A stretch of 53,690 nucleotides of DNA from Bacilli bacterium (GTDB lineage: Bacteria; Bacillota_I; Bacilli_A; RF39; UBA660): positions 1 through 53,690 of the forward strand of contig JAUNMV010000006.1 in the NCBI GenBank assembly GCA_030531695.1, in the 5' to 3' direction. A model generated the notes under the pieces. It did not search any database. It was not told the DNA's origin and worked only from the letters and a program-made list of their open reading frames with translations. The position numbers and the translations under genes are program-made. Position 1 is the stretch's first letter. Every line of letters begins with the position of its first letter. Shown here one piece after another: positions 1 through 53,690 of the stretch.

Positions 1-2
1 AT

Positions 3-485
3 ACTATTACTTGTTTAGATTTATTGGGTAATGTGATTAATACTGTTAAGTATGATAATGTTAAATTTACTAGTATTATAAATGTAGAAGATAAAATATA
101 TTTAAGTGGTATATATACTGATACTCATAATAAAGGTTTTATTGTTTCTTATGATATGAATTTATCTAAAATTAATGAAGTTTTATATGATAAATATGGT
201 GATATTAGATTTAATAAATTATTATTAGATGATGATAGTATTATAGTTATTGGAGATACTTACTATTATGATGAAGAAAGAATTAGTGATGGTTTAATTG
301 GTAAGTATACTTTAGACTTAAAAGAGAAATCTGTTATTAGATATAATGGTAGTAGAAATATTAAGTTTAATAATATTATTAAAAAAGATGATAAATACAT
401 TGTAGTTGGTAATTATAATGATACTTTAAATATTAGCTCTAAGTTTATTGTGTTTAGTTCATCTTTAAAGAATATAGGTGCATAA
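3..485 (+). CDS. C-terminal part of a repeat (beta-propeller-like) protein, cut by window start
   Basis: The reading frame is open to the first base of the window, so the gene starts upstream and only about 160 C-terminal residues are visible. A TTG at 24 lies in frame but has no convincing ribosome site and is probably internal. The visible part holds about three repeats of roughly 50 residues, each with a hydrophobic strand, an aspartate-rich turn, an IxxxG-Y/D strand and a GxIxxY strand. This is the pattern of beta-propeller or WD40-like sheets. The stop lies 1 base before the ATG of the next gene, so the two are probably co-transcribed. No enzyme motif is visible and the function is unknown. 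Confidence 0.6.
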   Translation, partial: TITCLDLLGNVINTVKYDNVKFTSIINVEDKIYLSGIYTDTHNKGFIVSYDMNLSKINEVLYDKYGDIRFNKLLLDDDSIIVIGDTYYYDEERISDGLIGKYTLDLKEKSVIRYNGSRNIKFNNIIKKDDKYIVVGNYNDTLNISSKFIVFSSSLKNIGA

Positions 486-486
486 T

Positions 487-1029
487 ATGAAAATTACTTT
501 AGTTAGACATGGTATGACTGAATCTAATTATTTAGAAATATGTCAGGGTAGAGTTAATAGTGAACTTAATGAGAGTGGAAGAAGACAATGTAAGAAGTTA
601 AAAGAGAAATTAAAAGATCAACATTTTGACTTCTGTTATATGTCTCCTCTTTTAAGATGTGTTGAAACTGCAATTATTTTAATTGGTGATAGAGTAGAGA
701 CTTTTCCTGATAAAAGAATTACTGAGAGACATTTAGGTGAATTTGAAAATATGCCTCGTAAGTTTTATGATGCAGATAGTTATTGGGATTATGATACTAA
801 TTTAAGCGATAGAGGAGTAGAGCCTATACAAGATGTTTTTAAAAGATGTAGTGAATTTTTAGATTATATTAAGGAAAAGCATAAAGGACAAGATATTTTA
901 GTAGTGTCTCATGGATCTCCTATTAGAGCACTTAGACATTTAATTTTAAATCACGAATTAAAAGGTAATTTAATGGATGATTATATAGATAATTTATATT
1001 GTGAGACATTTGAAATAGAAGACAAATAA
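487..1029 (+). CDS. Histidine phosphatase family protein (phosphoglycerate mutase-like)
   Basis: Protein of about 180 aa in the histidine phosphatase (phosphoglycerate mutase-like) superfamily. The catalytic RHG motif is at residues 7-9 (LVRHGMTESN), and the second histidine lies in VVSHGSPIRAL near the C-terminus. A central R-x-x-E-T segment after SPLLRC is also typical. The family transfers phosphate through a phospho-histidine. The substrate cannot be told from sequence; small cobC/gpmB-like members act on alpha-ribazole phosphate, sugar phosphates or nucleotides. I chose ATG 487 because an AGGTG ribosome site lies about 7 bases upstream; a GTG at 478 is in frame but is part of that site. 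It ends at a strong terminator shared with rpsD. Confidence 0.9.
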   Translation: MKITLVRHGMTESNYLEICQGRVNSELNESGRRQCKKLKEKLKDQHFDFCYMSPLLRCVETAIILIGDRVETFPDKRITERHLGEFENMPRKFYDADSYWDYDTNLSDRGVEPIQDVFKRCSEFLDYIKEKHKGQDILVVSHGSPIRALRHLILNHELKGNLMDDYIDNLYCETFEIEDK

Positions 1030-1030
1030 A

Positions 1031-1066
1031 AAAAGTACATCGATTGATGTACTTTTATTTTTTTTA
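1031..1066. terminator. Bidirectional intrinsic terminator between phosphatase gene and rpsD
   Basis: An 11-bp perfect stem (AAAAGTACATC at 1031-1041, GATGTACTTTT at 1046-1056) with a GATT loop. It has a T-tract on the plus side and an A-tract on the other, so it can end transcription of both converging genes. Confidence 0.92.
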
Positions 1067-1666
1067 CTTATTGTAGAATTCAACGATTAATGCTTCATTG
1101 ATATCAGCATTTAATTCATTTCTTTCAGGCATTCTTACATAAGTAGCTTCCATTTTGTTTTCATCATAGTTAATGAATTCAACTCTACGGCTTACTTTTG
1201 CTAATGATTCAGTTACAACTTTTAAGTTCTTATCAGCATCTTTCATAGAAATAACATCTCCAGGTTTAACTCTGTATGATGGAATATCTACTTTCTTACC
1301 ATTTACTGTAACATGTCCGTGATTAACTAATTGTCTAGCTCCACGACGAGTAGATGCGAAACCAATTCTGTATACTAAGTTATCTAATCTTGATTCTAAT
1401 AATCTTAAGAAGTTAGTACCTTGAATACCTTTCATTTTAGAAGCTTCTTCAAAAGTCTTTCTAAATTGTCTTTCGTTTACTCCATACATGAAACGAACTT
1501 TTTGTTTTTCTTTTAATTGTGTTCCGTAATCAGATAATTTTCCTTTACGGTCTTTACCATGTTGTCCTGGTCCAAATGGACGTTTAGCTAATTCTTTACC
1601 AGTTTCACTGATAGAGAATCCAACACGACGAGCTTGTTTGTAACTTGATCCTGTATATCTTGACAT
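1064..1666 (-). CDS. rpsD: 30S ribosomal protein S4
   Basis: Full-length S4 (200 aa, the usual length in Bacilli). S4 binds the 5' domain of 16S rRNA and starts small-subunit assembly; in Bacilli it also represses its own mRNA. The N-terminus begins [14 protein letters not shown]. The S4 RNA-binding domain follows, around residues 90-150, with [20 protein letters not shown]. Start ATG 1666 is preceded by an AAGGAG ribosome site. CGT/CGA codons are more common than in neighbours, as expected for a highly expressed gene. It has its own consensus promoter and a structured leader. The divergent pairing with ezrA resembles Bacillus. Confidence 0.98.
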
Positions 1667-1713
1667 GATCTATTCTCCTTTTCCTATATATTTTTTTACA
1701 AATACACATGAAT

Positions 1714-1808
1714 TGTTTAGTCGTAATTTAGGGAGTTTTTCTTTCACTTAAACAGCGATTGCTACTTATATTTGAAAAACACATTAAATTACTCTAAACA
1801 TGCTGTTT
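1714..1808 (-). ncRNA. Structured rpsD leader, probable S4 autoregulatory element
   Basis: In the untranslated leader of rpsD, segment 1785-1800 (TAAATTACTCTAAACA on the plus strand) pairs with 1714-1730 to give a long stem with a small internal loop. In addition, AAACAGC at 1750-1756 can pair with GCTGTTT at 1802-1808, just outside that stem, which makes a pseudoknot. Bacillus rpsD is autoregulated by S4 binding to a pseudoknotted leader, so this is the expected place and kind of element. I folded it by eye; identity with the known S4 leader family is inference. Confidence 0.7.
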
Positions 1809-1827
1809 CAAGGAATTTGCAGTTTCA

Positions 1828-1856
1828 ATTATATGATAAATTCCTTTATATGTCAA
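1828..1856 (-). promoter_or_regulatory. Consensus sigma-A promoter of rpsD
   Basis: On the minus strand the sequence reads TTGACA (1856-1851), a 17-base spacer, then TATAAT (1833-1828). Both boxes are perfect consensus. Start of transcription should be near 1821, giving a leader of about 155 bases. Confidence 0.93.
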
Positions 1857-1927
1857 GGAATAATAGTAATTTATTACTTATACATAATATTATTTATTTA
1901 AAATAGTAGAAAATTGTCTTATTATTG

Positions 1928-1936
1928 TGGTAAAAT
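1928..1936 (+). promoter_or_regulatory. Extended -10 promoter of ezrA
   Basis: TG-G-TAAAAT at 1928-1936 is an extended -10 element with no good -35 box. It lies about 35 bases upstream of the ezrA ATG and its GAGGTGAG ribosome site. The 305-base gap 1667-1971 otherwise holds only the rpsD leader and promoter. Confidence 0.55.
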
Positions 1937-1971
1937 GATGATATAGTGTTAAAGAATATTGAGGTGAGTAT

Positions 1972-3684
1972 ATGCAAGGTGGATTTTTATTTATTGGATC
2001 TATTATCATTATTGTACTTATCATTCTTACTATTATTGTTCAAATAATTAAAAAAGTTAGATTTAAATATTATAGAAATAAAGTAAAAGACTTAGAAATT
2101 AAACGTAATTTAGTTGCCTCTACTCCTGTTTTACTAGAATTATCTAGAGTAGAACCTATTATTAAAAATGATAGGATGGAAGAAAAATATAATAGATGGC
2201 AAGATAGATTTAATAATTTAAAAGAAAATAGACTAACTAAGATTGATGACATGCTAATAGATTTAGATTTATTTGTAGATAAGAGAGATTATAAACAATG
2301 TGGTTATAGAATGGCTAAAATAGAAATTGAAATCTACAAAGTAAGGGAAAGTGCTGAACACTTGTTAAATGAAATTAAAGATTTAAGTAAGAGCGAAGAA
2401 AAATATCGTTCTAGTGTTATTAAATTAAAAACTAAATATAGATCATTAAATGCTGAATATCAAAATAGAAAAGAAACTTATGAAGATATGCAAGATGCTA
2501 TTGAGTTACAACTTGAAAATATTGAAAGAAGATTCTTAGATTTTGAAAAAGTAATGGATTCTAGTGATTATCCTGAGGTAGTACATATTACTAAAGCTTT
2601 ATATGAGATGATTGATCATATGGAAGTTATTATTAAAGAGATGCCAGAAGTACTTGCTATGGCAAGAGTTGCTATACCTAATAGAATTAAAGAGATTAAA
2701 GAAACATATGATTCTATGGTTAATGATGGGTATCCTTTAGATTATTTAAATATTGATTATAATATCGAAGAATCTAATAAAAATATAGAATTGATTTTAG
2801 ATAAAGTTAAAGTACTTAATCTAGAAGGTTGTATGTTTGATTTAAAAACAATGTTAGATTATTATGATGCAATATTTATAGATTTTGAAAAAGAAAGATT
2901 ATCTAGAAAAGCATATGAAGAATTAACAATAGATTTTGGTAAGAGATTAGAAAAGACTAATAACTTAGTAAGAGATGTATATGCTCAAATAGAAGATATT
3001 AAGAATATGTATGATTTAGAGGATTCTGATTTACAAATTATTGATGATGTTAACAAAGTTTTAGTTGTTATTAATGATGATTATAATAAGATGCTTGCTA
3101 AAGTTGAAAGTGAATCTTCTCCTTATTCACAAGTTAATGAAGAGTTAGAAAACCTTATGGTTAGATTAACAGAGATGGAAGATTCATTCGATGTTGCACT
3201 TAAATCTTTAGGTAATTTATATGAAGATGAACAAAGAGCTAGAGAACAATTAGAAGAAATTAAAGGATTCTTAAAATTATGTAAGAGTAATATACGAGGA
3301 TTTAAATTACCTGTAGTAAATGATATATACTTTGTTCAATTAAGTGAAGCTGATGAAGCTATTAATGATGTAGTTACTGAGTTAGAAAAGACACCTATTG
3401 TTATTAAGACTTTAAATACTAGAGTTGATACTGCAAGAGATTTAGTTTTAAAACTATATAATACTACTACTGAAATGGTTAATAATGCTAAGAATGCAGA
3501 GATGGTAATGGTATATGGAAATAGATATCGTACTATTAATCCTGAGATAGATAATAGATTGGATATTGCTGAAGCTAAATTCTATAAAGGTGAGTATAAG
3601 AATGCTTTAGATATTTCATTAAGTGCTATTTCACTTGTGGATAAAAATATTGATATGAAGTTTTTTGGAAGAGATGATATTTAG
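1972..3684 (+). CDS. ezrA: Septation ring formation regulator EzrA
   Basis: 570 aa, the usual EzrA length. One N-terminal membrane segment (about residues 4-27, N-terminus outside) is followed by a long helical, spectrin-like cytoplasmic rod rich in E, K and L. The C-terminus carries the EzrA signature YGNRYRTINPEIDNRLDIAE followed by a GEYKNALDISLSAI helix. In Bacilli, EzrA binds FtsZ and PBP1, limits Z-ring formation at the poles and helps switch wall synthesis between septum and side wall. The start is fixed by the GAGGTGAG site upstream. gpsB and ponA, genes for its known partners, lie further along the window. Confidence 0.95.
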   Translation: MQGGFLFIGSIIIIVLIILTIIVQIIKKVRFKYYRNKVKDLEIKRNLVASTPVLLELSRVEPIIKNDRMEEKYNRWQDRFNNLKENRLTKIDDMLIDLDLFVDKRDYKQCGYRMAKIEIEIYKVRESAEHLLNEIKDLSKSEEKYRSSVIKLKTKYRSLNAEYQNRKETYEDMQDAIELQLENIERRFLDFEKVMDSSDYPEVVHITKALYEMIDHMEVIIKEMPEVLAMARVAIPNRIKEIKETYDSMVNDGYPLDYLNIDYNIEESNKNIELILDKVKVLNLEGCMFDLKTMLDYYDAIFIDFEKERLSRKAYEELTIDFGKRLEKTNNLVRDVYAQIEDIKNMYDLEDSDLQIIDDVNKVLVVINDDYNKMLAKVESESSPYSQVNEELENLMVRLTEMEDSFDVALKSLGNLYEDEQRAREQLEEIKGFLKLCKSNIRGFKLPVVNDIYFVQLSEADEAINDVVTELEKTPIVIKTLNTRVDTARDLVLKLYNTTTEMVNNAKNAEMVMVYGNRYRTINPEIDNRLDIAEAKFYKGEYKNALDISLSAISLVDKNIDMKFFGRDDI

Positions 3685-3705
3685 TATCATCTTTTTTTAT
3701 TTTTT
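3672..3705 (+). terminator. Intrinsic terminator overlapping the ezrA stop
   Basis: Stem AGATGATA (3672-3679) and TATCATCT (3685-3692) with loop TTTAG, followed by a T-rich tract. The last codons and stop of ezrA form the 5' arm and loop. Confidence 0.85.
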
Positions 3706-3737
3706 ATATCAAAAATATAGATAGATTGTAGAAAATA

Positions 3738-3746
3738 TGATAATAT
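3738..3746 (+). promoter_or_regulatory. Candidate extended -10 promoter of the F1-like operon
   Basis: TG-A-TAATAT at 3738-3746 lies between the ezrA terminator and the first operon gene. TTGTAG at 3726-3731 is a poor -35 candidate with wrong spacing. This is the only space in which the operon promoter can lie before its first gene; the exact box is uncertain. Confidence 0.4.
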
Positions 3747-3795
3747 TATAGTTGTAATAAAATAGGATTTTTATCTAAAAGATAGGGTGAAGCTA

Positions 3796-6700
3796 ATGAA
3801 GAAAAAGATGTTTTTTATAATAGTATCAGTACTTGCAATGATTGGTGCTACTGTATATATGGGTATTAATTTACAAAAACAATCACAAAAGTCATTTACT
3901 AAAAGTGGTTATATTTTAGACTCTAATACTTCTAGTGGTAATGAGAAAGATGCTGATAAGAAAGATTCTGGTGCTACTAAGTATTATTTTGGTAAAGATA
4001 CTGCTTATAAGAATAGTGTAGATACTACAATAGAATTTAAAGATTCTAATGGTAAGAGTGTTAAAGTACCTGAAGCTTCATTTATTCACTATGATGATGA
4101 TTCTATTGGGTTACTAAAAAAGGGTGTTGTATTAAATCTTGAAGATATTAAAAATACTATTCCTATTTACTATAACCTTTATGAGGGTACTATCTTACAA
4201 TATTCTAATGGTTCTTATTTAGTAGATAACTTAGGTAAAGAACTTAGATTTACTCAATTTATTGTAAGAGTATCAGACAATAAATATTTACTTGTTAGTG
4301 ATAATATTAAATTACAATTAGATGAGAATACTTCAACTACTATTAAATCTAATTATGTTGAGATTAGTGTAGTAGAAGAAGGAATTATTAGAATAGAGAA
4401 TCAAGATGCAACTTATAATACTGTTGCAACTGAAGCTTTTATAGATTTAGGTAATGAAATGACACTAAATCTTGATAATGGTTACTTCTTTATTGGAGAA
4501 GAACCTATTGTTAATTTAAACTCTATGGTTATTGATAGTGATGATAATGTAGATATCACTCCAATAGAAGAGGTCAAGGAAGCTATTAAGAAAGCAAAAG
4601 AAGAAGAGGAAGAAGCTAAGAAAGCTGCTACCGGAGGTGGCGGCGGAGGCGGCGGAGGCGGAGGCTCTGTCGGTGATGCTGGAGAAGAAGGTAGTTCTAC
4701 AGGATTTGTTAGTACAGAGACTGAAGTTGTTGAAAACGCCTTACAATTACCTACAGCTTCATTAACAGATGTTTCTGTTAGTGCTAATAGTTTTCAAGGT
4801 ACAATAAGTATTAATGACCCAGATTCTACTATTTCTGGTCCTACTTATACATATATTATGGATAATAGTACTAGTAGAGTAGTATTTGAAAAAGAATCTG
4901 ATCAAGGTGTATATGCAATAGATGTATTTAGTGAAAACTTAACTCCTGAAACTAGTTACTTATTAGTTTCAACTATTCATTATACTAAGAATGAAATTGA
5001 TTATACTATGGATGTAGTACAACAATTATTTATAACTAGTTCAATTGGTATAAGTATTGAAAAAGATTACTATGGTATTAATGAATTATCATTTAAAGTT
5101 AAGATTGATGATTTCTCTAGAGTTAAAAGTGCTGATGTTAAGATAACTACTACTAATGGTGAAGTTATTGATTCTCAATCTATTACTGATGAAATGGCAA
5201 AGACTGAGGATGGTGTAGCAGTTCTATTTGGAGGATTATCTTCTAATACAAAATATAATATTTTAGTTAATAATATTCTTTATCAAGATACTGTAGTTGC
5301 TGAAGAATTTAATTTATCTATTTCTGCTAAAACTTTAAAGGCTAGACCTTCTTTAGGTACTCCTTCATTTGCAATAGATAAGAAAAATGCTATTTTTACT
5401 TTAAAATTAAATAATGTATCAGATCCTAATAATGGTATAGATAAATATATATATGAAGTTTATGATGCTAGAACTTATTCTAGTGGAGCTGAACCTATTG
5501 TTTCTATTGAAAAGCCTTCTTTAGGATCAGTTGATTTACGTATTGAAGATGGATTAATTGAAAGAAATATTCCATATGTATATAAAGTAGTTGCATTATT
5601 CTATGATAATGAAAAATATATAGAATATACTGCTGGTCCAAGTAATCCATTTAGAATGGATGGTGTTGAAGGTCCATCAGTATCATGGACTACTATTGAA
5701 TCTTCTGGTGGAGTAACACATGATTCTATTCATGGTAAGATTACTATTTCAGATCCAAAAGGTACAATTGATTTTACTAAAAATATAACAGTTATATTTA
5801 CAAACTCTATTGGTACAACAACTACTAGAATATTTACTTCTGGTAACTCAGTATTACCAATTGATGAGTTAAATTTAAGAAAAAATGAAACTTATACGTT
5901 CTCTGTTTATGCAACAGTAGACTTAATGGATAATAATGGTACGGTTGACTCTTACCATATTGGTAGTGTTACGGTTAATACGTTAGCTACTAATCCATTT
6001 GATGTATTCTACTATGTACAAACTGGTGTTGTTACAGAGGCATTCAGAGTTCAATGTAAATTATTAAATGTTCCAGATCATGATAATGAATATGAAGCTA
6101 CTACTTTAAATGAAATTACTTTCTTAATATATGATGGACCTAATACTTCAGGTACTCTTGTTAAGAGATTAAAGAAAGTAGATAAGAATTATCATAATCC
6201 TGATAAACAAAAGTATGATTATAATACATCTTTAAAAGGTGAATATTATGATTCAACATTCATATTAAATCCTGAGTTCTTTAATATGGATAGTAATGAT
6301 TTCTCATCTGAGTATTACACGATTCAGATTGTAGATGCTAAAGACTATACGGATTTCCAAAATGATATAGGTATAGTTAAAGATAATGATTCGGTTACTG
6401 TACAAGTTCATGGTTTCATTGATGACCCAGATCCTGATTCTAAAGAGTGGTTTAGTAATACGCTTATTAGAAATAAAGATGCAGGTGATTATGATAAATA
6501 CGATGAAAATTTAGCTGCAGAAACAATTGTTGGTATTAGAGTACATGCTAATTTCGATAACTCTAAGAAGTATGGTAAATACTTAAAATACACTGTTTGG
6601 GATTATAGTGATTCTGATGATATTATTGAACTTACTCAACATTCTAAGACAGTTTACTTTAATTCAGATGGTTCTATAGAAGATGTATTCTATTGGTTTG

Positions 6701-9219
6701 ATTATGGTACTCCTTATAATGTAGATGATAGTGAAGATTCAGTACTTCGTAGGGGTCACTCATATGTCTTCTCGTTTGTAGGTGGACTTGATATGGATAA
6801 TGATGATATTGCTGAGACAAGGTATCCTACTTCGAATGATAAAGTGTTAAAATCTAAAGAAGCAAAAATATATAAACAAGATCCGGTATTAAAAATGTAT
6901 CCATCTAAGACACAGATGACTACTGGTAATACTGGTGCTATGACGATTAAATATTTATATGAAGATGTAGATTATACATTAGAGGCTAGTAGTTTATTAG
7001 CAGTAATGTATGATTCTGCTGGTACTATTAAAGGTACAAATTCAGCTACTATTACTAGAACTAATGGTACTAATTATTCTACTGCAGTATTTGCTAATTT
7101 ACCTGTTAATAACTATATTATGATTAATGGTTATATGGAATCTATTAAATATAGAGAACCAGCTCAAGTTACTTATATTAATCAATACTTTGATGATTAT
7201 TATAATTTACCTAATATTGAGTACAGTTTAACTACAGATATTAACCGTGTAATTGTTTCAATAGATAACTATTCAAATCTTTCTGAAGCGATTAGACATA
7301 TAGCTGCATTAAAGATTACATTTACTTGTCAAGGTCATGATCCTATTGTAAAAGACTTTGTTAAGTTAAACGGTGATAATGCTGTTGTAGATATGTATGA
7401 TATCTCTGACTTCTTAGGTAATGAAGTTAATGTTAGAGTAGATGCTTATTACGATACAGATATCATTGGATGGGATCCTGAAAGTGATTATGTTTCTTTA
7501 CAAGCTGTAAAAGATATATATGGTGGAGGAGAATACTTCACATTAAGTAATAATAATTATTTAGTTGAAAGTGATATAGCTAGAGGATCTATTTATCATT
7601 TAGGTTATATTAATAGAAACTTCTTATTGTTATTACAAAATTCTGAATATTATACAGTAATTAATTCTACACCTGCTCAAGGTGGTATTAGAGCTAATGC
7701 TACATACTTAAACTTAAAGTGGTTAAGTACTTCTAAATTAAATTGTTCAACTGATGAGTCATTTGAATTTAATGAAGTAATTCCAGGAATAAGTTTGGAA
7801 AATGCTGATGGAGTATTAAATATCTCTGCTGGTATTAAGAATGTTAACTTTAGAGCATCTGTATTTGGATTTGGTGCTGCTAATATTAAAGATAACTTAA
7901 TTTATGTTCAATTATCTGAGACTGATGAAAATGCATCATTTATTACTCCAATTGGTGAAGCTCATACATTTACATTAGATGAAATTAATAATGGTGTATG
8001 TGAAATTAGAGATTTATCTCCTAAGAAATATTATGCTATGGAGTTCTATGCTTACTTAGATAAAGGTGGAGGTAATTATGAATATACTAAGTTGTATGAC
8101 TCAGATGAAAATACTAATACAAGAATTTATTATTTTAGAACTTTAGCTGGTGTTGGTATTACTGATATATCTGTTGAATATGTACCAACTAACTATAATA
8201 ATAAACATTTATTAATTTCTTATACAGTTGATAGAGTTATGGGTTATGAAAAACTTTCTTATAAAGTTGAAAGAAGAGTTTGGAATTCAGAGACTGAGCA
8301 ATATGAGTATATTGATACTGGTATTGAGATAGCTGATTCTAATCCAAATAATTATGATATTACTCAAACTGCTGATTGTTCTCCTGGTAGTGATTGGAGA
8401 TTTGGTAGTACATATAGATTAACTATTACTCCTTATACTAAATCTACTATTGGAGAAGAAGAAGTATGGGTAGCACTTGATGAAACTGTAGGTGAGTTAG
8501 TATTTGGATTACGTACATTAAAAGCTCCAACTGTTGGTGTTTCTGCATCAGTTTATGATGGAGATAATGCTGAACCTGAAGCATTAGACTTCTATGTATT
8601 ATTCTATGATCCTGACTCTGTAGTTTATCATGGTGCTGTAGGTACTTTGAATGAAAACAATGGTGTTTATACTATTAAAATAGAAGAATTAGATTCTGAT
8701 GGAGAAGTTGTTCAAGATGTTACTCCTGCAAATTATACTAATGTTGAATATCGTATAACTGGTTCAAGAAGAAGATTCTTAGTAGATGGATTAAATGATA
8801 GTACTAACTATAAATTTACGGTTTCTTATTATCAAGACGTAAATAATAGAGGTACTAGAACTCCTAAGGCATTTTCTTATATTACTAAAGCATTAAATGC
8901 AGATAGTGTTTCTGCTGGTACTGTTACGGCAGTTGCTAATGCTACAAATCCTAAAAAGATTGATTTGAACTTCATTGATTCTTATCGTATTGAGACAGTT
9001 CAAAAAATTAGATATTCAATTTATAACTCATTCGATGGTACTTCATTTGATAATGAAATTCCATTCGTAAAGAGAACTAAACAAGTAGGAGAAACAATTA
9101 TTTATTACGTACCATTACCAGAAGTGTTGACTACACAAGGTGTTTACGTAATTCAAATTCAATTGGTTGTAGATAATGTTGTTGTTGATGAACAAACAAT
9201 TGATTATAATTACATTTAG
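3796..9219 (+). CDS. Giant membrane-anchored extracellular protein with fibronectin III-like repeats (F1-like operon)
   Basis: 1807 aa and, by size, the main product of the operon. One N-terminal membrane anchor (about residues 4-24, after KKK) is followed by an extracytoplasmic domain to about residue 245. That domain resembles those of the 480-aa and 241-aa proteins of the operon. A charged EEVKEA/KKAKEEEEEA helix follows, then 11 glycines at 280-290. The rest, about 1500 residues, looks like a row of 12 or more beta-sandwich domains of the fibronectin III type, with repeated phrases such as L-x-x-x-T-x-Y-x-F/L-x-V. There is no LPxTG or other wall-sorting motif. I chose ATG 3796, after an AGGGTGA site; GTG 3787 is part of that site. 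Function unknown; inferred to be a surface fibre or stalk worked by the F1-like complex. Confidence 0.85.
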   Translation: MKKKMFFIIVSVLAMIGATVYMGINLQKQSQKSFTKSGYILDSNTSSGNEKDADKKDSGATKYYFGKDTAYKNSVDTTIEFKDSNGKSVKVPEASFIHYDDDSIGLLKKGVVLNLEDIKNTIPIYYNLYEGTILQYSNGSYLVDNLGKELRFTQFIVRVSDNKYLLVSDNIKLQLDENTSTTIKSNYVEISVVEEGIIRIENQDATYNTVATEAFIDLGNEMTLNLDNGYFFIGEEPIVNLNSMVIDSDDNVDITPIEEVKEAIKKAKEEEEEAKKAATGGGGGGGGGGGSVGDAGEEGSSTGFVSTETEVVENALQLPTASLTDVSVSANSFQGTISINDPDSTISGPTYTYIMDNSTSRVVFEKESDQGVYAIDVFSENLTPETSYLLVSTIHYTKNEIDYTMDVVQQLFITSSIGISIEKDYYGINELSFKVKIDDFSRVKSADVKITTTNGEVIDSQSITDEMAKTEDGVAVLFGGLSSNTKYNILVNNILYQDTVVAEEFNLSISAKTLKARPSLGTPSFAIDKKNAIFTLKLNNVSDPNNGIDKYIYEVYDARTYSSGAEPIVSIEKPSLGSVDLRIEDGLIERNIPYVYKVVALFYDNEKYIEYTAGPSNPFRMDGVEGPSVSWTTIESSGGVTHDSIHGKITISDPKGTIDFTKNITVIFTNSIGTTTTRIFTSGNSVLPIDELNLRKNETYTFSVYATVDLMDNNGTVDSYHIGSVTVNTLATNPFDVFYYVQTGVVTEAFRVQCKLLNVPDHDNEYEATTLNEITFLIYDGPNTSGTLVKRLKKVDKNYHNPDKQKYDYNTSLKGEYYDSTFILNPEFFNMDSNDFSSEYYTIQIVDAKDYTDFQNDIGIVKDNDSVTVQVHGFIDDPDPDSKEWFSNTLIRNKDAGDYDKYDENLAAETIVGIRVHANFDNSKKYGKYLKYTVWDYSDSDDIIELTQHSKTVYFNSDGSIEDVFYWFDYGTPYNVDDSEDSVLRRGHSYVFSFVGGLDMDNDDIAETRYPTSNDKVLKSKEAKIYKQDPVLKMYPSKTQMTTGNTGAMTIKYLYEDVDYTLEASSLLAVMYDSAGTIKGTNSATITRTNGTNYSTAVFANLPVNNYIMINGYMESIKYREPAQVTYINQYFDDYYNLPNIEYSLTTDINRVIVSIDNYSNLSEAIRHIAALKITFTCQGHDPIVKDFVKLNGDNAVVDMYDISDFLGNEVNVRVDAYYDTDIIGWDPESDYVSLQAVKDIYGGGEYFTLSNNNYLVESDIARGSIYHLGYINRNFLLLLQNSEYYTVINSTPAQGGIRANATYLNLKWLSTSKLNCSTDESFEFNEVIPGISLENADGVLNISAGIKNVNFRASVFGFGAANIKDNLIYVQLSETDENASFITPIGEAHTFTLDEINNGVCEIRDLSPKKYYAMEFYAYLDKGGGNYEYTKLYDSDENTNTRIYYFRTLAGVGITDISVEYVPTNYNNKHLLISYTVDRVMGYEKLSYKVERRVWNSETEQYEYIDTGIEIADSNPNNYDITQTADCSPGSDWRFGSTYRLTITPYTKSTIGEEEVWVALDETVGELVFGLRTLKAPTVGVSASVYDGDNAEPEALDFYVLFYDPDSVVYHGAVGTLNENNGVYTIKIEELDSDGEVVQDVTPANYTNVEYRITGSRRRFLVDGLNDSTNYKFTVSYYQDVNNRGTRTPKAFSYITKALNADSVSAGTVTAVANATNPKKIDLNFIDSYRIETVQKIRYSIYNSFDGTSFDNEIPFVKRTKQVGETIIYYVPLPEVLTTQGVYVIQIQLVVDNVVVDEQTIDYNYI
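4633..4665 (+). other. Poly-glycine linker codons in the giant surface protein
   Basis: Eleven glycine codons in a row (mixed GGA, GGT and GGC) form a GC-rich island in very AT-rich DNA. A similar 10-glycine run occurs in the next gene at 9982-10011. In both proteins it separates the shared membrane-proximal domain from the Fn3-like part. Confidence 0.9.
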
Positions 9220-9249
9220 TTATAAAATAGATAATAGGGAGAGGATAGT

Positions 9250-10952
<1,703 letters not shown>

Positions 10953-10954
10953 TT

Positions 10955-11722
10955 ATGCAACAAATACTTGAATCATTACTAGTAATAATAATACTAGTAT
11001 TTGTTGCTTTATTAATATTAGTTATGTTCTTATTCTTAAAAAAGACCGTAGCTAAGATTAATCAGCAATCAAGAGATTTCTTTATCGATAAGCTTCAGGC
11101 TTACGATCAGTTATTATTTGAGAGAGAAGAAAAATTAAAAGGGTTAAAAAGTGATATCGAAGAACAGCAAAAAATATTAGATGAAGGTAAAGGTAATAAT
11201 AATACAGATAGTTCTATTTACCTATTTGATCAACGTAATATTGATTATCAAGATGAGGCAATATTTAAGAAGATGAAAGAAGTTGATCAAAGATTTAATA
11301 TTGATACTGTAAAATTAGTTAAAAGATTTGTAAAAGAACACTTTCAAGATGATACAGTTTTGGAGTATAATAAATATAATAGTGTACGTAAAGAATTTGA
11401 TCAGAAAATGATGTTTAAACTTATATCTTTACGTCCTACAGAACAAGAAAAAGAAGTAAAAAGAATATTAGGGGATTGTGCTTATATCGTGGATGAATAT
11501 AAGAAGAAAACTAAGGCAACTACATTTGAAGTTAAAAAGTTCATTTCTTATTTTGACAAAATCATAGATAAAGTGGATCCTTACATATATGTTTACGTAG
11601 GTTCTAATAGAGAGAATTATGATTCAGTTGATGAATTTGTTAGAACTAAAGTAGATACAAACATTTTTAGAGGAATATCTATTGTATATAGAGGCAAACT
11701 TTATGATTATAGCTTGAAATAG
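10955..11722 (+). CDS. b/delta-like peripheral stalk protein of the F1-like ATPase
   Basis: 255 aa. One N-terminal membrane helix (about residues 6-30) runs into a charged coiled coil (to about 75), as in F-type b subunits. The remaining part is helical and ends in IFRGISIVYRGKLYDYSLK, which resembles the C-terminal strand of the delta subunit (family pattern GGIVVRVGDKVxDGSV). It therefore looks like b and delta joined in one chain; b-delta fusions are known in mycobacteria, in a different arrangement. In F-ATPases this stalk holds the alpha3beta3 head still. It starts 2 bases after the c-like gene. Homology is remote and the assignment rests on position, layout and the C-terminal motif. Confidence 0.65.
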   Translation: MQQILESLLVIIILVFVALLILVMFLFLKKTVAKINQQSRDFFIDKLQAYDQLLFEREEKLKGLKSDIEEQQKILDEGKGNNNTDSSIYLFDQRNIDYQDEAIFKKMKEVDQRFNIDTVKLVKRFVKEHFQDDTVLEYNKYNSVRKEFDQKMMFKLISLRPTEQEKEVKRILGDCAYIVDEYKKKTKATTFEVKKFISYFDKIIDKVDPYIYVYVGSNRENYDSVDEFVRTKVDTNIFRGISIVYRGKLYDYSLK

Positions 11723-11734
11723 GAGGTGTTACAT

Positions 11735-14700
11735 ATGGATCAAGATTTAGTAGATAACAAAGATTATGTTGATAAACAAATCGATGCGAAAATCATTGAG
11801 ATTAATAACAATGATAATATCTATGAAATTGGTACTGTTGTAAACGTAAGAGACTTCATCGTAGAAGTTACGGGTATCAACAATGTAATGTTCTACGAAA
11901 AAATAAATATTGCTAATAAAGCTATGGGTTACGTTAATAGTATTAATGAAAATTCTGTTACCGTAGCCGTTTTGCGTATTGATTCTCCTATTAATGTCGG
12001 TGATATAGTTTACTCTACAAATGTTTTATATAAAGGAAGTTATTCTAGATCTTCAATGGGTAGAGTAATTGATTTGTTTGGAAATGATAAATTATCTGGT
12101 AAGAAATACAGTGATTTAGTTGAAGTTCCTATTGAAAGAAAAACTATTCCAATTATGGATCGTGGTACTGTTAATAGACCATTACTTACTGGAATTACAG
12201 GTATTGACTTAATGTATCCAATAGGTAGAGGACAAAGACAGTTAATAATTGGTGATAAAAGAACTGGTAAAACACAAATTGGTCTTGATACTATTGTTAA
12301 TCAAAAAGGACAAAATGTTATTTGTTTCTATGTAGCAATTGGTAAGACTAAAAAAGAAGTTAAAAATATATATTCAGAGTTATTAAAGAAGGGTGCTTTA
12401 GAATATACTACAATATTTACAGCATTCAATGATGAGTTACCTCCAGTTATTTCATTAGTTCCTTATTTTGCACTTAGTGTTGCTGAGGATTATATGATGG
12501 AAGGTAAAGATGTCTTAGTTATTATCGATGACTTAAAGAGACATGCTGAAGCTTATCGTGAAATAAGTTTGATTTCTGGTAAGACTCCAGGACGTGATGC
12601 TTATCCAGCTGATATATTCTATACACATTCAAGATTACTTGAAAAAGGTTGTCAACATAAGAATGGTGGTTCTATTACAGTTCTACCTATTGTTGAAACT
12701 AAAGGTGGAGATATTACAGATTATATTTCTACAAATATTATATCTATTACAGATGGACAAATAGTTCTATCTGAAAAGGCTTTCCAAAAAGGTGAGAAGC
12801 CAGCTATTGACTATGGTCTTTCAGTTTCACGTTTAGGTGGTGCTGTTCAAAGAAAAGATATGAAGATAGTTGGTACTGCTGTAAGACGTAAGTTATTAAG
12901 CTATTTGGAAACAAGAAGCGTTTATGAATTAGTTAATATGGATGAAATGAGCTTTGAATTGAAGAACCAATTCATGGAAGGTAAAATCATCCTTGATAAT
13001 ATGATGCAATATAAGTTCTCTCCTAGAAGTCCAGAAGAGATGATGGATTTATTCGTTGGATTTGTAGAAAACGAAGAAGAATTAGAAGAGGCTACTAATC
13101 AAGTTAAACAAGAAAATAATGAAGTATTTGAAAGTCCTCAACCTGTTGCTAATGATGGAGCAATATTTGATGATACAGAGGTAATTGGTGATGAGACTGC
13201 TACAATTGATAATTCTTCTATGATGCCTGAAGCTGCTTCAGTAGAGGGAACAGATGCAGTAGTAGTTGATTATAATCAAGGAGAAGTTCCTCAAATTGAT
13301 CCTACTATTGATCCTTTATCAATGTTAAATCAAATGCCAGAAGAAATTCCTCCAGTAGTAAGTGCAGAAGAAGTTGATAGTGCTGTTGCTACTGAAGAAG
13401 TAACTGCAGAACCTGTAGCAGAAGAGGTTGCTACTGATAATCAGGTTTCATATGAAGAAGTTGATCAAGCAACATCAACAGATTATGTACCTGAAGTAGT
13501 AGGTACTGAAGAAGTAGTTGATAATAATGAGTATCAACAAGTAACTGATCAAGAAGTACAAGAAGCTACTACTACAGAATATGTTCCTGAAGTAGAAAGT
13601 ACTGAAGTTGTTGATAATAATGAATATCAACAAGTAACTGATCAAGAGGTACAAGAAGCTACTACTACAGATTATGTACCTGAAGTAGTAAGTACTGAAG
13701 AAGTTGTTGATAATAATGAGTATCAACAAGTAACTGATCAAGAGGTACAAGAAGTAACTTCAACAGAATATGTTCCTGAAGTAGAAAGTACAGAAGTTGT
13801 AGAAGTACCTACAAATTATACAGAAATAACTCAAGAGATGGTAGATGCTCAAGAGGTTCCTAATACACAAGATGAACTTACTCAAGATGTAGTAAATGGA
13901 GAAGAAGAGAGTGTTGATGATACTCCATTAGAAATTACTAACTTAGATGAAAATAATCCTTTATTTACAGATAAGGAAGAAGAAGAGTATCATACTCCAG
14001 GAGATGCTCCAGAAAATCCTGAAATAGTAGAGGGAGATACATTACAGATATATGCATTAGATGATACACCTTCTATGGTTGCAAATAATGTTCAAATAAG
14101 TGAAAATTCAGAAGAAGAATCTACTGAAGAACCAGTAGTTGAATATAGTGAAGAAGTTCCTACAGAAGAAGCTAGTGAATTTACTGAACCAGTAATTGAA
14201 GCTGAAGTACCTGTAGAAGAACCAGTAGTTGAATATAGTGAAGAGGTTCCTACAGAAGAAGCAAGTGAATATACTGAACCAGTAATTGAAACTGAAGTAC
14301 CTGTAGAAGAACCAGTAGTTGAATATAGTGAAGAGGTTCCTACAGAAGAAGTAAGTGAATATACTGAACCAGTAATTGAAGCTGAAGAACCTGTAGAAGA
14401 ACCAAATATGAATACATATCAAGTTGATGAAGATACAGTTTCTTTAGGAAATGTAGAAGGTTCTGATGATGTTTATGAAGAAACTACAGATTCTTATCAA
14501 TATGCTGATAGTAGTAATCAATTTGATCCTACTAACGTATCATTTACTCCTACTATTGGTGATGATGATCAACCTATTGAAGGTGTTGTGGATGAAGGAA
14601 ATATCTTTGATCCAACTAATATGACATTTACTCCATCAGTTACTACTGATGCTGAAGAATATAATGAAGAACCAGTTGTCTCTGAAAATACTGAGGAGAC

Positions 14701-14998
14701 TACTGAATATACTGAAGGTTCTGATGTTGAATCAGATTCATCAGAACAAGGATTTGATCCTACTGATATGACATTTACTCCATCTATAGATGAAAATAGT
14801 GAATATGAAGAACCAAATAATGAAGATTCTACATATGAAGCACCTGTAGAAGAAGAGAATGAAGAATATAGTGAAGAAACAGAAGTTAAAGATTTAGACA
14901 TATCTGATGAGAATGGATTTGATCCTACAGATTTACAAGTTAATAATTTTAATATAGAAGAAGATACTAGCGAAGAAGAAGAGGAAGAAGTGATCTAG
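11735..14998 (+). CDS. F1 ATPase alpha-like subunit with long acidic repeat tail
   Basis: 1087 aa, about twice the usual alpha length. Residues 1 to about 445 are a complete F1 alpha fold: beta-barrel start, P-loop GDKRTGKT at 173-180 (family GDRQTGKT), and the arginine finger in SVSRLGGAVQ (R366), which completes the catalytic site of beta. From about 446 the chain is a very acidic, low-complexity tail with three repeat types: about four NNEYQQVTDQEVQE-type units, three EEPVVEYSEEVPTEE units, and four FDPT motifs (three followed by FTP). Such a tail is foreign to ATP synthases; I infer a flexible scaffold or linker. ATG 11735 follows a perfect AGGAGGTG site; GTG 11726 is within it. The gamma-like gene starts 1 base after the stop. 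Confidence 0.9.
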   Translation: MDQDLVDNKDYVDKQIDAKIIEINNNDNIYEIGTVVNVRDFIVEVTGINNVMFYEKINIANKAMGYVNSINENSVTVAVLRIDSPINVGDIVYSTNVLYKGSYSRSSMGRVIDLFGNDKLSGKKYSDLVEVPIERKTIPIMDRGTVNRPLLTGITGIDLMYPIGRGQRQLIIGDKRTGKTQIGLDTIVNQKGQNVICFYVAIGKTKKEVKNIYSELLKKGALEYTTIFTAFNDELPPVISLVPYFALSVAEDYMMEGKDVLVIIDDLKRHAEAYREISLISGKTPGRDAYPADIFYTHSRLLEKGCQHKNGGSITVLPIVETKGGDITDYISTNIISITDGQIVLSEKAFQKGEKPAIDYGLSVSRLGGAVQRKDMKIVGTAVRRKLLSYLETRSVYELVNMDEMSFELKNQFMEGKIILDNMMQYKFSPRSPEEMMDLFVGFVENEEELEEATNQVKQENNEVFESPQPVANDGAIFDDTEVIGDETATIDNSSMMPEAASVEGTDAVVVDYNQGEVPQIDPTIDPLSMLNQMPEEIPPVVSAEEVDSAVATEEVTAEPVAEEVATDNQVSYEEVDQATSTDYVPEVVGTEEVVDNNEYQQVTDQEVQEATTTEYVPEVESTEVVDNNEYQQVTDQEVQEATTTDYVPEVVSTEEVVDNNEYQQVTDQEVQEVTSTEYVPEVESTEVVEVPTNYTEITQEMVDAQEVPNTQDELTQDVVNGEEESVDDTPLEITNLDENNPLFTDKEEEEYHTPGDAPENPEIVEGDTLQIYALDDTPSMVANNVQISENSEEESTEEPVVEYSEEVPTEEASEFTEPVIEAEVPVEEPVVEYSEEVPTEEASEYTEPVIETEVPVEEPVVEYSEEVPTEEVSEYTEPVIEAEEPVEEPNMNTYQVDEDTVSLGNVEGSDDVYEETTDSYQYADSSNQFDPTNVSFTPTIGDDDQPIEGVVDEGNIFDPTNMTFTPSVTTDAEEYNEEPVVSENTEETTEYTEGSDVESDSSEQGFDPTDMTFTPSIDENSEYEEPNNEDSTYEAPVEEENEEYSEETEVKDLDISDENGFDPTDLQVNNFNIEEDTSEEEEEEVI
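13470..14400 (+). repeat. Tandem in-frame repeats coding the acidic tail
   Basis: Two blocks of near-identical direct repeats. At about 13470-13800 a unit of roughly 93 bases (YVPEV...TEVVDNNEYQQVTDQEVQEATTT) recurs about three and a half times. At about 14130-14400 a 90-base unit (EEPVVEYSEEVPTEEASEYTEPVIEAEVP) occurs three times. Unit length is a multiple of 3, so copy number can change by recombination without loss of frame. Long open frames on the opposite strand here are shadows of these repeats. Confidence 0.9.
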
Positions 14999-14999
14999 T

Positions 15000-15767
15000 A
15001 TGAGTATACGTAACGTTGTAAAAGTTATGAACTTCCATTCTCTTCTTCGTGTTGATAAATCAAGAAAAAAAGCTGCTATGTACTTTGATACTGAAAGAGA
15101 ATTATTTAGAGTAATTAGAAAGATACTTTATAATAAAAATATTATATTGGATAAGAAATCTATTACTCCTAGAGCAGATGCTCCAGTACTTAATGTATAT
15201 ATTGGTAATGACTTAGGTTTTTGTGGAGATTTTAACTTCTCCATAAATAAAGAGGTCAGACTTGATAAAGAATTTAAAATAATTATTGGTAAAAAAATTC
15301 ATGCTTTTGAAAATGATGAGAGAGTTATTCTTGATATGGCAAAAGAAGAATTCTTTACTGATTTTAAAAGAGTAGAAGATGTTATATATGATGCAGTTAT
15401 ATTTAGAAAATATAGAGAAATAAATGTCGTATATAACCATTATCATAATGTCAATGATCTAGAGTTTACTAAGAAAAAGTTATTTCCATTGGATTATGGA
15501 TCAGAAGAGGGAGAGACTTTTGATGAAGACTTTGCTATGGAAACTGAACTTACTCCAATGCTTAATAACTTAATAGCTTTATATCTTTGCTACGAATTAA
15601 AAATATGTGAAATGAATAGTTATGCTGCAGAAAATGTTATTCGTCAGCAATTAACTAATCAATCTTTAAAGAAGATTGATGAAATGGAAGAGGAAAGAGC
15701 TAAAGTTACTCGTAAACTTAAGAAACAAAAAGATTTCCAAAAGATTATTGAGAATTATAGAAAATAA
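15000..15767 (+). CDS. F1 ATPase gamma-like subunit (rotor shaft)
   Basis: 255 aa, shorter than typical gamma (about 285). The N-terminus SIRNVVKVMNFHSLLRVDKS matches the family pattern SIxxxxKITxAMxMVAxxKL. A central GNDLGFCGDFNFSIN matches the family SDRGLCGGFN. A long C-terminal helix (MNSYAAENVIRQQLTNQSLKK onward) matches the SEHAARMxAMxxAxxNA helix. These helices form the shaft that turns inside alpha3beta3, so the part that makes ATPase activity rotary is present. The start ATG overlaps nothing and lies 1 base after the alpha stop, which suggests translational coupling. Confidence 0.85.
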   Translation: MSIRNVVKVMNFHSLLRVDKSRKKAAMYFDTERELFRVIRKILYNKNIILDKKSITPRADAPVLNVYIGNDLGFCGDFNFSINKEVRLDKEFKIIIGKKIHAFENDERVILDMAKEEFFTDFKRVEDVIYDAVIFRKYREINVVYNHYHNVNDLEFTKKKLFPLDYGSEEGETFDEDFAMETELTPMLNNLIALYLCYELKICEMNSYAAENVIRQQLTNQSLKKIDEMEEERAKVTRKLKKQKDFQKIIENYRK

Positions 15768-15787
15768 CTATGAAAAGGGGTAGTTAG

Positions 15788-17390
<1,603 letters not shown>

Positions 17391-17391
17391 T

Positions 17392-17943
17392 ATGACTATA
17401 AATGGAGTTATGACAATTCTATTTAAGTTCTTTATAGTCTATATATTATTTACTGGTCTATTAGAAGTTATTGGTTATTTCTTATTAGATAAGAGAAAGG
17501 GTAATGAGATCTTAGGCATAAGAGTAAATGTATTTGGATTATTAATGGAACTTGATAATATGACATTACTTGCATTATCTGTTGCTTTAATAAGATATAT
17601 ATTTGTATTGTGGTGTTTATTTGATTCTTCTAGTATTTCATTTGTACATATACTTATACTTTCTGTTTTCTCAGTTTCTTTCGGATTATTTTCTAGAAGT
17701 ATTAAGAACTTATTATTTGAAATAATAAATGCTGGAGCAATATATTTTGCATTAGTTTCTAGTAGATTACTTACTAATTACTTAGTAGAAGTAAGATATG
17801 AATGGTATGTATATGCTGGAGATATTATGTTAAAATTATTTATAATACTTTATGCAACATTCTTTCTACTTAGAAATATATTAAATTCAGTAGTTAAGAA
17901 TAAATATATAAGGAGGGAAAGAAGCGATGAAGAAGATTCTTAG
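17392..17943 (+). CDS. Unknown polytopic membrane protein of the F1-like operon
   Basis: 183 aa with about five hydrophobic segments (roughly residues 7-30, 55-78, 84-101, 106-130 and 140-162) and a basic then acidic C-terminal tail (RRERSDEEDS). It starts 1 base after the epsilon-like stop and overlaps the next gene by 17 bases, so it is firmly part of the operon. I find no subunit-a signature: the essential arginine context LxLRLFGN is absent, although an Arg does lie within the second segment (VALIRYIFVL). It could be a stator element or a channel replacement; the sequence does not decide. Confidence 0.75.
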   Translation: MTINGVMTILFKFFIVYILFTGLLEVIGYFLLDKRKGNEILGIRVNVFGLLMELDNMTLLALSVALIRYIFVLWCLFDSSSISFVHILILSVFSVSFGLFSRSIKNLLFEIINAGAIYFALVSSRLLTNYLVEVRYEWYVYAGDIMLKLFIILYATFFLLRNILNSVVKNKYIRRERSDEEDS

Positions 17944-18652
17944 ATTTATAATAACTAAAAAGAATTTAAGATGGACTCTGTTATTTGCTTTAATATTAAT
18001 TGTAATTATATTCTTTACAGTTAATAGAAATAATGATGTTATTGTTATTAAGAAGCATAGATTATATCAATATTTTGATGGTATAAAGTTTGAATTTAAG
18101 GGTAGAATTCAAATTAATAAGAAGTCTGAGGAGATTACTAAGATATCTTTTGAAGGTAATACTACAGAGTTAGATAGTTTTCCTCTATATTATGAAGATA
18201 TTCCGCAATTAATATTTCCTAAGAATATGGCAGTTGTTTATCCATTAACTGGTAAACAATATAAAGTAAATTTCTTTACTACTGCTTATTTAGATGCTGA
18301 TGAAGTATGTGTTAAAGATAAGAGATTAGTTAAGAGATTATTTGATGCAATTATTTATGATGGAAGAGATTTATATATAACTACAGAAGATTCTACAGTT
18401 ACTATTGGTAATAATGTTTATAATGTAAGTGCTTTATCTTATATTGAAGTTAATACTTTCTCTCAAACAGTTAAGATGTTTGATTATAAGAATGAGAAGT
18501 ATACTTCTGTAGATAATGTGGTTGATGAAGTAATTATTTCTAATGGTAGTTATAAAGTTAATGCTAGTTTAGATTTAATGTATTATGATAATAAATCTAA
18601 GTTGTTTATAAAAGATGTAAATAAACTTACAAATTTACCTAAGAAGGGTTAA
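17927..18652 (+). CDS. Membrane-anchored protein with the operon's shared extracytoplasmic domain
   Basis: 241 aa. A basic N-terminus (KKILRFIITKKNLR) and one membrane segment (about 15-34) lead into an extracytoplasmic domain that fills the rest. By eye its second half (SYIEVNTFSQTVKMFD...YTSVDNVV) follows the pattern seen in the giant protein (NYVEISVVEEGIIRIE...YNTVATEA). It has no poly-Gly run and no Fn3-like repeats, so it would be the bare anchor-plus-domain version. It is the last gene before a strong terminator. AGGAGGGA about 10 bases upstream fixes the ATG. Function unknown; likely a base component of the surface complex. Confidence 0.78.
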   Translation: MKKILRFIITKKNLRWTLLFALILIVIIFFTVNRNNDVIVIKKHRLYQYFDGIKFEFKGRIQINKKSEEITKISFEGNTTELDSFPLYYEDIPQLIFPKNMAVVYPLTGKQYKVNFFTTAYLDADEVCVKDKRLVKRLFDAIIYDGRDLYITTEDSTVTIGNNVYNVSALSYIEVNTFSQTVKMFDYKNEKYTSVDNVVDEVIISNGSYKVNASLDLMYYDNKSKLFIKDVNKLTNLPKKG

Positions 18653-18680
18653 GATGCTTAATGCATCTTTTTTCTTTATT
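18650..18680 (+). terminator. Intrinsic terminator at end of F1-like operon
   Basis: AAGATGC and GCATCTT form a 7-bp stem around a short TTAAT loop, followed by TTTTTC. The stem starts in the stop region of the last operon gene. Confidence 0.85.
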
Positions 18681-18694
18681 ATTTAGTATTTTTG

Positions 18695-18703
18695 TGCTAA
18701 AAT
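18695..18703 (+). promoter_or_regulatory. Extended -10 promoter of thiI
   Basis: TG-C-TAAAAT at 18695-18703 follows a T-rich run, with no clear -35 box. It lies just upstream of the GGAGGGG site of thiI. Confidence 0.55.
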
Positions 18704-18725
18704 AAGCATGTTTGGAGGGGAATAT

Positions 18726-19910
18726 ATGGATAAGGTTATATTAATTAAATATGGTGAATTAAGTACTAAAAAGGGTAATAGAAACTTCTTTATAAATACT
18801 TTATCTAATAATGTATATAATAAATTAAGTAAATATGATATTTCTATTAGAAAAGATAGAGCTCATATGTATATAGAATTTAAGGATAGTGAATTTGATT
18901 CTATTAAGAAAGATATTGATATGGTATTTGGTATACATAAATATAATATTGCGACTATTGTACCTAATGATATAGATATGATTAAAGATACCGTATTAAA
19001 GATGGTTAAAGAAGAGAATCCTCATACTTTTAAGATAGAGACTAAGAGAAGTAATAAGAACTTTCCTAATGATAGTTTAGAAGTTAATAATATAGTAGGT
19101 GGTCATGTACTTAGAAATACTGATGGTATAAAAGTAGATGTTCATAATCCTGATATGTTAGTAAAAATAGAAATAAGAGATGAAAGTACTTATGTTTATT
19201 CTAAAGAATATAATGGTGCAGGTGGATATCCTGTAGGTACACAACCAACTGGTATGTTAATGCTTAGTGGTGGAATAGATTCTCCTGTAGCTGGATATCT
19301 TGCTATGAAAAGAGGAGTAAAATTAGAGTGTGTTTATTTTGAAGCTATTCCTCATACTTCATTAGATGCAAGAAATAAGGTTGTTGAACTTACTCGTAAG
19401 TTAAGTGCGTATCAAGGAAGTATTAATCTTCATGTAGTTAATTTTACTAAGATACAAGAAGCTATTTATAGATCATGTCGTAATGATTATTGTATAACTA
19501 TAATGAGAAGAATGATGTATAGAATAATGGAAAGAATATGTAAGACTCATAAAGGTTTAGTTATTGTTAATGGTGAGTCTATTGGGCAAGTTGCATCTCA
19601 AACATTAACTAGTATGAATGTAATTAATAGTGTTACTAATATGCCTGTAATAAGACCAGTAGCTTGTTTAGATAAATTAGAAATAATAGATATAGCTAGA
19701 CGTATAGATACATATGAGACAAGTATTTTACCTTATGAAGATTGTTGTACAGTATTTGTACCTAAACATCCTGTTATTAATCCTCGTATGGATACTGCAA
19801 TAGATGAAGAAAACAAGTTTGATTATAATACTATGATAGATGAAGCAATTGATAATATTAATACTATTAAAGTTAGTTCTAAAACTGACGAATTTAGTGA
19901 TTTATTATAA
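18726..19910 (+). CDS. thiI: tRNA 4-thiouridine synthase / thiamine sulfur-transfer protein ThiI
   Basis: 394 aa, the Bacilli form without a C-terminal rhodanese domain. An N-terminal ferredoxin-like and THUMP region (about residues 1-165) is followed by the PP-loop SGGIDSPVAGYLAMKRG (near residue 180), which adenylates the tRNA uridine at position 8. The FVPKHP segment near the end is typical. ThiI makes 4-thiouridine and can supply sulfur for the thiazole of thiamine, using a cysteine desulfurase that is not encoded here. The start at ATG 18726 is set by GGAGGGG 6 bases upstream; an in-frame ATG at 18708 would place that site inside the gene. Confidence 0.95.
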   Translation: MDKVILIKYGELSTKKGNRNFFINTLSNNVYNKLSKYDISIRKDRAHMYIEFKDSEFDSIKKDIDMVFGIHKYNIATIVPNDIDMIKDTVLKMVKEENPHTFKIETKRSNKNFPNDSLEVNNIVGGHVLRNTDGIKVDVHNPDMLVKIEIRDESTYVYSKEYNGAGGYPVGTQPTGMLMLSGGIDSPVAGYLAMKRGVKLECVYFEAIPHTSLDARNKVVELTRKLSAYQGSINLHVVNFTKIQEAIYRSCRNDYCITIMRRMMYRIMERICKTHKGLVIVNGESIGQVASQTLTSMNVINSVTNMPVIRPVACLDKLEIIDIARRIDTYETSILPYEDCCTVFVPKHPVINPRMDTAIDEENKFDYNTMIDEAIDNINTIKVSSKTDEFSDLL

Positions 19911-19964
19911 TTTATATGTATTAATTATTAATAATTTCACATTCTAATATTAGGAGGTGAAATT

Positions 19965-20180
19965 ATGGCAAGAGGAAGAAAATCTAACGCAACAAAAGCT
20001 AAGATTGCTGCTAGTAAGAAAAATTCTTCAACAAGCAATAAATCAGTAGATAATATGAAGTATGAAATTGCTAATGAATTTGGTGTAAGTTTAGGTGCTA
20101 CTGCTTCAGCAAAAGATAATGGACGTGTTGGAGGAGAAATTACTAAACGATTAGTAGAAAAAGCTAAAAATAAAAGATAG
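19965..20180 (+). CDS. Alpha/beta-type small acid-soluble spore protein (SASP)
   Basis: 71 aa. The core [20 protein letters not shown]...[13 protein letters not shown] is the alpha/beta SASP pattern. These proteins coat spore DNA and protect it from UV and heat. The EIANEFGV segment includes the site cut by the germination protease GPR. The N-terminus is longer and more basic than in Bacillus SspA/B ([19 protein letters not shown]), as in some Clostridia-like members. AGGAGGTGA gives a very strong ribosome site. A terminator follows. This is one of three sporulation genes in the window. Confidence 0.93.
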
Positions 20181-20183
20181 TTT

Positions 20184-20214
20184 AAAAGAATAGAGTAATC
20201 TATTCTTTTTGTTT
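20184..20214 (+). terminator. Intrinsic terminator after SASP gene
   Basis: Perfect 11-bp stem AAAAGAATAGA (20184-20194) and TCTATTCTTTT (20199-20209) with loop GTAA, followed by a T-rich tract. Confidence 0.92.
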
Positions 20215-20226
20215 TATATCTTTTTA

Positions 20227-20235
20227 TGTTAAAAT
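20227..20235 (+). promoter_or_regulatory. Extended -10 promoter of the 702-aa surface protein
   Basis: TG-T-TAAAAT at 20227-20235 follows a T-run, with an AGGTGA ribosome site 13 bases further on. Confidence 0.55.
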
Positions 20236-20258
20236 ATTTATTAGAATAGGTGATTGCG

Positions 20259-22367
20259 ATGATTAATAGAAAATATTTAAAACTTATTTCTATAGCATTA
20301 ATACTAATTATTAGTATTGGTTTCGCATACCTTACTTCTAGTTTAATTATTAATGGGATTATTGGTTATAAGGGTAATAGTTGGAATATATATTTTGATA
20401 ATATTAGTATGATTAAAAATGATGTAGGTGGAGCTAAACCAACTATTAATAATAGTAAAGATACAGTTAATTTTAGTATTACTTTTAGTGAACCGGGAGA
20501 AACATTTAAATTTAGTGTAGATGTAGTTAATGAAGGAACTATTGATGCGATGTTAAGTGAAATACTAACTACAGGTATTAATAGTAGTAATAGTAGTTAT
20601 TTAAGTTATACTGTTAAGTATTATGATGATACTGAATTAAGTTTAAATGATGGAATTAAAGCTGGTACTAAGACAAGATTAAATGTAGAAGTTAATTATA
20701 AATATGATACAGAAGTATTAGCACCAGTTGGTAATCAAGACTTTAGTATAAAATTAACTTATGTACAAGCAGGAGATAATGCGACATTTAAGAATACATT
20801 GATTAATCCAGATAATAATAATGTATTCACTCTAAATAATGCGAAGAGTAATTCTTTAAATAATTTAAAGATATATGGGAATAATGAACAAACTACATAT
20901 GAGGGGTATAATTTATTGAATTTACCTTCTTCTTATTCATTTACTCAGTTTTCTAGAATATTTTTTGATAATACATTTACGGCAGGTCATTATACATTTA
21001 GTTATTCCTCTAGAGTTTCCGATGCTGGTTCTTCTTTAATTGTTATAGGAAATAATACTGATCCTAATAATGCCAATAGTATGGAGTATATAATTACTAG
21101 ACAAATTAGTTCTAGTACTAAAAGCTTTACTTTTACTTTAACAGAAGAACAAGCTTCGAAAGTTAATGCTATATATTTATATGCTTCTAGTGATTGGTTA
21201 TCTGGAGCTGATGTTACTACAACATTTAATGATGTGATGATATATAAAGGTACTGATTCTAAATCATATGAACCTTATGTAGGTGGAGAACCTTCTCCTA
21301 ATCCGGATTATCCACAAGAAATTAATGCTGTTACTAATAGTAATTTGGTAATAACAGGCAAGAATATATATAATCCAAATTACAGAAATAATGGAGTGAT
21401 AGCTGCTACTAGAGGTCATGCTACTGTGGAAAATGGAGTATTTACTTTTAATGCAACTGGTAGTGATTTTTATATTTGGTTAGCTGAATCTTCAACTTCA
21501 TTTTCTGCTGCTCGAAGGGGACAGGTATTTCCTTTAGGTAATAGAACATATACTGCTACTATTAGTAATCCTTTATTTACTAAGAATTATGTTTCATTTT
21601 TTGATGAAGATATGAATCCATTAGGTTTTAAATCTTTTAATTCTAATTCATTCACATTTAATCAAGAAACTGCTGGATCTGATAAAGCTAAATATTTTGC
21701 TTTAAGATTTGGCTATGCTAATAGTGTTGATGGTGAAACATATACTGCAACAATTCAATTAGAAGAAGGGGATACTGCTACGGAATATGAACCATATTAT
21801 GAGCATTCTTATCCTATAACTTTAGGTAATGTTGAATTAAATAGAATAGGTGATTATAGAGATTCTATTTACTATGAAGATGGAGATTGGTATTTAGAGA
21901 AGAAAATAGGTAATTATACTATTACTGGTTCAGAAACATATGAATGGTATTCTGAATGTCCGAGAATATGTTTTAACTTTGGTAATATTCCACCTAATAA
22001 TGTTTTATATCCATCTAATACAACTGATATGCCTTATCTTATGAGTAATAAATTTGTTACTGTTACTATTAATGATATTCATTATGTAACTTATGAAAAT
22101 AGAAAGAATGGTTTTACTTTAAGTAATAATAATTATATTTCTTTTAGAAGAAAAAAATGGACTGATAAGGCTACTGCAGTTAGTGAATCTACTGGTACTA
22201 TTATTTATTATGTTTATAGAAATTCTATTAAAGAAAAGATTACTGATAGTACTTTGTTATCTCAATTAGAGGCTATACGTAGTAGTAATTTATTTGAAGG
22301 AATTAATCATATATACTTTAATAGTAATATAGGTACTGATATTAGTTTTGATTATATAGAGGAATAA
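20259..22367 (+). CDS. Large secreted/anchored surface protein with phage-tail-like segment
   Basis: 702 aa. An uncleaved-looking N-terminal membrane segment (about residues 6-28) is followed by a beta-rich domain (about 40-170) with FSEPGETFKFSVDVVNEGTI, which resembles TasA/camelysin-type or DUF11-like sandwiches. Then come two lectin-like, beta-rich blocks. Near residue 345 it has the phrase EPSPNPDYPQEINAVT followed by LVITGKNIYN, a pattern I associate with Firmicutes phage tail-fibre and receptor-binding proteins. No phage genes surround it, so it is probably a surface adhesin that shares modules with phage tails. ATG 20259 is preceded by AGGTGA; GTG 20250 is within that site. A terminator overlaps its stop. 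Specific function unknown. Confidence 0.7.
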   Translation: MINRKYLKLISIALILIISIGFAYLTSSLIINGIIGYKGNSWNIYFDNISMIKNDVGGAKPTINNSKDTVNFSITFSEPGETFKFSVDVVNEGTIDAMLSEILTTGINSSNSSYLSYTVKYYDDTELSLNDGIKAGTKTRLNVEVNYKYDTEVLAPVGNQDFSIKLTYVQAGDNATFKNTLINPDNNNVFTLNNAKSNSLNNLKIYGNNEQTTYEGYNLLNLPSSYSFTQFSRIFFDNTFTAGHYTFSYSSRVSDAGSSLIVIGNNTDPNNANSMEYIITRQISSSTKSFTFTLTEEQASKVNAIYLYASSDWLSGADVTTTFNDVMIYKGTDSKSYEPYVGGEPSPNPDYPQEINAVTNSNLVITGKNIYNPNYRNNGVIAATRGHATVENGVFTFNATGSDFYIWLAESSTSFSAARRGQVFPLGNRTYTATISNPLFTKNYVSFFDEDMNPLGFKSFNSNSFTFNQETAGSDKAKYFALRFGYANSVDGETYTATIQLEEGDTATEYEPYYEHSYPITLGNVELNRIGDYRDSIYYEDGDWYLEKKIGNYTITGSETYEWYSECPRICFNFGNIPPNNVLYPSNTTDMPYLMSNKFVTVTINDIHYVTYENRKNGFTLSNNNYISFRRKKWTDKATAVSESTGTIIYYVYRNSIKEKITDSTLLSQLEAIRSSNLFEGINHIYFNSNIGTDISFDYIEE

Positions 22368-22388
22368 TTGACTTTTCCTCTTTTTTTT
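22358..22388 (+). terminator. Intrinsic terminator overlapping the stop of the 702-aa gene
   Basis: AGAGGAA (22358-22364) pairs with TTCCTCT (22375-22381) across a 10-base loop that contains the stop codon; nine T follow. Confidence 0.85.
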
Positions 22389-22422
22389 GATATTTTATGA
22401 GTATTAAAAGAGAGGGATATAT

Positions 22423-23610
22423 ATGAAATTACTTAGTATTAATGCAGGTAGTAGTTCTTTAAAGTTTAGATTATATGAGATGCCTGCTGAAGAATTAATT
22501 ATGAAAGGTACTTTTGAAAGAATAGGATTAGAAGATTCTTTTTATAGTACTCGTTTTAATGGTGAAAAGAAGGAAGTTAATACAGTAATTAAGGATCATA
22601 AGGAAGCTGTTGCATTACTTTCAAAAGTTTTAGTTGAGAGCGGAGCTGTTAAGTCTTTAGATGAAATTGAAGCTGTAGGACATAGAGTTGTTCATGGTGG
22701 AAATAAATATTCTAGAAGTGTATTAGTAACTGATAAAGTAATTGCTGAAATTGAAAGAATATCTGATTTAGCACCTCTTCATAATCCTGGTGCTTTAAAA
22801 GGAATTTATGCTTTTAAAGAAAGTATTCCTAATGCTAAAATGGTTACTTGTTTTGATACTGCTTTTCATCAAACTATGGATGAAGCTACATATTTATATG
22901 CTATTCCTTATGAATGGTATGTTAAATATGACGTTAGAAAATACGGTTTTCATGGTTTAAGTCATAAGTTTATTACTGAAGAGATGACTTCTAAATTAGG
23001 TAAGAAACCAAACCTAATAATTTGTCATATTGGTAATGGTGGTAGTGTTACTGCTGTTAAAGAAGGTAAGTGTATTGATACTTCTATGGGATTTACTCCT
23101 AATGCTGGTATTATGATGGGTACTCGTTCTGGAGATATTGATTATTCTATTATCAACTATATTATGAAAAAAGAAGAAAGAAATCTTGAATGGGTAGAGA
23201 ATAGATTAAATAAGAATAGTGGTCTAGAAGGAATTGCTGGTATGAGTGATTTACGTGATATAGATAGAGCTTATGAAGCTAGAGAAGGTAAAGTTATACT
23301 TGCAATGGATATGTATACTAATAGAATAGTAGATTATATTGCTAGATATTATGTTAAATTAAGAGGTAAAGTTGATGCTATAGTATTTACTGCTGGAGGA
23401 GGAGAAAACGATTCTATTATCCGTGGTGATGTTATTAAGAAACTAGAAGCATTAGATGTTAAATTAGATGAAGAAGCTAATAATAAGACTATTGTTAGAA
23501 AAGGAGTAGAAGGTATTATTTCTACTAGTGATTCTAAGATACCAGTATATGTTTTAGCTACTGATGAAGAATTAATGATAGCAAGAGATACATATGAATT
23601 AACAAAATAA
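22423..23610 (+). CDS. ackA: Acetate kinase (first tandem copy)
   Basis: 395 aa, normal AckA length. It makes ATP from acetyl phosphate and ADP, giving acetate. Family signatures are all present: NAGSSSLKFRL at the start, GHRVVHGG, CFDTAFH, GFHGLSHK, IGNGGSVTAV, MGTRSGDID and the late ATDEELMIARDT glutamate. One variation is FTAGGGEND where most have FTAGIGENS (as the second copy does, nearly). The two copies, about 65 bases apart, each with its own terminator or promoter space, are divergent paralogues. No phosphotransacetylase gene lies nearby. Confidence 0.95.
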   Translation: MKLLSINAGSSSLKFRLYEMPAEELIMKGTFERIGLEDSFYSTRFNGEKKEVNTVIKDHKEAVALLSKVLVESGAVKSLDEIEAVGHRVVHGGNKYSRSVLVTDKVIAEIERISDLAPLHNPGALKGIYAFKESIPNAKMVTCFDTAFHQTMDEATYLYAIPYEWYVKYDVRKYGFHGLSHKFITEEMTSKLGKKPNLIICHIGNGGSVTAVKEGKCIDTSMGFTPNAGIMMGTRSGDIDYSIINYIMKKEERNLEWVENRLNKNSGLEGIAGMSDLRDIDRAYEAREGKVILAMDMYTNRIVDYIARYYVKLRGKVDAIVFTAGGGENDSIIRGDVIKKLEALDVKLDEEANNKTIVRKGVEGIISTSDSKIPVYVLATDEELMIARDTYELTK

Positions 23611-23640
23611 GAATTATCTTTAGATAGTTCTTTTTTCTTT
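23609..23640 (+). terminator. Intrinsic terminator between the two ackA copies
   Basis: Ten-bp stem with one G-T pair (23609-23618 with 23623-23632), loop TTTA, then TTTTCTTTTA. Confidence 0.85.
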
Positions 23641-23697
23641 TATTATTAGTTTTGATGATGTATAATATATGTAGATTTGAAAAGAAGGAGACAATTT

Positions 23698-24882
23698 ATG
23701 AAAATTTTATCAATCAACTCAGGAAGTAGTTCCTTAAAATTTAGTTTATTTGATATGAAAGATGAGAGTGTAATTGCTAGTGGTCAATTTGAAAGAATTG
23801 GTATTGATGGTAGCTTTTATACAATTAAATATAATGGAGAAAAGATAGTACAAGAAGTAGAATTAACTAGTCATACTGATGCAGTTAATATCTTATTAGA
23901 TAAATTAATTGCTTTAGGTATTATTAAGAGCTTCGATGAAATTGATGGTGTTGGACATAGAGTAGTTCAAGGTAAAGATGTATTTAGTCAATCAGTACTT
24001 GTTAATGATGAAGTACTTGAAGGATTAGAGGCTATTAAAGATTTTGCACCTTTACATAATCCAGCTAATAACTTAGGTGTATATGCATTTAGAGAAGTTT
24101 TACCTAATACTCCAAATGTAGTAGTATTTGATACTGCATTCCATTCAACTATGGATAAAGAAACTTATTTATATCCAGTACCTTATAAATGGTATAAAGA
24201 ATATGGTGTACGTAAATATGGAGCTCATGGTACATCTCATAGATACATTACAGATTGTGCTAAAGAAATTCTTGGAAGAGAAGATTTTAAATTAATTAGT
24301 TGTCATGTTGGTAATGGTGGATCTATATGCGCTGTTAAAGATATGAAATGTGTAGATACTTCAATGGGATTTACTCCTCTTGCAGGTATTATGATGGGAA
24401 CTCGTTCAGGAGATATTGATCCTTCAATTATTCCATATGTTATGGAAAAAGAAGGTAAGAATATTGGTGAAATATTAAATGATTTAAATAAGAGTAGTGG
24501 ATTACTTGGAATGAGTGAATTTTCATCAGATATGAGAGATATCGTTGATAAATGCGATGAAGGTGATGAAAAAGCTTTAACTGCTAGAAGTAAATATGTA
24601 AGAAGAATAGTTGATTATATTGCTCAATACTATGTATTATTAGGTGGAGCTGATATTATTGTATTTACTGCTGGTGTTGGAGAAAATAGTATTCCAGTTA
24701 GACGTGAAGTTTGTGAGAAATTAGCTTGTTTAGGAGTTAAGATTGATTTAGATAAGAATAATATAACTCGTGAAAAAGTAAAACTATCAACAGATGATTC
24801 TAAGATTGAAGTTTGGGTTGTTCCAACTGATGAAGAATTAATGATTGCTAGAGATACTTTAAATTTAATAAAGAATAGATAG
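23698..24882 (+). CDS. ackA: Acetate kinase (second tandem copy)
   Basis: 394 aa with NSGSSSLKFSLFDM, GHRVVQGKDVF, VFDTAFHSTMD, YGAHGTSHRY, HVGNGGSICAVK, MGTRSGDID, FTAGVGENS and PTDEELMIARDT, so all known catalytic positions are kept. It differs from the first copy at many places (GAHGTSH for GFHGLSH), too much for a recent duplication. ATG 23698 follows AAGGAG; an in-frame TTG at 23677 has no site. The DHH phosphoesterase gene starts 11 bases after the stop, so they are likely co-transcribed. Having two kinases may separate acetate formation from acetate use, or one may prefer propionate; this is inference. Confidence 0.95.
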   Translation: MKILSINSGSSSLKFSLFDMKDESVIASGQFERIGIDGSFYTIKYNGEKIVQEVELTSHTDAVNILLDKLIALGIIKSFDEIDGVGHRVVQGKDVFSQSVLVNDEVLEGLEAIKDFAPLHNPANNLGVYAFREVLPNTPNVVVFDTAFHSTMDKETYLYPVPYKWYKEYGVRKYGAHGTSHRYITDCAKEILGREDFKLISCHVGNGGSICAVKDMKCVDTSMGFTPLAGIMMGTRSGDIDPSIIPYVMEKEGKNIGEILNDLNKSSGLLGMSEFSSDMRDIVDKCDEGDEKALTARSKYVRRIVDYIAQYYVLLGGADIIVFTAGVGENSIPVRREVCEKLACLGVKIDLDKNNITREKVKLSTDDSKIEVWVVPTDEELMIARDTLNLIKNR

Positions 24883-24893
24883 GAAAATGTAGG

Positions 24894-25844
24894 ATGTTTG
24901 ATGAAATATATAAGAAAATAGAAGAATACAATACAATAGTTATTGCTAGACATATTGGAGTTGATCCTGATGCTTTATGTAGTCAATTAGCATTAAGAGA
25001 CTCTATAAAGTTAACTTTTCCTGAAAAGAAAGTTATCGCAATTGGAACTGGTAGTGCAAAATTCACACAAATTGGAAAATTAGATAGATTAGAAAAATTA
25101 GATAATGCTTTACTAATTGTTTGTGATACTCCTGATAAGAGAAGAGTAGATTCTGCATTTAGTGATTACTTCAGTTATTCTTATAGTATTAAAATTGATC
25201 ATCATCCTTTTATTGAAAAATTTTGTGATTTAGAATTAATTAGAGATACTGATTCAAGTACTTGTGAAATATTAATAGACTTTATATTAAATAGTCCATT
25301 AAAGTGTGATGAAAGTATTGCTGAAACATTATATATGGGACTTGTAAGTGATTCTAATAGATTCTTATTTGATACTTGTACAGCTTCTACATTTAGTATG
25401 GTATCTAAACTATTAGATAAGTATCCATTTAGTTTGGCTAATGCTTATCAAAAGTTATATTTAAGACCTATGAATGAAGTAAGATTAGAAGGTTATATAT
25501 CTTTAAATATGAATGTTACTGAGAATGGTTTAGGTTATATTAAAATAACTGATGAAGTAATAAATGAATTTGGTGTAGATAGTGCTTCTGCAGGTAATAT
25601 GATTAATAACTTTAATTTTATAAAAGAAGTATTAGTATGGGTTACTATGACAGAAGATTTAAAAAATGATCAAATTAGAATATCAATTAGATCAAGAGGA
25701 CCTGAAATTAATAAACTAGCTGAAGCATATGGTGGTGGAGGTCATAAGATGGCTTCTGGTGTTAAAGTTAAGACATTTGATGATGCGATGAAGTTTATTC
25801 GTGATTTAGATAATTTAGTAAAGGAATATAATGAAATATTATAG
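24894..25844 (+). CDS. nrnA: DHH/DHHA1 phosphoesterase, NrnA-like nanoRNase / pAp phosphatase
   Basis: 316 aa. The N-terminal DHH domain has the metal-binding H20 and D24/D26 region (ARHIGVDPDAL), a CDTPD motif and D102-H103-H104. The C-terminal DHHA1 domain ends with the substrate-binding GGGGHKMASG. NrnA degrades 2-5 nt RNA fragments and removes the 3' phosphate of pAp. Motif I is slightly unusual (HIGVDPDAL, one residue longer than the common HxxPDxDA). It sits between ackA and engB with short gaps (11 and 9 bases). c-di-AMP/pApA hydrolysis is also possible in this family; size and lack of a membrane part exclude GdpP. Confidence 0.9.
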   Translation: MFDEIYKKIEEYNTIVIARHIGVDPDALCSQLALRDSIKLTFPEKKVIAIGTGSAKFTQIGKLDRLEKLDNALLIVCDTPDKRRVDSAFSDYFSYSYSIKIDHHPFIEKFCDLELIRDTDSSTCEILIDFILNSPLKCDESIAETLYMGLVSDSNRFLFDTCTASTFSMVSKLLDKYPFSLANAYQKLYLRPMNEVRLEGYISLNMNVTENGLGYIKITDEVINEFGVDSASAGNMINNFNFIKEVLVWVTMTEDLKNDQIRISIRSRGPEINKLAEAYGGGGHKMASGVKVKTFDDAMKFIRDLDNLVKEYNEIL

Positions 25845-25853
25845 GAGGTATTT

Positions 25854-26435
25854 ATGGTAATTAAAGAAGCAGATTTAGATATAATTGCTACTAGAAGAAG
25901 CCAATATCCTGAGAATGGTAGACCTGAATTTTTATTAGTAGGTAGAAGTAATGTAGGTAAGAGTAGTTTTATTAATTCTATTCTTTCTCGTAAGAACTTA
26001 GCTCATACTTCTGCTACTCCTGGAAAAACTCAAACATTAAATTTTTATGGAGTAAATGATACTTTCTATTTAATAGATGTTCCTGGATATGGATATGCTG
26101 CAGTAGATAAAAAGACTCAATCTAAGTTTGGTATGATGATTGAGGAATACTTAGAGAAGAGACAAGAGTTAAAAAGAGTATTCATGTTAGTAGATTTTAG
26201 AATGAAACCTACTGAAGATGATTTACTTATGTATAACTTTTTAAAGTATTATAATTTACCAGTTACTATTATAGCTACTAAAGCTGATAAGGTTCCTGGA
26301 AGTAAAAAAGAAAAGAATTTAAGAATGATTCTTCAAACATTGGACTTAGTAGTAGGGGATGATTTAATAGTATTCTCTAGTGCTGATAAGTTAGGTGTTG
26401 CGGAAGTACTTAAGAAGATTGAAGACTTAATTTGA
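25854..26435 (+). CDS. engB: Ribosome-biogenesis GTPase EngB/YsxC
   Basis: 193 aa, full length. G1 GRSNVGKS at 30-37, G2 segment TSATPGKTQTLNFY, G3 DVPGYGYA and G4 TKADK are in order. EngB is an essential GTPase of late 50S subunit assembly in Bacillus. It is preceded by AGGAGG. The gene ends with TGA, which shows that UGA is a stop codon in this organism and argues against a Mycoplasma-type code. The stop lies in the loop of a terminator. Confidence 0.97.
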   Translation: MVIKEADLDIIATRRSQYPENGRPEFLLVGRSNVGKSSFINSILSRKNLAHTSATPGKTQTLNFYGVNDTFYLIDVPGYGYAAVDKKTQSKFGMMIEEYLEKRQELKRVFMLVDFRMKPTEDDLLMYNFLKYYNLPVTIIATKADKVPGSKKEKNLRMILQTLDLVVGDDLIVFSSADKLGVAEVLKKIEDLI

Positions 26436-26450
26436 TAAGTCTTTTTCTTT
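26422..26450 (+). terminator. Intrinsic terminator enclosing the engB stop
   Basis: AAGACTTA (26422-26429) pairs with TAAGTCTT (26436-26443); the loop ATTTGA contains the TGA stop. A T-rich run follows, then the extended -10 TG-T-TAGAAT (26452-26460) of the next gene. Confidence 0.85.
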
Positions 26451-26480
26451 GTGTTAGAATAATTAATTGGGTGAGGAAGA

Positions 26481-27170
26481 ATGTCTACTAAGAAAAGAGT
26501 AGGGATATTGATTAGTGTGGTAATATTATGTGTGACTTTAGTAGTTGGTTATTTAACTATAGGTTATACTTATCAAGAATATAGATTAAAAGATGAGGTT
26601 AGTAATTTAACAAAGCTAGATATTAGTAAAGATAAATATGATACTAAGTATGTTACTTTAGGTGATTATAGAAAAGTAGAGTCATCTATTAAAGAATACT
26701 TAAATGAATATGCTAGTTGTATGCAAGAAATTAATACTTTAGTTAATGATAGTAAAATTAATAAATTAATATCCTATGATAATTTAAATGTAGATAGTTA
26801 TAATGACTCTATTGATTATTTAAATAATACTTTAGGTAAGATTAATAAAGATATAGATAGATTAATTGATTTAAGTGATGAATTAACTATTAGAAATTAT
26901 ATATTAAGATATGATTTAGATAAGTATTATGTAGATTTATATAATGAATTAATGTTTAGTGAAGATATGAGAGATGTTATTAAGCTAGATAGTGAATATC
27001 TAATAAAATATAAAGAAGATATTAATAGTAAGTTTAATGCTTGTAGTGATATTTTTAAATTACTTGATAGTAATAGAGATAATTATTCATTAGAAGATGG
27101 AGAAATTAAATTTAAAGATAATGATTTAGTTAATCAATATAATAGTTATATAGATATGATTAAGGCATAA
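26481..27170 (+). CDS. Single-pass membrane protein of unknown function
   Basis: 229 aa. A basic N-terminus and one hydrophobic segment (about residues 7-29) are followed by a mostly helical, charged extracytoplasmic part with heptad-like L/I spacing. There is no signal peptidase or lipobox site and no enzymatic motif that I recognise. It has its own extended -10 promoter and ends at a terminator shared with the converging lipoprotein gene, so it stands alone. Composition (many N, D, Y, K, I) matches the neighbourhood. Function unknown. Confidence 0.7.
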   Translation: MSTKKRVGILISVVILCVTLVVGYLTIGYTYQEYRLKDEVSNLTKLDISKDKYDTKYVTLGDYRKVESSIKEYLNEYASCMQEINTLVNDSKINKLISYDNLNVDSYNDSIDYLNNTLGKINKDIDRLIDLSDELTIRNYILRYDLDKYYVDLYNELMFSEDMRDVIKLDSEYLIKYKEDINSKFNACSDIFKLLDSNRDNYSLEDGEIKFKDNDLVNQYNSYIDMIKA

Positions 27171-27173
27171 TAA

Positions 27174-27200
27174 AAGAGTTACATTTGTAACTCTTATTTT
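27174..27200. terminator. Bidirectional terminator between converging genes
   Basis: AAGAGTTACA (27174-27183) and TGTAACTCTT (27186-27195), flanked by A-rich and T-rich tracts. It serves the membrane protein on the plus strand and the lipoprotein on the minus strand. Confidence 0.85.
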
Positions 27201-27670
27201 ATTTGATTTTCTTCTATACCATTAAATGTACATTTAGTATTTGTATTAGATTTAGCTCTTTCTAATACTTTTTTTGCTTTATAAAAATCTTTATCTGATA
27301 AATCTTTCATATCATCTTTTGTAATAGTTACTTTATAAGAAAAATTTACTGTTCTTGTATTATCATCTGTAGTTATGTCATAAGTGATTTTATCACTATT
27401 TCCTGCTTTTAAAGTTTGTTCAGCACCTTTTTTATATATATTATATGTTTCTTCATTATCATATACTGATATTGTTTTTATTTCATATTCAGTTACATAT
27501 TGATATTCATCAAATTTATAAACTGATTTATTTGTAGTTTGTACTCCTTCCATTACCGTATCATTACTTTCACATGTTACAGTAAATGGTGGAGTTGTTT
27601 TATCCTTTGGAGTACATCCAGTTATTGTGAATAATACTAATATAATTAATATATATATTATTTTTTTCAT
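27194..27670 (-). CDS. Small lipoprotein (possibly DUF1307/YehR-like)
   Basis: 158 aa. The signal peptide KKIIYILIILVLFTITGC ends in a lipobox (TITGC), so it should be lipid-anchored at the outer face of the membrane. The mature part is a small alpha/beta domain with TxxTVNFSYKVTITKDDMKDLS. It is reminiscent of the YehR/DUF1307 lipoproteins, but I cannot confirm this. It has its own start site (AAGGTGATATT upstream) and lies downstream of spoIVA with a 50-base gap. Function unknown. Confidence 0.75.
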   Translation of the reverse strand: MKKIIYILIILVLFTITGCTPKDKTTPPFTVTCESNDTVMEGVQTTNKSVYKFDEYQYVTEYEIKTISVYDNEETYNIYKKGAEQTLKAGNSDKITYDITTDDNTRTVNFSYKVTITKDDMKDLSDKDFYKAKKVLERAKSNTNTKCTFNGIEENQIK

Positions 27671-27720
27671 AATATCACCTTCATACTATTAATATAGCAT
27701 AGTATGATTTTTTTATACAG

Positions 27721-29196
27721 TTAAATAACTATTGCGATTAGATTATTACTTCCTTTATTAACTACTTTAGATAATGTATTTTGTAGTTTAAATCTTATGT
27801 TATCTGGCATTAAATTAATTTTTGATTGGATACCTTCTTGTACTATGGAATCTAGACTTCTACCAAATATTTCACTTTTCCATATTTCTTTAGGAGAAGA
27901 TTCTTGATCTTTTAGTAGATAGTCTATTAATTCTTTAGATTGTACTTCACTTCCTATTATAGGTTCAAAAGTGGATTCTACATCAACTCTTATCATATGA
28001 ATAGAAGGGGCAACTGCTTTTAGTTTTACTCCATATCTTGGACCTTGTTTTATTATTTCTGGTTTATCTAATTTCATATCATCTATAGATGGAGTGGCTA
28101 CTCCATAACCTGTTTGTTTTACCATTTTTAAAGCATATTTTATCTGGTCATATTCTTTTTTCGCAGTATTAAATTCTTGGAATAAAGCGAGTAAATCGGC
28201 TTTATTTTTTACATCGATTTTTATTATTTCTGTTAGAGTCTTATTATATAGCTCTGGTGGAGCAGTTAAATTGACTGTTACTATACCAGTAGAAGGATCT
28301 ACTTCTGATAGATAAGCTTTTTCTATATCTTTGTTTTCTATAAAATGATTAGTAATATTTTCTATATCTTTTAATTTATCTATTTCTATTATGCTTTCTC
28401 TTATTGAATTTATATAACTTTTCTTTATTTCATGATCTGGATTTAATATAGCAATCCATTCTGGCATATTTACTTTTACTTCTAGAACTGGAAATTCATA
28501 TAAAGCTTCTCTTAAGATATTATACATATCTTTTTCAGTCATTTGATCTATATTCATAGGTAATACTGGTACATTATATTCTTCATTTAGTTCTTCTCCT
28601 ATACGAGCTGTTTCTGGTAGAGTAGGATGAGTGGAGTTTAATAATATAATAAATGGTTTACCTATATTTTTTAATTCTTCTATTACTCTTTTTTCTGCTT
28701 CTAAGTAATCATTTCTATTAAAATCTCCTATAGATCCATCTGTTGTGACTACTATACCTATAGTAGAGTGGTCTTTTATTACTTTTTCTGTTCCTACTTC
28801 GGCTGCTTCTATGAAGGGGATTTCTTCTGTATACCATGGGGTTTTAACCATACGTGGACCATTTGAATCTGATGCGCCTTCTGCTTTATCAATCATATAT
28901 CCGACACAGTCTATTAATCTTATATTACAAGTGAAATCATCTATTTTTATTTTAGCTGCATTATTAGGTACGAATTTAGGTTCTGTTGTCATGATTGTTT
29001 TACCAGCAGCACTTTGGGGAATTTCATCTAAGGCTCTTTTTTTCTCATACTCGTCTTCAATATTAGGTACTATTAAAGTTTCTACTACTTTTTTAATAAA
29101 TGTAGATTTACCAGTTCTTACAGCTCCTACTACACCTAAGTAGATATCTCCGCCACTTCGTGATGCGATATTTTTTATTATTTCATGTTTATCCAT
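27721..29196 (-). CDS. spoIVA: Stage IV sporulation protein A, spore-coat morphogenetic ATPase
   Basis: 491 aa, practically the Bacillus length (492), and similar along its whole length. The P-loop GAVRTGKS is at 24-31 with K30, as in Bacillus. PQSAAGKTIMTTEPKFVPN, VDCVGY-like IDCVGYM, NGPRM and the C-terminal SSPKEIWKSEIFGRSLDSIV match closely. SpoIVA hydrolyses ATP to polymerise on the forespore surface and forms the base of the coat. It is made in the mother cell. I chose ATG 29196, 8 bases after GAGGAG; ATG 29202 is too close to it. Its presence shows that the organism makes true endospores. Confidence 0.97.
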   Translation of the reverse strand: MDKHEIIKNIASRSGGDIYLGVVGAVRTGKSTFIKKVVETLIVPNIEDEYEKKRALDEIPQSAAGKTIMTTEPKFVPNNAAKIKIDDFTCNIRLIDCVGYMIDKAEGASDSNGPRMVKTPWYTEEIPFIEAAEVGTEKVIKDHSTIGIVVTTDGSIGDFNRNDYLEAEKRVIEELKNIGKPFIILLNSTHPTLPETARIGEELNEEYNVPVLPMNIDQMTEKDMYNILREALYEFPVLEVKVNMPEWIAILNPDHEIKKSYINSIRESIIEIDKLKDIENITNHFIENKDIEKAYLSEVDPSTGIVTVNLTAPPELYNKTLTEIIKIDVKNKADLLALFQEFNTAKKEYDQIKYALKMVKQTGYGVATPSIDDMKLDKPEIIKQGPRYGVKLKAVAPSIHMIRVDVESTFEPIIGSEVQSKELIDYLLKDQESSPKEIWKSEIFGRSLDSIVQEGIQSKINLMPDNIRFKLQNTLSKVVNKGSNNLIAIVI

Positions 29197-29249
29197 AATC
29201 ATTCTCCTCGATATTAATAATTATGAATAAACTTTATTTTTTAGAACAA

Positions 29250-29275
29250 AAAAATTACATATACATGTAATTTTT
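29250..29275 (-). terminator. Intrinsic terminator after the zinc-ribbon gene
   Basis: Eleven-bp stem (AAAAATTACAT 29250-29260 with ATGTAATTTTT 29265-29275), loop ATAC; read on the minus strand it is followed by a T-tract. It separates the der-spoVIF-type gene group from spoIVA. Confidence 0.88.
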
Positions 29276-29888
29276 ATATTGTACCATCGTTGTATTCTTG
29301 TTGGATGGTATTATTTAGATTAAAATCACTAATATCATAAGTACTTCCTACAGTAGTTATAAATAGTAATGTTAAGATTATTAGTACTATAATTGCGAAT
29401 AATTGAACTCCAATTAGAATACCTGTATATAAAAAAGTTGTGCCACCTTTTTTTCTACATAATTCTTTTATTTCTTCTTCTCTTTTACCATTATTAATTC
29501 TTTCTATTGATTGAATATCTTTTTCTGCTTCATTTATATATAATTCATTAAATTTCATACCTAGATATATTTGAATACCTATAGTTGCTAAAAAGCTTAA
29601 TGCACCTAAGAATAATGATAAGAATGATACTAATACAAGTATCCAAAAGAATTTATATTGTTTTCTATATAGACAATAATATTTGTTAAATAAAAAGGCA
29701 AATACATTAAATTGTTTATCTTTAATTGTTTCATAATTTTTACCAATATATGCTTTTAGATATTCTTCATTTACTTGTGTATTTACTTGATTATTAGGTA
29801 TATTATCTTGTTTATGTAGATTTTCTCCACAGTAGTTACAAAAATTAATATCATCAGAGATTACTGAATTACATTTTGGACATCTCAT
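29274..29888 (-). CDS. Zinc-ribbon membrane protein (DUF2628-like)
   Basis: 204 aa. The N-terminal zinc ribbon CPKCN...FCNYCGE has four cysteines (CxxC-x13-CxxC), followed by a polar linker. A segment FNVFAFLFNKYYCLYRKQYKF, typical of DUF2628-type membrane proteins, lies just before three or four hydrophobic helices. The domain is common in Firmicutes but its role is unknown. AAGGAAG precedes the ATG. It follows the spoVIF-like gene by 32 bases, so it probably belongs to the der transcript. Confidence 0.8.
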   Translation of the reverse strand: MRCPKCNSVISDDINFCNYCGENLHKQDNIPNNQVNTQVNEEYLKAYIGKNYETIKDKQFNVFAFLFNKYYCLYRKQYKFFWILVLVSFLSLFLGALSFLATIGIQIYLGMKFNELYINEAEKDIQSIERINNGKREEEIKELCRKKGGTTFLYTGILIGVQLFAIIVLIILTLLFITTVGSTYDISDFNLNNTIQQEYNDGTI

Positions 29889-29920
29889 ATTAACACTTCC
29901 TTATTATAAGGATAGCACTA

Positions 29921-30160
29921 TTAAAACATTTTTTCTACATCCTTTGGTACTTTATCTTTTAATATAGCATTTACTATTTTATCTTCTTTTTCTTTAGATA
30001 CTTCTTTACCTGTAAGTTCTTTTATATTGTGTATTACTTCACGAATTGTTTTTTCATCTTTCATATTATTACCTTGTAGTTTGTTAGCTAAATCTATAAT
30101 TGTATTTTTATTAACATTAGTTTTATTTTCTACTTTCTTAAAGAAATTATCTGTAAACAT
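29921..30160 (-). CDS. spoVIF: Stage VI sporulation protein F-like
   Basis: 79 aa. FFKKVENKTNVNKNTIIDLANKLQ...MKDEKTIREVIHNI...GKEVSKEKEDKIVNAI resembles the SpoVIF family (pattern FFKxIEKKTxVxxxxIxxLAxxxQxxNxKDExTxRxxI). In Bacillus, SpoVIF is made late in the mother cell and is needed for GerE-dependent coat assembly. The ATG at 30160 has the strong site AGGAGGAG four bases away, but that site is locked inside a 12-bp hairpin. Confidence in the family is good from memory, but a profile search was not possible. Confidence 0.8.
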   Translation of the reverse strand: MFTDNFFKKVENKTNVNKNTIIDLANKLQGNNMKDEKTIREVIHNIKELTGKEVSKEKEDKIVNAILKDKVPKDVEKMF

Positions 30161-30163
30161 AAA

Positions 30164-30195
30164 ACTCCTCCTACAATATGGTATGTAGGAGGAGT
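30164..30195 (-). promoter_or_regulatory. 12-bp hairpin that sequesters the spoVIF ribosome site
   Basis: ACTCCTCCTACA (30164-30175) and TGTAGGAGGAGT (30184-30195) pair perfectly with an 8-base loop. On the minus strand the 3' arm is AGGAGGAGT, the Shine-Dalgarno of spoVIF, followed by TTT-ATG. The 5' arm repeats the anti-SD sequence. It can act as a translation lock or, with its short T-run, as a weak terminator. Confidence 0.85.
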
Positions 30196-30202
30196 ATATT
30201 TA

Positions 30203-30487
30203 TTACTTTCTTTTTCTAGCAAGTTCTTTTACTTGTCTATTGAATTCTTCTAATGTGATTAGACCATTTTTTAATCTATCATTTAGTATAGCAAGACTTT
30301 TATTATACATATCATCTTGACTATTAACATTAGTGTGAGCTTGTTCTTTGATATCTTTTACAAATATATTTTTTTTGTTTGTTAATTTACTATTATCTTT
30401 ATATTGATTATATTTAGTATCAAATGTATCATTTAGAAAGTTATTATCTTTAAATTTATTATCACTTTTATTATTTCCAATTATCAT
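30203..30487 (-). CDS. Small protein with C-terminal SHOCT-like motif
   Basis: 94 aa. The N-terminal two thirds are polar, rich in N, D and K and probably disordered. The last 30 residues (SLAILNDRLKNGLITLEEFNRQ) match the SHOCT pattern (L-x-x-L-x-x-xG-xIT-x-EEF), a short oligomerising helix pair found at the C-terminus of many bacterial proteins. Its ATG overlaps the der stop by one base (TAATG), which implies translational coupling with der. There is no membrane segment. Function unknown. Confidence 0.75.
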   Translation of the reverse strand: MIIGNNKSDNKFKDNNFLNDTFDTKYNQYKDNSKLTNKKNIFVKDIKEQAHTNVNSQDDMYNKSLAILNDRLKNGLITLEEFNRQVKELARKRK

Positions 30488-31797
30488 TACTCTTCGTCTC
30501 CGCTTCTATTTTTAAATTGTAGAATTATAGGAGTTCCTTCAAAATTAAAGTTTTCTCTTATTTTATTTTCTAAGTATCTCTCATATGAGAAGTGAACTAA
30601 TCCTTTACTATTAACTCTTAATGTAAATTTAGGAGGTTTAGTTCCTGTTTGTGATGAGAAGTAACATTTTAATCTTTTACCTTTATATGAAGGTGGTGGA
30701 TTTAATTGGAATGCATCTAATATTACTTCATTTAATAGTGATGTTTTTATTTCTCTATTAATGTTTTCAGATACTTTTATTACTTCTGGCATTAATGTAT
30801 GAATTCTTTTCTTTGTTAAAGCACTTAAGAATACTATAGGTGCATATGTTGCGAATTGGAATTCATTACGCATTAGTTTTTCAAATTCTTGTATAGTTGT
30901 ATCTTTTACTGTATCCCATTTATTTACTACAAATATTAATCCTTTTCCTTTTTCAATGGCATATCCAGCTATATGTTTATCATGTTCCATAATACCTTCT
31001 TCAGCATTTATTACTACTAAACATATATCTGATCTATCTATTGCTTGTAGAGATCTTAGTAAACTATATTTTTCTATTGCTTCAAATACTTTACCTTTTT
31101 TTCTCATACCTGCAGTATCTATAAGTACATATTCTTCATTGTCATATCTTAATACTGAGTCTATTGAATCTCTAGTAGTACCAGCTACATTAGATACAAC
31201 AACTCTTTCTTCATTAAGAAGAGCATTCATTAAACTACTTTTACCAACATTAGGTCTTCCTATTAAACAGAATTTAACTCTTTCATCAATCTTTTCTTCT
31301 TTTTCATGAAAGTCTTTAGTTATTTCATCCATTAATTCTACATAACCTATATTATGTATAGAACTTATTGGTATATAGCTATCAAAACCTAATTCGTAGA
31401 AGTCATATATATTATCATTAGATATTTTATTATCCATTTTATTTATAGCAACTATTACTTTTTTATTACTTTTTCTTAGGATATCTCTTACTATTAAATC
31501 ATTATGAGTAAGTCCTTCTTTACCGTCTACAACAAATACTACTACATCAGCATCTTTTATAGCTATTTCTGCTTGTACTTTTATTTCATCATTAAAAGTC
31601 ATTTTAGTAGCATCAATACCACCAGTATCTATTAAATAAAATTTTTTATTATTATATTTAGCTTCTTGATATATTCTGTCTCTAGTTACTCCGGGAGTAT
31701 CTTCTATTATAGAAACTTTCTTTCCAACTATCTTATTAAATAGAGTACTCTTACCAACGTTAGGACGTCCTACAAGAGCTACAGTAGGTATAGCCAT
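30487..31797 (-). CDS. der: Ribosome-assembly GTPase Der (EngA)
   Basis: 436 aa, the usual length. Two G domains in tandem: G1 GRPNVGKS at 10-17 with DTGG and NKMD, then a second GRPNVGKS with DTAGMRKKGKV and NKWD. A KH-like C-terminal domain (NPPPSYKGKRLKCYFSSQ) follows. Der is essential for 50S maturation. GGAGGGG precedes ATG 31797. In Bacilli der usually lies near HU (hbs) and spoIVA, and here all three are within 5 kb, so the local order is conserved though strands differ. Confidence 0.98.
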   Translation of the reverse strand: MAIPTVALVGRPNVGKSTLFNKIVGKKVSIIEDTPGVTRDRIYQEAKYNNKKFYLIDTGGIDATKMTFNDEIKVQAEIAIKDADVVVFVVDGKEGLTHNDLIVRDILRKSNKKVIVAINKMDNKISNDNIYDFYELGFDSYIPISSIHNIGYVELMDEITKDFHEKEEKIDERVKFCLIGRPNVGKSSLMNALLNEERVVVSNVAGTTRDSIDSVLRYDNEEYVLIDTAGMRKKGKVFEAIEKYSLLRSLQAIDRSDICLVVINAEEGIMEHDKHIAGYAIEKGKGLIFVVNKWDTVKDTTIQEFEKLMRNEFQFATYAPIVFLSALTKKRIHTLMPEVIKVSENINREIKTSLLNEVILDAFQLNPPPSYKGKRLKCYFSSQTGTKPPKFTLRVNSKGLVHFSYERYLENKIRENFNFEGTPIILQFKNRSGDEE

Positions 31798-31916
31798 AGT
31801 ATCCCCTCCAATTCATGTGTATTATAACATATAACTGTAAAATATGGAAGAATTTTTATATTTAATGAAAATAGGTTTTATTATACGTGATATACTTTTA
31901 ATAGGAGTGTGAATTT

Positions 31917-32564
31917 ATGAATAAAGATAAGAGTAAGATTATGTGGTATGATAATGCGAATGTTATTATTAATCTTATCATTGGATTGATATTATTAATT
32001 ATATTATTAAGTCAAAGTTTTGCAATTAATAATAATTTAAGTTCTATTACTATAGTTAGAGATATTATTAATCATAATATTAATTATTTATTAGTACTTG
32101 TATACTTTGTAGCTTTAAAGTTTAGAAGTGGGAAGAAGTATTTTAATTATTTAAATATATTCTTAGTAGTACTATATTTAATATTAACTATTACTTCATG
32201 TTTATCTGTATTTCAAGCTATTACTATTCCTAGCGTTATATCATTATGTATTAAAATAGTTATTCTTTTATATTTAATACATACTATGTTTAGAGATACT
32301 AGATATTTTAATGAATTTAAGTTATGTACATCTCCTTTTAATGAGTTAAGTAATGAGAATTATTTATCTATATTAGTAGTACTTTCTTGTATATTACTTG
32401 CATTTAACTTAATTATGGTTACTGATTTTGATGGAGCTGTTATATCTATATTAGATGCTTTTTATGTAATGCTTATAGCTAGATATATCTATTTATATAG
32501 AGAATATTTAGAGTTTAAGACAATGGTTAAGTTAAAAGAAGCTTCTAAGGAAGAGGAGGCATAA
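31917..32564 (+). CDS. Unknown polytopic membrane protein
   Basis: 215 aa with about six hydrophobic segments and a charged C-terminal tail (KLKEASKEEEA). There is no transporter or enzyme motif that I recognise. A GGAG site precedes the ATG, and a possible -10 (TG-A-TATACT near 31890) lies upstream. The next small membrane gene starts 2 bases after the stop, so the two form an operon divergent from der. Function unknown. Confidence 0.75.
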   Translation: MNKDKSKIMWYDNANVIINLIIGLILLIILLSQSFAINNNLSSITIVRDIINHNINYLLVLVYFVALKFRSGKKYFNYLNIFLVVLYLILTITSCLSVFQAITIPSVISLCIKIVILLYLIHTMFRDTRYFNEFKLCTSPFNELSNENYLSILVVLSCILLAFNLIMVTDFDGAVISILDAFYVMLIARYIYLYREYLEFKTMVKLKEASKEEEA

Positions 32565-32566
32565 TT

Positions 32567-32905
32567 ATGACTATGTTTGAAGAGATAGATGAATTAAAAA
32601 AAGATTTGCCTAAGATAAAGACTATATCTAAGGAAATGAATAAAATAGAGTTAAATATATATCAAAGAATCAGTGTATGTATATTTATTATATGTTTACT
32701 AGTAGGGGTATTATTTGGTAATTTATTTCCTTCTTGTGGATCTAGTTCTGAGTTTTATTCTAATGTATGTATAACTACAGAATTTAATTTCTCATTAATG
32801 TTATTTATTTGGTTTGTTAGTTTTATAGTATGTTTATTATTCTTTATGATTGGTAGAGTAATAAGTCTTTTAAATTCTATAAATGATAGATTATCTAAAA
32901 AGTAA
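32567..32905 (+). CDS. Small two-helix membrane protein
   Basis: 112 aa. The N-terminal 40 residues are charged and helical (EIDELKKDLPKIKTISKEMNKIE). Two membrane segments follow (about 44-62 and 80-100), separated by a short loop that is cysteine-rich (PSCGSSSEFYSNVCITTE) and probably outside. AGGAGG precedes the ATG. It is coupled to the upstream six-helix protein, with which it may form a complex. Function unknown. Confidence 0.7.
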   Translation: MTMFEEIDELKKDLPKIKTISKEMNKIELNIYQRISVCIFIICLLVGVLFGNLFPSCGSSSEFYSNVCITTEFNFSLMLFIWFVSFIVCLLFFMIGRVISLLNSINDRLSKK

Positions 32906-32935
32906 GAAATTTCTTTATATTTCTTGCTTTTTTAA
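32898..32935 (+). terminator. Intrinsic terminator upstream of HU
   Basis: AAAGTAAGAAAT pairs with ATTTCTTGCTTT (one G-T pair) across TTCTTTAT; a T-run follows. Its 3' arm contains TTGCTT, the likely -35 box of the HU promoter. Confidence 0.82.
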
Positions 32936-32952
32936 TATAGTTATGATAATTT
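32924..32952 (+). promoter_or_regulatory. Promoter of HU gene
   Basis: TTGCTT (32924-32929), a 17-base spacer and TAATTT (32947-32952) with an extended TG at 32944. The -35 box lies inside the upstream terminator. A small perfect hairpin AAGCATA-ACA-TATGCTT at 32961-32977 lies in the leader. Confidence 0.7.
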
Positions 32953-33003
32953 TAATATGTAAGCATAACATATGCTTAATAAACATAGGGAGGTATATTT
33001 AAT

Positions 33004-33276
33004 ATGAAGAAAGTTGAATTAGTAGAAGCAGTAGCTACTGCTACTGGATTAACTAAGACAGATTCAGCTAAAGCTATTGATGCTACATTCGAAGCAATCA
33101 CTAAAGCTTTAACAAAAGGAGATAAAGTTCCACTAGTTGGTTTCGGTACATTCGCTGTATCTAAGAGAGCTGCTCGTGAAGGACGTAATCCTAGAACTGG
33201 TGAAACTGTTAAAATCGCTGCTAGAAAAGCTGTTACTTTCAAAGCTGGAACTGCTTTAAAAGACGCTGTAAACTAA
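33004..33276 (+). CDS. hup: DNA-binding protein HU
   Basis: 90 aa, full-length HU: KKVELVEAVATATGLTK at the start, VPLVGFGTFAVSKRAAREGRNPRTGE forming the DNA-binding arms with the conserved GRNP turn, and a short C-terminal helix. HU bends and compacts DNA and is the main nucleoid protein of Bacilli. It uses C-ending codons and CGT more than its neighbours, as expected for high expression. Own promoter and terminator flank it. Confidence 0.98.
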   Translation: MKKVELVEAVATATGLTKTDSAKAIDATFEAITKALTKGDKVPLVGFGTFAVSKRAAREGRNPRTGETVKIAARKAVTFKAGTALKDAVN

Positions 33277-33291
33277 TTATAGATGTAAAGT

Positions 33292-33320
33292 AGAGAACCA
33301 AATATTGGTTCTCTTTATTT
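33292..33320 (+). terminator. Intrinsic terminator after HU
   Basis: Ten-bp stem AGAGAACCAA (33292-33301) and TTGGTTCTCT (33305-33314), then TTATTTTT. The 3' arm supplies TTGGTT, the -35 box of the next promoter. Confidence 0.9.
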
Positions 33321-33332
33321 TTGTGATATAAT
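33305..33332 (+). promoter_or_regulatory. Promoter of cca
   Basis: TTGGTT (33305-33310), 16-base spacer and TATAAT (33327-33332) with an extended TG at 33324. The -35 box is the 3' arm of the HU terminator. Confidence 0.7.
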
Positions 33333-33364
33333 TTCTATAGAAGAATAGGTGGTGTATTTAATAT

Positions 33365-34453
33365 ATGGATAAGGCTTTAAAGGTACTTGAAGATATTACA
33401 TCTAATGGTTATAAAGCTTATTTAGTTGGTGGATATGTGCGTAATTATTTATTAGATTTACCTTCTAATGATGTAGATATTACTACAAATGCTACTCCTA
33501 AAGAGTTAATGGAGATATTTCCAGAATCTATTCCTACTGAGGATTATGGTTCTGTTACTATAAATAAAAATGCTGGTAAGTATGAGATAACTACTTTTAG
33601 AAAAGAGTTTGATTATGTTGATCATAGAAGACCTAAAGAGATTAAATATATAGATGATTTATATGAAGATTTATTAAGAAGAGATTTTACTGTTAATACT
33701 ATATGTATGGATAAAGATAAGAATATTATAGATTTACTTAATGGTAGAGAAGATCTTAATAATCGAGTAATTAAATCTGTAGGAGATCCTAAAGTAAAGT
33801 TTTGTGAAGATGCTTTAAGAATGCTTAGAGCTGTTAGATTCGCAACTATTCTTGATTTTACTTTAGATGATTTAGTAGTAGAAGCTATAAATATAAATAA
33901 ACAATATATTAAAGAATTATCTTATACTCGTAAGAAAGAAGAATTAGATAAGATATTTTCTTCACCTAATGCTTATAAGGGAATAAAGTTATTATTAGAT
34001 TTAGGTCTTGATAAAGAATTAGAATTAGATAAATTAAAAGATGTTAGTCCTACTAATAGTTCTTTAGGAATATGGAGTGTATTAGATGTAGTAGATAAGT
34101 ATCCTTTTACTAATAATGAAAAAGAACTTATTAATCTTATTAATTGTGCATTAAAACAAGATAATTTAGATCCAATTAATCTATATACATATGGTTTATA
34201 TGCGAATAGTGTAGCTGCATCTATTAAAAATATTGATATTAAAGATATAACTGAAGCATATAATAATCTAGTAATACATGGTAGAAAAGAATTAGATATT
34301 ACTAGTGAGAATATTATATCTATTATTAATAAACCTCCTGGAGAGTATATTAGTAATATATATGATGATATAGAAAAAGAAGTATTATATAAAAAGCTTC
34401 CTAATGATAAGATATCTATTAGTAATTATATTAGAGATAAATATAAAGATTAG
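33365..34453 (+). CDS. cca: CCA tRNA nucleotidyltransferase
   Basis: 362 aa, class II nucleotidyltransferase. LVGGYVRNYLLDL and the DVDITT metal-binding motif (DxD) lie within the first 45 residues, followed by the RRDFTVNTI motif. A helical neck and body follow. The enzyme adds or repairs the 3' CCA end of tRNA. It is slightly shorter than the Bacillus enzyme (about 397 aa), with a reduced C-terminal tail. Sequence alone does not rule out an A-adding-only member, but no second copy is seen in this window. Confidence 0.93.
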   Translation: MDKALKVLEDITSNGYKAYLVGGYVRNYLLDLPSNDVDITTNATPKELMEIFPESIPTEDYGSVTINKNAGKYEITTFRKEFDYVDHRRPKEIKYIDDLYEDLLRRDFTVNTICMDKDKNIIDLLNGREDLNNRVIKSVGDPKVKFCEDALRMLRAVRFATILDFTLDDLVVEAININKQYIKELSYTRKKEELDKIFSSPNAYKGIKLLLDLGLDKELELDKLKDVSPTNSSLGIWSVLDVVDKYPFTNNEKELINLINCALKQDNLDPINLYTYGLYANSVAASIKNIDIKDITEAYNNLVIHGRKELDITSENIISIINKPPGEYISNIYDDIEKEVLYKKLPNDKISISNYIRDKYKD

Positions 34454-34484
34454 AGGGAGACTTCTATCTTTTTTTCTATAATTA

Positions 34485-34493
34485 TGTTAGAAT
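34485..34493 (+). promoter_or_regulatory. Extended -10 promoter of dnaD
   Basis: TG-T-TAGAAT at 34485-34493 after a T-rich run, no clear -35 box; the dnaD ATG is 23 bases further on. A weak imperfect hairpin followed by seven T (about 34448-34477) may end cca transcription just before it. Confidence 0.5.
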
Positions 34494-34515
34494 ATGAGAA
34501 AACTGGAGTGATACT

Positions 34516-35190
34516 ATGAAAAGTTCAAAATTAATGGAGTTCTTTAAAGATGGTAATATTGTTATACCTATGTATTTTTTAAAACATTATAGTGAATTTA
34601 AAATTAGTAGTGATGAATTTATATTTTTAATGTACTTATATAATTTAGGTAATAAGTTTATATTTAATCCTACTAAGTTTTGTGATGATTTAAATATTGA
34701 TTTAGGTAAAGTAATGGAATATGTTGATAAATTATCTGATAAGAAGTTAATTAGAGTAGAAGTTGTGAAGAATGATAAAGGTATTATGGAAGAGACTGTT
34801 TTATTGGATGATTTTTATAGTAAATTAAGTTTAATTACTATGGATGAAGTTGTTAATGAGAAGAAAAGTGATGTAAGTAACTCTAATATTTTTGAAGTTA
34901 TAGAGAAAGAGTTTGGTAGAAGTTTAACTCCTATAGAATATGAAATTAGTAAAGCTTGGCTTGAGAATGGTATGAGTGAAGAGTTAATTAAAGAAGCTAT
35001 TAAGGAAGCTACTTTAAATGGAGTATCTAGTTTAAGATATATTGATAAGATTTTATATGAATGGGGTAAAAATAATATTAAGACTGCTAAAGATGTAGAG
35101 AAGAATAGAGCTAGACATAGAGAAGAAAAAGAAAAAGTAGATGAAGATGTTGATATGGAAATTGTAGATTGGAATTGGTTTGATGAGTAA
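34516..35190 (+). CDS. dnaD: DNA replication initiation protein DnaD
   Basis: 224 aa. The N-terminal winged-helix part (about 1-110) forms oligomers. The C-terminal DnaD/DnaB_2 domain has the typical IEKEFGRSLTPIEYEIS...WLENGMSEELIKEAIKEA and ends with RYIDKILYEWGKNNIKT. DnaD helps load the replicative helicase at oriC and at stalled forks in Bacilli. The last 8 bases overlap nth, the same partner as in Bacillus. Confidence 0.95.
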   Translation: MKSSKLMEFFKDGNIVIPMYFLKHYSEFKISSDEFIFLMYLYNLGNKFIFNPTKFCDDLNIDLGKVMEYVDKLSDKKLIRVEVVKNDKGIMEETVLLDDFYSKLSLITMDEVVNEKKSDVSNSNIFEVIEKEFGRSLTPIEYEISKAWLENGMSEELIKEAIKEATLNGVSSLRYIDKILYEWGKNNIKTAKDVEKNRARHREEKEKVDEDVDMEIVDWNWFDE

Positions 35191-35803
35191 TTTAGAATTA
35201 ATAGAGTCTTATATGGATGAGTTATTTCCTGATCCTAAGTGTGAATTAATTTATAATACTGATTATGAATTATTAATCGCAATTATGTTGAGTGCTCAAT
35301 CTACTGATAAGAGAGTTAATTCTGTTACTCCTATTATATTTAGTAAGTATAAGACTTTATTAGATTTAAGTAGAGCTGATTTAAGAGACTTAGAAGATAT
35401 TATTCATCCAGTTGGTTCTTATAGAAAGAAGTCTTTATATACTAAAGAGATAGCTAGAAGATTAGTAGAGGAATATAATGGGGTAGTTCCTACTGATAGA
35501 GAGATATTAGAATCTTTTCCTGGAATTGGTAGAAAGACTGTTAATGTCTTTTTAAGTGAGTATTATGGGTATCCTGCTATAGCAGTGGATACTCATGTAG
35601 AAAGAGTCTCTAAGAGACTTAAAATAGCCTTTTTAAAGGATAATGTCTTAGATGTAGAGAGAAAGTTAATGAAGAAGTTAAAAAAAGATAGTTGGTCTAA
35701 AAGACATCTTCAATTAGTATTGTTTGGTAGGTATTATTGTAAGGCTGTTAAGCCTTTATGTAGTACTTGTAAATTAAGAGATATTTGTAGAGAAAAAAAA
35801 TAA
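35183..35803 (+). CDS. nth: Endonuclease III
   Basis: 206 aa. The helix-hairpin-helix with the catalytic lysine is in FPGIGRKTVNV, and the catalytic aspartate is in AVDTHVERVSKRL. The C-terminal iron-sulfur site is complete: C-x6-C-x2-C-x5-C (CKAVKPLCSTCKLRDIC). It removes oxidised pyrimidines and cuts at abasic sites. ATG 35183 overlaps the dnaD end; a TTG at 35180 is also possible. No strong ribosome site is seen, so it is probably translated by coupling with dnaD. Confidence 0.96.
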   Translation: MSNLELIESYMDELFPDPKCELIYNTDYELLIAIMLSAQSTDKRVNSVTPIIFSKYKTLLDLSRADLRDLEDIIHPVGSYRKKSLYTKEIARRLVEEYNGVVPTDREILESFPGIGRKTVNVFLSEYYGYPAIAVDTHVERVSKRLKIAFLKDNVLDVERKLMKKLKKDSWSKRHLQLVLFGRYYCKAVKPLCSTCKLRDICREKK

Positions 35804-35830
35804 TGAACCTTTTTTAAGGTTCATTATTAT
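35802..35830. terminator. Bidirectional terminator between nth and ponA
   Basis: AATGAACCTT (35802-35811), loop TTTT, AAGGTTCATT (35816-35825). Both stop codons lie in or beside the stem. Confidence 0.88.
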
Positions 35831-38462
35831 TTTGTTCATTGGAGTTATTATCATTATTATTGTTATTGTTGTTTTCATTATTTTCTTCTTTTGGTTCGGA
35901 TACTACTATTTCTGCACCTGAACTTTGTACTCCACTGAATCCTTTATAAGTAGCTATAATCTTATAAGTACCATATCCAGTAGCTGTATATGATGTTTTA
36001 TCAGTCCATGTTAATAATTTACCATCTTGATATACGTTATATCCGAATGCTCCATATTCACTTCTTGCATATTCTCCTGGGGATAGGGCATTCCATGATA
36101 ATGTAACTTTCTTAGTATTTTTATCAACACTAGCTTTTAATCCGAATGGTCCAGCTATTGTTGCATCACCATATTGTGTTTCTGTAGGTTCAGTACCTTT
36201 TTTGAATAATTCATATATAGCTTGTGTTCCTGGACCTGCAAGTTTTGCTGGATTAGATCCTACTGCAACTCCAACTTTTACAACACTGTTAGGCATTTGG
36301 AATGCTTGTCTATCATATTCGATAGCTCCTTCTCTTACAAATGCTTGGAATAAGTAATCTTTTTGACGAGATGCAGGTACGTTATTTAATACGTATCCAG
36401 CATTTACCATTTCTTGATTCATTTCATCGTATCCATACCACATTGCGATAGAAGTACGAGTAGTGTATCCTACTAACCATGTATCTTTTACTGCATCCCA
36501 TGGCATGTTTAATTTTTCCATAAATGCACTATCGAAGTTTGTAGTACCAGTTTTACATGCTAAGTTAGAAGGTGTACCACCATTTAGAGCAACATCTTGA
36601 AGCATGCTTGTAATCATATAAGCTGTTGCTTCTGACATAACTCTTGTCTTATTAAATTCATGTTCTTTTACATCTCCAGTAGATCTAAATTCAATTTTAG
36701 ATACACTATATGGAGCATTATAATAACCACCATTTGAGAATGCTGCATAGGCAGCTGCCATTTGTAATGGAGATACTCCAGTGAAGGCTCCAATTGCATG
36801 GGCTTCATGGATTCTACCGCTTTCTATTTCTGGTGTAATTCCTAATGATGTAACAAATTCAATTATCTTTCTATTATCAACTTGTTGGAAAGCTTTTAAT
36901 GCTGGGATATTTCTTGATAGAGATAAAGCTCTTCTCATTGTCATAGTTCCGTAGAATGAACCATCCCAGTTATTAATAGTTCTACCATTTGAGTAATGAT
37001 ATGGTTGATCTTCAAATAGAGTGTATGTAGACCAATCATTATATTCAATACCAGGACCATAATCGAATAATGGTTTAGCAGTACTTCCTGGTTGTTTCTT
37101 CATTTGTGTTGCGTAGTTAAAACTATTTAATCCAGTTCTATATCTACCTGCACCAATTGCTAGTATTGCACCATTATCTGTATTTAATACTGCAACACCT
37201 GTTTGTAGAGCATCATTTAACCATGCATATGATTCTCCACTTAGTACTCTATCTACTGCTTCTTGTTTTCCGCGATCTAGAGTAGTGTAAACTCTTAATG
37301 AAGTAGTATAAGCATTTACTCCATATGTATCTTTTATTTCTTTTACAACTGTATCTATATATCCTTGATATGGATTAACTTGTGCTTCATATGGTTGTAC
37401 TAGTGTACTAACTGGAATTGAATTAGCCATATCTTCTTCTTCTTTTGTTATATAACCATGACGTCTCATTAAGTATAAAACTGTTGCACGTCTTGCTTCA
37501 GCATTTTCTGGATGTGTATCAGGTCTATAATAAGTAGGAGATTTAAACATACCAGCAATGATTGCTGCTTCACTTAGTGTTAAGTCTGCAGCACTCTTAC
37601 CAAAGTATGTTTGAGCAGCTTCTTCAACACCGTATACATTTCCACCTAAGTAGTGGTTATTAACATAGAATTCTACGATTTGTTCTTTTGTATAATTCTT
37701 TTCTAATTTAAATACTGCTATATAAATATCTTGGAACTTTCTTACGATACCACTAACACCTTCATCAGCTTTAGCGTCAGTAAATACGTTTTTAACAACT
37801 TGCATTGATAGTGTAGAAGCACCACCGGCACCTCTGTTACCAGTAACTTGTCCAATAGATGCTTTAATAAAACGAGGGGCATCAAATCCATTATGTTGGA
37901 AGAATCTTGAATCCTCTGTTGCAACTATGGCATCTATTAATACTTCAGGTAATTCTTCATAGCTTACTTTTTCACGCATCTCTGAACCTAATTTAGCAAA
38001 TTCTACTCCTGATCCATCGTATAGGGTAGTTGTCTCTTTCTTATTAAGTTCAGATTCTTTATCAGAATATAGTGGATCTGAAATAGATTTAATATAGAAT
38101 ATGAATACTGCGAAAGCACTCATACAAGCTATACCACCAGCTAGTATTAACATTAAAAGAATTGTTATAACTCTTTTCTTACTTTTACCTTTTAATTTAA
38201 CAAGTAAAGTAATAATTGCTAATGTAACTGCTAATAATCCACCAATTCCTATAGCTCCTATAGAACCAACTTTCTTATAAACTATTAGTACTACAACTAT
38301 ACATACTAATAATAAAGCTAAGAGAATAGTATTTTTAGTTTTAATCTTTTTCTTTTCAGTAACTCGTCTTTTTATAGCTTTTATATTATACTTACTACTT
38401 CTAGTAGATTTAGTATGAGAGCTACTTTTATTAACCCTTTTTCTTTTTATATCTTTTTTCAT
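35814..38462 (-). CDS. ponA: Class A penicillin-binding protein 1A/1B
   Basis: 882 aa. A basic N-terminal tail is followed by three hydrophobic segments within residues 40-130 (class A PBPs usually have one). The GT51 glycosyltransferase domain has EDSRFFQHNGFD (near 180) and the QLVKN-like MQVVKNVF. The transpeptidase has STAK (near 457), SRN and KTGTT (near 637). The tail contains a fibronectin III-like domain and an Asn-rich end. It polymerises and cross-links peptidoglycan outside the membrane. It overlaps recU by 4 bases, as in Bacillus. The extra membrane segments are unusual. Confidence 0.95.
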   Translation of the reverse strand: MKKDIKRKRVNKSSSHTKSTRSSKYNIKAIKRRVTEKKKIKTKNTILLALLLVCIVVVLIVYKKVGSIGAIGIGGLLAVTLAIITLLVKLKGKSKKRVITILLMLILAGGIACMSAFAVFIFYIKSISDPLYSDKESELNKKETTTLYDGSGVEFAKLGSEMREKVSYEELPEVLIDAIVATEDSRFFQHNGFDAPRFIKASIGQVTGNRGAGGASTLSMQVVKNVFTDAKADEGVSGIVRKFQDIYIAVFKLEKNYTKEQIVEFYVNNHYLGGNVYGVEEAAQTYFGKSAADLTLSEAAIIAGMFKSPTYYRPDTHPENAEARRATVLYLMRRHGYITKEEEDMANSIPVSTLVQPYEAQVNPYQGYIDTVVKEIKDTYGVNAYTTSLRVYTTLDRGKQEAVDRVLSGESYAWLNDALQTGVAVLNTDNGAILAIGAGRYRTGLNSFNYATQMKKQPGSTAKPLFDYGPGIEYNDWSTYTLFEDQPYHYSNGRTINNWDGSFYGTMTMRRALSLSRNIPALKAFQQVDNRKIIEFVTSLGITPEIESGRIHEAHAIGAFTGVSPLQMAAAYAAFSNGGYYNAPYSVSKIEFRSTGDVKEHEFNKTRVMSEATAYMITSMLQDVALNGGTPSNLACKTGTTNFDSAFMEKLNMPWDAVKDTWLVGYTTRTSIAMWYGYDEMNQEMVNAGYVLNNVPASRQKDYLFQAFVREGAIEYDRQAFQMPNSVVKVGVAVGSNPAKLAGPGTQAIYELFKKGTEPTETQYGDATIAGPFGLKASVDKNTKKVTLSWNALSPGEYARSEYGAFGYNVYQDGKLLTWTDKTSYTATGYGTYKIIATYKGFSGVQSSGAEIVVSEPKEENNENNNNNNNDNNSNEQNNNEP

Positions 38463-39040
38463 TTTCTACCTCCAATAAGTTCGTCGACTATTTTTAAGTA
38501 ATCAACTCTTGGGTTATAACCATCTTTTATCAAATAAGCATTTTCTCTAAAGAATTCTATAGGTATAGATTTTCTTTCAGAATTGTTTAAAAAAACAGAA
38601 AACTTTTGAGTAGTAAGAAGATACGTTTCATTTAGTGTAGTAAATCTTACTATTAAAAAAGATATTCCATTATGTTTTTCTATATTTTGTAAATGCTTAA
38701 TTTGGTGAGGATGAATATTACTTAAAGCAAAAGCTGTTGTACTTTTAGATTCTTTTGCTTCAAAATCAATATAATAACCTTTATATAATCCGTTATAATC
38801 GGTTGTTGATGGGACTGTAAAAAAAGCTTCTTTTATTACTGCTTTATCACGAGATGGATAATCTACTTTTGTTATCTTAATAGGAGTAGGTTTCTTATAG
38901 ATGTAGGCTTTATCAATTTCACGATAGTATTCATTAGATTGATTAAGTTCATCTTCTAGATTCATACCTCTGTTTTTATGAGTAACAGGTGTAGTTTGCA
39001 TTGTAGTAGTTTTTTTCTTTAAACCATTTGGGTAGTTCAT
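38459..39040 (-). CDS. recU: Holliday junction resolvase RecU
   Basis: 193 aa. NYPNGL at the start, NRGMNLEDELNQSN, and the nuclease core GLYKGYYIDFEAKES followed by FALSNIHPHQIKHL match RecU of Bacilli, with the catalytic D-x-E-x-K in YIDFEAKE. It cuts Holliday junctions and modulates RecA. The recU-ponA pair is a conserved Bacilli operon, here with a 4-base overlap. The ATG at 39040 follows an AGGTGATGAGATG-like site. Confidence 0.96.
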   Translation of the reverse strand: MNYPNGLKKKTTTMQTTPVTHKNRGMNLEDELNQSNEYYREIDKAYIYKKPTPIKITKVDYPSRDKAVIKEAFFTVPSTTDYNGLYKGYYIDFEAKESKSTTAFALSNIHPHQIKHLQNIEKHNGISFLIVRFTTLNETYLLTTQKFSVFLNNSERKSIPIEFFRENAYLIKDGYNPRVDYLKIVDELIGGRK

Positions 39041-39171
39041 CTCATCACCTATGTTTTATTATACTATATATATATTATTTTTTCTATATAAAAATAGTGT
39101 TTCTTTTTATCATGTTTTGTCGAATGAATTGCTTTATTTTTTCTATGTTTTAAAATGATTTTGGTGATAAA

Positions 39172-39288
39172 ATGAATAGTTTTGAAATATTACTCTTTTT
39201 AGATAGTATGATTAGAAAGACAAATAAGGCTTGTAATAAGCTAGATAAGTATTATATAATATATGAGTTGCCAATTGACAAAAACTAG
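39172..39288 (+). CDS. Possible 38-aa small protein
   Basis: Open frame of 38 codons starting ATG 39172 and ending TAG 39288, with a GGTGAT site 5 bases upstream. A promoter-like pair lies before it: TTGCTT about 39129, spacer 16, TAAAAT. The peptide begins MNSFEILLFLDSMIRKTN and is half hydrophobic, half charged, with no known family. It lies in the recU-gpsB gap, and its last 15 bases hold the gpsB -35 region. It is short enough to be chance; conservation would decide. Confidence 0.35.
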   Translation: MNSFEILLFLDSMIRKTNKACNKLDKYYIIYELPIDKN

Positions 39289-39303
39289 TTAAAATGTAAT
39301 AAT
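39275..39303 (+). promoter_or_regulatory. Promoter of gpsB
   Basis: TTGACA (39275-39280), 17-base spacer, AATAAT (39298-39303) with TG at 39295. It probably also drives rnpB, whose gene starts 3 bases after the gpsB stop. Confidence 0.75.
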
Positions 39304-39334
39304 TATTGTATAAAGTTAGGGATTGGTGATTAGT

Positions 39335-39709
39335 ATGTATCAGAATAAGATTACTCTTATGCCACAAGATATTTTAGAGAAAGATTTTAAAATTGATACT
39401 CGAGGATATCGCTTAAAAGAAGTTGATCAATTTTTAGATATTATTATTGGCGATTATGAGCAATTCTTTAATATAATCAATGGATTAGAAAAAGAAAAAG
39501 CCGATCTATTAGCTGAAATTATGTCTTTAAAGCAAGAACTACGTAATTCTAAACTTAGTATGGAAGTTTCACGTACGAATGTAGAAGTACCTGAAATGAC
39601 TAATGTTGATATTATACGTAGAGTATCTCAACTTGAAAAAATGGTTTATGGTATAAAGAATAATACTGAAAAAGAAGAAACAACTACTGAAGAAGAAGTA
39701 AGTGAATAA
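39335..39709 (+). CDS. gpsB: Cell division protein GpsB
   Basis: 124 aa. The N-terminal DivIVA-like domain has LMPQDILEKDF and GYRLKEVDQFLDIIIGDY, which binds PBP tails. A coiled coil follows, and the C-terminal trimerisation segment VDIIRRVSQLEKMVYG is typical of GpsB rather than DivIVA. GpsB moves class A PBPs between the septum and the side wall with EzrA; ponA and ezrA are both in this window. ATG 39335 follows GGTGAT; the in-frame TTG/GTG at 39323-39326 are part of that site. rnpB follows directly, as in Bacillus. Confidence 0.93.
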   Translation: MYQNKITLMPQDILEKDFKIDTRGYRLKEVDQFLDIIIGDYEQFFNIINGLEKEKADLLAEIMSLKQELRNSKLSMEVSRTNVEVPEMTNVDIIRRVSQLEKMVYGIKNNTEKEETTTEEEVSE

Positions 39710-39712
39710 TAT

Positions 39713-40062
39713 AATACATATAGACAAACGCTGGAATCTTTAAGATTCTTGAGGAAAGTCCATGCTAGCACAGACCTGTAATGGCTGTAGTGTTCGTGTT
39801 CAGGGAACAAATAACCTGGAGTAGCAATTGCTAACGGCGGTTAATAAACCTAAGTTTTTTTAATATGGTTTAACCGTAAAGTGCCGCAGTGACGATGCTT
39901 TTGGAAACGAAAGAGTGAAACGAGGTAAACCCCGCGAGCTAGAAACCCAAATTTGGTAGGGGAGTCTTAACGAAAGAATTATAATGGAGTTAAGGACTGG
40001 GAAACTGGTAGATAAATGTTTGTCGCTCCGCAAGGAGACAGAACATGGCTTATTTATGTATT
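39713..40062 (+). ncRNA. rnpB: RNase P RNA, type B
   Basis: The catalytic RNA of RNase P, which trims the 5' leader of pre-tRNAs. The conserved core GAGGAAAGTCCATGCTAGCACA-like segment is at about 39750, AAACCCCGCGAGCTAGAAACCC at about 39930, GGGGAG near 39960 and ACAGAACATGGCTTAT near 40038. The ends pair as helix P1: AATACATA (39713-39720) with TATGTATT (40055-40062). Layout is that of the Bacillus (type B) class. Its ends are set by P1 and may be off by a few bases. Confidence 0.95.
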
Positions 40063-40085
40063 ATTAATAACTAGTGAGGTGAATT

Positions 40086-40589
40086 ATGAAAGAATTAGGG
40101 GCGTATTTAAAACGTATTAGAATATCTAATGGTGTTAATATAGCAGAAGCTGCAGAAGACCTTGATTTAACTGTCACTGAACTAGAAAATATAGAATCAG
40201 GTAATGTAAAAGCATTTAAAGATTTATATGATTTAAAAGGTTATATAAAATCTTATTCTAAGTATTTAGGATTGAATCCTGATAAAGTAGTAGATGAATT
40301 TAATAATTTTTTCTTTGATCATACTTCTAAAATATCTTTAGAGGATATCAAAAATGCTCAAAAGAAAGAAAAAGAAGAAGTTAAAGTTAATAAAATTAAA
40401 TCTCCATATACTAAAGAATATAGTAATAAATCTTTTGCTTTACCTATATTTGTAGGATTGGTTATAATTCTTATTTTTGCATTTATAATTATTTATTTAG
40501 TTGTAAGTAACACTAATAAGAAACCTGCAATGGTAAATGAATTATCACCTGTTGGTGGAAAGGAGATTAGTTATGAATTTACCTACTAA
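40086..40589 (+). CDS. RodZ-like helix-turn-helix membrane protein
   Basis: 167 aa. An N-terminal HTH domain (GAYLKRIRISNGVNIAEAAEDLDLTVTELENIESGN, residues 4-38) is of the RodZ type. It is followed by LKGYIKSYSKYLGLNPDKVV, a charged linker and one membrane segment (about 119-142). The large periplasmic domain of long RodZ is missing, so it is a short form. RodZ links MreB to the wall synthesis machinery. Position just upstream of pgsA fits the ymfM gene of Bacillus. AGTGAGGTGA precedes the ATG. Its end overlaps pgsA by 17 bases. Confidence 0.85.
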   Translation: MKELGAYLKRIRISNGVNIAEAAEDLDLTVTELENIESGNVKAFKDLYDLKGYIKSYSKYLGLNPDKVVDEFNNFFFDHTSKISLEDIKNAQKKEKEEVKVNKIKSPYTKEYSNKSFALPIFVGLVIILIFAFIIIYLVVSNTNKKPAMVNELSPVGGKEISYEFTY

Positions 40590-41175
40590 ATTAACCGTAT
40601 TAAGACTTATTTTATCAGTATTTATTATTTTTATTTTATGTTTTCCATTTTATTTAATTAATGTACAATTTCCTGTTTATTATGTAGCAGGTGTTGGAAT
40701 GGATTTAAAATTTTTAATATCTGGAGTTGTATTTATTGCTGCTTCAGTAACTGACTGGTTTGATGGATATTTAGCAAGAAAGAATAATCAAGTGACAGAT
40801 ACAGGTAAGATGTTAGATGCTATTGCTGATAAAGTATTAGTAAACTCTGTATTAATTATTTTAGCTGCTAATTGTTATATTCATGTAATTGTTCCAGTTG
40901 TTATAGTATTAAGAGATATAGTTGTTAATGCTATCAAGATGGAAGCTGCAGGAAAGGGTAAAGTAGTTGCTGCTATTAAATCTGGTAAGTTTAAAACTGC
41001 TACACTAATGGTTGGTATTACTTTAACATTCTTCTACAATATACCATTTGTATTTATTAATAAAGGTATAGATGTAGCTAACTTCTTATTATATATTGCA
41101 GTTATCTTATCAATTATTTCTGGTGTTCAATATTGGAACATGAATAAAAATATAATATTTACTAAAGAAGATTAA
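40573..41175 (+). CDS. pgsA: CDP-diacylglycerol-glycerol-3-phosphate 3-phosphatidyltransferase
   Basis: 200 aa, polytopic membrane enzyme that makes phosphatidylglycerol phosphate. The CDP-alcohol phosphotransferase motif D-G-x2-A-R-x8-G-x3-D-x3-D is complete in DGYLARKNNQVTDTGKMLDA followed by IADK (about residues 60-83). NLPTKLTVLRL at the start is typical. ATG 40573 is preceded by AAGGAG and lies inside the end of the rodZ-like gene, so translation is coupled. In Bacillus cinA follows; here it is absent and two unknown genes come before recA. Confidence 0.95.
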   Translation: MNLPTKLTVLRLILSVFIIFILCFPFYLINVQFPVYYVAGVGMDLKFLISGVVFIAASVTDWFDGYLARKNNQVTDTGKMLDAIADKVLVNSVLIILAANCYIHVIVPVVIVLRDIVVNAIKMEAAGKGKVVAAIKSGKFKTATLMVGITLTFFYNIPFVFINKGIDVANFLLYIAVILSIISGVQYWNMNKNIIFTKED

Positions 41176-41176
41176 T

Positions 41177-41206
41177 AAAAGACCTCAAATGAGGTCTTTT
41201 TATTTG
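41177..41206. terminator. Bidirectional terminator after pgsA
   Basis: Perfect 11-bp stem AAAAGACCTCA (41177-41187) and TGAGGTCTTTT (41190-41200) with flanking A and T tracts; serves pgsA and the converging minus-strand pair. Confidence 0.9.
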
Positions 41207-41736
41207 TCTTTATATACTCGATATCCTAAGATTCTATCTCTACCATTTTTTATTCTTACTATTAAGTATGAATTATCTTTAGTTAAGTTCATACCTAAGT
41301 AGTTAGCTAGAGCAGATGTATCATTATTAGATTCTAATTCTCTTAATCCATAATCTTCATATACATATTGTTTTTTATCTGCAATTATTTTATCTTCATA
41401 TACTTCAATAGACTTATATAAATCTTCTTCTGTTAATTCTTTAAGTAGTTTTTTACAAAGAGTATTATTTTTAAATCTATTCATTATTTCTTTAGAATCA
41501 TCTGATTCTTTTATATTATTATCATCTAATGAGTATTCTCTTACAGGTACTTTGGCATGTAGTTTTTTTGATTCTTCTACTTTTAAGTTATATTCTTTTT
41601 TATCTTGTTCTTTTTTATTTGAAAGTGCAATTCCAATTACTATAGTAATAATTCCAAAAATAATTGGTTGAGATACTCCTTCAGAAGCACCAGCTATTAC
41701 AGATATTACTCCAAATATAATTAAAGCTATTCCCAT
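41200..41736 (-). CDS. Unknown membrane protein, pair member 2
   Basis: 178 aa. Two short hydrophobic segments at the N-terminus (about 1-17 and 24-41) are linked by a glycine/serine-rich turn. A charged linker and a C-terminal alpha/beta domain follow. The end reads YLIVRIKNGRDRILGYRVYKDK; the GYRVY phrase also ends the neighbour's domain, so the two may be distant relatives. It starts 9 bases after the neighbour's stop with an AAGGTGATA site. No known motif. Function unknown. Confidence 0.72.
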   Translation of the reverse strand: MGIALIIFGVISVIAGASEGVSQPIIFGIITIVIGIALSNKKEQDKKEYNLKVEESKKLHAKVPVREYSLDDNNIKESDDSKEIMNRFKNNTLCKKLLKELTEEDLYKSIEVYEDKIIADKKQYVYEDYGLRELESNNDTSALANYLGMNLTKDNSYLIVRIKNGRDRILGYRVYKDK

Positions 41737-41745
41737 ATTATCACC

Positions 41746-42369
41746 TTACCATTCTTTTAAACTTGTATCTTTTACCTTTTTACCAGTTATATATACACGA
41801 TATCCTTTAAATATTTCATCTGATCCACTATCAAGACTCGATTGTAGGTGTCCACCTTTGTCTTCAAAGTAATGTACTTCATGTTTTGTTATAACTGTGT
41901 GTACTACTTTATTTTTATGAATTGTTTCTTTTTCTGTTGTGAGATATTGAGCGGCTAATGTCTCTATATAAGTAGTTAATTCTTCTAGTTTTTTACCACT
42001 AAAATTAACATTATAATCAGCATAATAGAAAGTTCTTTTACAAGTTTGTACTCCATCTAGTAGTATACGTATTCCTGTTGTACAAGTATATTCACTAACA
42101 AAGTTTAGGCCTTCCTCGATGTATCTAAATTCATCTTCTGTAAGATTCTTTCTAAGAATAGTTGTGAACCTTTCGTAATCATACTTAGTCATTACTTTTT
42201 TCATTTTTTCTTCTTTACTTTTATTACTTTGTATTGTTTGTTCTATTGGATCTTCTTTTTTTGAGGCTACTAGTCCTACTACTAAGACTACTAAACCAAA
42301 TACAATACCTCCAACACTATTAGCTACCCATGAAGCTAATGCTATTAATATTCCAATTATGATTATCAT
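41746..42369 (-). CDS. Unknown membrane protein, pair member 1
   Basis: 207 aa. It has the same layout as its partner downstream: two hydrophobic N-terminal segments (about 1-16 and 18-38, GGIVFGLVVLVVGLVAS), a KKEDPIEQ-type linker and a C-terminal soluble domain that ends in FKGYRVYITGKK. The central domain has VSEYTCTTGIRILLDGVQTCKRTF with three cysteines. GGAGGTGT precedes the ATG. The pair is transcribed against the rodZ-pgsA and recA genes and breaks a usually compact group, which suggests later insertion. Function unknown. Confidence 0.72.
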   Translation of the reverse strand: MIIIIGILIALASWVANSVGGIVFGLVVLVVGLVASKKEDPIEQTIQSNKSKEEKMKKVMTKYDYERFTTILRKNLTEDEFRYIEEGLNFVSEYTCTTGIRILLDGVQTCKRTFYYADYNVNFSGKKLEELTTYIETLAAQYLTTEKETIHKNKVVHTVITKHEVHYFEDKGGHLQSSLDSGSDEIFKGYRVYITGKKVKDTSLKEW

Positions 42370-42504
42370 ATTACACCTCCGTTATTTGCCTTTATTATAT
42401 CATGATTATTTAAAATGATTAATTAAATTTCTTTATTTATGATAATTGGTGCTGTTATATGTTTGATTATTGTATTTTAATAATATTTATTGTTTTAAAG
42501 TAAT

Positions 42505-42518
42505 AAAACACATGTTCG
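42505..42518 (+). promoter_or_regulatory. LexA (DinR) box-like site upstream of recA
   Basis: AAAACACATGTTCG matches the Bacillus LexA box CGAACNNNNGTTCG at 8 of 10 fixed positions; the two mismatches are the first two bases. It lies 11 bases upstream of the -35 box of recA, a usual place for SOS control. Confidence 0.6.
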
Positions 42519-42528
42519 AAAAAAAGTG

Positions 42529-42557
42529 TTGCATTTTATAAAATACTATTATACAAT
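42529..42557 (+). promoter_or_regulatory. Promoter of recA
   Basis: TTGCAT (42529-42534), 17-base spacer, TACAAT (42552-42557). The recA ATG with AGGAGGG follows 32 bases later. The rest of the 220-base gap from 42370 shows nothing else. Confidence 0.85.
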
Positions 42558-42589
42558 TGATTTGTAAGTTATTGAACTAGGAGGGTTTT

Positions 42590-43630
42590 ATGAAAACAAT
42601 AGAAAAAGATGTATCTAAAGATAAAGCTTTAGAGCAAGTATTAAGTGATATTGAAAAACAATTTGGTAAAGGTTCAATTATGAAGCTAGGTGATAACAAA
42701 CATATGAAGGTAGATGTTTGTTCTAGTGGATGTTTATCTTTAGATATAGCTTTAGGTGTAGGTGGATATCCGAGAGGAAGAATTATTGAAATATATGGTC
42801 CTGAATCTAGTGGTAAGACTACTTTTGCATTACAAGCTATAGCAGAACATCAAAAATTAGGTGGTAGAGCTGCATTTATTGATGCTGAACATGCACTTGA
42901 TCCTGAGTATGCTGAAAGATTAGGAGTTAATATTGATGAATTATTATTATCTCAACCAGATACTGGAGAGCAAGCATTAGAAATATGTGATGCATTAGTT
43001 AGAAGTCAAGCTATTAGTATTGTAGTTATTGACTCTGTAGCAGCACTTGTTCCTCAAGCTGAGATTGATGGTGAGATGGGTGATTCTCATGTAGGTCTTC
43101 AAGCTAGACTTATGTCTCAAGCACTTAGAAAATTATCTGGTACTATTAGTAAGACTAATACTACTTGTATTTTTATTAATCAATTACGTGAAAAAGTTGG
43201 TGTTATGTTTGGTAACCCTGAAACTACTCCAGGAGGTAGAGCATTAAAATTCTATGCTTCTGTAAGACTTGAGATTAGAAGAAGTGAACAACTAAAAATG
43301 GGTGAAGGTGTAGTTGGTAATAAGACAAGTATTAAAGTAGTTAAAAACAAAGTTGCTCCTCCATTTAAAACAGCAACTGTTGATATAATGTATGGTGAAG
43401 GTGTATCACGCGAAGGTGAAATAGTAGACTTAGCAGCTGATGCTGGTATTGTTGAAAAGAGTGGGGCATGGTATGCTTATCAAGGAGAAAAATTAGGTCA
43501 AGGTAAAGAAAATGTTAAATTACTTTTAAAAGATAATGTAGAATTAAAAGAAGAATTAGAGAAAAAAGTAAGAGAATATTATGATATTGCTTTAGATGAT
43601 GATAAGAAAGAAGCAAAAAAAGAAAAGTAA
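42590..43630 (+). CDS. recA: Recombinase RecA
   Basis: 346 aa, standard length. Walker A GPESSGKT at 70-77, the DNA-binding loop region with [19 protein letters not shown], and [21 protein letters not shown] (loop 2) are all conserved. RecA forms filaments on single-stranded DNA, drives strand exchange and triggers LexA self-cleavage. The C-terminus is highly charged ([11 protein letters not shown]), as usual. The strong AGGAGGG site and SOS-type box upstream suit an inducible gene. Confidence 0.99.
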
Positions 43631-43651
43631 TAGAATAGATTATAACAGGTG

Positions 43652-45058
43652 ATGAAATTGAAGAGATTATGTGATTTAGTAGATTGTGATTTAGATATAG
43701 AAGTTAGTGGTGTTGCGGATGATTCAAGATTAGTTAAAGAAGGATATGTCTATGTAGCTACTAAAGGATATAATGTAGATCACTATGATTATATAGATAT
43801 GGCTATAGAAAAGGGATGCAGTTGTGTAGTTGCTGATAGAAAAGTAGACTACGATATTCCTTATGTAATAGTAGATAATATAAATGATAAGTTTTATGAT
43901 ATATGTTCTAAGTTTTATGATGTAGATCCAGCAGAATTTAATTTTGTAGGAATTACTGGTACTGATGGAAAGACTACTACAGCTTATCTTGTAAATGAAA
44001 TATTATCTAAGAAAGAGAAGACTACTTATATTGGTACATTAGGTGCTTTAATTGGAGATAAGTCTATGGATATCCATAATACTACTCCAATAGTATCTGA
44101 ATTGTATGATACTTTAAGATGGTCTAAGGATAATGGTTCTTATAATGTAGTTATGGAAGTTTCAAGTGAGGCTTTATTACATAAACGTGTAAAGCATTTT
44201 AAATATAAAGTTGCAGGTATATGTAATATTACTGAGGATCATTTAAATGTTCATAAGACTATAGAAAATTATATTGCATGTAAGAAAAGTTTATTAGATT
44301 ATTTAGATAAAGATGGATATGCTATTGTAAATGGTGATGACGATAACTGTAAAGATATTGTGTCTAATAATTTAGTAAAGTTTGGATTTGATAAGTCAAA
44401 TGATTGTACAATAGAAATACTTGATGAAAATTTAAAAGGTACTAAGTTTAATATTAATTATCAAGATAAGACTTATTGTATTTATACTCCACTTGTTGCA
44501 AGATACAATGTATATAATGTAACTATGGCTTTCCTAATATGCTATCATTTAGGATTTGATGCTGATTTTATTATTGATGCTATTTCTACTATAAGTAATA
44601 TTAGTGGTAGAAGAGAGAGATTAGATTTTGGACAAGACTTTGAAATCATATTAGATTATGCTCATACTCTTAATGGAATTAAGAATGTTATTGAGAGTGT
44701 TCCTAAAGATAGAGATATTATTGTAGTTACTGGTGCTGCTGGTGGAAGAGAAAAAAGTAAGAGAAGAAAGATTGGTAAATTTATTCTTGAAAATTGTAAT
44801 ACAGCTATATTTACTATGGATGATCCTCGATATGAAAGTGTTGATGAGATTATTGATCAAATGGTAGAAGATAGTGATAAAGAATATATAAGAATTATTG
44901 ATAGGGTTGAGGCTATACATAAAGCGTTTGATATAGCTAAACCTAATTCTACTGTACTTGTTTTAGGTAAAGGTAGAGATACATATATGGCAATTGAGGA
45001 TAGAAAAGATTATTATTGTGATTATGATACTATTTCTGATTACTTTAATAAGAGATAA
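43652..45058 (+). CDS. murE: UDP-MurNAc-tripeptide synthetase (MurE-type Mur ligase)
   Basis: About 468 aa. The N-terminal MurE domain binds the UDP part (SGVADDSRLVKEGYVYVATKG). The central ATP-binding domain has GITGTDGKTTT (near residue 100) and NTTPIVSEL. The C-terminal domain has DYAHTLNGIKNV and TMDDPRYESVDEI. MurE adds the third residue of the stem peptide. The motif here is DDPR; DNPR marks meso-diaminopimelate enzymes and lysine enzymes lack the Arg, so DAP is likelier but not proven. The true start may be TTG 43658, which is better spaced from AGGTG; ATG 43652 overlaps that site. Confidence 0.88.
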   Translation: MKLKRLCDLVDCDLDIEVSGVADDSRLVKEGYVYVATKGYNVDHYDYIDMAIEKGCSCVVADRKVDYDIPYVIVDNINDKFYDICSKFYDVDPAEFNFVGITGTDGKTTTAYLVNEILSKKEKTTYIGTLGALIGDKSMDIHNTTPIVSELYDTLRWSKDNGSYNVVMEVSSEALLHKRVKHFKYKVAGICNITEDHLNVHKTIENYIACKKSLLDYLDKDGYAIVNGDDDNCKDIVSNNLVKFGFDKSNDCTIEILDENLKGTKFNINYQDKTYCIYTPLVARYNVYNVTMAFLICYHLGFDADFIIDAISTISNISGRRERLDFGQDFEIILDYAHTLNGIKNVIESVPKDRDIIVVTGAAGGREKSKRRKIGKFILENCNTAIFTMDDPRYESVDEIIDQMVEDSDKEYIRIIDRVEAIHKAFDIAKPNSTVLVLGKGRDTYMAIEDRKDYYCDYDTISDYFNKR

Positions 45059-45078
45059 TTCTATTCTCTTTTTTTTAC
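45050..45078 (+). terminator. Intrinsic terminator after the murE-type gene
   Basis: Short 6-bp stem AAGAGA/TCTCTT around the stop codon (loop 45056-45064) with eight following T. Weaker than other terminators here. Confidence 0.6.
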
Positions 45079-45083
45079 TTATC

Positions 45084-45112
45084 TTGACATAAAAGTAAAT
45101 AAATCTTACAAT
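45084..45112 (+). promoter_or_regulatory. Sigma-A promoter of rny
   Basis: TTGACA (45084-45089), 17-base spacer, TACAAT (45107-45112), near consensus. Confidence 0.88.
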
Positions 45113-45159
45113 AAAATTAGATTAGAGCTAGTGCTTTAGTCTAGAGATGGAGGAATAAT

Positions 45160-46710
45160 ATGAAGTTTGTTATTTTCCCCATTTTACTTGTAGTAGGTGC
45201 AATTATTGGTTTTGCAGTTTCTTATGTTTTAAATAATATGAAAGTATCTAATGCTCAAAAAGAGGCAGATAAAATACTTAATCAAGCAAGAAAAGACGTT
45301 GAAAAAATTAAACGTGATGCTGCTATAGAACAAAAAGAAGAAGCTCATAAACAAAAAATGGATTTAGAAAAGGAAATTCGTGAAAAGAAAGCTGAATTAA
45401 AAGAATCTGAAAATAGATTACTACAGAGAGAAGCGAATATTGATAAGCGCGATGAAATGTATCAAAAACGTGAAACTATCTTAGATGAGCGCGAAGAAAA
45501 ATTATCAGAACGTCTAGAAGAAATCCAAAACGAAAAAAGTAAAGTGGAGGATATCAAGAAGGAACAATTAGAATTATTAGAAAAGATTTCTGGTTTCTCT
45601 AAAGACAAAGCTAAAGATATGGTTATGTCTATTGTTAGAGAAAATATGACTAAAGAAATTTCTGAGTATATTAGAGAGCGTGAGAATGAAGCTAAATTAG
45701 AGGCTGATAAAAATGCTCGTGAATTAATTGTAAGTTCAATGCAACGTTATGCTGCTGATATTGCAAGTGATCAGACAGTTACAGTTGTTGGTCTACCAAA
45801 TGAAGAAATGAAAGGTAGAATAATAGGTCGTGAAGGTAGAAATATTAGAACTATTGAAGCTATTACTGGTGTAGATTTAATTATTGATGATACTCCTGAA
45901 GCTGTAGTTTTATCAAGTTTTGATCCTTTAAGAAGAGAAATAGCAAGAGTTACTCTTGAAAGTTTAATTAAAGATGGAAGAATCCATCCTACAAGAATTG
46001 AAGAATTATATGATAAAGTTTGCAAAGATATGAAGCAAAAGATTATCGAATTTGGTCAAGAAGCTGCATTCGAATTAGGAATCACTAAACTTGATCCAGA
46101 ATTATTAGAAACTATTGGTAAATTGCATTTTAGAACTTCTTTTGGTCAAAATGTATTACAACATTCAATTGAAGTATCTCATTTATCAGGATTACTTGCT
46201 GGTGAATTAGGAGAAGATATAGTTCTTGCTAAGAGAGCTGGTTTACTTCATGATATTGGTAAAGCTATTGATCATGAAATTGAAGGTAGCCATGTAGATA
46301 TTGGTGTAGATATAGCTAAGAAACATAAGGAAGATCCAATTGTTATTAATGCTATTGCATCACATCATGGTGATACAGCTGCTACTAGTGTAATTTCTAC
46401 TATAGTTGCTATAGCTGATGCATTATCTGCTTCACGTCCTGGAGCAAGAAATGATTCATTAGAAAATTATATTAAGAGATTAAGTCAACTTGAAGAAGCT
46501 GCAAACTCTATTAAGGGTGTTGATAAAACATTCGCTGTTCAAGCTGGACGTGAATTACGTGTAATTGTTAAACCTGAAGATGTAGATGATTTAGAATCTC
46601 ATAAGATTGCTCGTGAGATTAAAGAGAAGATTGAATCTACAATGAAGTATCCAGGTACAATTAAGATTACAGTAATTAGAGAAACTCGTGCACAAGAAGA
46701 AGCAAAATAA
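45160..46710 (+). CDS. rny: Ribonuclease Y
   Basis: 516 aa, the usual length. A single N-terminal membrane helix (about 4-24) anchors it. A long coiled coil (about 30-200) is rich in E and K. The KH domain has [21 protein letters not shown], and the HD domain has [17 protein letters not shown] (HD near residue 362). It is the main endonuclease that starts mRNA decay in Bacilli. The gene for its partner RNase J follows 0.4 kb further on the other strand. GGAGGAA precedes the ATG. Confidence 0.98.
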
Positions 46711-46725
46711 TGCTTCTTTTTTTAG
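46697..46725 (+). terminator. Intrinsic terminator enclosing the rny stop
   Basis: AAGAAGCA (46697-46704) pairs with TGCTTCTT (46711-46718); loop AAATAA includes the TAA stop; T-run follows. Confidence 0.88.
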
Positions 46726-46767
46726 TTTATTTATATTTATCCGTAAATATATAATTGGAGGTGTAAT

Positions 46768-47103
46768 ATGAATAAAGTATTTTGGAATATAGGAAAACAA
46801 ATATATAATTTAAAAAATAATTTATCTAATCCATGTGAGTATATATCTAATTATTATTCTTATAAATATGGTGATAGTTTTAAATATAGTAGAGAAAATA
46901 TTTCTATTATGAGAAACTTTTATTTATGTTTTCCAATATACATAAATAACTATGATAAGTTATCCTGGAATCATTTTAAATTACTAATAAATATTAATGA
47001 TAGAGTTATAAGAAATTTCTATTTAAGATTAATATTATTTTGTAATAGTAGTGTAGATGAATTAAATAATATAATTAATAGTTCTTTATATAATAGAATA
47101 TAA
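46768..47103 (+). CDS. Orphan DUF1016-like N-terminal domain
   Basis: 111 aa. FKYSRENISIMRNFYLCFP, KLSWNHFKLLININDRVIRNFYLRLI and SVDELNNIINSSLYNRI follow the N-terminal DUF1016 domain pattern (FSxRNLxxMRxFY...LSWSHYxxLLxIxDxxxRxFYxxxAxxxxWSVRELxRQIxSxLYxRL). In the family this domain precedes a PDDEXK (YhcG-type) nuclease. Here the protein stops exactly at the end of the N-domain, and no nuclease remnant follows before rnjA. GGAGGTG gives a strong start. Either a trimmed remnant or a stand-alone domain. The WSxREL tryptophan is lost (SSVDEL). Confidence 0.7.
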   Translation: MNKVFWNIGKQIYNLKNNLSNPCEYISNYYSYKYGDSFKYSRENISIMRNFYLCFPIYINNYDKLSWNHFKLLININDRVIRNFYLRLILFCNSSVDELNNIINSSLYNRI

Positions 47104-47104
47104 A

Positions 47105-47132
47105 AAAAGATGAACTTTATTGTTCATCTTTT
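47105..47132. terminator. Bidirectional terminator before rnjA end
   Basis: AAAAGATGAAC (47105-47115), loop TTTATT, GTTCATCTTTT (47122-47132); serves both converging genes, with the rnjA stop inside. Confidence 0.88.
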
Positions 47133-48820
47133 GTTTCTTCTTTAGTATCTGTATTTCTTTTTATATCTAAGATAACTGGTAGAATTATTGGTTTTCTTCC
47201 TGTTAAATTATATATAAATGGATATAGTGATTCAGTCACTTCATTTTTTAATACTGCGAATGTAGCTTTAGGATCTTGAAGTGTTTGTCTAATAGTAGTT
47301 TCAGCTTTATTTTCAATCTTGTGAATTAGTTCTTCATTTTCATTTACTAAAATAAATCCTCTTGTAGTTATATTTGGTTTAATTAATAATTCACGTTTTT
47401 TCATATCAACGTTAATTATTACTACAAGTATTCCATCACTAGACATTATCTTTCTATCTTTGATAATAGCACTACCTATTTCACCAATTCTATTTCCATC
47501 TACATAAATATCATTTCCAGGTACAAACTCACCTAATGTTAATTCATGATTTTTTAAATTAAGAGTATAACCATTTTTTACAATAAATGTATTTTCTTTA
47601 GGTATTCCACAATTTATTCCGATATTAGCTTGTTTCTTTAACATTCTATAATCTCCGTGGAATGGTACTAAATATTTAGGTCTTATTAATCTAATCATTA
47701 ATTTTATTTCTTCTTCATTAGCATGACCTGATGTATGTAAGTTATCTAATACATTATTAGTATAAACTTTTACACCTTTTAAATATAATTTATTTATTGT
47801 TTTAGAAATACTTAAAGCATTTCCTGGAATTGCAGAAGATGAGAATATTACTACATCATCTGGTCTTAATTTAATTTGTTTATGAGTACCGTTAGCTATT
47901 CTTGATAGAGCAGCTAGTGGTTCTCCTTGTGAACCAGTACAAAGTATTACTACTTCGCTTGGTTTTAGATTGTTTGCTTCTTCAGCAGATACTAATAGTT
48001 CTTTGTGATCGATGTATCCACCATTAATAGAAATATTTATATTGTTTTCCATACTTCTACCGAATACACATATTTTTCTACCATATTTATAACATTTTTC
48101 AAATATGTGTTTTACACGATAAATGTTTGAAGCAAATGTTGCGATTATAATTCTATTAGTTTTACATTTTTCAAATAATTCTCCTAAAGTCTCATCAACT
48201 ACAGATTCACTTGGAGAGAATCCTTCGTTTAGAGCATTAGTTGAGTCACTTAATAATACATCTACACCTTTTTCACCAATACAAGCCATTTTATATAAAT
48301 TAGCCATTGGTCCGATAGGTGTTAAATCGAATTTATAGTCTCCAGTTGTTACTATAGTACCATCTGGAGTTGTGATTGCGATTCCATGGCAATCAGGAAT
48401 AGAGTGAGTTGTTTTAAAGAATTCAACTTCTATTTCTTTGAATTTTAGTTTAGTTTCTTCGGTATATACATATAAATTATCATATCTGATATTTTTATCT
48501 TGTAATTTGACAGCAATTAACTCTTTAGCATGGTTTGGAGCATATATTGCAGGTATATTTAAACTTTGAAGTAAAAATGGTATTGCACCTATATGGTCTT
48601 CATGTCCATGAGTTATTAATAAAGCTTTAATTTTATCTTCGTTTTCTTTTAGATAACTAAAATCAGGTAAGACATAGTCTACACCCATTAAGTCATTTTC
48701 TGGAAAACTAACACCGGCATCAATAATAACAATCGCGTCTTTATGTACTATACAGTACATATTTTTTCCGACTTCTCCTAAACCACCTAAAACAACTATT
48801 TTTGTTTCATTGGTTTCCAT
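47117..48820 (-). CDS. rnjA: Ribonuclease J
   Basis: 567 aa, full length. The metallo-beta-lactamase core has THGHEDHIGAIP (H71-G-H-E-D-H76) for zinc binding, and DSTNALNEGFSPSE and GSQGEPLAALSRIANG of the beta-CASP part. PFHGDYRML is the late histidine motif; a C-terminal domain follows. RNase J has 5'-3' exonuclease and endonuclease activity in RNA decay and rRNA maturation. The AAAGGAG site fixes ATG 48820. I cannot exclude RnjB, but only one copy is seen here and RnjA is the more general form. Confidence 0.95.
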   Translation of the reverse strand: METNETKIVVLGGLGEVGKNMYCIVHKDAIVIIDAGVSFPENDLMGVDYVLPDFSYLKENEDKIKALLITHGHEDHIGAIPFLLQSLNIPAIYAPNHAKELIAVKLQDKNIRYDNLYVYTEETKLKFKEIEVEFFKTTHSIPDCHGIAITTPDGTIVTTGDYKFDLTPIGPMANLYKMACIGEKGVDVLLSDSTNALNEGFSPSESVVDETLGELFEKCKTNRIIIATFASNIYRVKHIFEKCYKYGRKICVFGRSMENNINISINGGYIDHKELLVSAEEANNLKPSEVVILCTGSQGEPLAALSRIANGTHKQIKLRPDDVVIFSSSAIPGNALSISKTINKLYLKGVKVYTNNVLDNLHTSGHANEEEIKLMIRLIRPKYLVPFHGDYRMLKKQANIGINCGIPKENTFIVKNGYTLNLKNHELTLGEFVPGNDIYVDGNRIGEIGSAIIKDRKIMSSDGILVVIINVDMKKRELLIKPNITTRGFILVNENEELIHKIENKAETTIRQTLQDPKATFAVLKNEVTESLYPFIYNLTGRKPIILPVILDIKRNTDTKEETKDEQ

Positions 48821-48872
48821 AAAAACTCCTTTCTTTTTTAATAATTTTTTTTAATAAAGAACTAACGAATAG

Positions 48873-48901
48873 ATTATACACTATTTTTATTCTTTTGTCT
48901 A
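48873..48901 (-). promoter_or_regulatory. Promoter of rnjA
   Basis: On the minus strand TAGACA (48901-48896), 17-base spacer, TATAAT (48878-48873). Confidence 0.75.
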
Positions 48902-48930
48902 TTATATCATTTTGAATAATTATTTATTTA

Positions 48931-48939
48931 TGATATACT
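48931..48939 (+). promoter_or_regulatory. Extended -10 promoter of the mgtC-like gene
   Basis: TG-A-TATACT at 48931-48939 in T/A-rich DNA, 21 bases before the gene start. Confidence 0.5.
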
Positions 48940-48960
48940 TTGAAATGTAGGGTGATGAAT

Positions 48961-49665
48961 ATGGATTTAAATGATTATTTAGTTAGAATTGTAGTATGTG
49001 TGATACTTAGTATATTAATAGGTATTGAGAGACAATATAGACATGGTACTGTTGGTTTAAGAACTAATGTCTTAGTATCTTTAGGAGCATTTATGTTTAA
49101 TTATGCAACATATGGATTTTTTGATCATGATGAGAGTAGAATTGCTTCATCAATTGTATCTGGTATTGGTTTTATTGGTGCAGGTATGATTATTAAAGAT
49201 GGTAAGAATATTCATGGTTTAAATACTGCAGCTACTTTATGGTGTGGTGCGGCTATAGGTTTAATGACTTCTATTGGTATGATTACTGAAGCAGCTATTG
49301 GTACTGCACTTGTATTGATTTCTAATATTATTTTAAGATTATTTTCTATTTATATTATGGATAGAATTAAATATAGTACTAAGGAACAATGTATTATAGA
49401 TATTGAGTGTAGTAAAAATATTGAAGTAGTTATTAGAACTGCGATATCTAAATATGTTGAGAAAAATTTCTTAAGAGTTGTTAGTTTAGATAGACATGAA
49501 AAAAATGAAAGTGTAAAACTAAAAATTACTATCATCACTAGTAGAGTACAGAGAATAGATGACTTAGTTAAAAATATAAGTAGTGAACCTGAGGTATCAC
49601 ATATTTCATGGGAACATAATAAAGATTTTCTTTATGATAATCTTGATAGCTTAGAAGAAGACTAG
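48961..49665 (+). CDS. MgtC/SapB family membrane protein
   Basis: 234 aa. Four or five membrane helices with GIERQYRHGTVGLRTNVLVSLGA, GIGFIGAGMIIKDG and GLNTAATLWCGAAIGLM are the MgtC/SapB family signatures. A C-terminal cytoplasmic alpha/beta (ACT-like) domain follows (about 150-234). The family is linked to Mg2+ limitation and, in pathogens, to inhibition of F-type ATP synthase. In Bacilli its role is unclear. ATG 48961 is spaced correctly from AGGGTGAT; ATG 48955 is too near. Confidence 0.92.
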   Translation: MDLNDYLVRIVVCVILSILIGIERQYRHGTVGLRTNVLVSLGAFMFNYATYGFFDHDESRIASSIVSGIGFIGAGMIIKDGKNIHGLNTAATLWCGAAIGLMTSIGMITEAAIGTALVLISNIILRLFSIYIMDRIKYSTKEQCIIDIECSKNIEVVIRTAISKYVEKNFLRVVSLDRHEKNESVKLKITIITSRVQRIDDLVKNISSEPEVSHISWEHNKDFLYDNLDSLEED

Positions 49666-49695
49666 TATGTTATAATAATTTGCGAGGTGGGTAGA

Positions 49696-50775
49696 ATGGG
49701 TCTTTTTAATAAGATAAAAAGTATGTTTTCAAAATCAACAGATGATGAAAAACAAGAGATAATTGAAGAAGAAAAAGAATTAGAAGTAGAAGAGGAAGAT
49801 GAATCCTCTAATAATATAGAAGTTAAAGATACAAAGAAAGAAGAAAAAAAGTCAGTAAAAGTATATGAGAAGGGATTAACTAAAGCTAGACAAGGATTTG
49901 TATCTAAATTAGTTAATTTAACTTCTAAATATAAAAATATAAATGAAGAGTATTTTGAAGAATTAGAAGAAATACTTATTATGGCAGATATTGGCGTTAA
50001 TACTGTAATGGACTTTATGGATAGAATTAGAGATAGAGTTAGAAAAGAAGGTATTACTGATCCAGAAGAATTAAAAGAAATAATAGTTGATGAATTATTT
50101 ATTATTTATGTTAATGATGAAGTTTTATCTAGTAAGATTAATTATAGAGAAGATGGACCTACAGTTATATTATTTGTTGGTGTTAACGGAGTAGGTAAAA
50201 CTACTACTATAGGTAAGCTTGCGAAGAAACAAAAAGAAGCTGGTAAGAAAGTATTACTAGTTGGAGCTGATACATTTAGAGCAGGAGCAGTAGCTCAATT
50301 AAATGAATGGGCTGATAAAATTGGAGTAGATTTTTATGGTACTCATGAAGGGGAAGATCCTGCTAGTGTAGTATATGATGGAGTAACTAAAGCTATAAAT
50401 GAAGAATATGATGTAGTACTTGTAGATACTGCAGGTAGACTTCAAAATAAAGTTAACTTAATGAAAGAATTAGAAAAAATAAATAGAGTAATAGATGGTT
50501 TATTAGATGGTGGAGCAAATGAAACATTATTAGTTATAGATGCTACTACTGGACAAAATGGTATTAGTCAAGCTAAATCATTTAAAGAAATTACTAATAT
50601 TACAGGAATTGTATTAACTAAATTAGATGGTACTGCTAAAGGTGGAATAGTACTTGCTATTAAAGAAAGTGTAGGAGTACCTGTTAAATATATGTGTTTT
50701 GGTGAAGGACCAGATGATTTGCAAGTATTTGATATTGAAAAATATATCTATGGATTATTTAAAGATATGATGTAG
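49696..50775 (+). CDS. ftsY: Signal recognition particle receptor FtsY
   Basis: 359 aa. An acidic N-terminal A domain (about 15-50, EEEKELEVEEEDESSNN) is followed by the N and G domains. GTPase motifs are GVNGVGKTTTIGKL (near 161), GADTFRAGAVAQL, DTAGRLQNK and TKLDGTAKGG. FtsY receives ribosome-SRP complexes at the membrane. ATG 49696 follows GAGGTGG; GTG 49687 lies in that site. ylxM comes next, but ffh, its usual third partner, does not follow. Confidence 0.97.
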   Translation: MGLFNKIKSMFSKSTDDEKQEIIEEEKELEVEEEDESSNNIEVKDTKKEEKKSVKVYEKGLTKARQGFVSKLVNLTSKYKNINEEYFEELEEILIMADIGVNTVMDFMDRIRDRVRKEGITDPEELKEIIVDELFIIYVNDEVLSSKINYREDGPTVILFVGVNGVGKTTTIGKLAKKQKEAGKKVLLVGADTFRAGAVAQLNEWADKIGVDFYGTHEGEDPASVVYDGVTKAINEEYDVVLVDTAGRLQNKVNLMKELEKINRVIDGLLDGGANETLLVIDATTGQNGISQAKSFKEITNITGIVLTKLDGTAKGGIVLAIKESVGVPVKYMCFGEGPDDLQVFDIEKYIYGLFKDMM

Positions 50776-50784
50776 AGGTGTTTT

Positions 50785-51078
50785 ATGGAAGATTTAGTAT
50801 ATTACAATGATTTATATGATATTTACTCTTTATTATTAACAGATAAACAAAGAGAGTATTTTGAAGAGTATTATTTTAATAATTTAAGTTTTTCTGAGAT
50901 GGCAGAAAATTATAATGTAAGTAGAAATGCTATTTTTAAGCAAATTAAAATTACTAAAGAAAAATTAGATGAGTTTGAAGAAGCATTAGGTTTATATAAG
51001 AAAAGAGAAAAATTACTTAATATAATAGAGAATGTTGATGATAAAAGAATAAAAAAAGAATTAGAAGATTTATTATAA
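50785..51078 (+). CDS. ylxM: YlxM (UPF0122) DNA/RNA-binding SRP-associated protein
   Basis: 97 aa. The sigma-70 region 4-like HTH has LLTDKQREYFEEYYFNNLSF, SEMAENYNVSRNAIFKQI and KITKEKLDEFEEALGLYKKRE, matching YlxM. In Bacilli it is encoded beside ffh and ftsY and promotes SRP assembly. GAGGTG precedes the ATG and the gap to ftsY is 9 bases. Confidence 0.93.
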   Translation: MEDLVYYNDLYDIYSLLLTDKQREYFEEYYFNNLSFSEMAENYNVSRNAIFKQIKITKEKLDEFEEALGLYKKREKLLNIIENVDDKRIKKELEDLL

Positions 51079-51093
51079 AAAGAGGTGGTTAGT

Positions 51094-51618
51094 GTGAAAA
51101 AGTATTTAGTAGGAATAGTATTATTTATAATGGGTATTTCTTTAATGATTGTTGGATTTATAATGCAACTAAGTTATTCTCAATCTGTTCATGTAGGTGA
51201 GACAGATAAAGAAGAAGTAGTTGATACTGATGATGATAATACTACATCTGAATTATTAGATACTTCGACATTTAGTTTTGATGAGGCAACATCTACTATA
51301 TTATCCGGAAGTGCACAGGGATATGTTATAGCTTGTAGTGATAATATTAAAACACCAACACCAGTAAATTTAATAAGTATGAATGGTTTATTAGAAAAGA
51401 TTAAGACTGCTAAAGGTTATAGAGTTAGTAATAAATCATTTAGTACTTGTCCTCTAAATTCTTTTGTTATAGGTACTTTAGAAAGTTCTGAAGTAACAGG
51501 AAAAATATTAGAAGTAGAAATATATGATAATAATACTTTATTAATATCTAATAGTGAATCTACATATGAATTTATATATGAAGAAGATATTTCTTCTTTA
51601 TTTACTAGTTTAAGTTAA
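51094..51618 (+). CDS. Unknown single-pass membrane protein
   Basis: 174 aa. A KKYLVGIVLF-type hydrophobic segment (about 4-27) is followed by an acidic, Thr/Ser-rich linker (DTDDDNTTSELLDTS). A small extracytoplasmic domain follows with two cysteines (YVIACSDN and FSTCPLNS) that could form a disulfide. The GTG at 51094 is well placed after AGAGGTGG; GTG 51085 is inside the site. It takes the place usually held by ffh after ylxM. Function unknown. Confidence 0.7.
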   Translation: MKKYLVGIVLFIMGISLMIVGFIMQLSYSQSVHVGETDKEEVVDTDDDNTTSELLDTSTFSFDEATSTILSGSAQGYVIACSDNIKTPTPVNLISMNGLLEKIKTAKGYRVSNKSFSTCPLNSFVIGTLESSEVTGKILEVEIYDNNTLLISNSESTYEFIYEEDISSLFTSLS

Positions 51619-51652
51619 GTACCTTATGGTACTTTTTTATTGTTTTTTTTTT
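51617..51652 (+). terminator. Intrinsic terminator after the 174-aa gene
   Basis: AAGTACC (51617-51623), loop TTAT, GGTACTT (51628-51634), then a long T-run that also holds the -35 box of the next promoter. Confidence 0.85.
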
Positions 51653-51668
51653 CTATAAAAGATATAAT
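51640..51668 (+). promoter_or_regulatory. Promoter of the HerA-like ATPase gene
   Basis: TTGTTT (51640-51645), 17-base spacer, TATAAT (51663-51668). Confidence 0.8.
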
Positions 51669-51704
51669 TTTATTATGATAGGGTTGAAAGATTAGGTGAT
51701 ATTA

Positions 51705-53690
51705 ATGTTTGATAGAATAGTTTATATTGGGGATCATTATGCGAATGTTAGATTAAAAGATAAAGATAATCTTACTATTAATCTAATGAATTTACATTTA
51801 GTGTTCGAGGATAAGGATAAAAAAGTTTTAGCAGAAGTAGATAATTTAGATGGAGATATAGTTAAAGCTAGATTCTTAGGTGAAATTAAAGGTGATCATT
51901 TATTAGGTGGTACACTTAGAAAACCTTCATTAGATGCTAGTGTAAGAATTATTAAACCTGAAGAAATTCCTATGATTACTGGTAAGAATGAAAAAGGATA
52001 TATGCCATTAGGTGTTAGTCCATTCTATAATGATATTCCTGCTTACTTAGATGTTAATAATTTCTTTGGCGGACATTTTTGTATATTTGGTAACTCTGGT
52101 TCAGGTAAATCATGTGGTACTTCAAGATTATTCCAAAATATGTTCCATGATAAAAGATTATTCCCATATAAAGCAAATATTATTATGTTTGATTCTTCTG
52201 GTGAATATTATAATGCTTTTAAAGATTTAAATAAGATTGATCCTCATTATAATTATCGTTATTTTAGTACTAATGAAGTAGATAATATTGGTGAAAAGTT
52301 AAGATTACCAATTTACTTATTAAATAAAGATGATTTGTCATTATTATTACAATGTACATCTCATTCACAATTACCATTAATTGAAAGAATGCAAAAATTA
52401 GCTTTAATATTCTCACAAGAAGGAGTTAAAGCTATTGATTATCAAAACCACTTAATAGCAAAAGCTATAATGACTATTTTATATACTAATGAAACTTCTC
52501 CTAATAAGAGAAATGAAGTATTCTCAATACTTGCTAGTTGTTCTACGCCTCAATTTAATTTAGAGGCTCCAGTACAAGGTATTGGTTATACTAGAAAATT
52601 TAGAGAATGTTTCTTAATAGATAATGCTGGACAATTTAGTGAAAGTGTTTTACTTACTGAGTATATTTCTTCATTTATTAAACCAGAGTTAGATAATTAT
52701 GAACCTGAAGAAGGAGTATTCTATAACTTAGATACTTTAGAGAAAGCTTTAAACTTTGCTTTAATTAGTGAAGGTTGGTTAAGAAATGAAAATACTTATG
52801 GTGATGCGATTACTGTAAAAGTTAGATTACATCAATTAATTACTGGTAAGTATTCTAAGTTCTTTGATTTTCCTAATTATGTTCCACTTGAATCATATCT
52901 TTCTTCATTAATAATTAATAATGGTACTAAGTATCAAATTATTAATATTAATTTAGATGATGTAGATGATGATTTTGCTAAAGTATTTACTAAGATTTAT
53001 TGTAGATTAATATTTGACTTTGCGAAGGGATTAAAACAAAGAGGAAGTATTCCTTTCCATATAGTTGTTGAAGAAGCGCATAGATATGTACAAAATGATA
53101 ATGATAGATTCTTATTAGGATACAATATATTTGAACGTATATCTAAGGAAGGTCGTAAATATGGTGTTTTATTAGGATTAATTTCACAAAGACCTAGTGA
53201 AATGAGTGATACATGTATTTCTCAATGTATGAACTTCTTAATATTTAAGATGAACCACCCTGTAGATGTTGAATATATTAGAAAGATGGTACCTAATATT
53301 AGTGATGAGATTGTTGAAAAACAAAAGTCTTTACAATCTGGTACTTGTTTAGGATTTGGTACTGCATTTAGAATTCCATTGATTGTTAAGATGGAAATGC
53401 CTAATCCAGCTCCATGGAGTGGTAATGTAGATGTAGTTAGAATTTGGAATGGTAGAGGAGATAATGATTCTTACGTAGAAGATAGTGAAGATGTTTATAA
53501 TACTCAGACTTCTACTCCAGAAATAAATAACTTTGAAATTAATCAAAGTAATCATTTAGTTACTGATCCGAGAGAGATTCCTGAAATGACTAATAATTAT
53601 AATACAGGTGTTGATTCAAATGCATCTATGAGAGATATATTAACTAATGTATCTAATGACTTAACTTTAGTTGATGATGATTTCGATGAT
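51705..53690 (+). CDS. HerA/DUF87-type ATPase, cut by window end
   Basis: The open frame runs from ATG 51705 (AGGTGAT site upstream) to the window edge, 662 codons without a stop. The N-terminal beta-barrel (about 1-100) is of HerA type. Walker A is GNSGSGKS (129-136), Walker B is IVVEEAHRYV (453 on), with a FERISKEGRKYGV and GLISQRPSEM (sensor-type) region after it. Such hexameric pumps move DNA or work with nucleases such as NurA; many bacterial forms are of unknown role or belong to defence loci. The C-terminal 130 visible residues are acidic and low-complexity. Neighbours downstream are not visible. Confidence 0.88.
   Translation, partial: MFDRIVYIGDHYANVRLKDKDNLTINLMNLHLVFEDKDKKVLAEVDNLDGDIVKARFLGEIKGDHLLGGTLRKPSLDASVRIIKPEEIPMITGKNEKGYMPLGVSPFYNDIPAYLDVNNFFGGHFCIFGNSGSGKSCGTSRLFQNMFHDKRLFPYKANIIMFDSSGEYYNAFKDLNKIDPHYNYRYFSTNEVDNIGEKLRLPIYLLNKDDLSLLLQCTSHSQLPLIERMQKLALIFSQEGVKAIDYQNHLIAKAIMTILYTNETSPNKRNEVFSILASCSTPQFNLEAPVQGIGYTRKFRECFLIDNAGQFSESVLLTEYISSFIKPELDNYEPEEGVFYNLDTLEKALNFALISEGWLRNENTYGDAITVKVRLHQLITGKYSKFFDFPNYVPLESYLSSLIINNGTKYQIININLDDVDDDFAKVFTKIYCRLIFDFAKGLKQRGSIPFHIVVEEAHRYVQNDNDRFLLGYNIFERISKEGRKYGVLLGLISQRPSEMSDTCISQCMNFLIFKMNHPVDVEYIRKMVPNISDEIVEKQKSLQSGTCLGFGTAFRIPLIVKMEMPNPAPWSGNVDVVRIWNGRGDNDSYVEDSEDVYNTQTSTPEINNFEINQSNHLVTDPREIPEMTNNYNTGVDSNASMRDILTNVSNDLTLVDDDFDD

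Follow-up and report, generated by a model that had tools for sequence, protein, structure and literature searches.

The window, a stretch of 53,690 nucleotides from a Bacilli bacterium, carries ten genes for F1-related and membrane-anchored proteins between positions 3796 and 18652 (Table 1). All ten reading frames are open and end where an earlier note on this DNA had them end, and neighbouring genes are spaced by -32 to +30 bases. That note had described ten packed F1-related genes, and every coordinate and residue checked agrees with its account. Its first gene starts at ATG 3796; the list of open reading frames has GTG 3787.

Table 1. Features of the ten-gene operon, with positions in the window.
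Feature	Position	Strand	Description
big, 1807-aa surface protein	3796..9219	+	a single membrane helix at the N-terminus, with a membrane-proximal domain, a linker rich in Gly and a long C-terminal region that is Fn3-like at best
fn480, 480-aa surface protein	9250..10692	+	one N-terminal helix, membrane-proximal domain akin to its counterparts in big and s241, Fn3 similarity weak
c-type proteolipid, 81 aa	10707..10952	+	two helices, RNPE loop kept, Thr60 instead of the ion-binding acid
b-delta-like stalk	10955..11722	+	one helix at the N-terminus; the C-terminal portion is akin to the corresponding region of AtpH (delta)
alpha-like subunit	11735..14998	+	Arg366 kept; acidic repetitive C-terminal tail of ~650 residues
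gamma-like subunit	15000..15767	+	PF00231, E 3.1e-22
beta-like catalytic subunit	15791..17161	+	Lys154 and Glu180 kept
predicted epsilon N-terminal beta-sandwich domain only	17130..17390	+	without the C-terminal helices of ordinary epsilon
m183, 183-aa membrane protein	17392..17943	+	4-5 helices, with a profile showing no likeness to subunit a
s241, 241-aa single-pass protein	17927..18652	+	all-beta outer domain (as predicted for the homologous part of L144); in some Clostridia one protein with m183
terminator-like hairpin closing the ten genes	18651..18669	+	four such sites in the region against 2.7 expected by chance; weak on its own

The alpha and beta proteins of the window match their Pfam families with E-values of 5.7e-73 and 1.3e-67 (gamma in Table 1). 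Together with gamma and c they pass the broader cut-offs of Pfam, and all four score below the NCBIfam cut-offs for F1Fo subunits (alpha 391 vs 484, beta 458.7 vs 462.9, gamma 52 vs 194, c 26 vs 44). The catalytic residues beta Lys154, beta Glu180 and alpha Arg366 are found at the positions given in the earlier note, and its claim that they are intact extends from the window to the F1-like relatives. Among sequences longer than 380 aa, the beta Walker A motif is kept in 100/100 F1-like rows, the Glu of the beta GER motif in 100/100 and the alpha Arg in 108/108; three V-type beta rows were listed apart, the class of canonical proteins held five Type 3-like loci, and L014, L018, L019, L025, L047 and L048 were left out as canonical or V-type. 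A DELSEED-like pattern missed 12 beta rows. The only PF00006 matches in the source genome are the operon's own alpha/beta pair. The search for a separate normal atp operon, proposed in the earlier note, gave no further PF00006 or PF00137 match in this genome, which is 81% complete.

The same gene set was found in Bacilli and Clostridia with conserved gene order, using the best 80 of 211 relatives; the locus sources overlap (e.g. L012 and L070), so that locus counts are not species counts. Kineothrix alysoides is among the carriers. Its F1-like beta is 68% identical to that of the window, and it carries an ordinary ATP synthase as well. Within the order of the source genome, 352 of the 385 genomes gave no PF00006 match at E 1e-20. 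A congener, G002 (95% complete), also has no PF00006 match, which indicates that these bacteria can do without the system.

The 81-aa protein matches ATP-synt_C (PF00137) with a Pfam E-value of 1.3e-8 and is the only PF00137 match in the source genome. At the column of the ion-binding acid, where the window protein has its Thr, Glu is present in 9/9 canonical c proteins; the 90 F1-like c rows display Thr (37), Ser (29), Ala (21), Met (2) and Phe (1). Helix 2 is free of acidic residues in 88 of these 90 rows and in 17/17 further rows, giving 105/107, against 0/9 canonical c proteins. These 107 rows reduce to 71 distinct core sequences, of which one carries an acid, and the named loci were found by scan patterns that leave out the ion site. 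Kineothrix alysoides holds both states, with Glu in its ordinary c and no acid there in its F1-like c. The R-N-P-E loop is invariant in a 17-row alignment, which suggests that the contact at the foot of the ring was kept although the ion site was lost. The term c-ring-like proteolipid in the earlier note is therefore right for the fold, which is of the c type, but does not hold in the sense of an ordinary proteolipid, since the ion site is absent. That note had proposed an ATP-driven motor acting on extracellular fibres; judged from the c sequences, the loss of the ion site appears to strengthen this reading beyond what the note itself had supposed. In the two exceptional rows among the 107, L011 and L075, which were judged to come from a single species, an Asp lies one residue off the canonical site; they are counted against a motor with an ion-dead ring.

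Subunit a, noted earlier as missing from the operon, was not found in the genome either. No PF00119 match was found in the source genome (81% complete) by a search that was positive in 9/14 control genomes, and an atpB elsewhere in this genome, which the earlier note had named as evidence against its reading, was looked for with the same result. PF00119 was found in 0/31 family genomes with the F1-like system and in 5/5 with ordinary F1. Separate PF00119 and PF00006 searches of the wider relatives covered 38 of the 80 loci, in 37 genomes, and the PF00006 figures there are among the matches listed. An atpB in G037 was treated as contamination, since on visual inspection its contig (L049) appears to carry mitochondrial frames of the cox, cob and nad type, with TGA read as Trp. 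A canonical-like beta in G003 (L014, at a contig end) was left out as probable contamination.

We considered m183 as a hidden subunit a and rejected it, as its profile gave 0.2% against AtpB (hhalign probabilities throughout are from single pairs and uncalibrated against any database) and contains no column in which a charged residue is conserved at the 80% level. These two results also bear on the possibility that the complex still works as a rotary ion pump or as an ATP synthase, with ions passing through another site or m183 serving as subunit a. The retained c fold and F1 part, the Pfam scores above cut-off, the one species with an Asp beside the usual c site and the 31 family genomes without other PF00006 (above cut-off) or PF00119, which would have nothing else of F type to pump ions, are all compatible with such a pump. 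Nevertheless, it is very unlikely in view of the acid-free helix 2 in nearly all c rows, the properties of m183, the ordinary synthase that Kineothrix keeps besides, and the 352 genomes of the order that manage without a PF00006 match.

In eight Clostridia loci m183 and s241 form one fused protein (97% and 100%). A model of one such protein, L144, reached pLDDT 85.6. Foldseek found no PDB structure similar to it at E <=0.001, and the best VIA match had Z 5.6 over 89 residues, which proves neither novelty nor the absence of relatives.

The gene following beta has no Pfam match, and its profile gave 0.2% against AtpC. Its predicted fold (pLDDT 93.9) matches the F1 epsilon N-terminal domain with a Foldseek E-value of 2.6e-5 and with a VIA Z of ~12 over 80 residues at an rmsd of ~2. 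On this predicted fold, the product is identified as the epsilon N-terminal domain alone. The b-delta-like stalk appears related to AtpH, with E 1.4e-5 and a probability of 80% in a single-pair profile comparison. For its b part, one helix is suitably placed, and the comparison with AtpF (2.5%) gave no sequence match. In the diverged locus L017, the profiles failed to recognise the genes that stand where b-delta, epsilon and m183 would be expected.

The first two gene products had been described as giant Fn3-like surface proteins. They are indeed membrane-anchored surface proteins, but the Fn3 label is weak, with Pfam E-values of 0.17 and 0.019 below cut-off. The proteins big, fn480 and s241 and a further giant surface protein have related membrane-proximal parts (82-97% in pairwise hhalign); the likeness between big and the further giant protein is limited to a 40-column N-terminal stretch. 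Among the 385 genomes of the order, fn480 was found in 28/28 with the F1-like system and in 1/357 others (Fisher p ~1e-41, uncorrected for relatedness). Fourteen of these 28 genomes had supplied rows to the fn480 query alignment; the other 14, which gave no row, possess fn480 in 14/14 (p ~2e-24, likewise uncorrected for relatedness). In all ten genomes whose F1-like contig lacks fn480 it is present on a different contig (10/10), and the flanks denote clearly separate loci in eight of them; a contig break could explain G023 and G703. In the family of Kineothrix, fn480 was detected in 3/200 genomes, Kineothrix included, with an alignment from the window's order only, by which divergent copies may be missed. 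The co-occurrence, the separate loci retained in the same genomes and the gene fusion corroborate the earlier proposal that the motor is linked to membrane-anchored surface proteins. Besides the missing PF00006 match in the congener G002, three observations are counted against the motor reading. G180 has the surface module and no PF00006 or c match, L105 and L107 carry big-fn480-c-s241 without adjoining alpha/beta, and the fused m183-s241 profile shows no similarity (0.3%) to the further giant surface protein.

The very great length of the surface proteins and the presence of fn480 alongside the motor in all 28 genomes of the order sample would also suit an ATP-powered machine for assembly, export or locking, whose F1 head and ring would serve to insert or extrude the giant surface proteins, or to stretch or recycle them, without anything rotating continuously outside the cell. 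The FliI-type export ATPases, which appear among the profile hits, are F1 relatives. A FliI-like export ATPase would need no gamma, epsilon, c loop or b-delta stalk, whereas gamma, the epsilon N-terminal domain, the c loop and a b-delta-like stalk are all retained here. Moreover, the N-terminal membrane helices of the surface proteins are of the ordinary kind, so that general secretion should suffice for these proteins. We regard such a machine as unlikely, if still a serious alternative. A decaying ATP synthase operon with accidental neighbours, as might be supposed from the lost subunit a and ion site and the patchy occurrence, deserves practically no credence. It is already contradicted by conservation, seen in the invariant catalytic residues, the gene order shared across Bacilli and Clostridia, the beta identity between the window and Kineothrix, and the co-retention at separate loci.

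With F1Fo ATP synthase the system shares alpha, beta, gamma, the epsilon N-terminal domain, the c-type fold with an RNPE-like loop and the delta-like C-terminal part of the stalk. It differs in that no subunit a was found, c has no ion-binding acid, the epsilon C-terminal helices are absent, the putative b and the delta-like parts lie in one protein and surface proteins are encoded in the operon. The scores for the NCBIfam alt_F1F0 families, which we take to be the N-ATPase type, are far below cut-offs. N-ATPases have a b-delta fusion, to which the b-delta-like stalk here corresponds, and the c-bdelta-alpha-gamma adjacency in common with the present system; the sections consulted of PMC11738941 also give them a subunit a, an ion-binding c and beta-epsilon-X-X genes in front, none of which was found here. 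The same sections of this survey, named ProAD, mention 20 F/N cases of 'non-catalytic' c/K without Glu or Asp, a likeness to the c protein described here, with no system described for them (PMC11738941).

The F1-like X0 ATPases of mycoplasmas, Type 2 (G1-ATPase, gliding) and Type 3 (MIB-MIP), resemble the present system in the F1-like head, the missing subunit a and surface proteins as presumed or demonstrated partners, as far as the consulted parts of PMC3369863, PMC12994834 and PMC11864180 describe them. They have their own 12-helix protein, small cytoplasmic protein 2 and large protein 5, with no c in the published gene lists consulted; the present system instead combines c with m183, s241, a b-delta-like protein anchored in the membrane and other surface proteins. 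The earlier statement that the mycoplasma systems lack c and differ in operon content agrees with those lists and with our profile comparisons. The NCBIfam cut-offs for MSC_0618/0619 and MMOB1660/1670 were not reached by alpha (378 vs 600, 299 vs 520) or beta (397 vs 570, 363 vs 850). None of the ten genes encodes a protein with the 12-helix count. With Type 3-like loci assigned from gene layout, the profile of the 12-helix protein did not match m183 or c, proteins 2 and 5 did not match b-delta (0.8% for protein 2), protein 5 did not match s241 or fn480, and the two epsilon profiles did not match each other. The gamma proteins gave 86% in a single-pair profile comparison.

An unrooted tree of 64 taxa and 861 columns, with long branches and no outgroup, placed the Type 3-like proteins between the F1-like group and canonical F1; the split of Type 3-like and F1-like from L017 and canonical proteins had a support of 95. 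L098 and L108, in which alpha or beta is missing, were left out. The placement, the similarity of gamma, the shared general design and the proposed origin of Type 2 GliD from a b-delta fusion (stated in the part of PMC11864180 consulted) would fit a system that belongs, in divergent form, to the mycoplasma Type 2/Type 3 motors. Such membership is quite improbable given the scores under the NCBIfam cut-offs, the unmatched 12-helix protein, proteins 2 and 5 and epsilon among the parts tried, the lack of c in the published clusters consulted, and the long branches and missing outgroup of the tree. The system departs from F-ATPases, N-ATPases and mycoplasma Type 2/3 motors in a number of the features tested for membership. 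No description of such a system was found in the literature searched, a search with subscription papers and preprints outside its scope.

The reading we favour, and hold to be somewhat probable, is an ATP-hydrolysing rotary motor derived from the F type, with an ion-dead ring, that acts on surface fibres. The rotation, the transfer of torque and the purpose of the motor are what we infer. ATP hydrolysis would turn gamma-epsilon together with an ion-dead c ring in the membrane, a ring being assumed from homology. The b-delta stalk would hold the head still against m183, and a partner domain of the s241 type would lie outside. Relative motion between the ring and m183/s241 might then be handed on to the giant surface proteins through their membrane-proximal domains, and the fibres would be swung, wound or pulled at or beyond the cell wall. 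The epsilon C-terminal helices are one brake on F1 hydrolysis, and their absence would remove it. Candidate roles of the fibres range from surface movement and stirring to the capture of prey or polymers and adhesion under tension.

This would be a further use of rotary ATPases, in which an F-type motor, with its c ring as a purely mechanical membrane shaft without an ion path, drives giant fibres outside the walled cells of gut bacteria, possibly as kin to the stock behind the mycoplasma gliding and antibody-cleavage motors; we put this wider interpretation forward tentatively, at slightly less than even chances. New here are a c protein without the ion-binding acid yet with the rotor-foot loop, the spread over Bacilli and Clostridia, the co-occurrence of fn480 and the fusion of m183 to a surface domain. 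The ProAD survey required subunit a and listed f__UBA660, gut Bacilli, among the groups appearing to lack rotary ATPases (PMC11738941, in the sections consulted), and the present system may bear on the reason for that listing. An ion-dead c ring, if true, would be a natural experiment on why c rings are needed. An F1-like system with a different membrane part is now found in Bacilli and Clostridia, and in Kineothrix alysoides it may be open to knock-outs and purification.

The ten-gene operon was borne out, with all frames open and intergenic gaps of -32 to +30 bases, and a terminator-like hairpin lies downstream of its last gene. Strong Pfam matches were obtained for alpha, beta and gamma, the 81-aa protein matched ATP-synt_C, and the catalytic residues named in the earlier note (beta K154 and E180, alpha R366) are all present. 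The claimed absence of subunit a also held, with zero PF00119 matches in the window genome (1.46 Mb, 80.85% complete, 5.57% contaminated), whose single PF00006 (alpha/beta) pair and single PF00137 (c) match are both located at the ten-gene locus. The naming of the surface proteins as Fn3-like is weak, as all Fn3 matches are sub-threshold.

Positions of the operon, its neighbours and features at related loci
Feature	Sequence	Position
ezrA-like gene upstream of the ten genes (presumed, by eye)	window	1972-3684
Ten-gene operon	window	3796-18652
Tandem repeats of 96 and 90 bases in the alpha tail	window	13478-13796, 14126-14404
thiI, small acid-soluble spore protein, 705-aa surface protein, two tandem acetate kinases (presumed, by eye)	window	18708-24882
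Further giant surface protein	L160	2-10852
Further giant surface protein	L094	1691-8230
Further giant surface protein	L037	13278-19499
c gene with Asp one residue before the canonical ion site	L011	7817-8062
c gene with Asp one residue before the canonical ion site	L075	7817-8062

In the alignment of the window c protein with solved c subunits, Thr60 takes the position of the usual Glu. This column holds T in 37, S in 29, A in 21, M in 2 and F in 1 of 90 F1-like c rows, and E in all nine canonical c proteins. A helix-2 acid was found in 2/90 rows and in none of 17 further rows translated straight from DNA, one of which (L082) ends one residue past the ion site; the 107 rows represent 71 distinct core sequences. 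Kineothrix alysoides possesses two c proteins, an ordinary one with Glu and an F1-like one without acid at the ion site. The F1-like ring protein has thus lost its ion-binding site. Its R-N-P-E loop, which contacts gamma and epsilon in F-ATPases, is invariant across 17 aligned rows. The two rows with a helix-2 acid, from loci L011 and L075, look like one species, their contigs agreeing in length and in the position of the gene.

The 86-aa gene 3' of beta gave neither a Pfam nor an AtpC profile match. Its predicted structure (pLDDT 93.9) resembles F1 epsilon in its N-terminal beta-sandwich (Foldseek E 2.6e-5, probability 1; VIA Z ~12 over 80 residues, rmsd ~2) and misses the C-terminal helices; on this model, the protein is the N-terminal domain of epsilon alone. 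In the 255-aa protein, a single N-terminal helix is followed by a C-terminal region with similarity to AtpH (E 1.4e-5, probability 80%), while the b part showed no sequence match to AtpF; the protein appears to be a b-delta fusion in layout. For the 183-aa membrane protein m183, 4-5 helices are predicted, and comparison with AtpB gave no similarity (0.2%); the last gene, s241, encodes one helix and an outer domain.

Across the order, 33 of 385 genomes carry PF00006 at E 1e-20 or better. Five have canonical F1, all with PF00119; this family is absent from the other 28 and from three further F1-like genomes of the window's genus. F1-like genes were seen in each of the 28 on inspection, some on short contigs (G254 and G410 give the shortest views), and each of the 31 F1-like genomes has exactly one PF00137 match. 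A c-alignment scan of named genomes yielded 211 relatives, and titles among the best 80 include Bacilli, Tenericutes, Erysipelotrichaceae, Lachnospiraceae, Clostridia, Oscillospiraceae and Family XIII, with Kineothrix alysoides KNHs209 as the sole strain-titled record. The records are mostly metagenome assemblies, and locus counts overlap between collections. Counting recognised genes only in these 80 loci, many cut by contig ends, c-bdelta-alpha is consecutive in 74, fn480 (or fn480-s241) stands immediately 5' of c in 69, and alpha-gamma-beta occurs in 45, alpha-beta in 25 and neither or a partial order in 10. The exact order of the window was found in 32/80 and a second one, in which s241 precedes c and gamma comes at the end, in 7/80. 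Subunit a is also present in 18 of 37 F1-like genomes tested, and the operon can therefore coexist with ordinary synthases. Several F1-like alpha/beta pairs occur in G467 (three), G481 and G483 (two each), which suggests different surface outputs; genome G485 has one pair and one further alpha. A diverged version, with neighbours of 800, at least 1111 and at least 1883 aa, was found in G037, from another family of the class. Locus L049, on contig C25 of the same bacterial bin, has TGA-as-Trp frames and looks animal-mitochondrial by eye; it is probably contamination.

The surface proteins are inherited together with the motor. The fn480 profile matched in 29 of the 385 genomes, namely 28/28 F1-like and G180, and in 0/5 canonical ones (Fisher p ~1e-41, related genomes counted as independent). 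Half of the F1-like genomes (14/28) had supplied rows of the query alignment; the remaining 14 alone gave 14/14 (p ~2e-24, counted likewise). In ten genomes whose F1-like contig is without fn480, the gene was always found on another contig. Flanks on one or both contigs show separate loci in eight (G063, G136, G194, G332, G501, G502, G701, G702), and the separation in G023 and G703 may be an assembly break. The genes big, fn480 and s241 stand together in 11/14 fn480 loci (from genomes with fn480 on another contig, and from G012, G180, G254 and G209); an additional ORF separates fn480 from s241 in L173, L177 is a short contig showing fn480-s241, and in L180 (G012) big-fn480 is present while s241 remains with the motor. 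Genome G180 has big-fn480-s241 (L181) and no PF00006 or PF00137 match, which may reflect an assembly gap or surface proteins used without a motor. Loci L105 and L107 show big-fn480-c-s241-giant without adjoining alpha/beta; their genomes, G481 and G482, encode F1-like alpha/beta elsewhere, on different contigs, so that c stays beside the surface genes.

In eight loci titled Lachnospiraceae, Clostridiales or Clostridia, m183 and s241 are fused into a single chain of 400-407 aa. A further single-pass giant is encoded 3' of s241 in 41 loci over all sets; in L037 it carries a GLUG motif, and in Kineothrix, at 3617 aa or more, it is cut off by the locus end. Collagen-like repeats and an Ig-like domain are present in the big protein of Kineothrix. 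In profile comparison, s241, fn480, big and this further giant are alike in their membrane-proximal parts (82-97%, over 40 columns only for big against the giant), and the fused m183-s241 profile gave no match to the giant.

In this proposed motor, with the F1 parts and catalytic residues conserved, the ion site lost, subunit a absent and surface proteins co-inherited, ATP would turn gamma-epsilon-c against a stator of b-delta and m183, and s241-type domains would hand the motion on to fibres. Such a working mode would resemble the mycoplasma Type 2 and Type 3 motors as proposed in PMC12994834 and PMC11864180. The system departs from the F-ATPase definition in subunit a, ion site and NCBIfam scores, and falls outside that of N-ATPases. 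From the Type 2/3 definition it differs by having neither the 12-helix protein nor protein 5, but a c subunit, and it scores below the NCBIfam cut-offs. Literature searches among open-access articles returned no paper on the ten-gene system. In an unrooted tree, support is 100 for each of three groups: canonical, Type 3-like (assigned by gene layout), and F1-like with L017 left out. The diverged L017 and the Type 3-like sequences fall between the two large groups, and no origin is read from the tree.

The alpha subunit ends in an acidic tail of ~650 residues; its final 648 translated letters contain 201 Asp/Glu and 3 Lys/Arg. Longer alpha ORFs are also found in congeners and in locus L015 (1416 aa), and many homologues are without them; because the tail is limited to some lineages, it is not essential.
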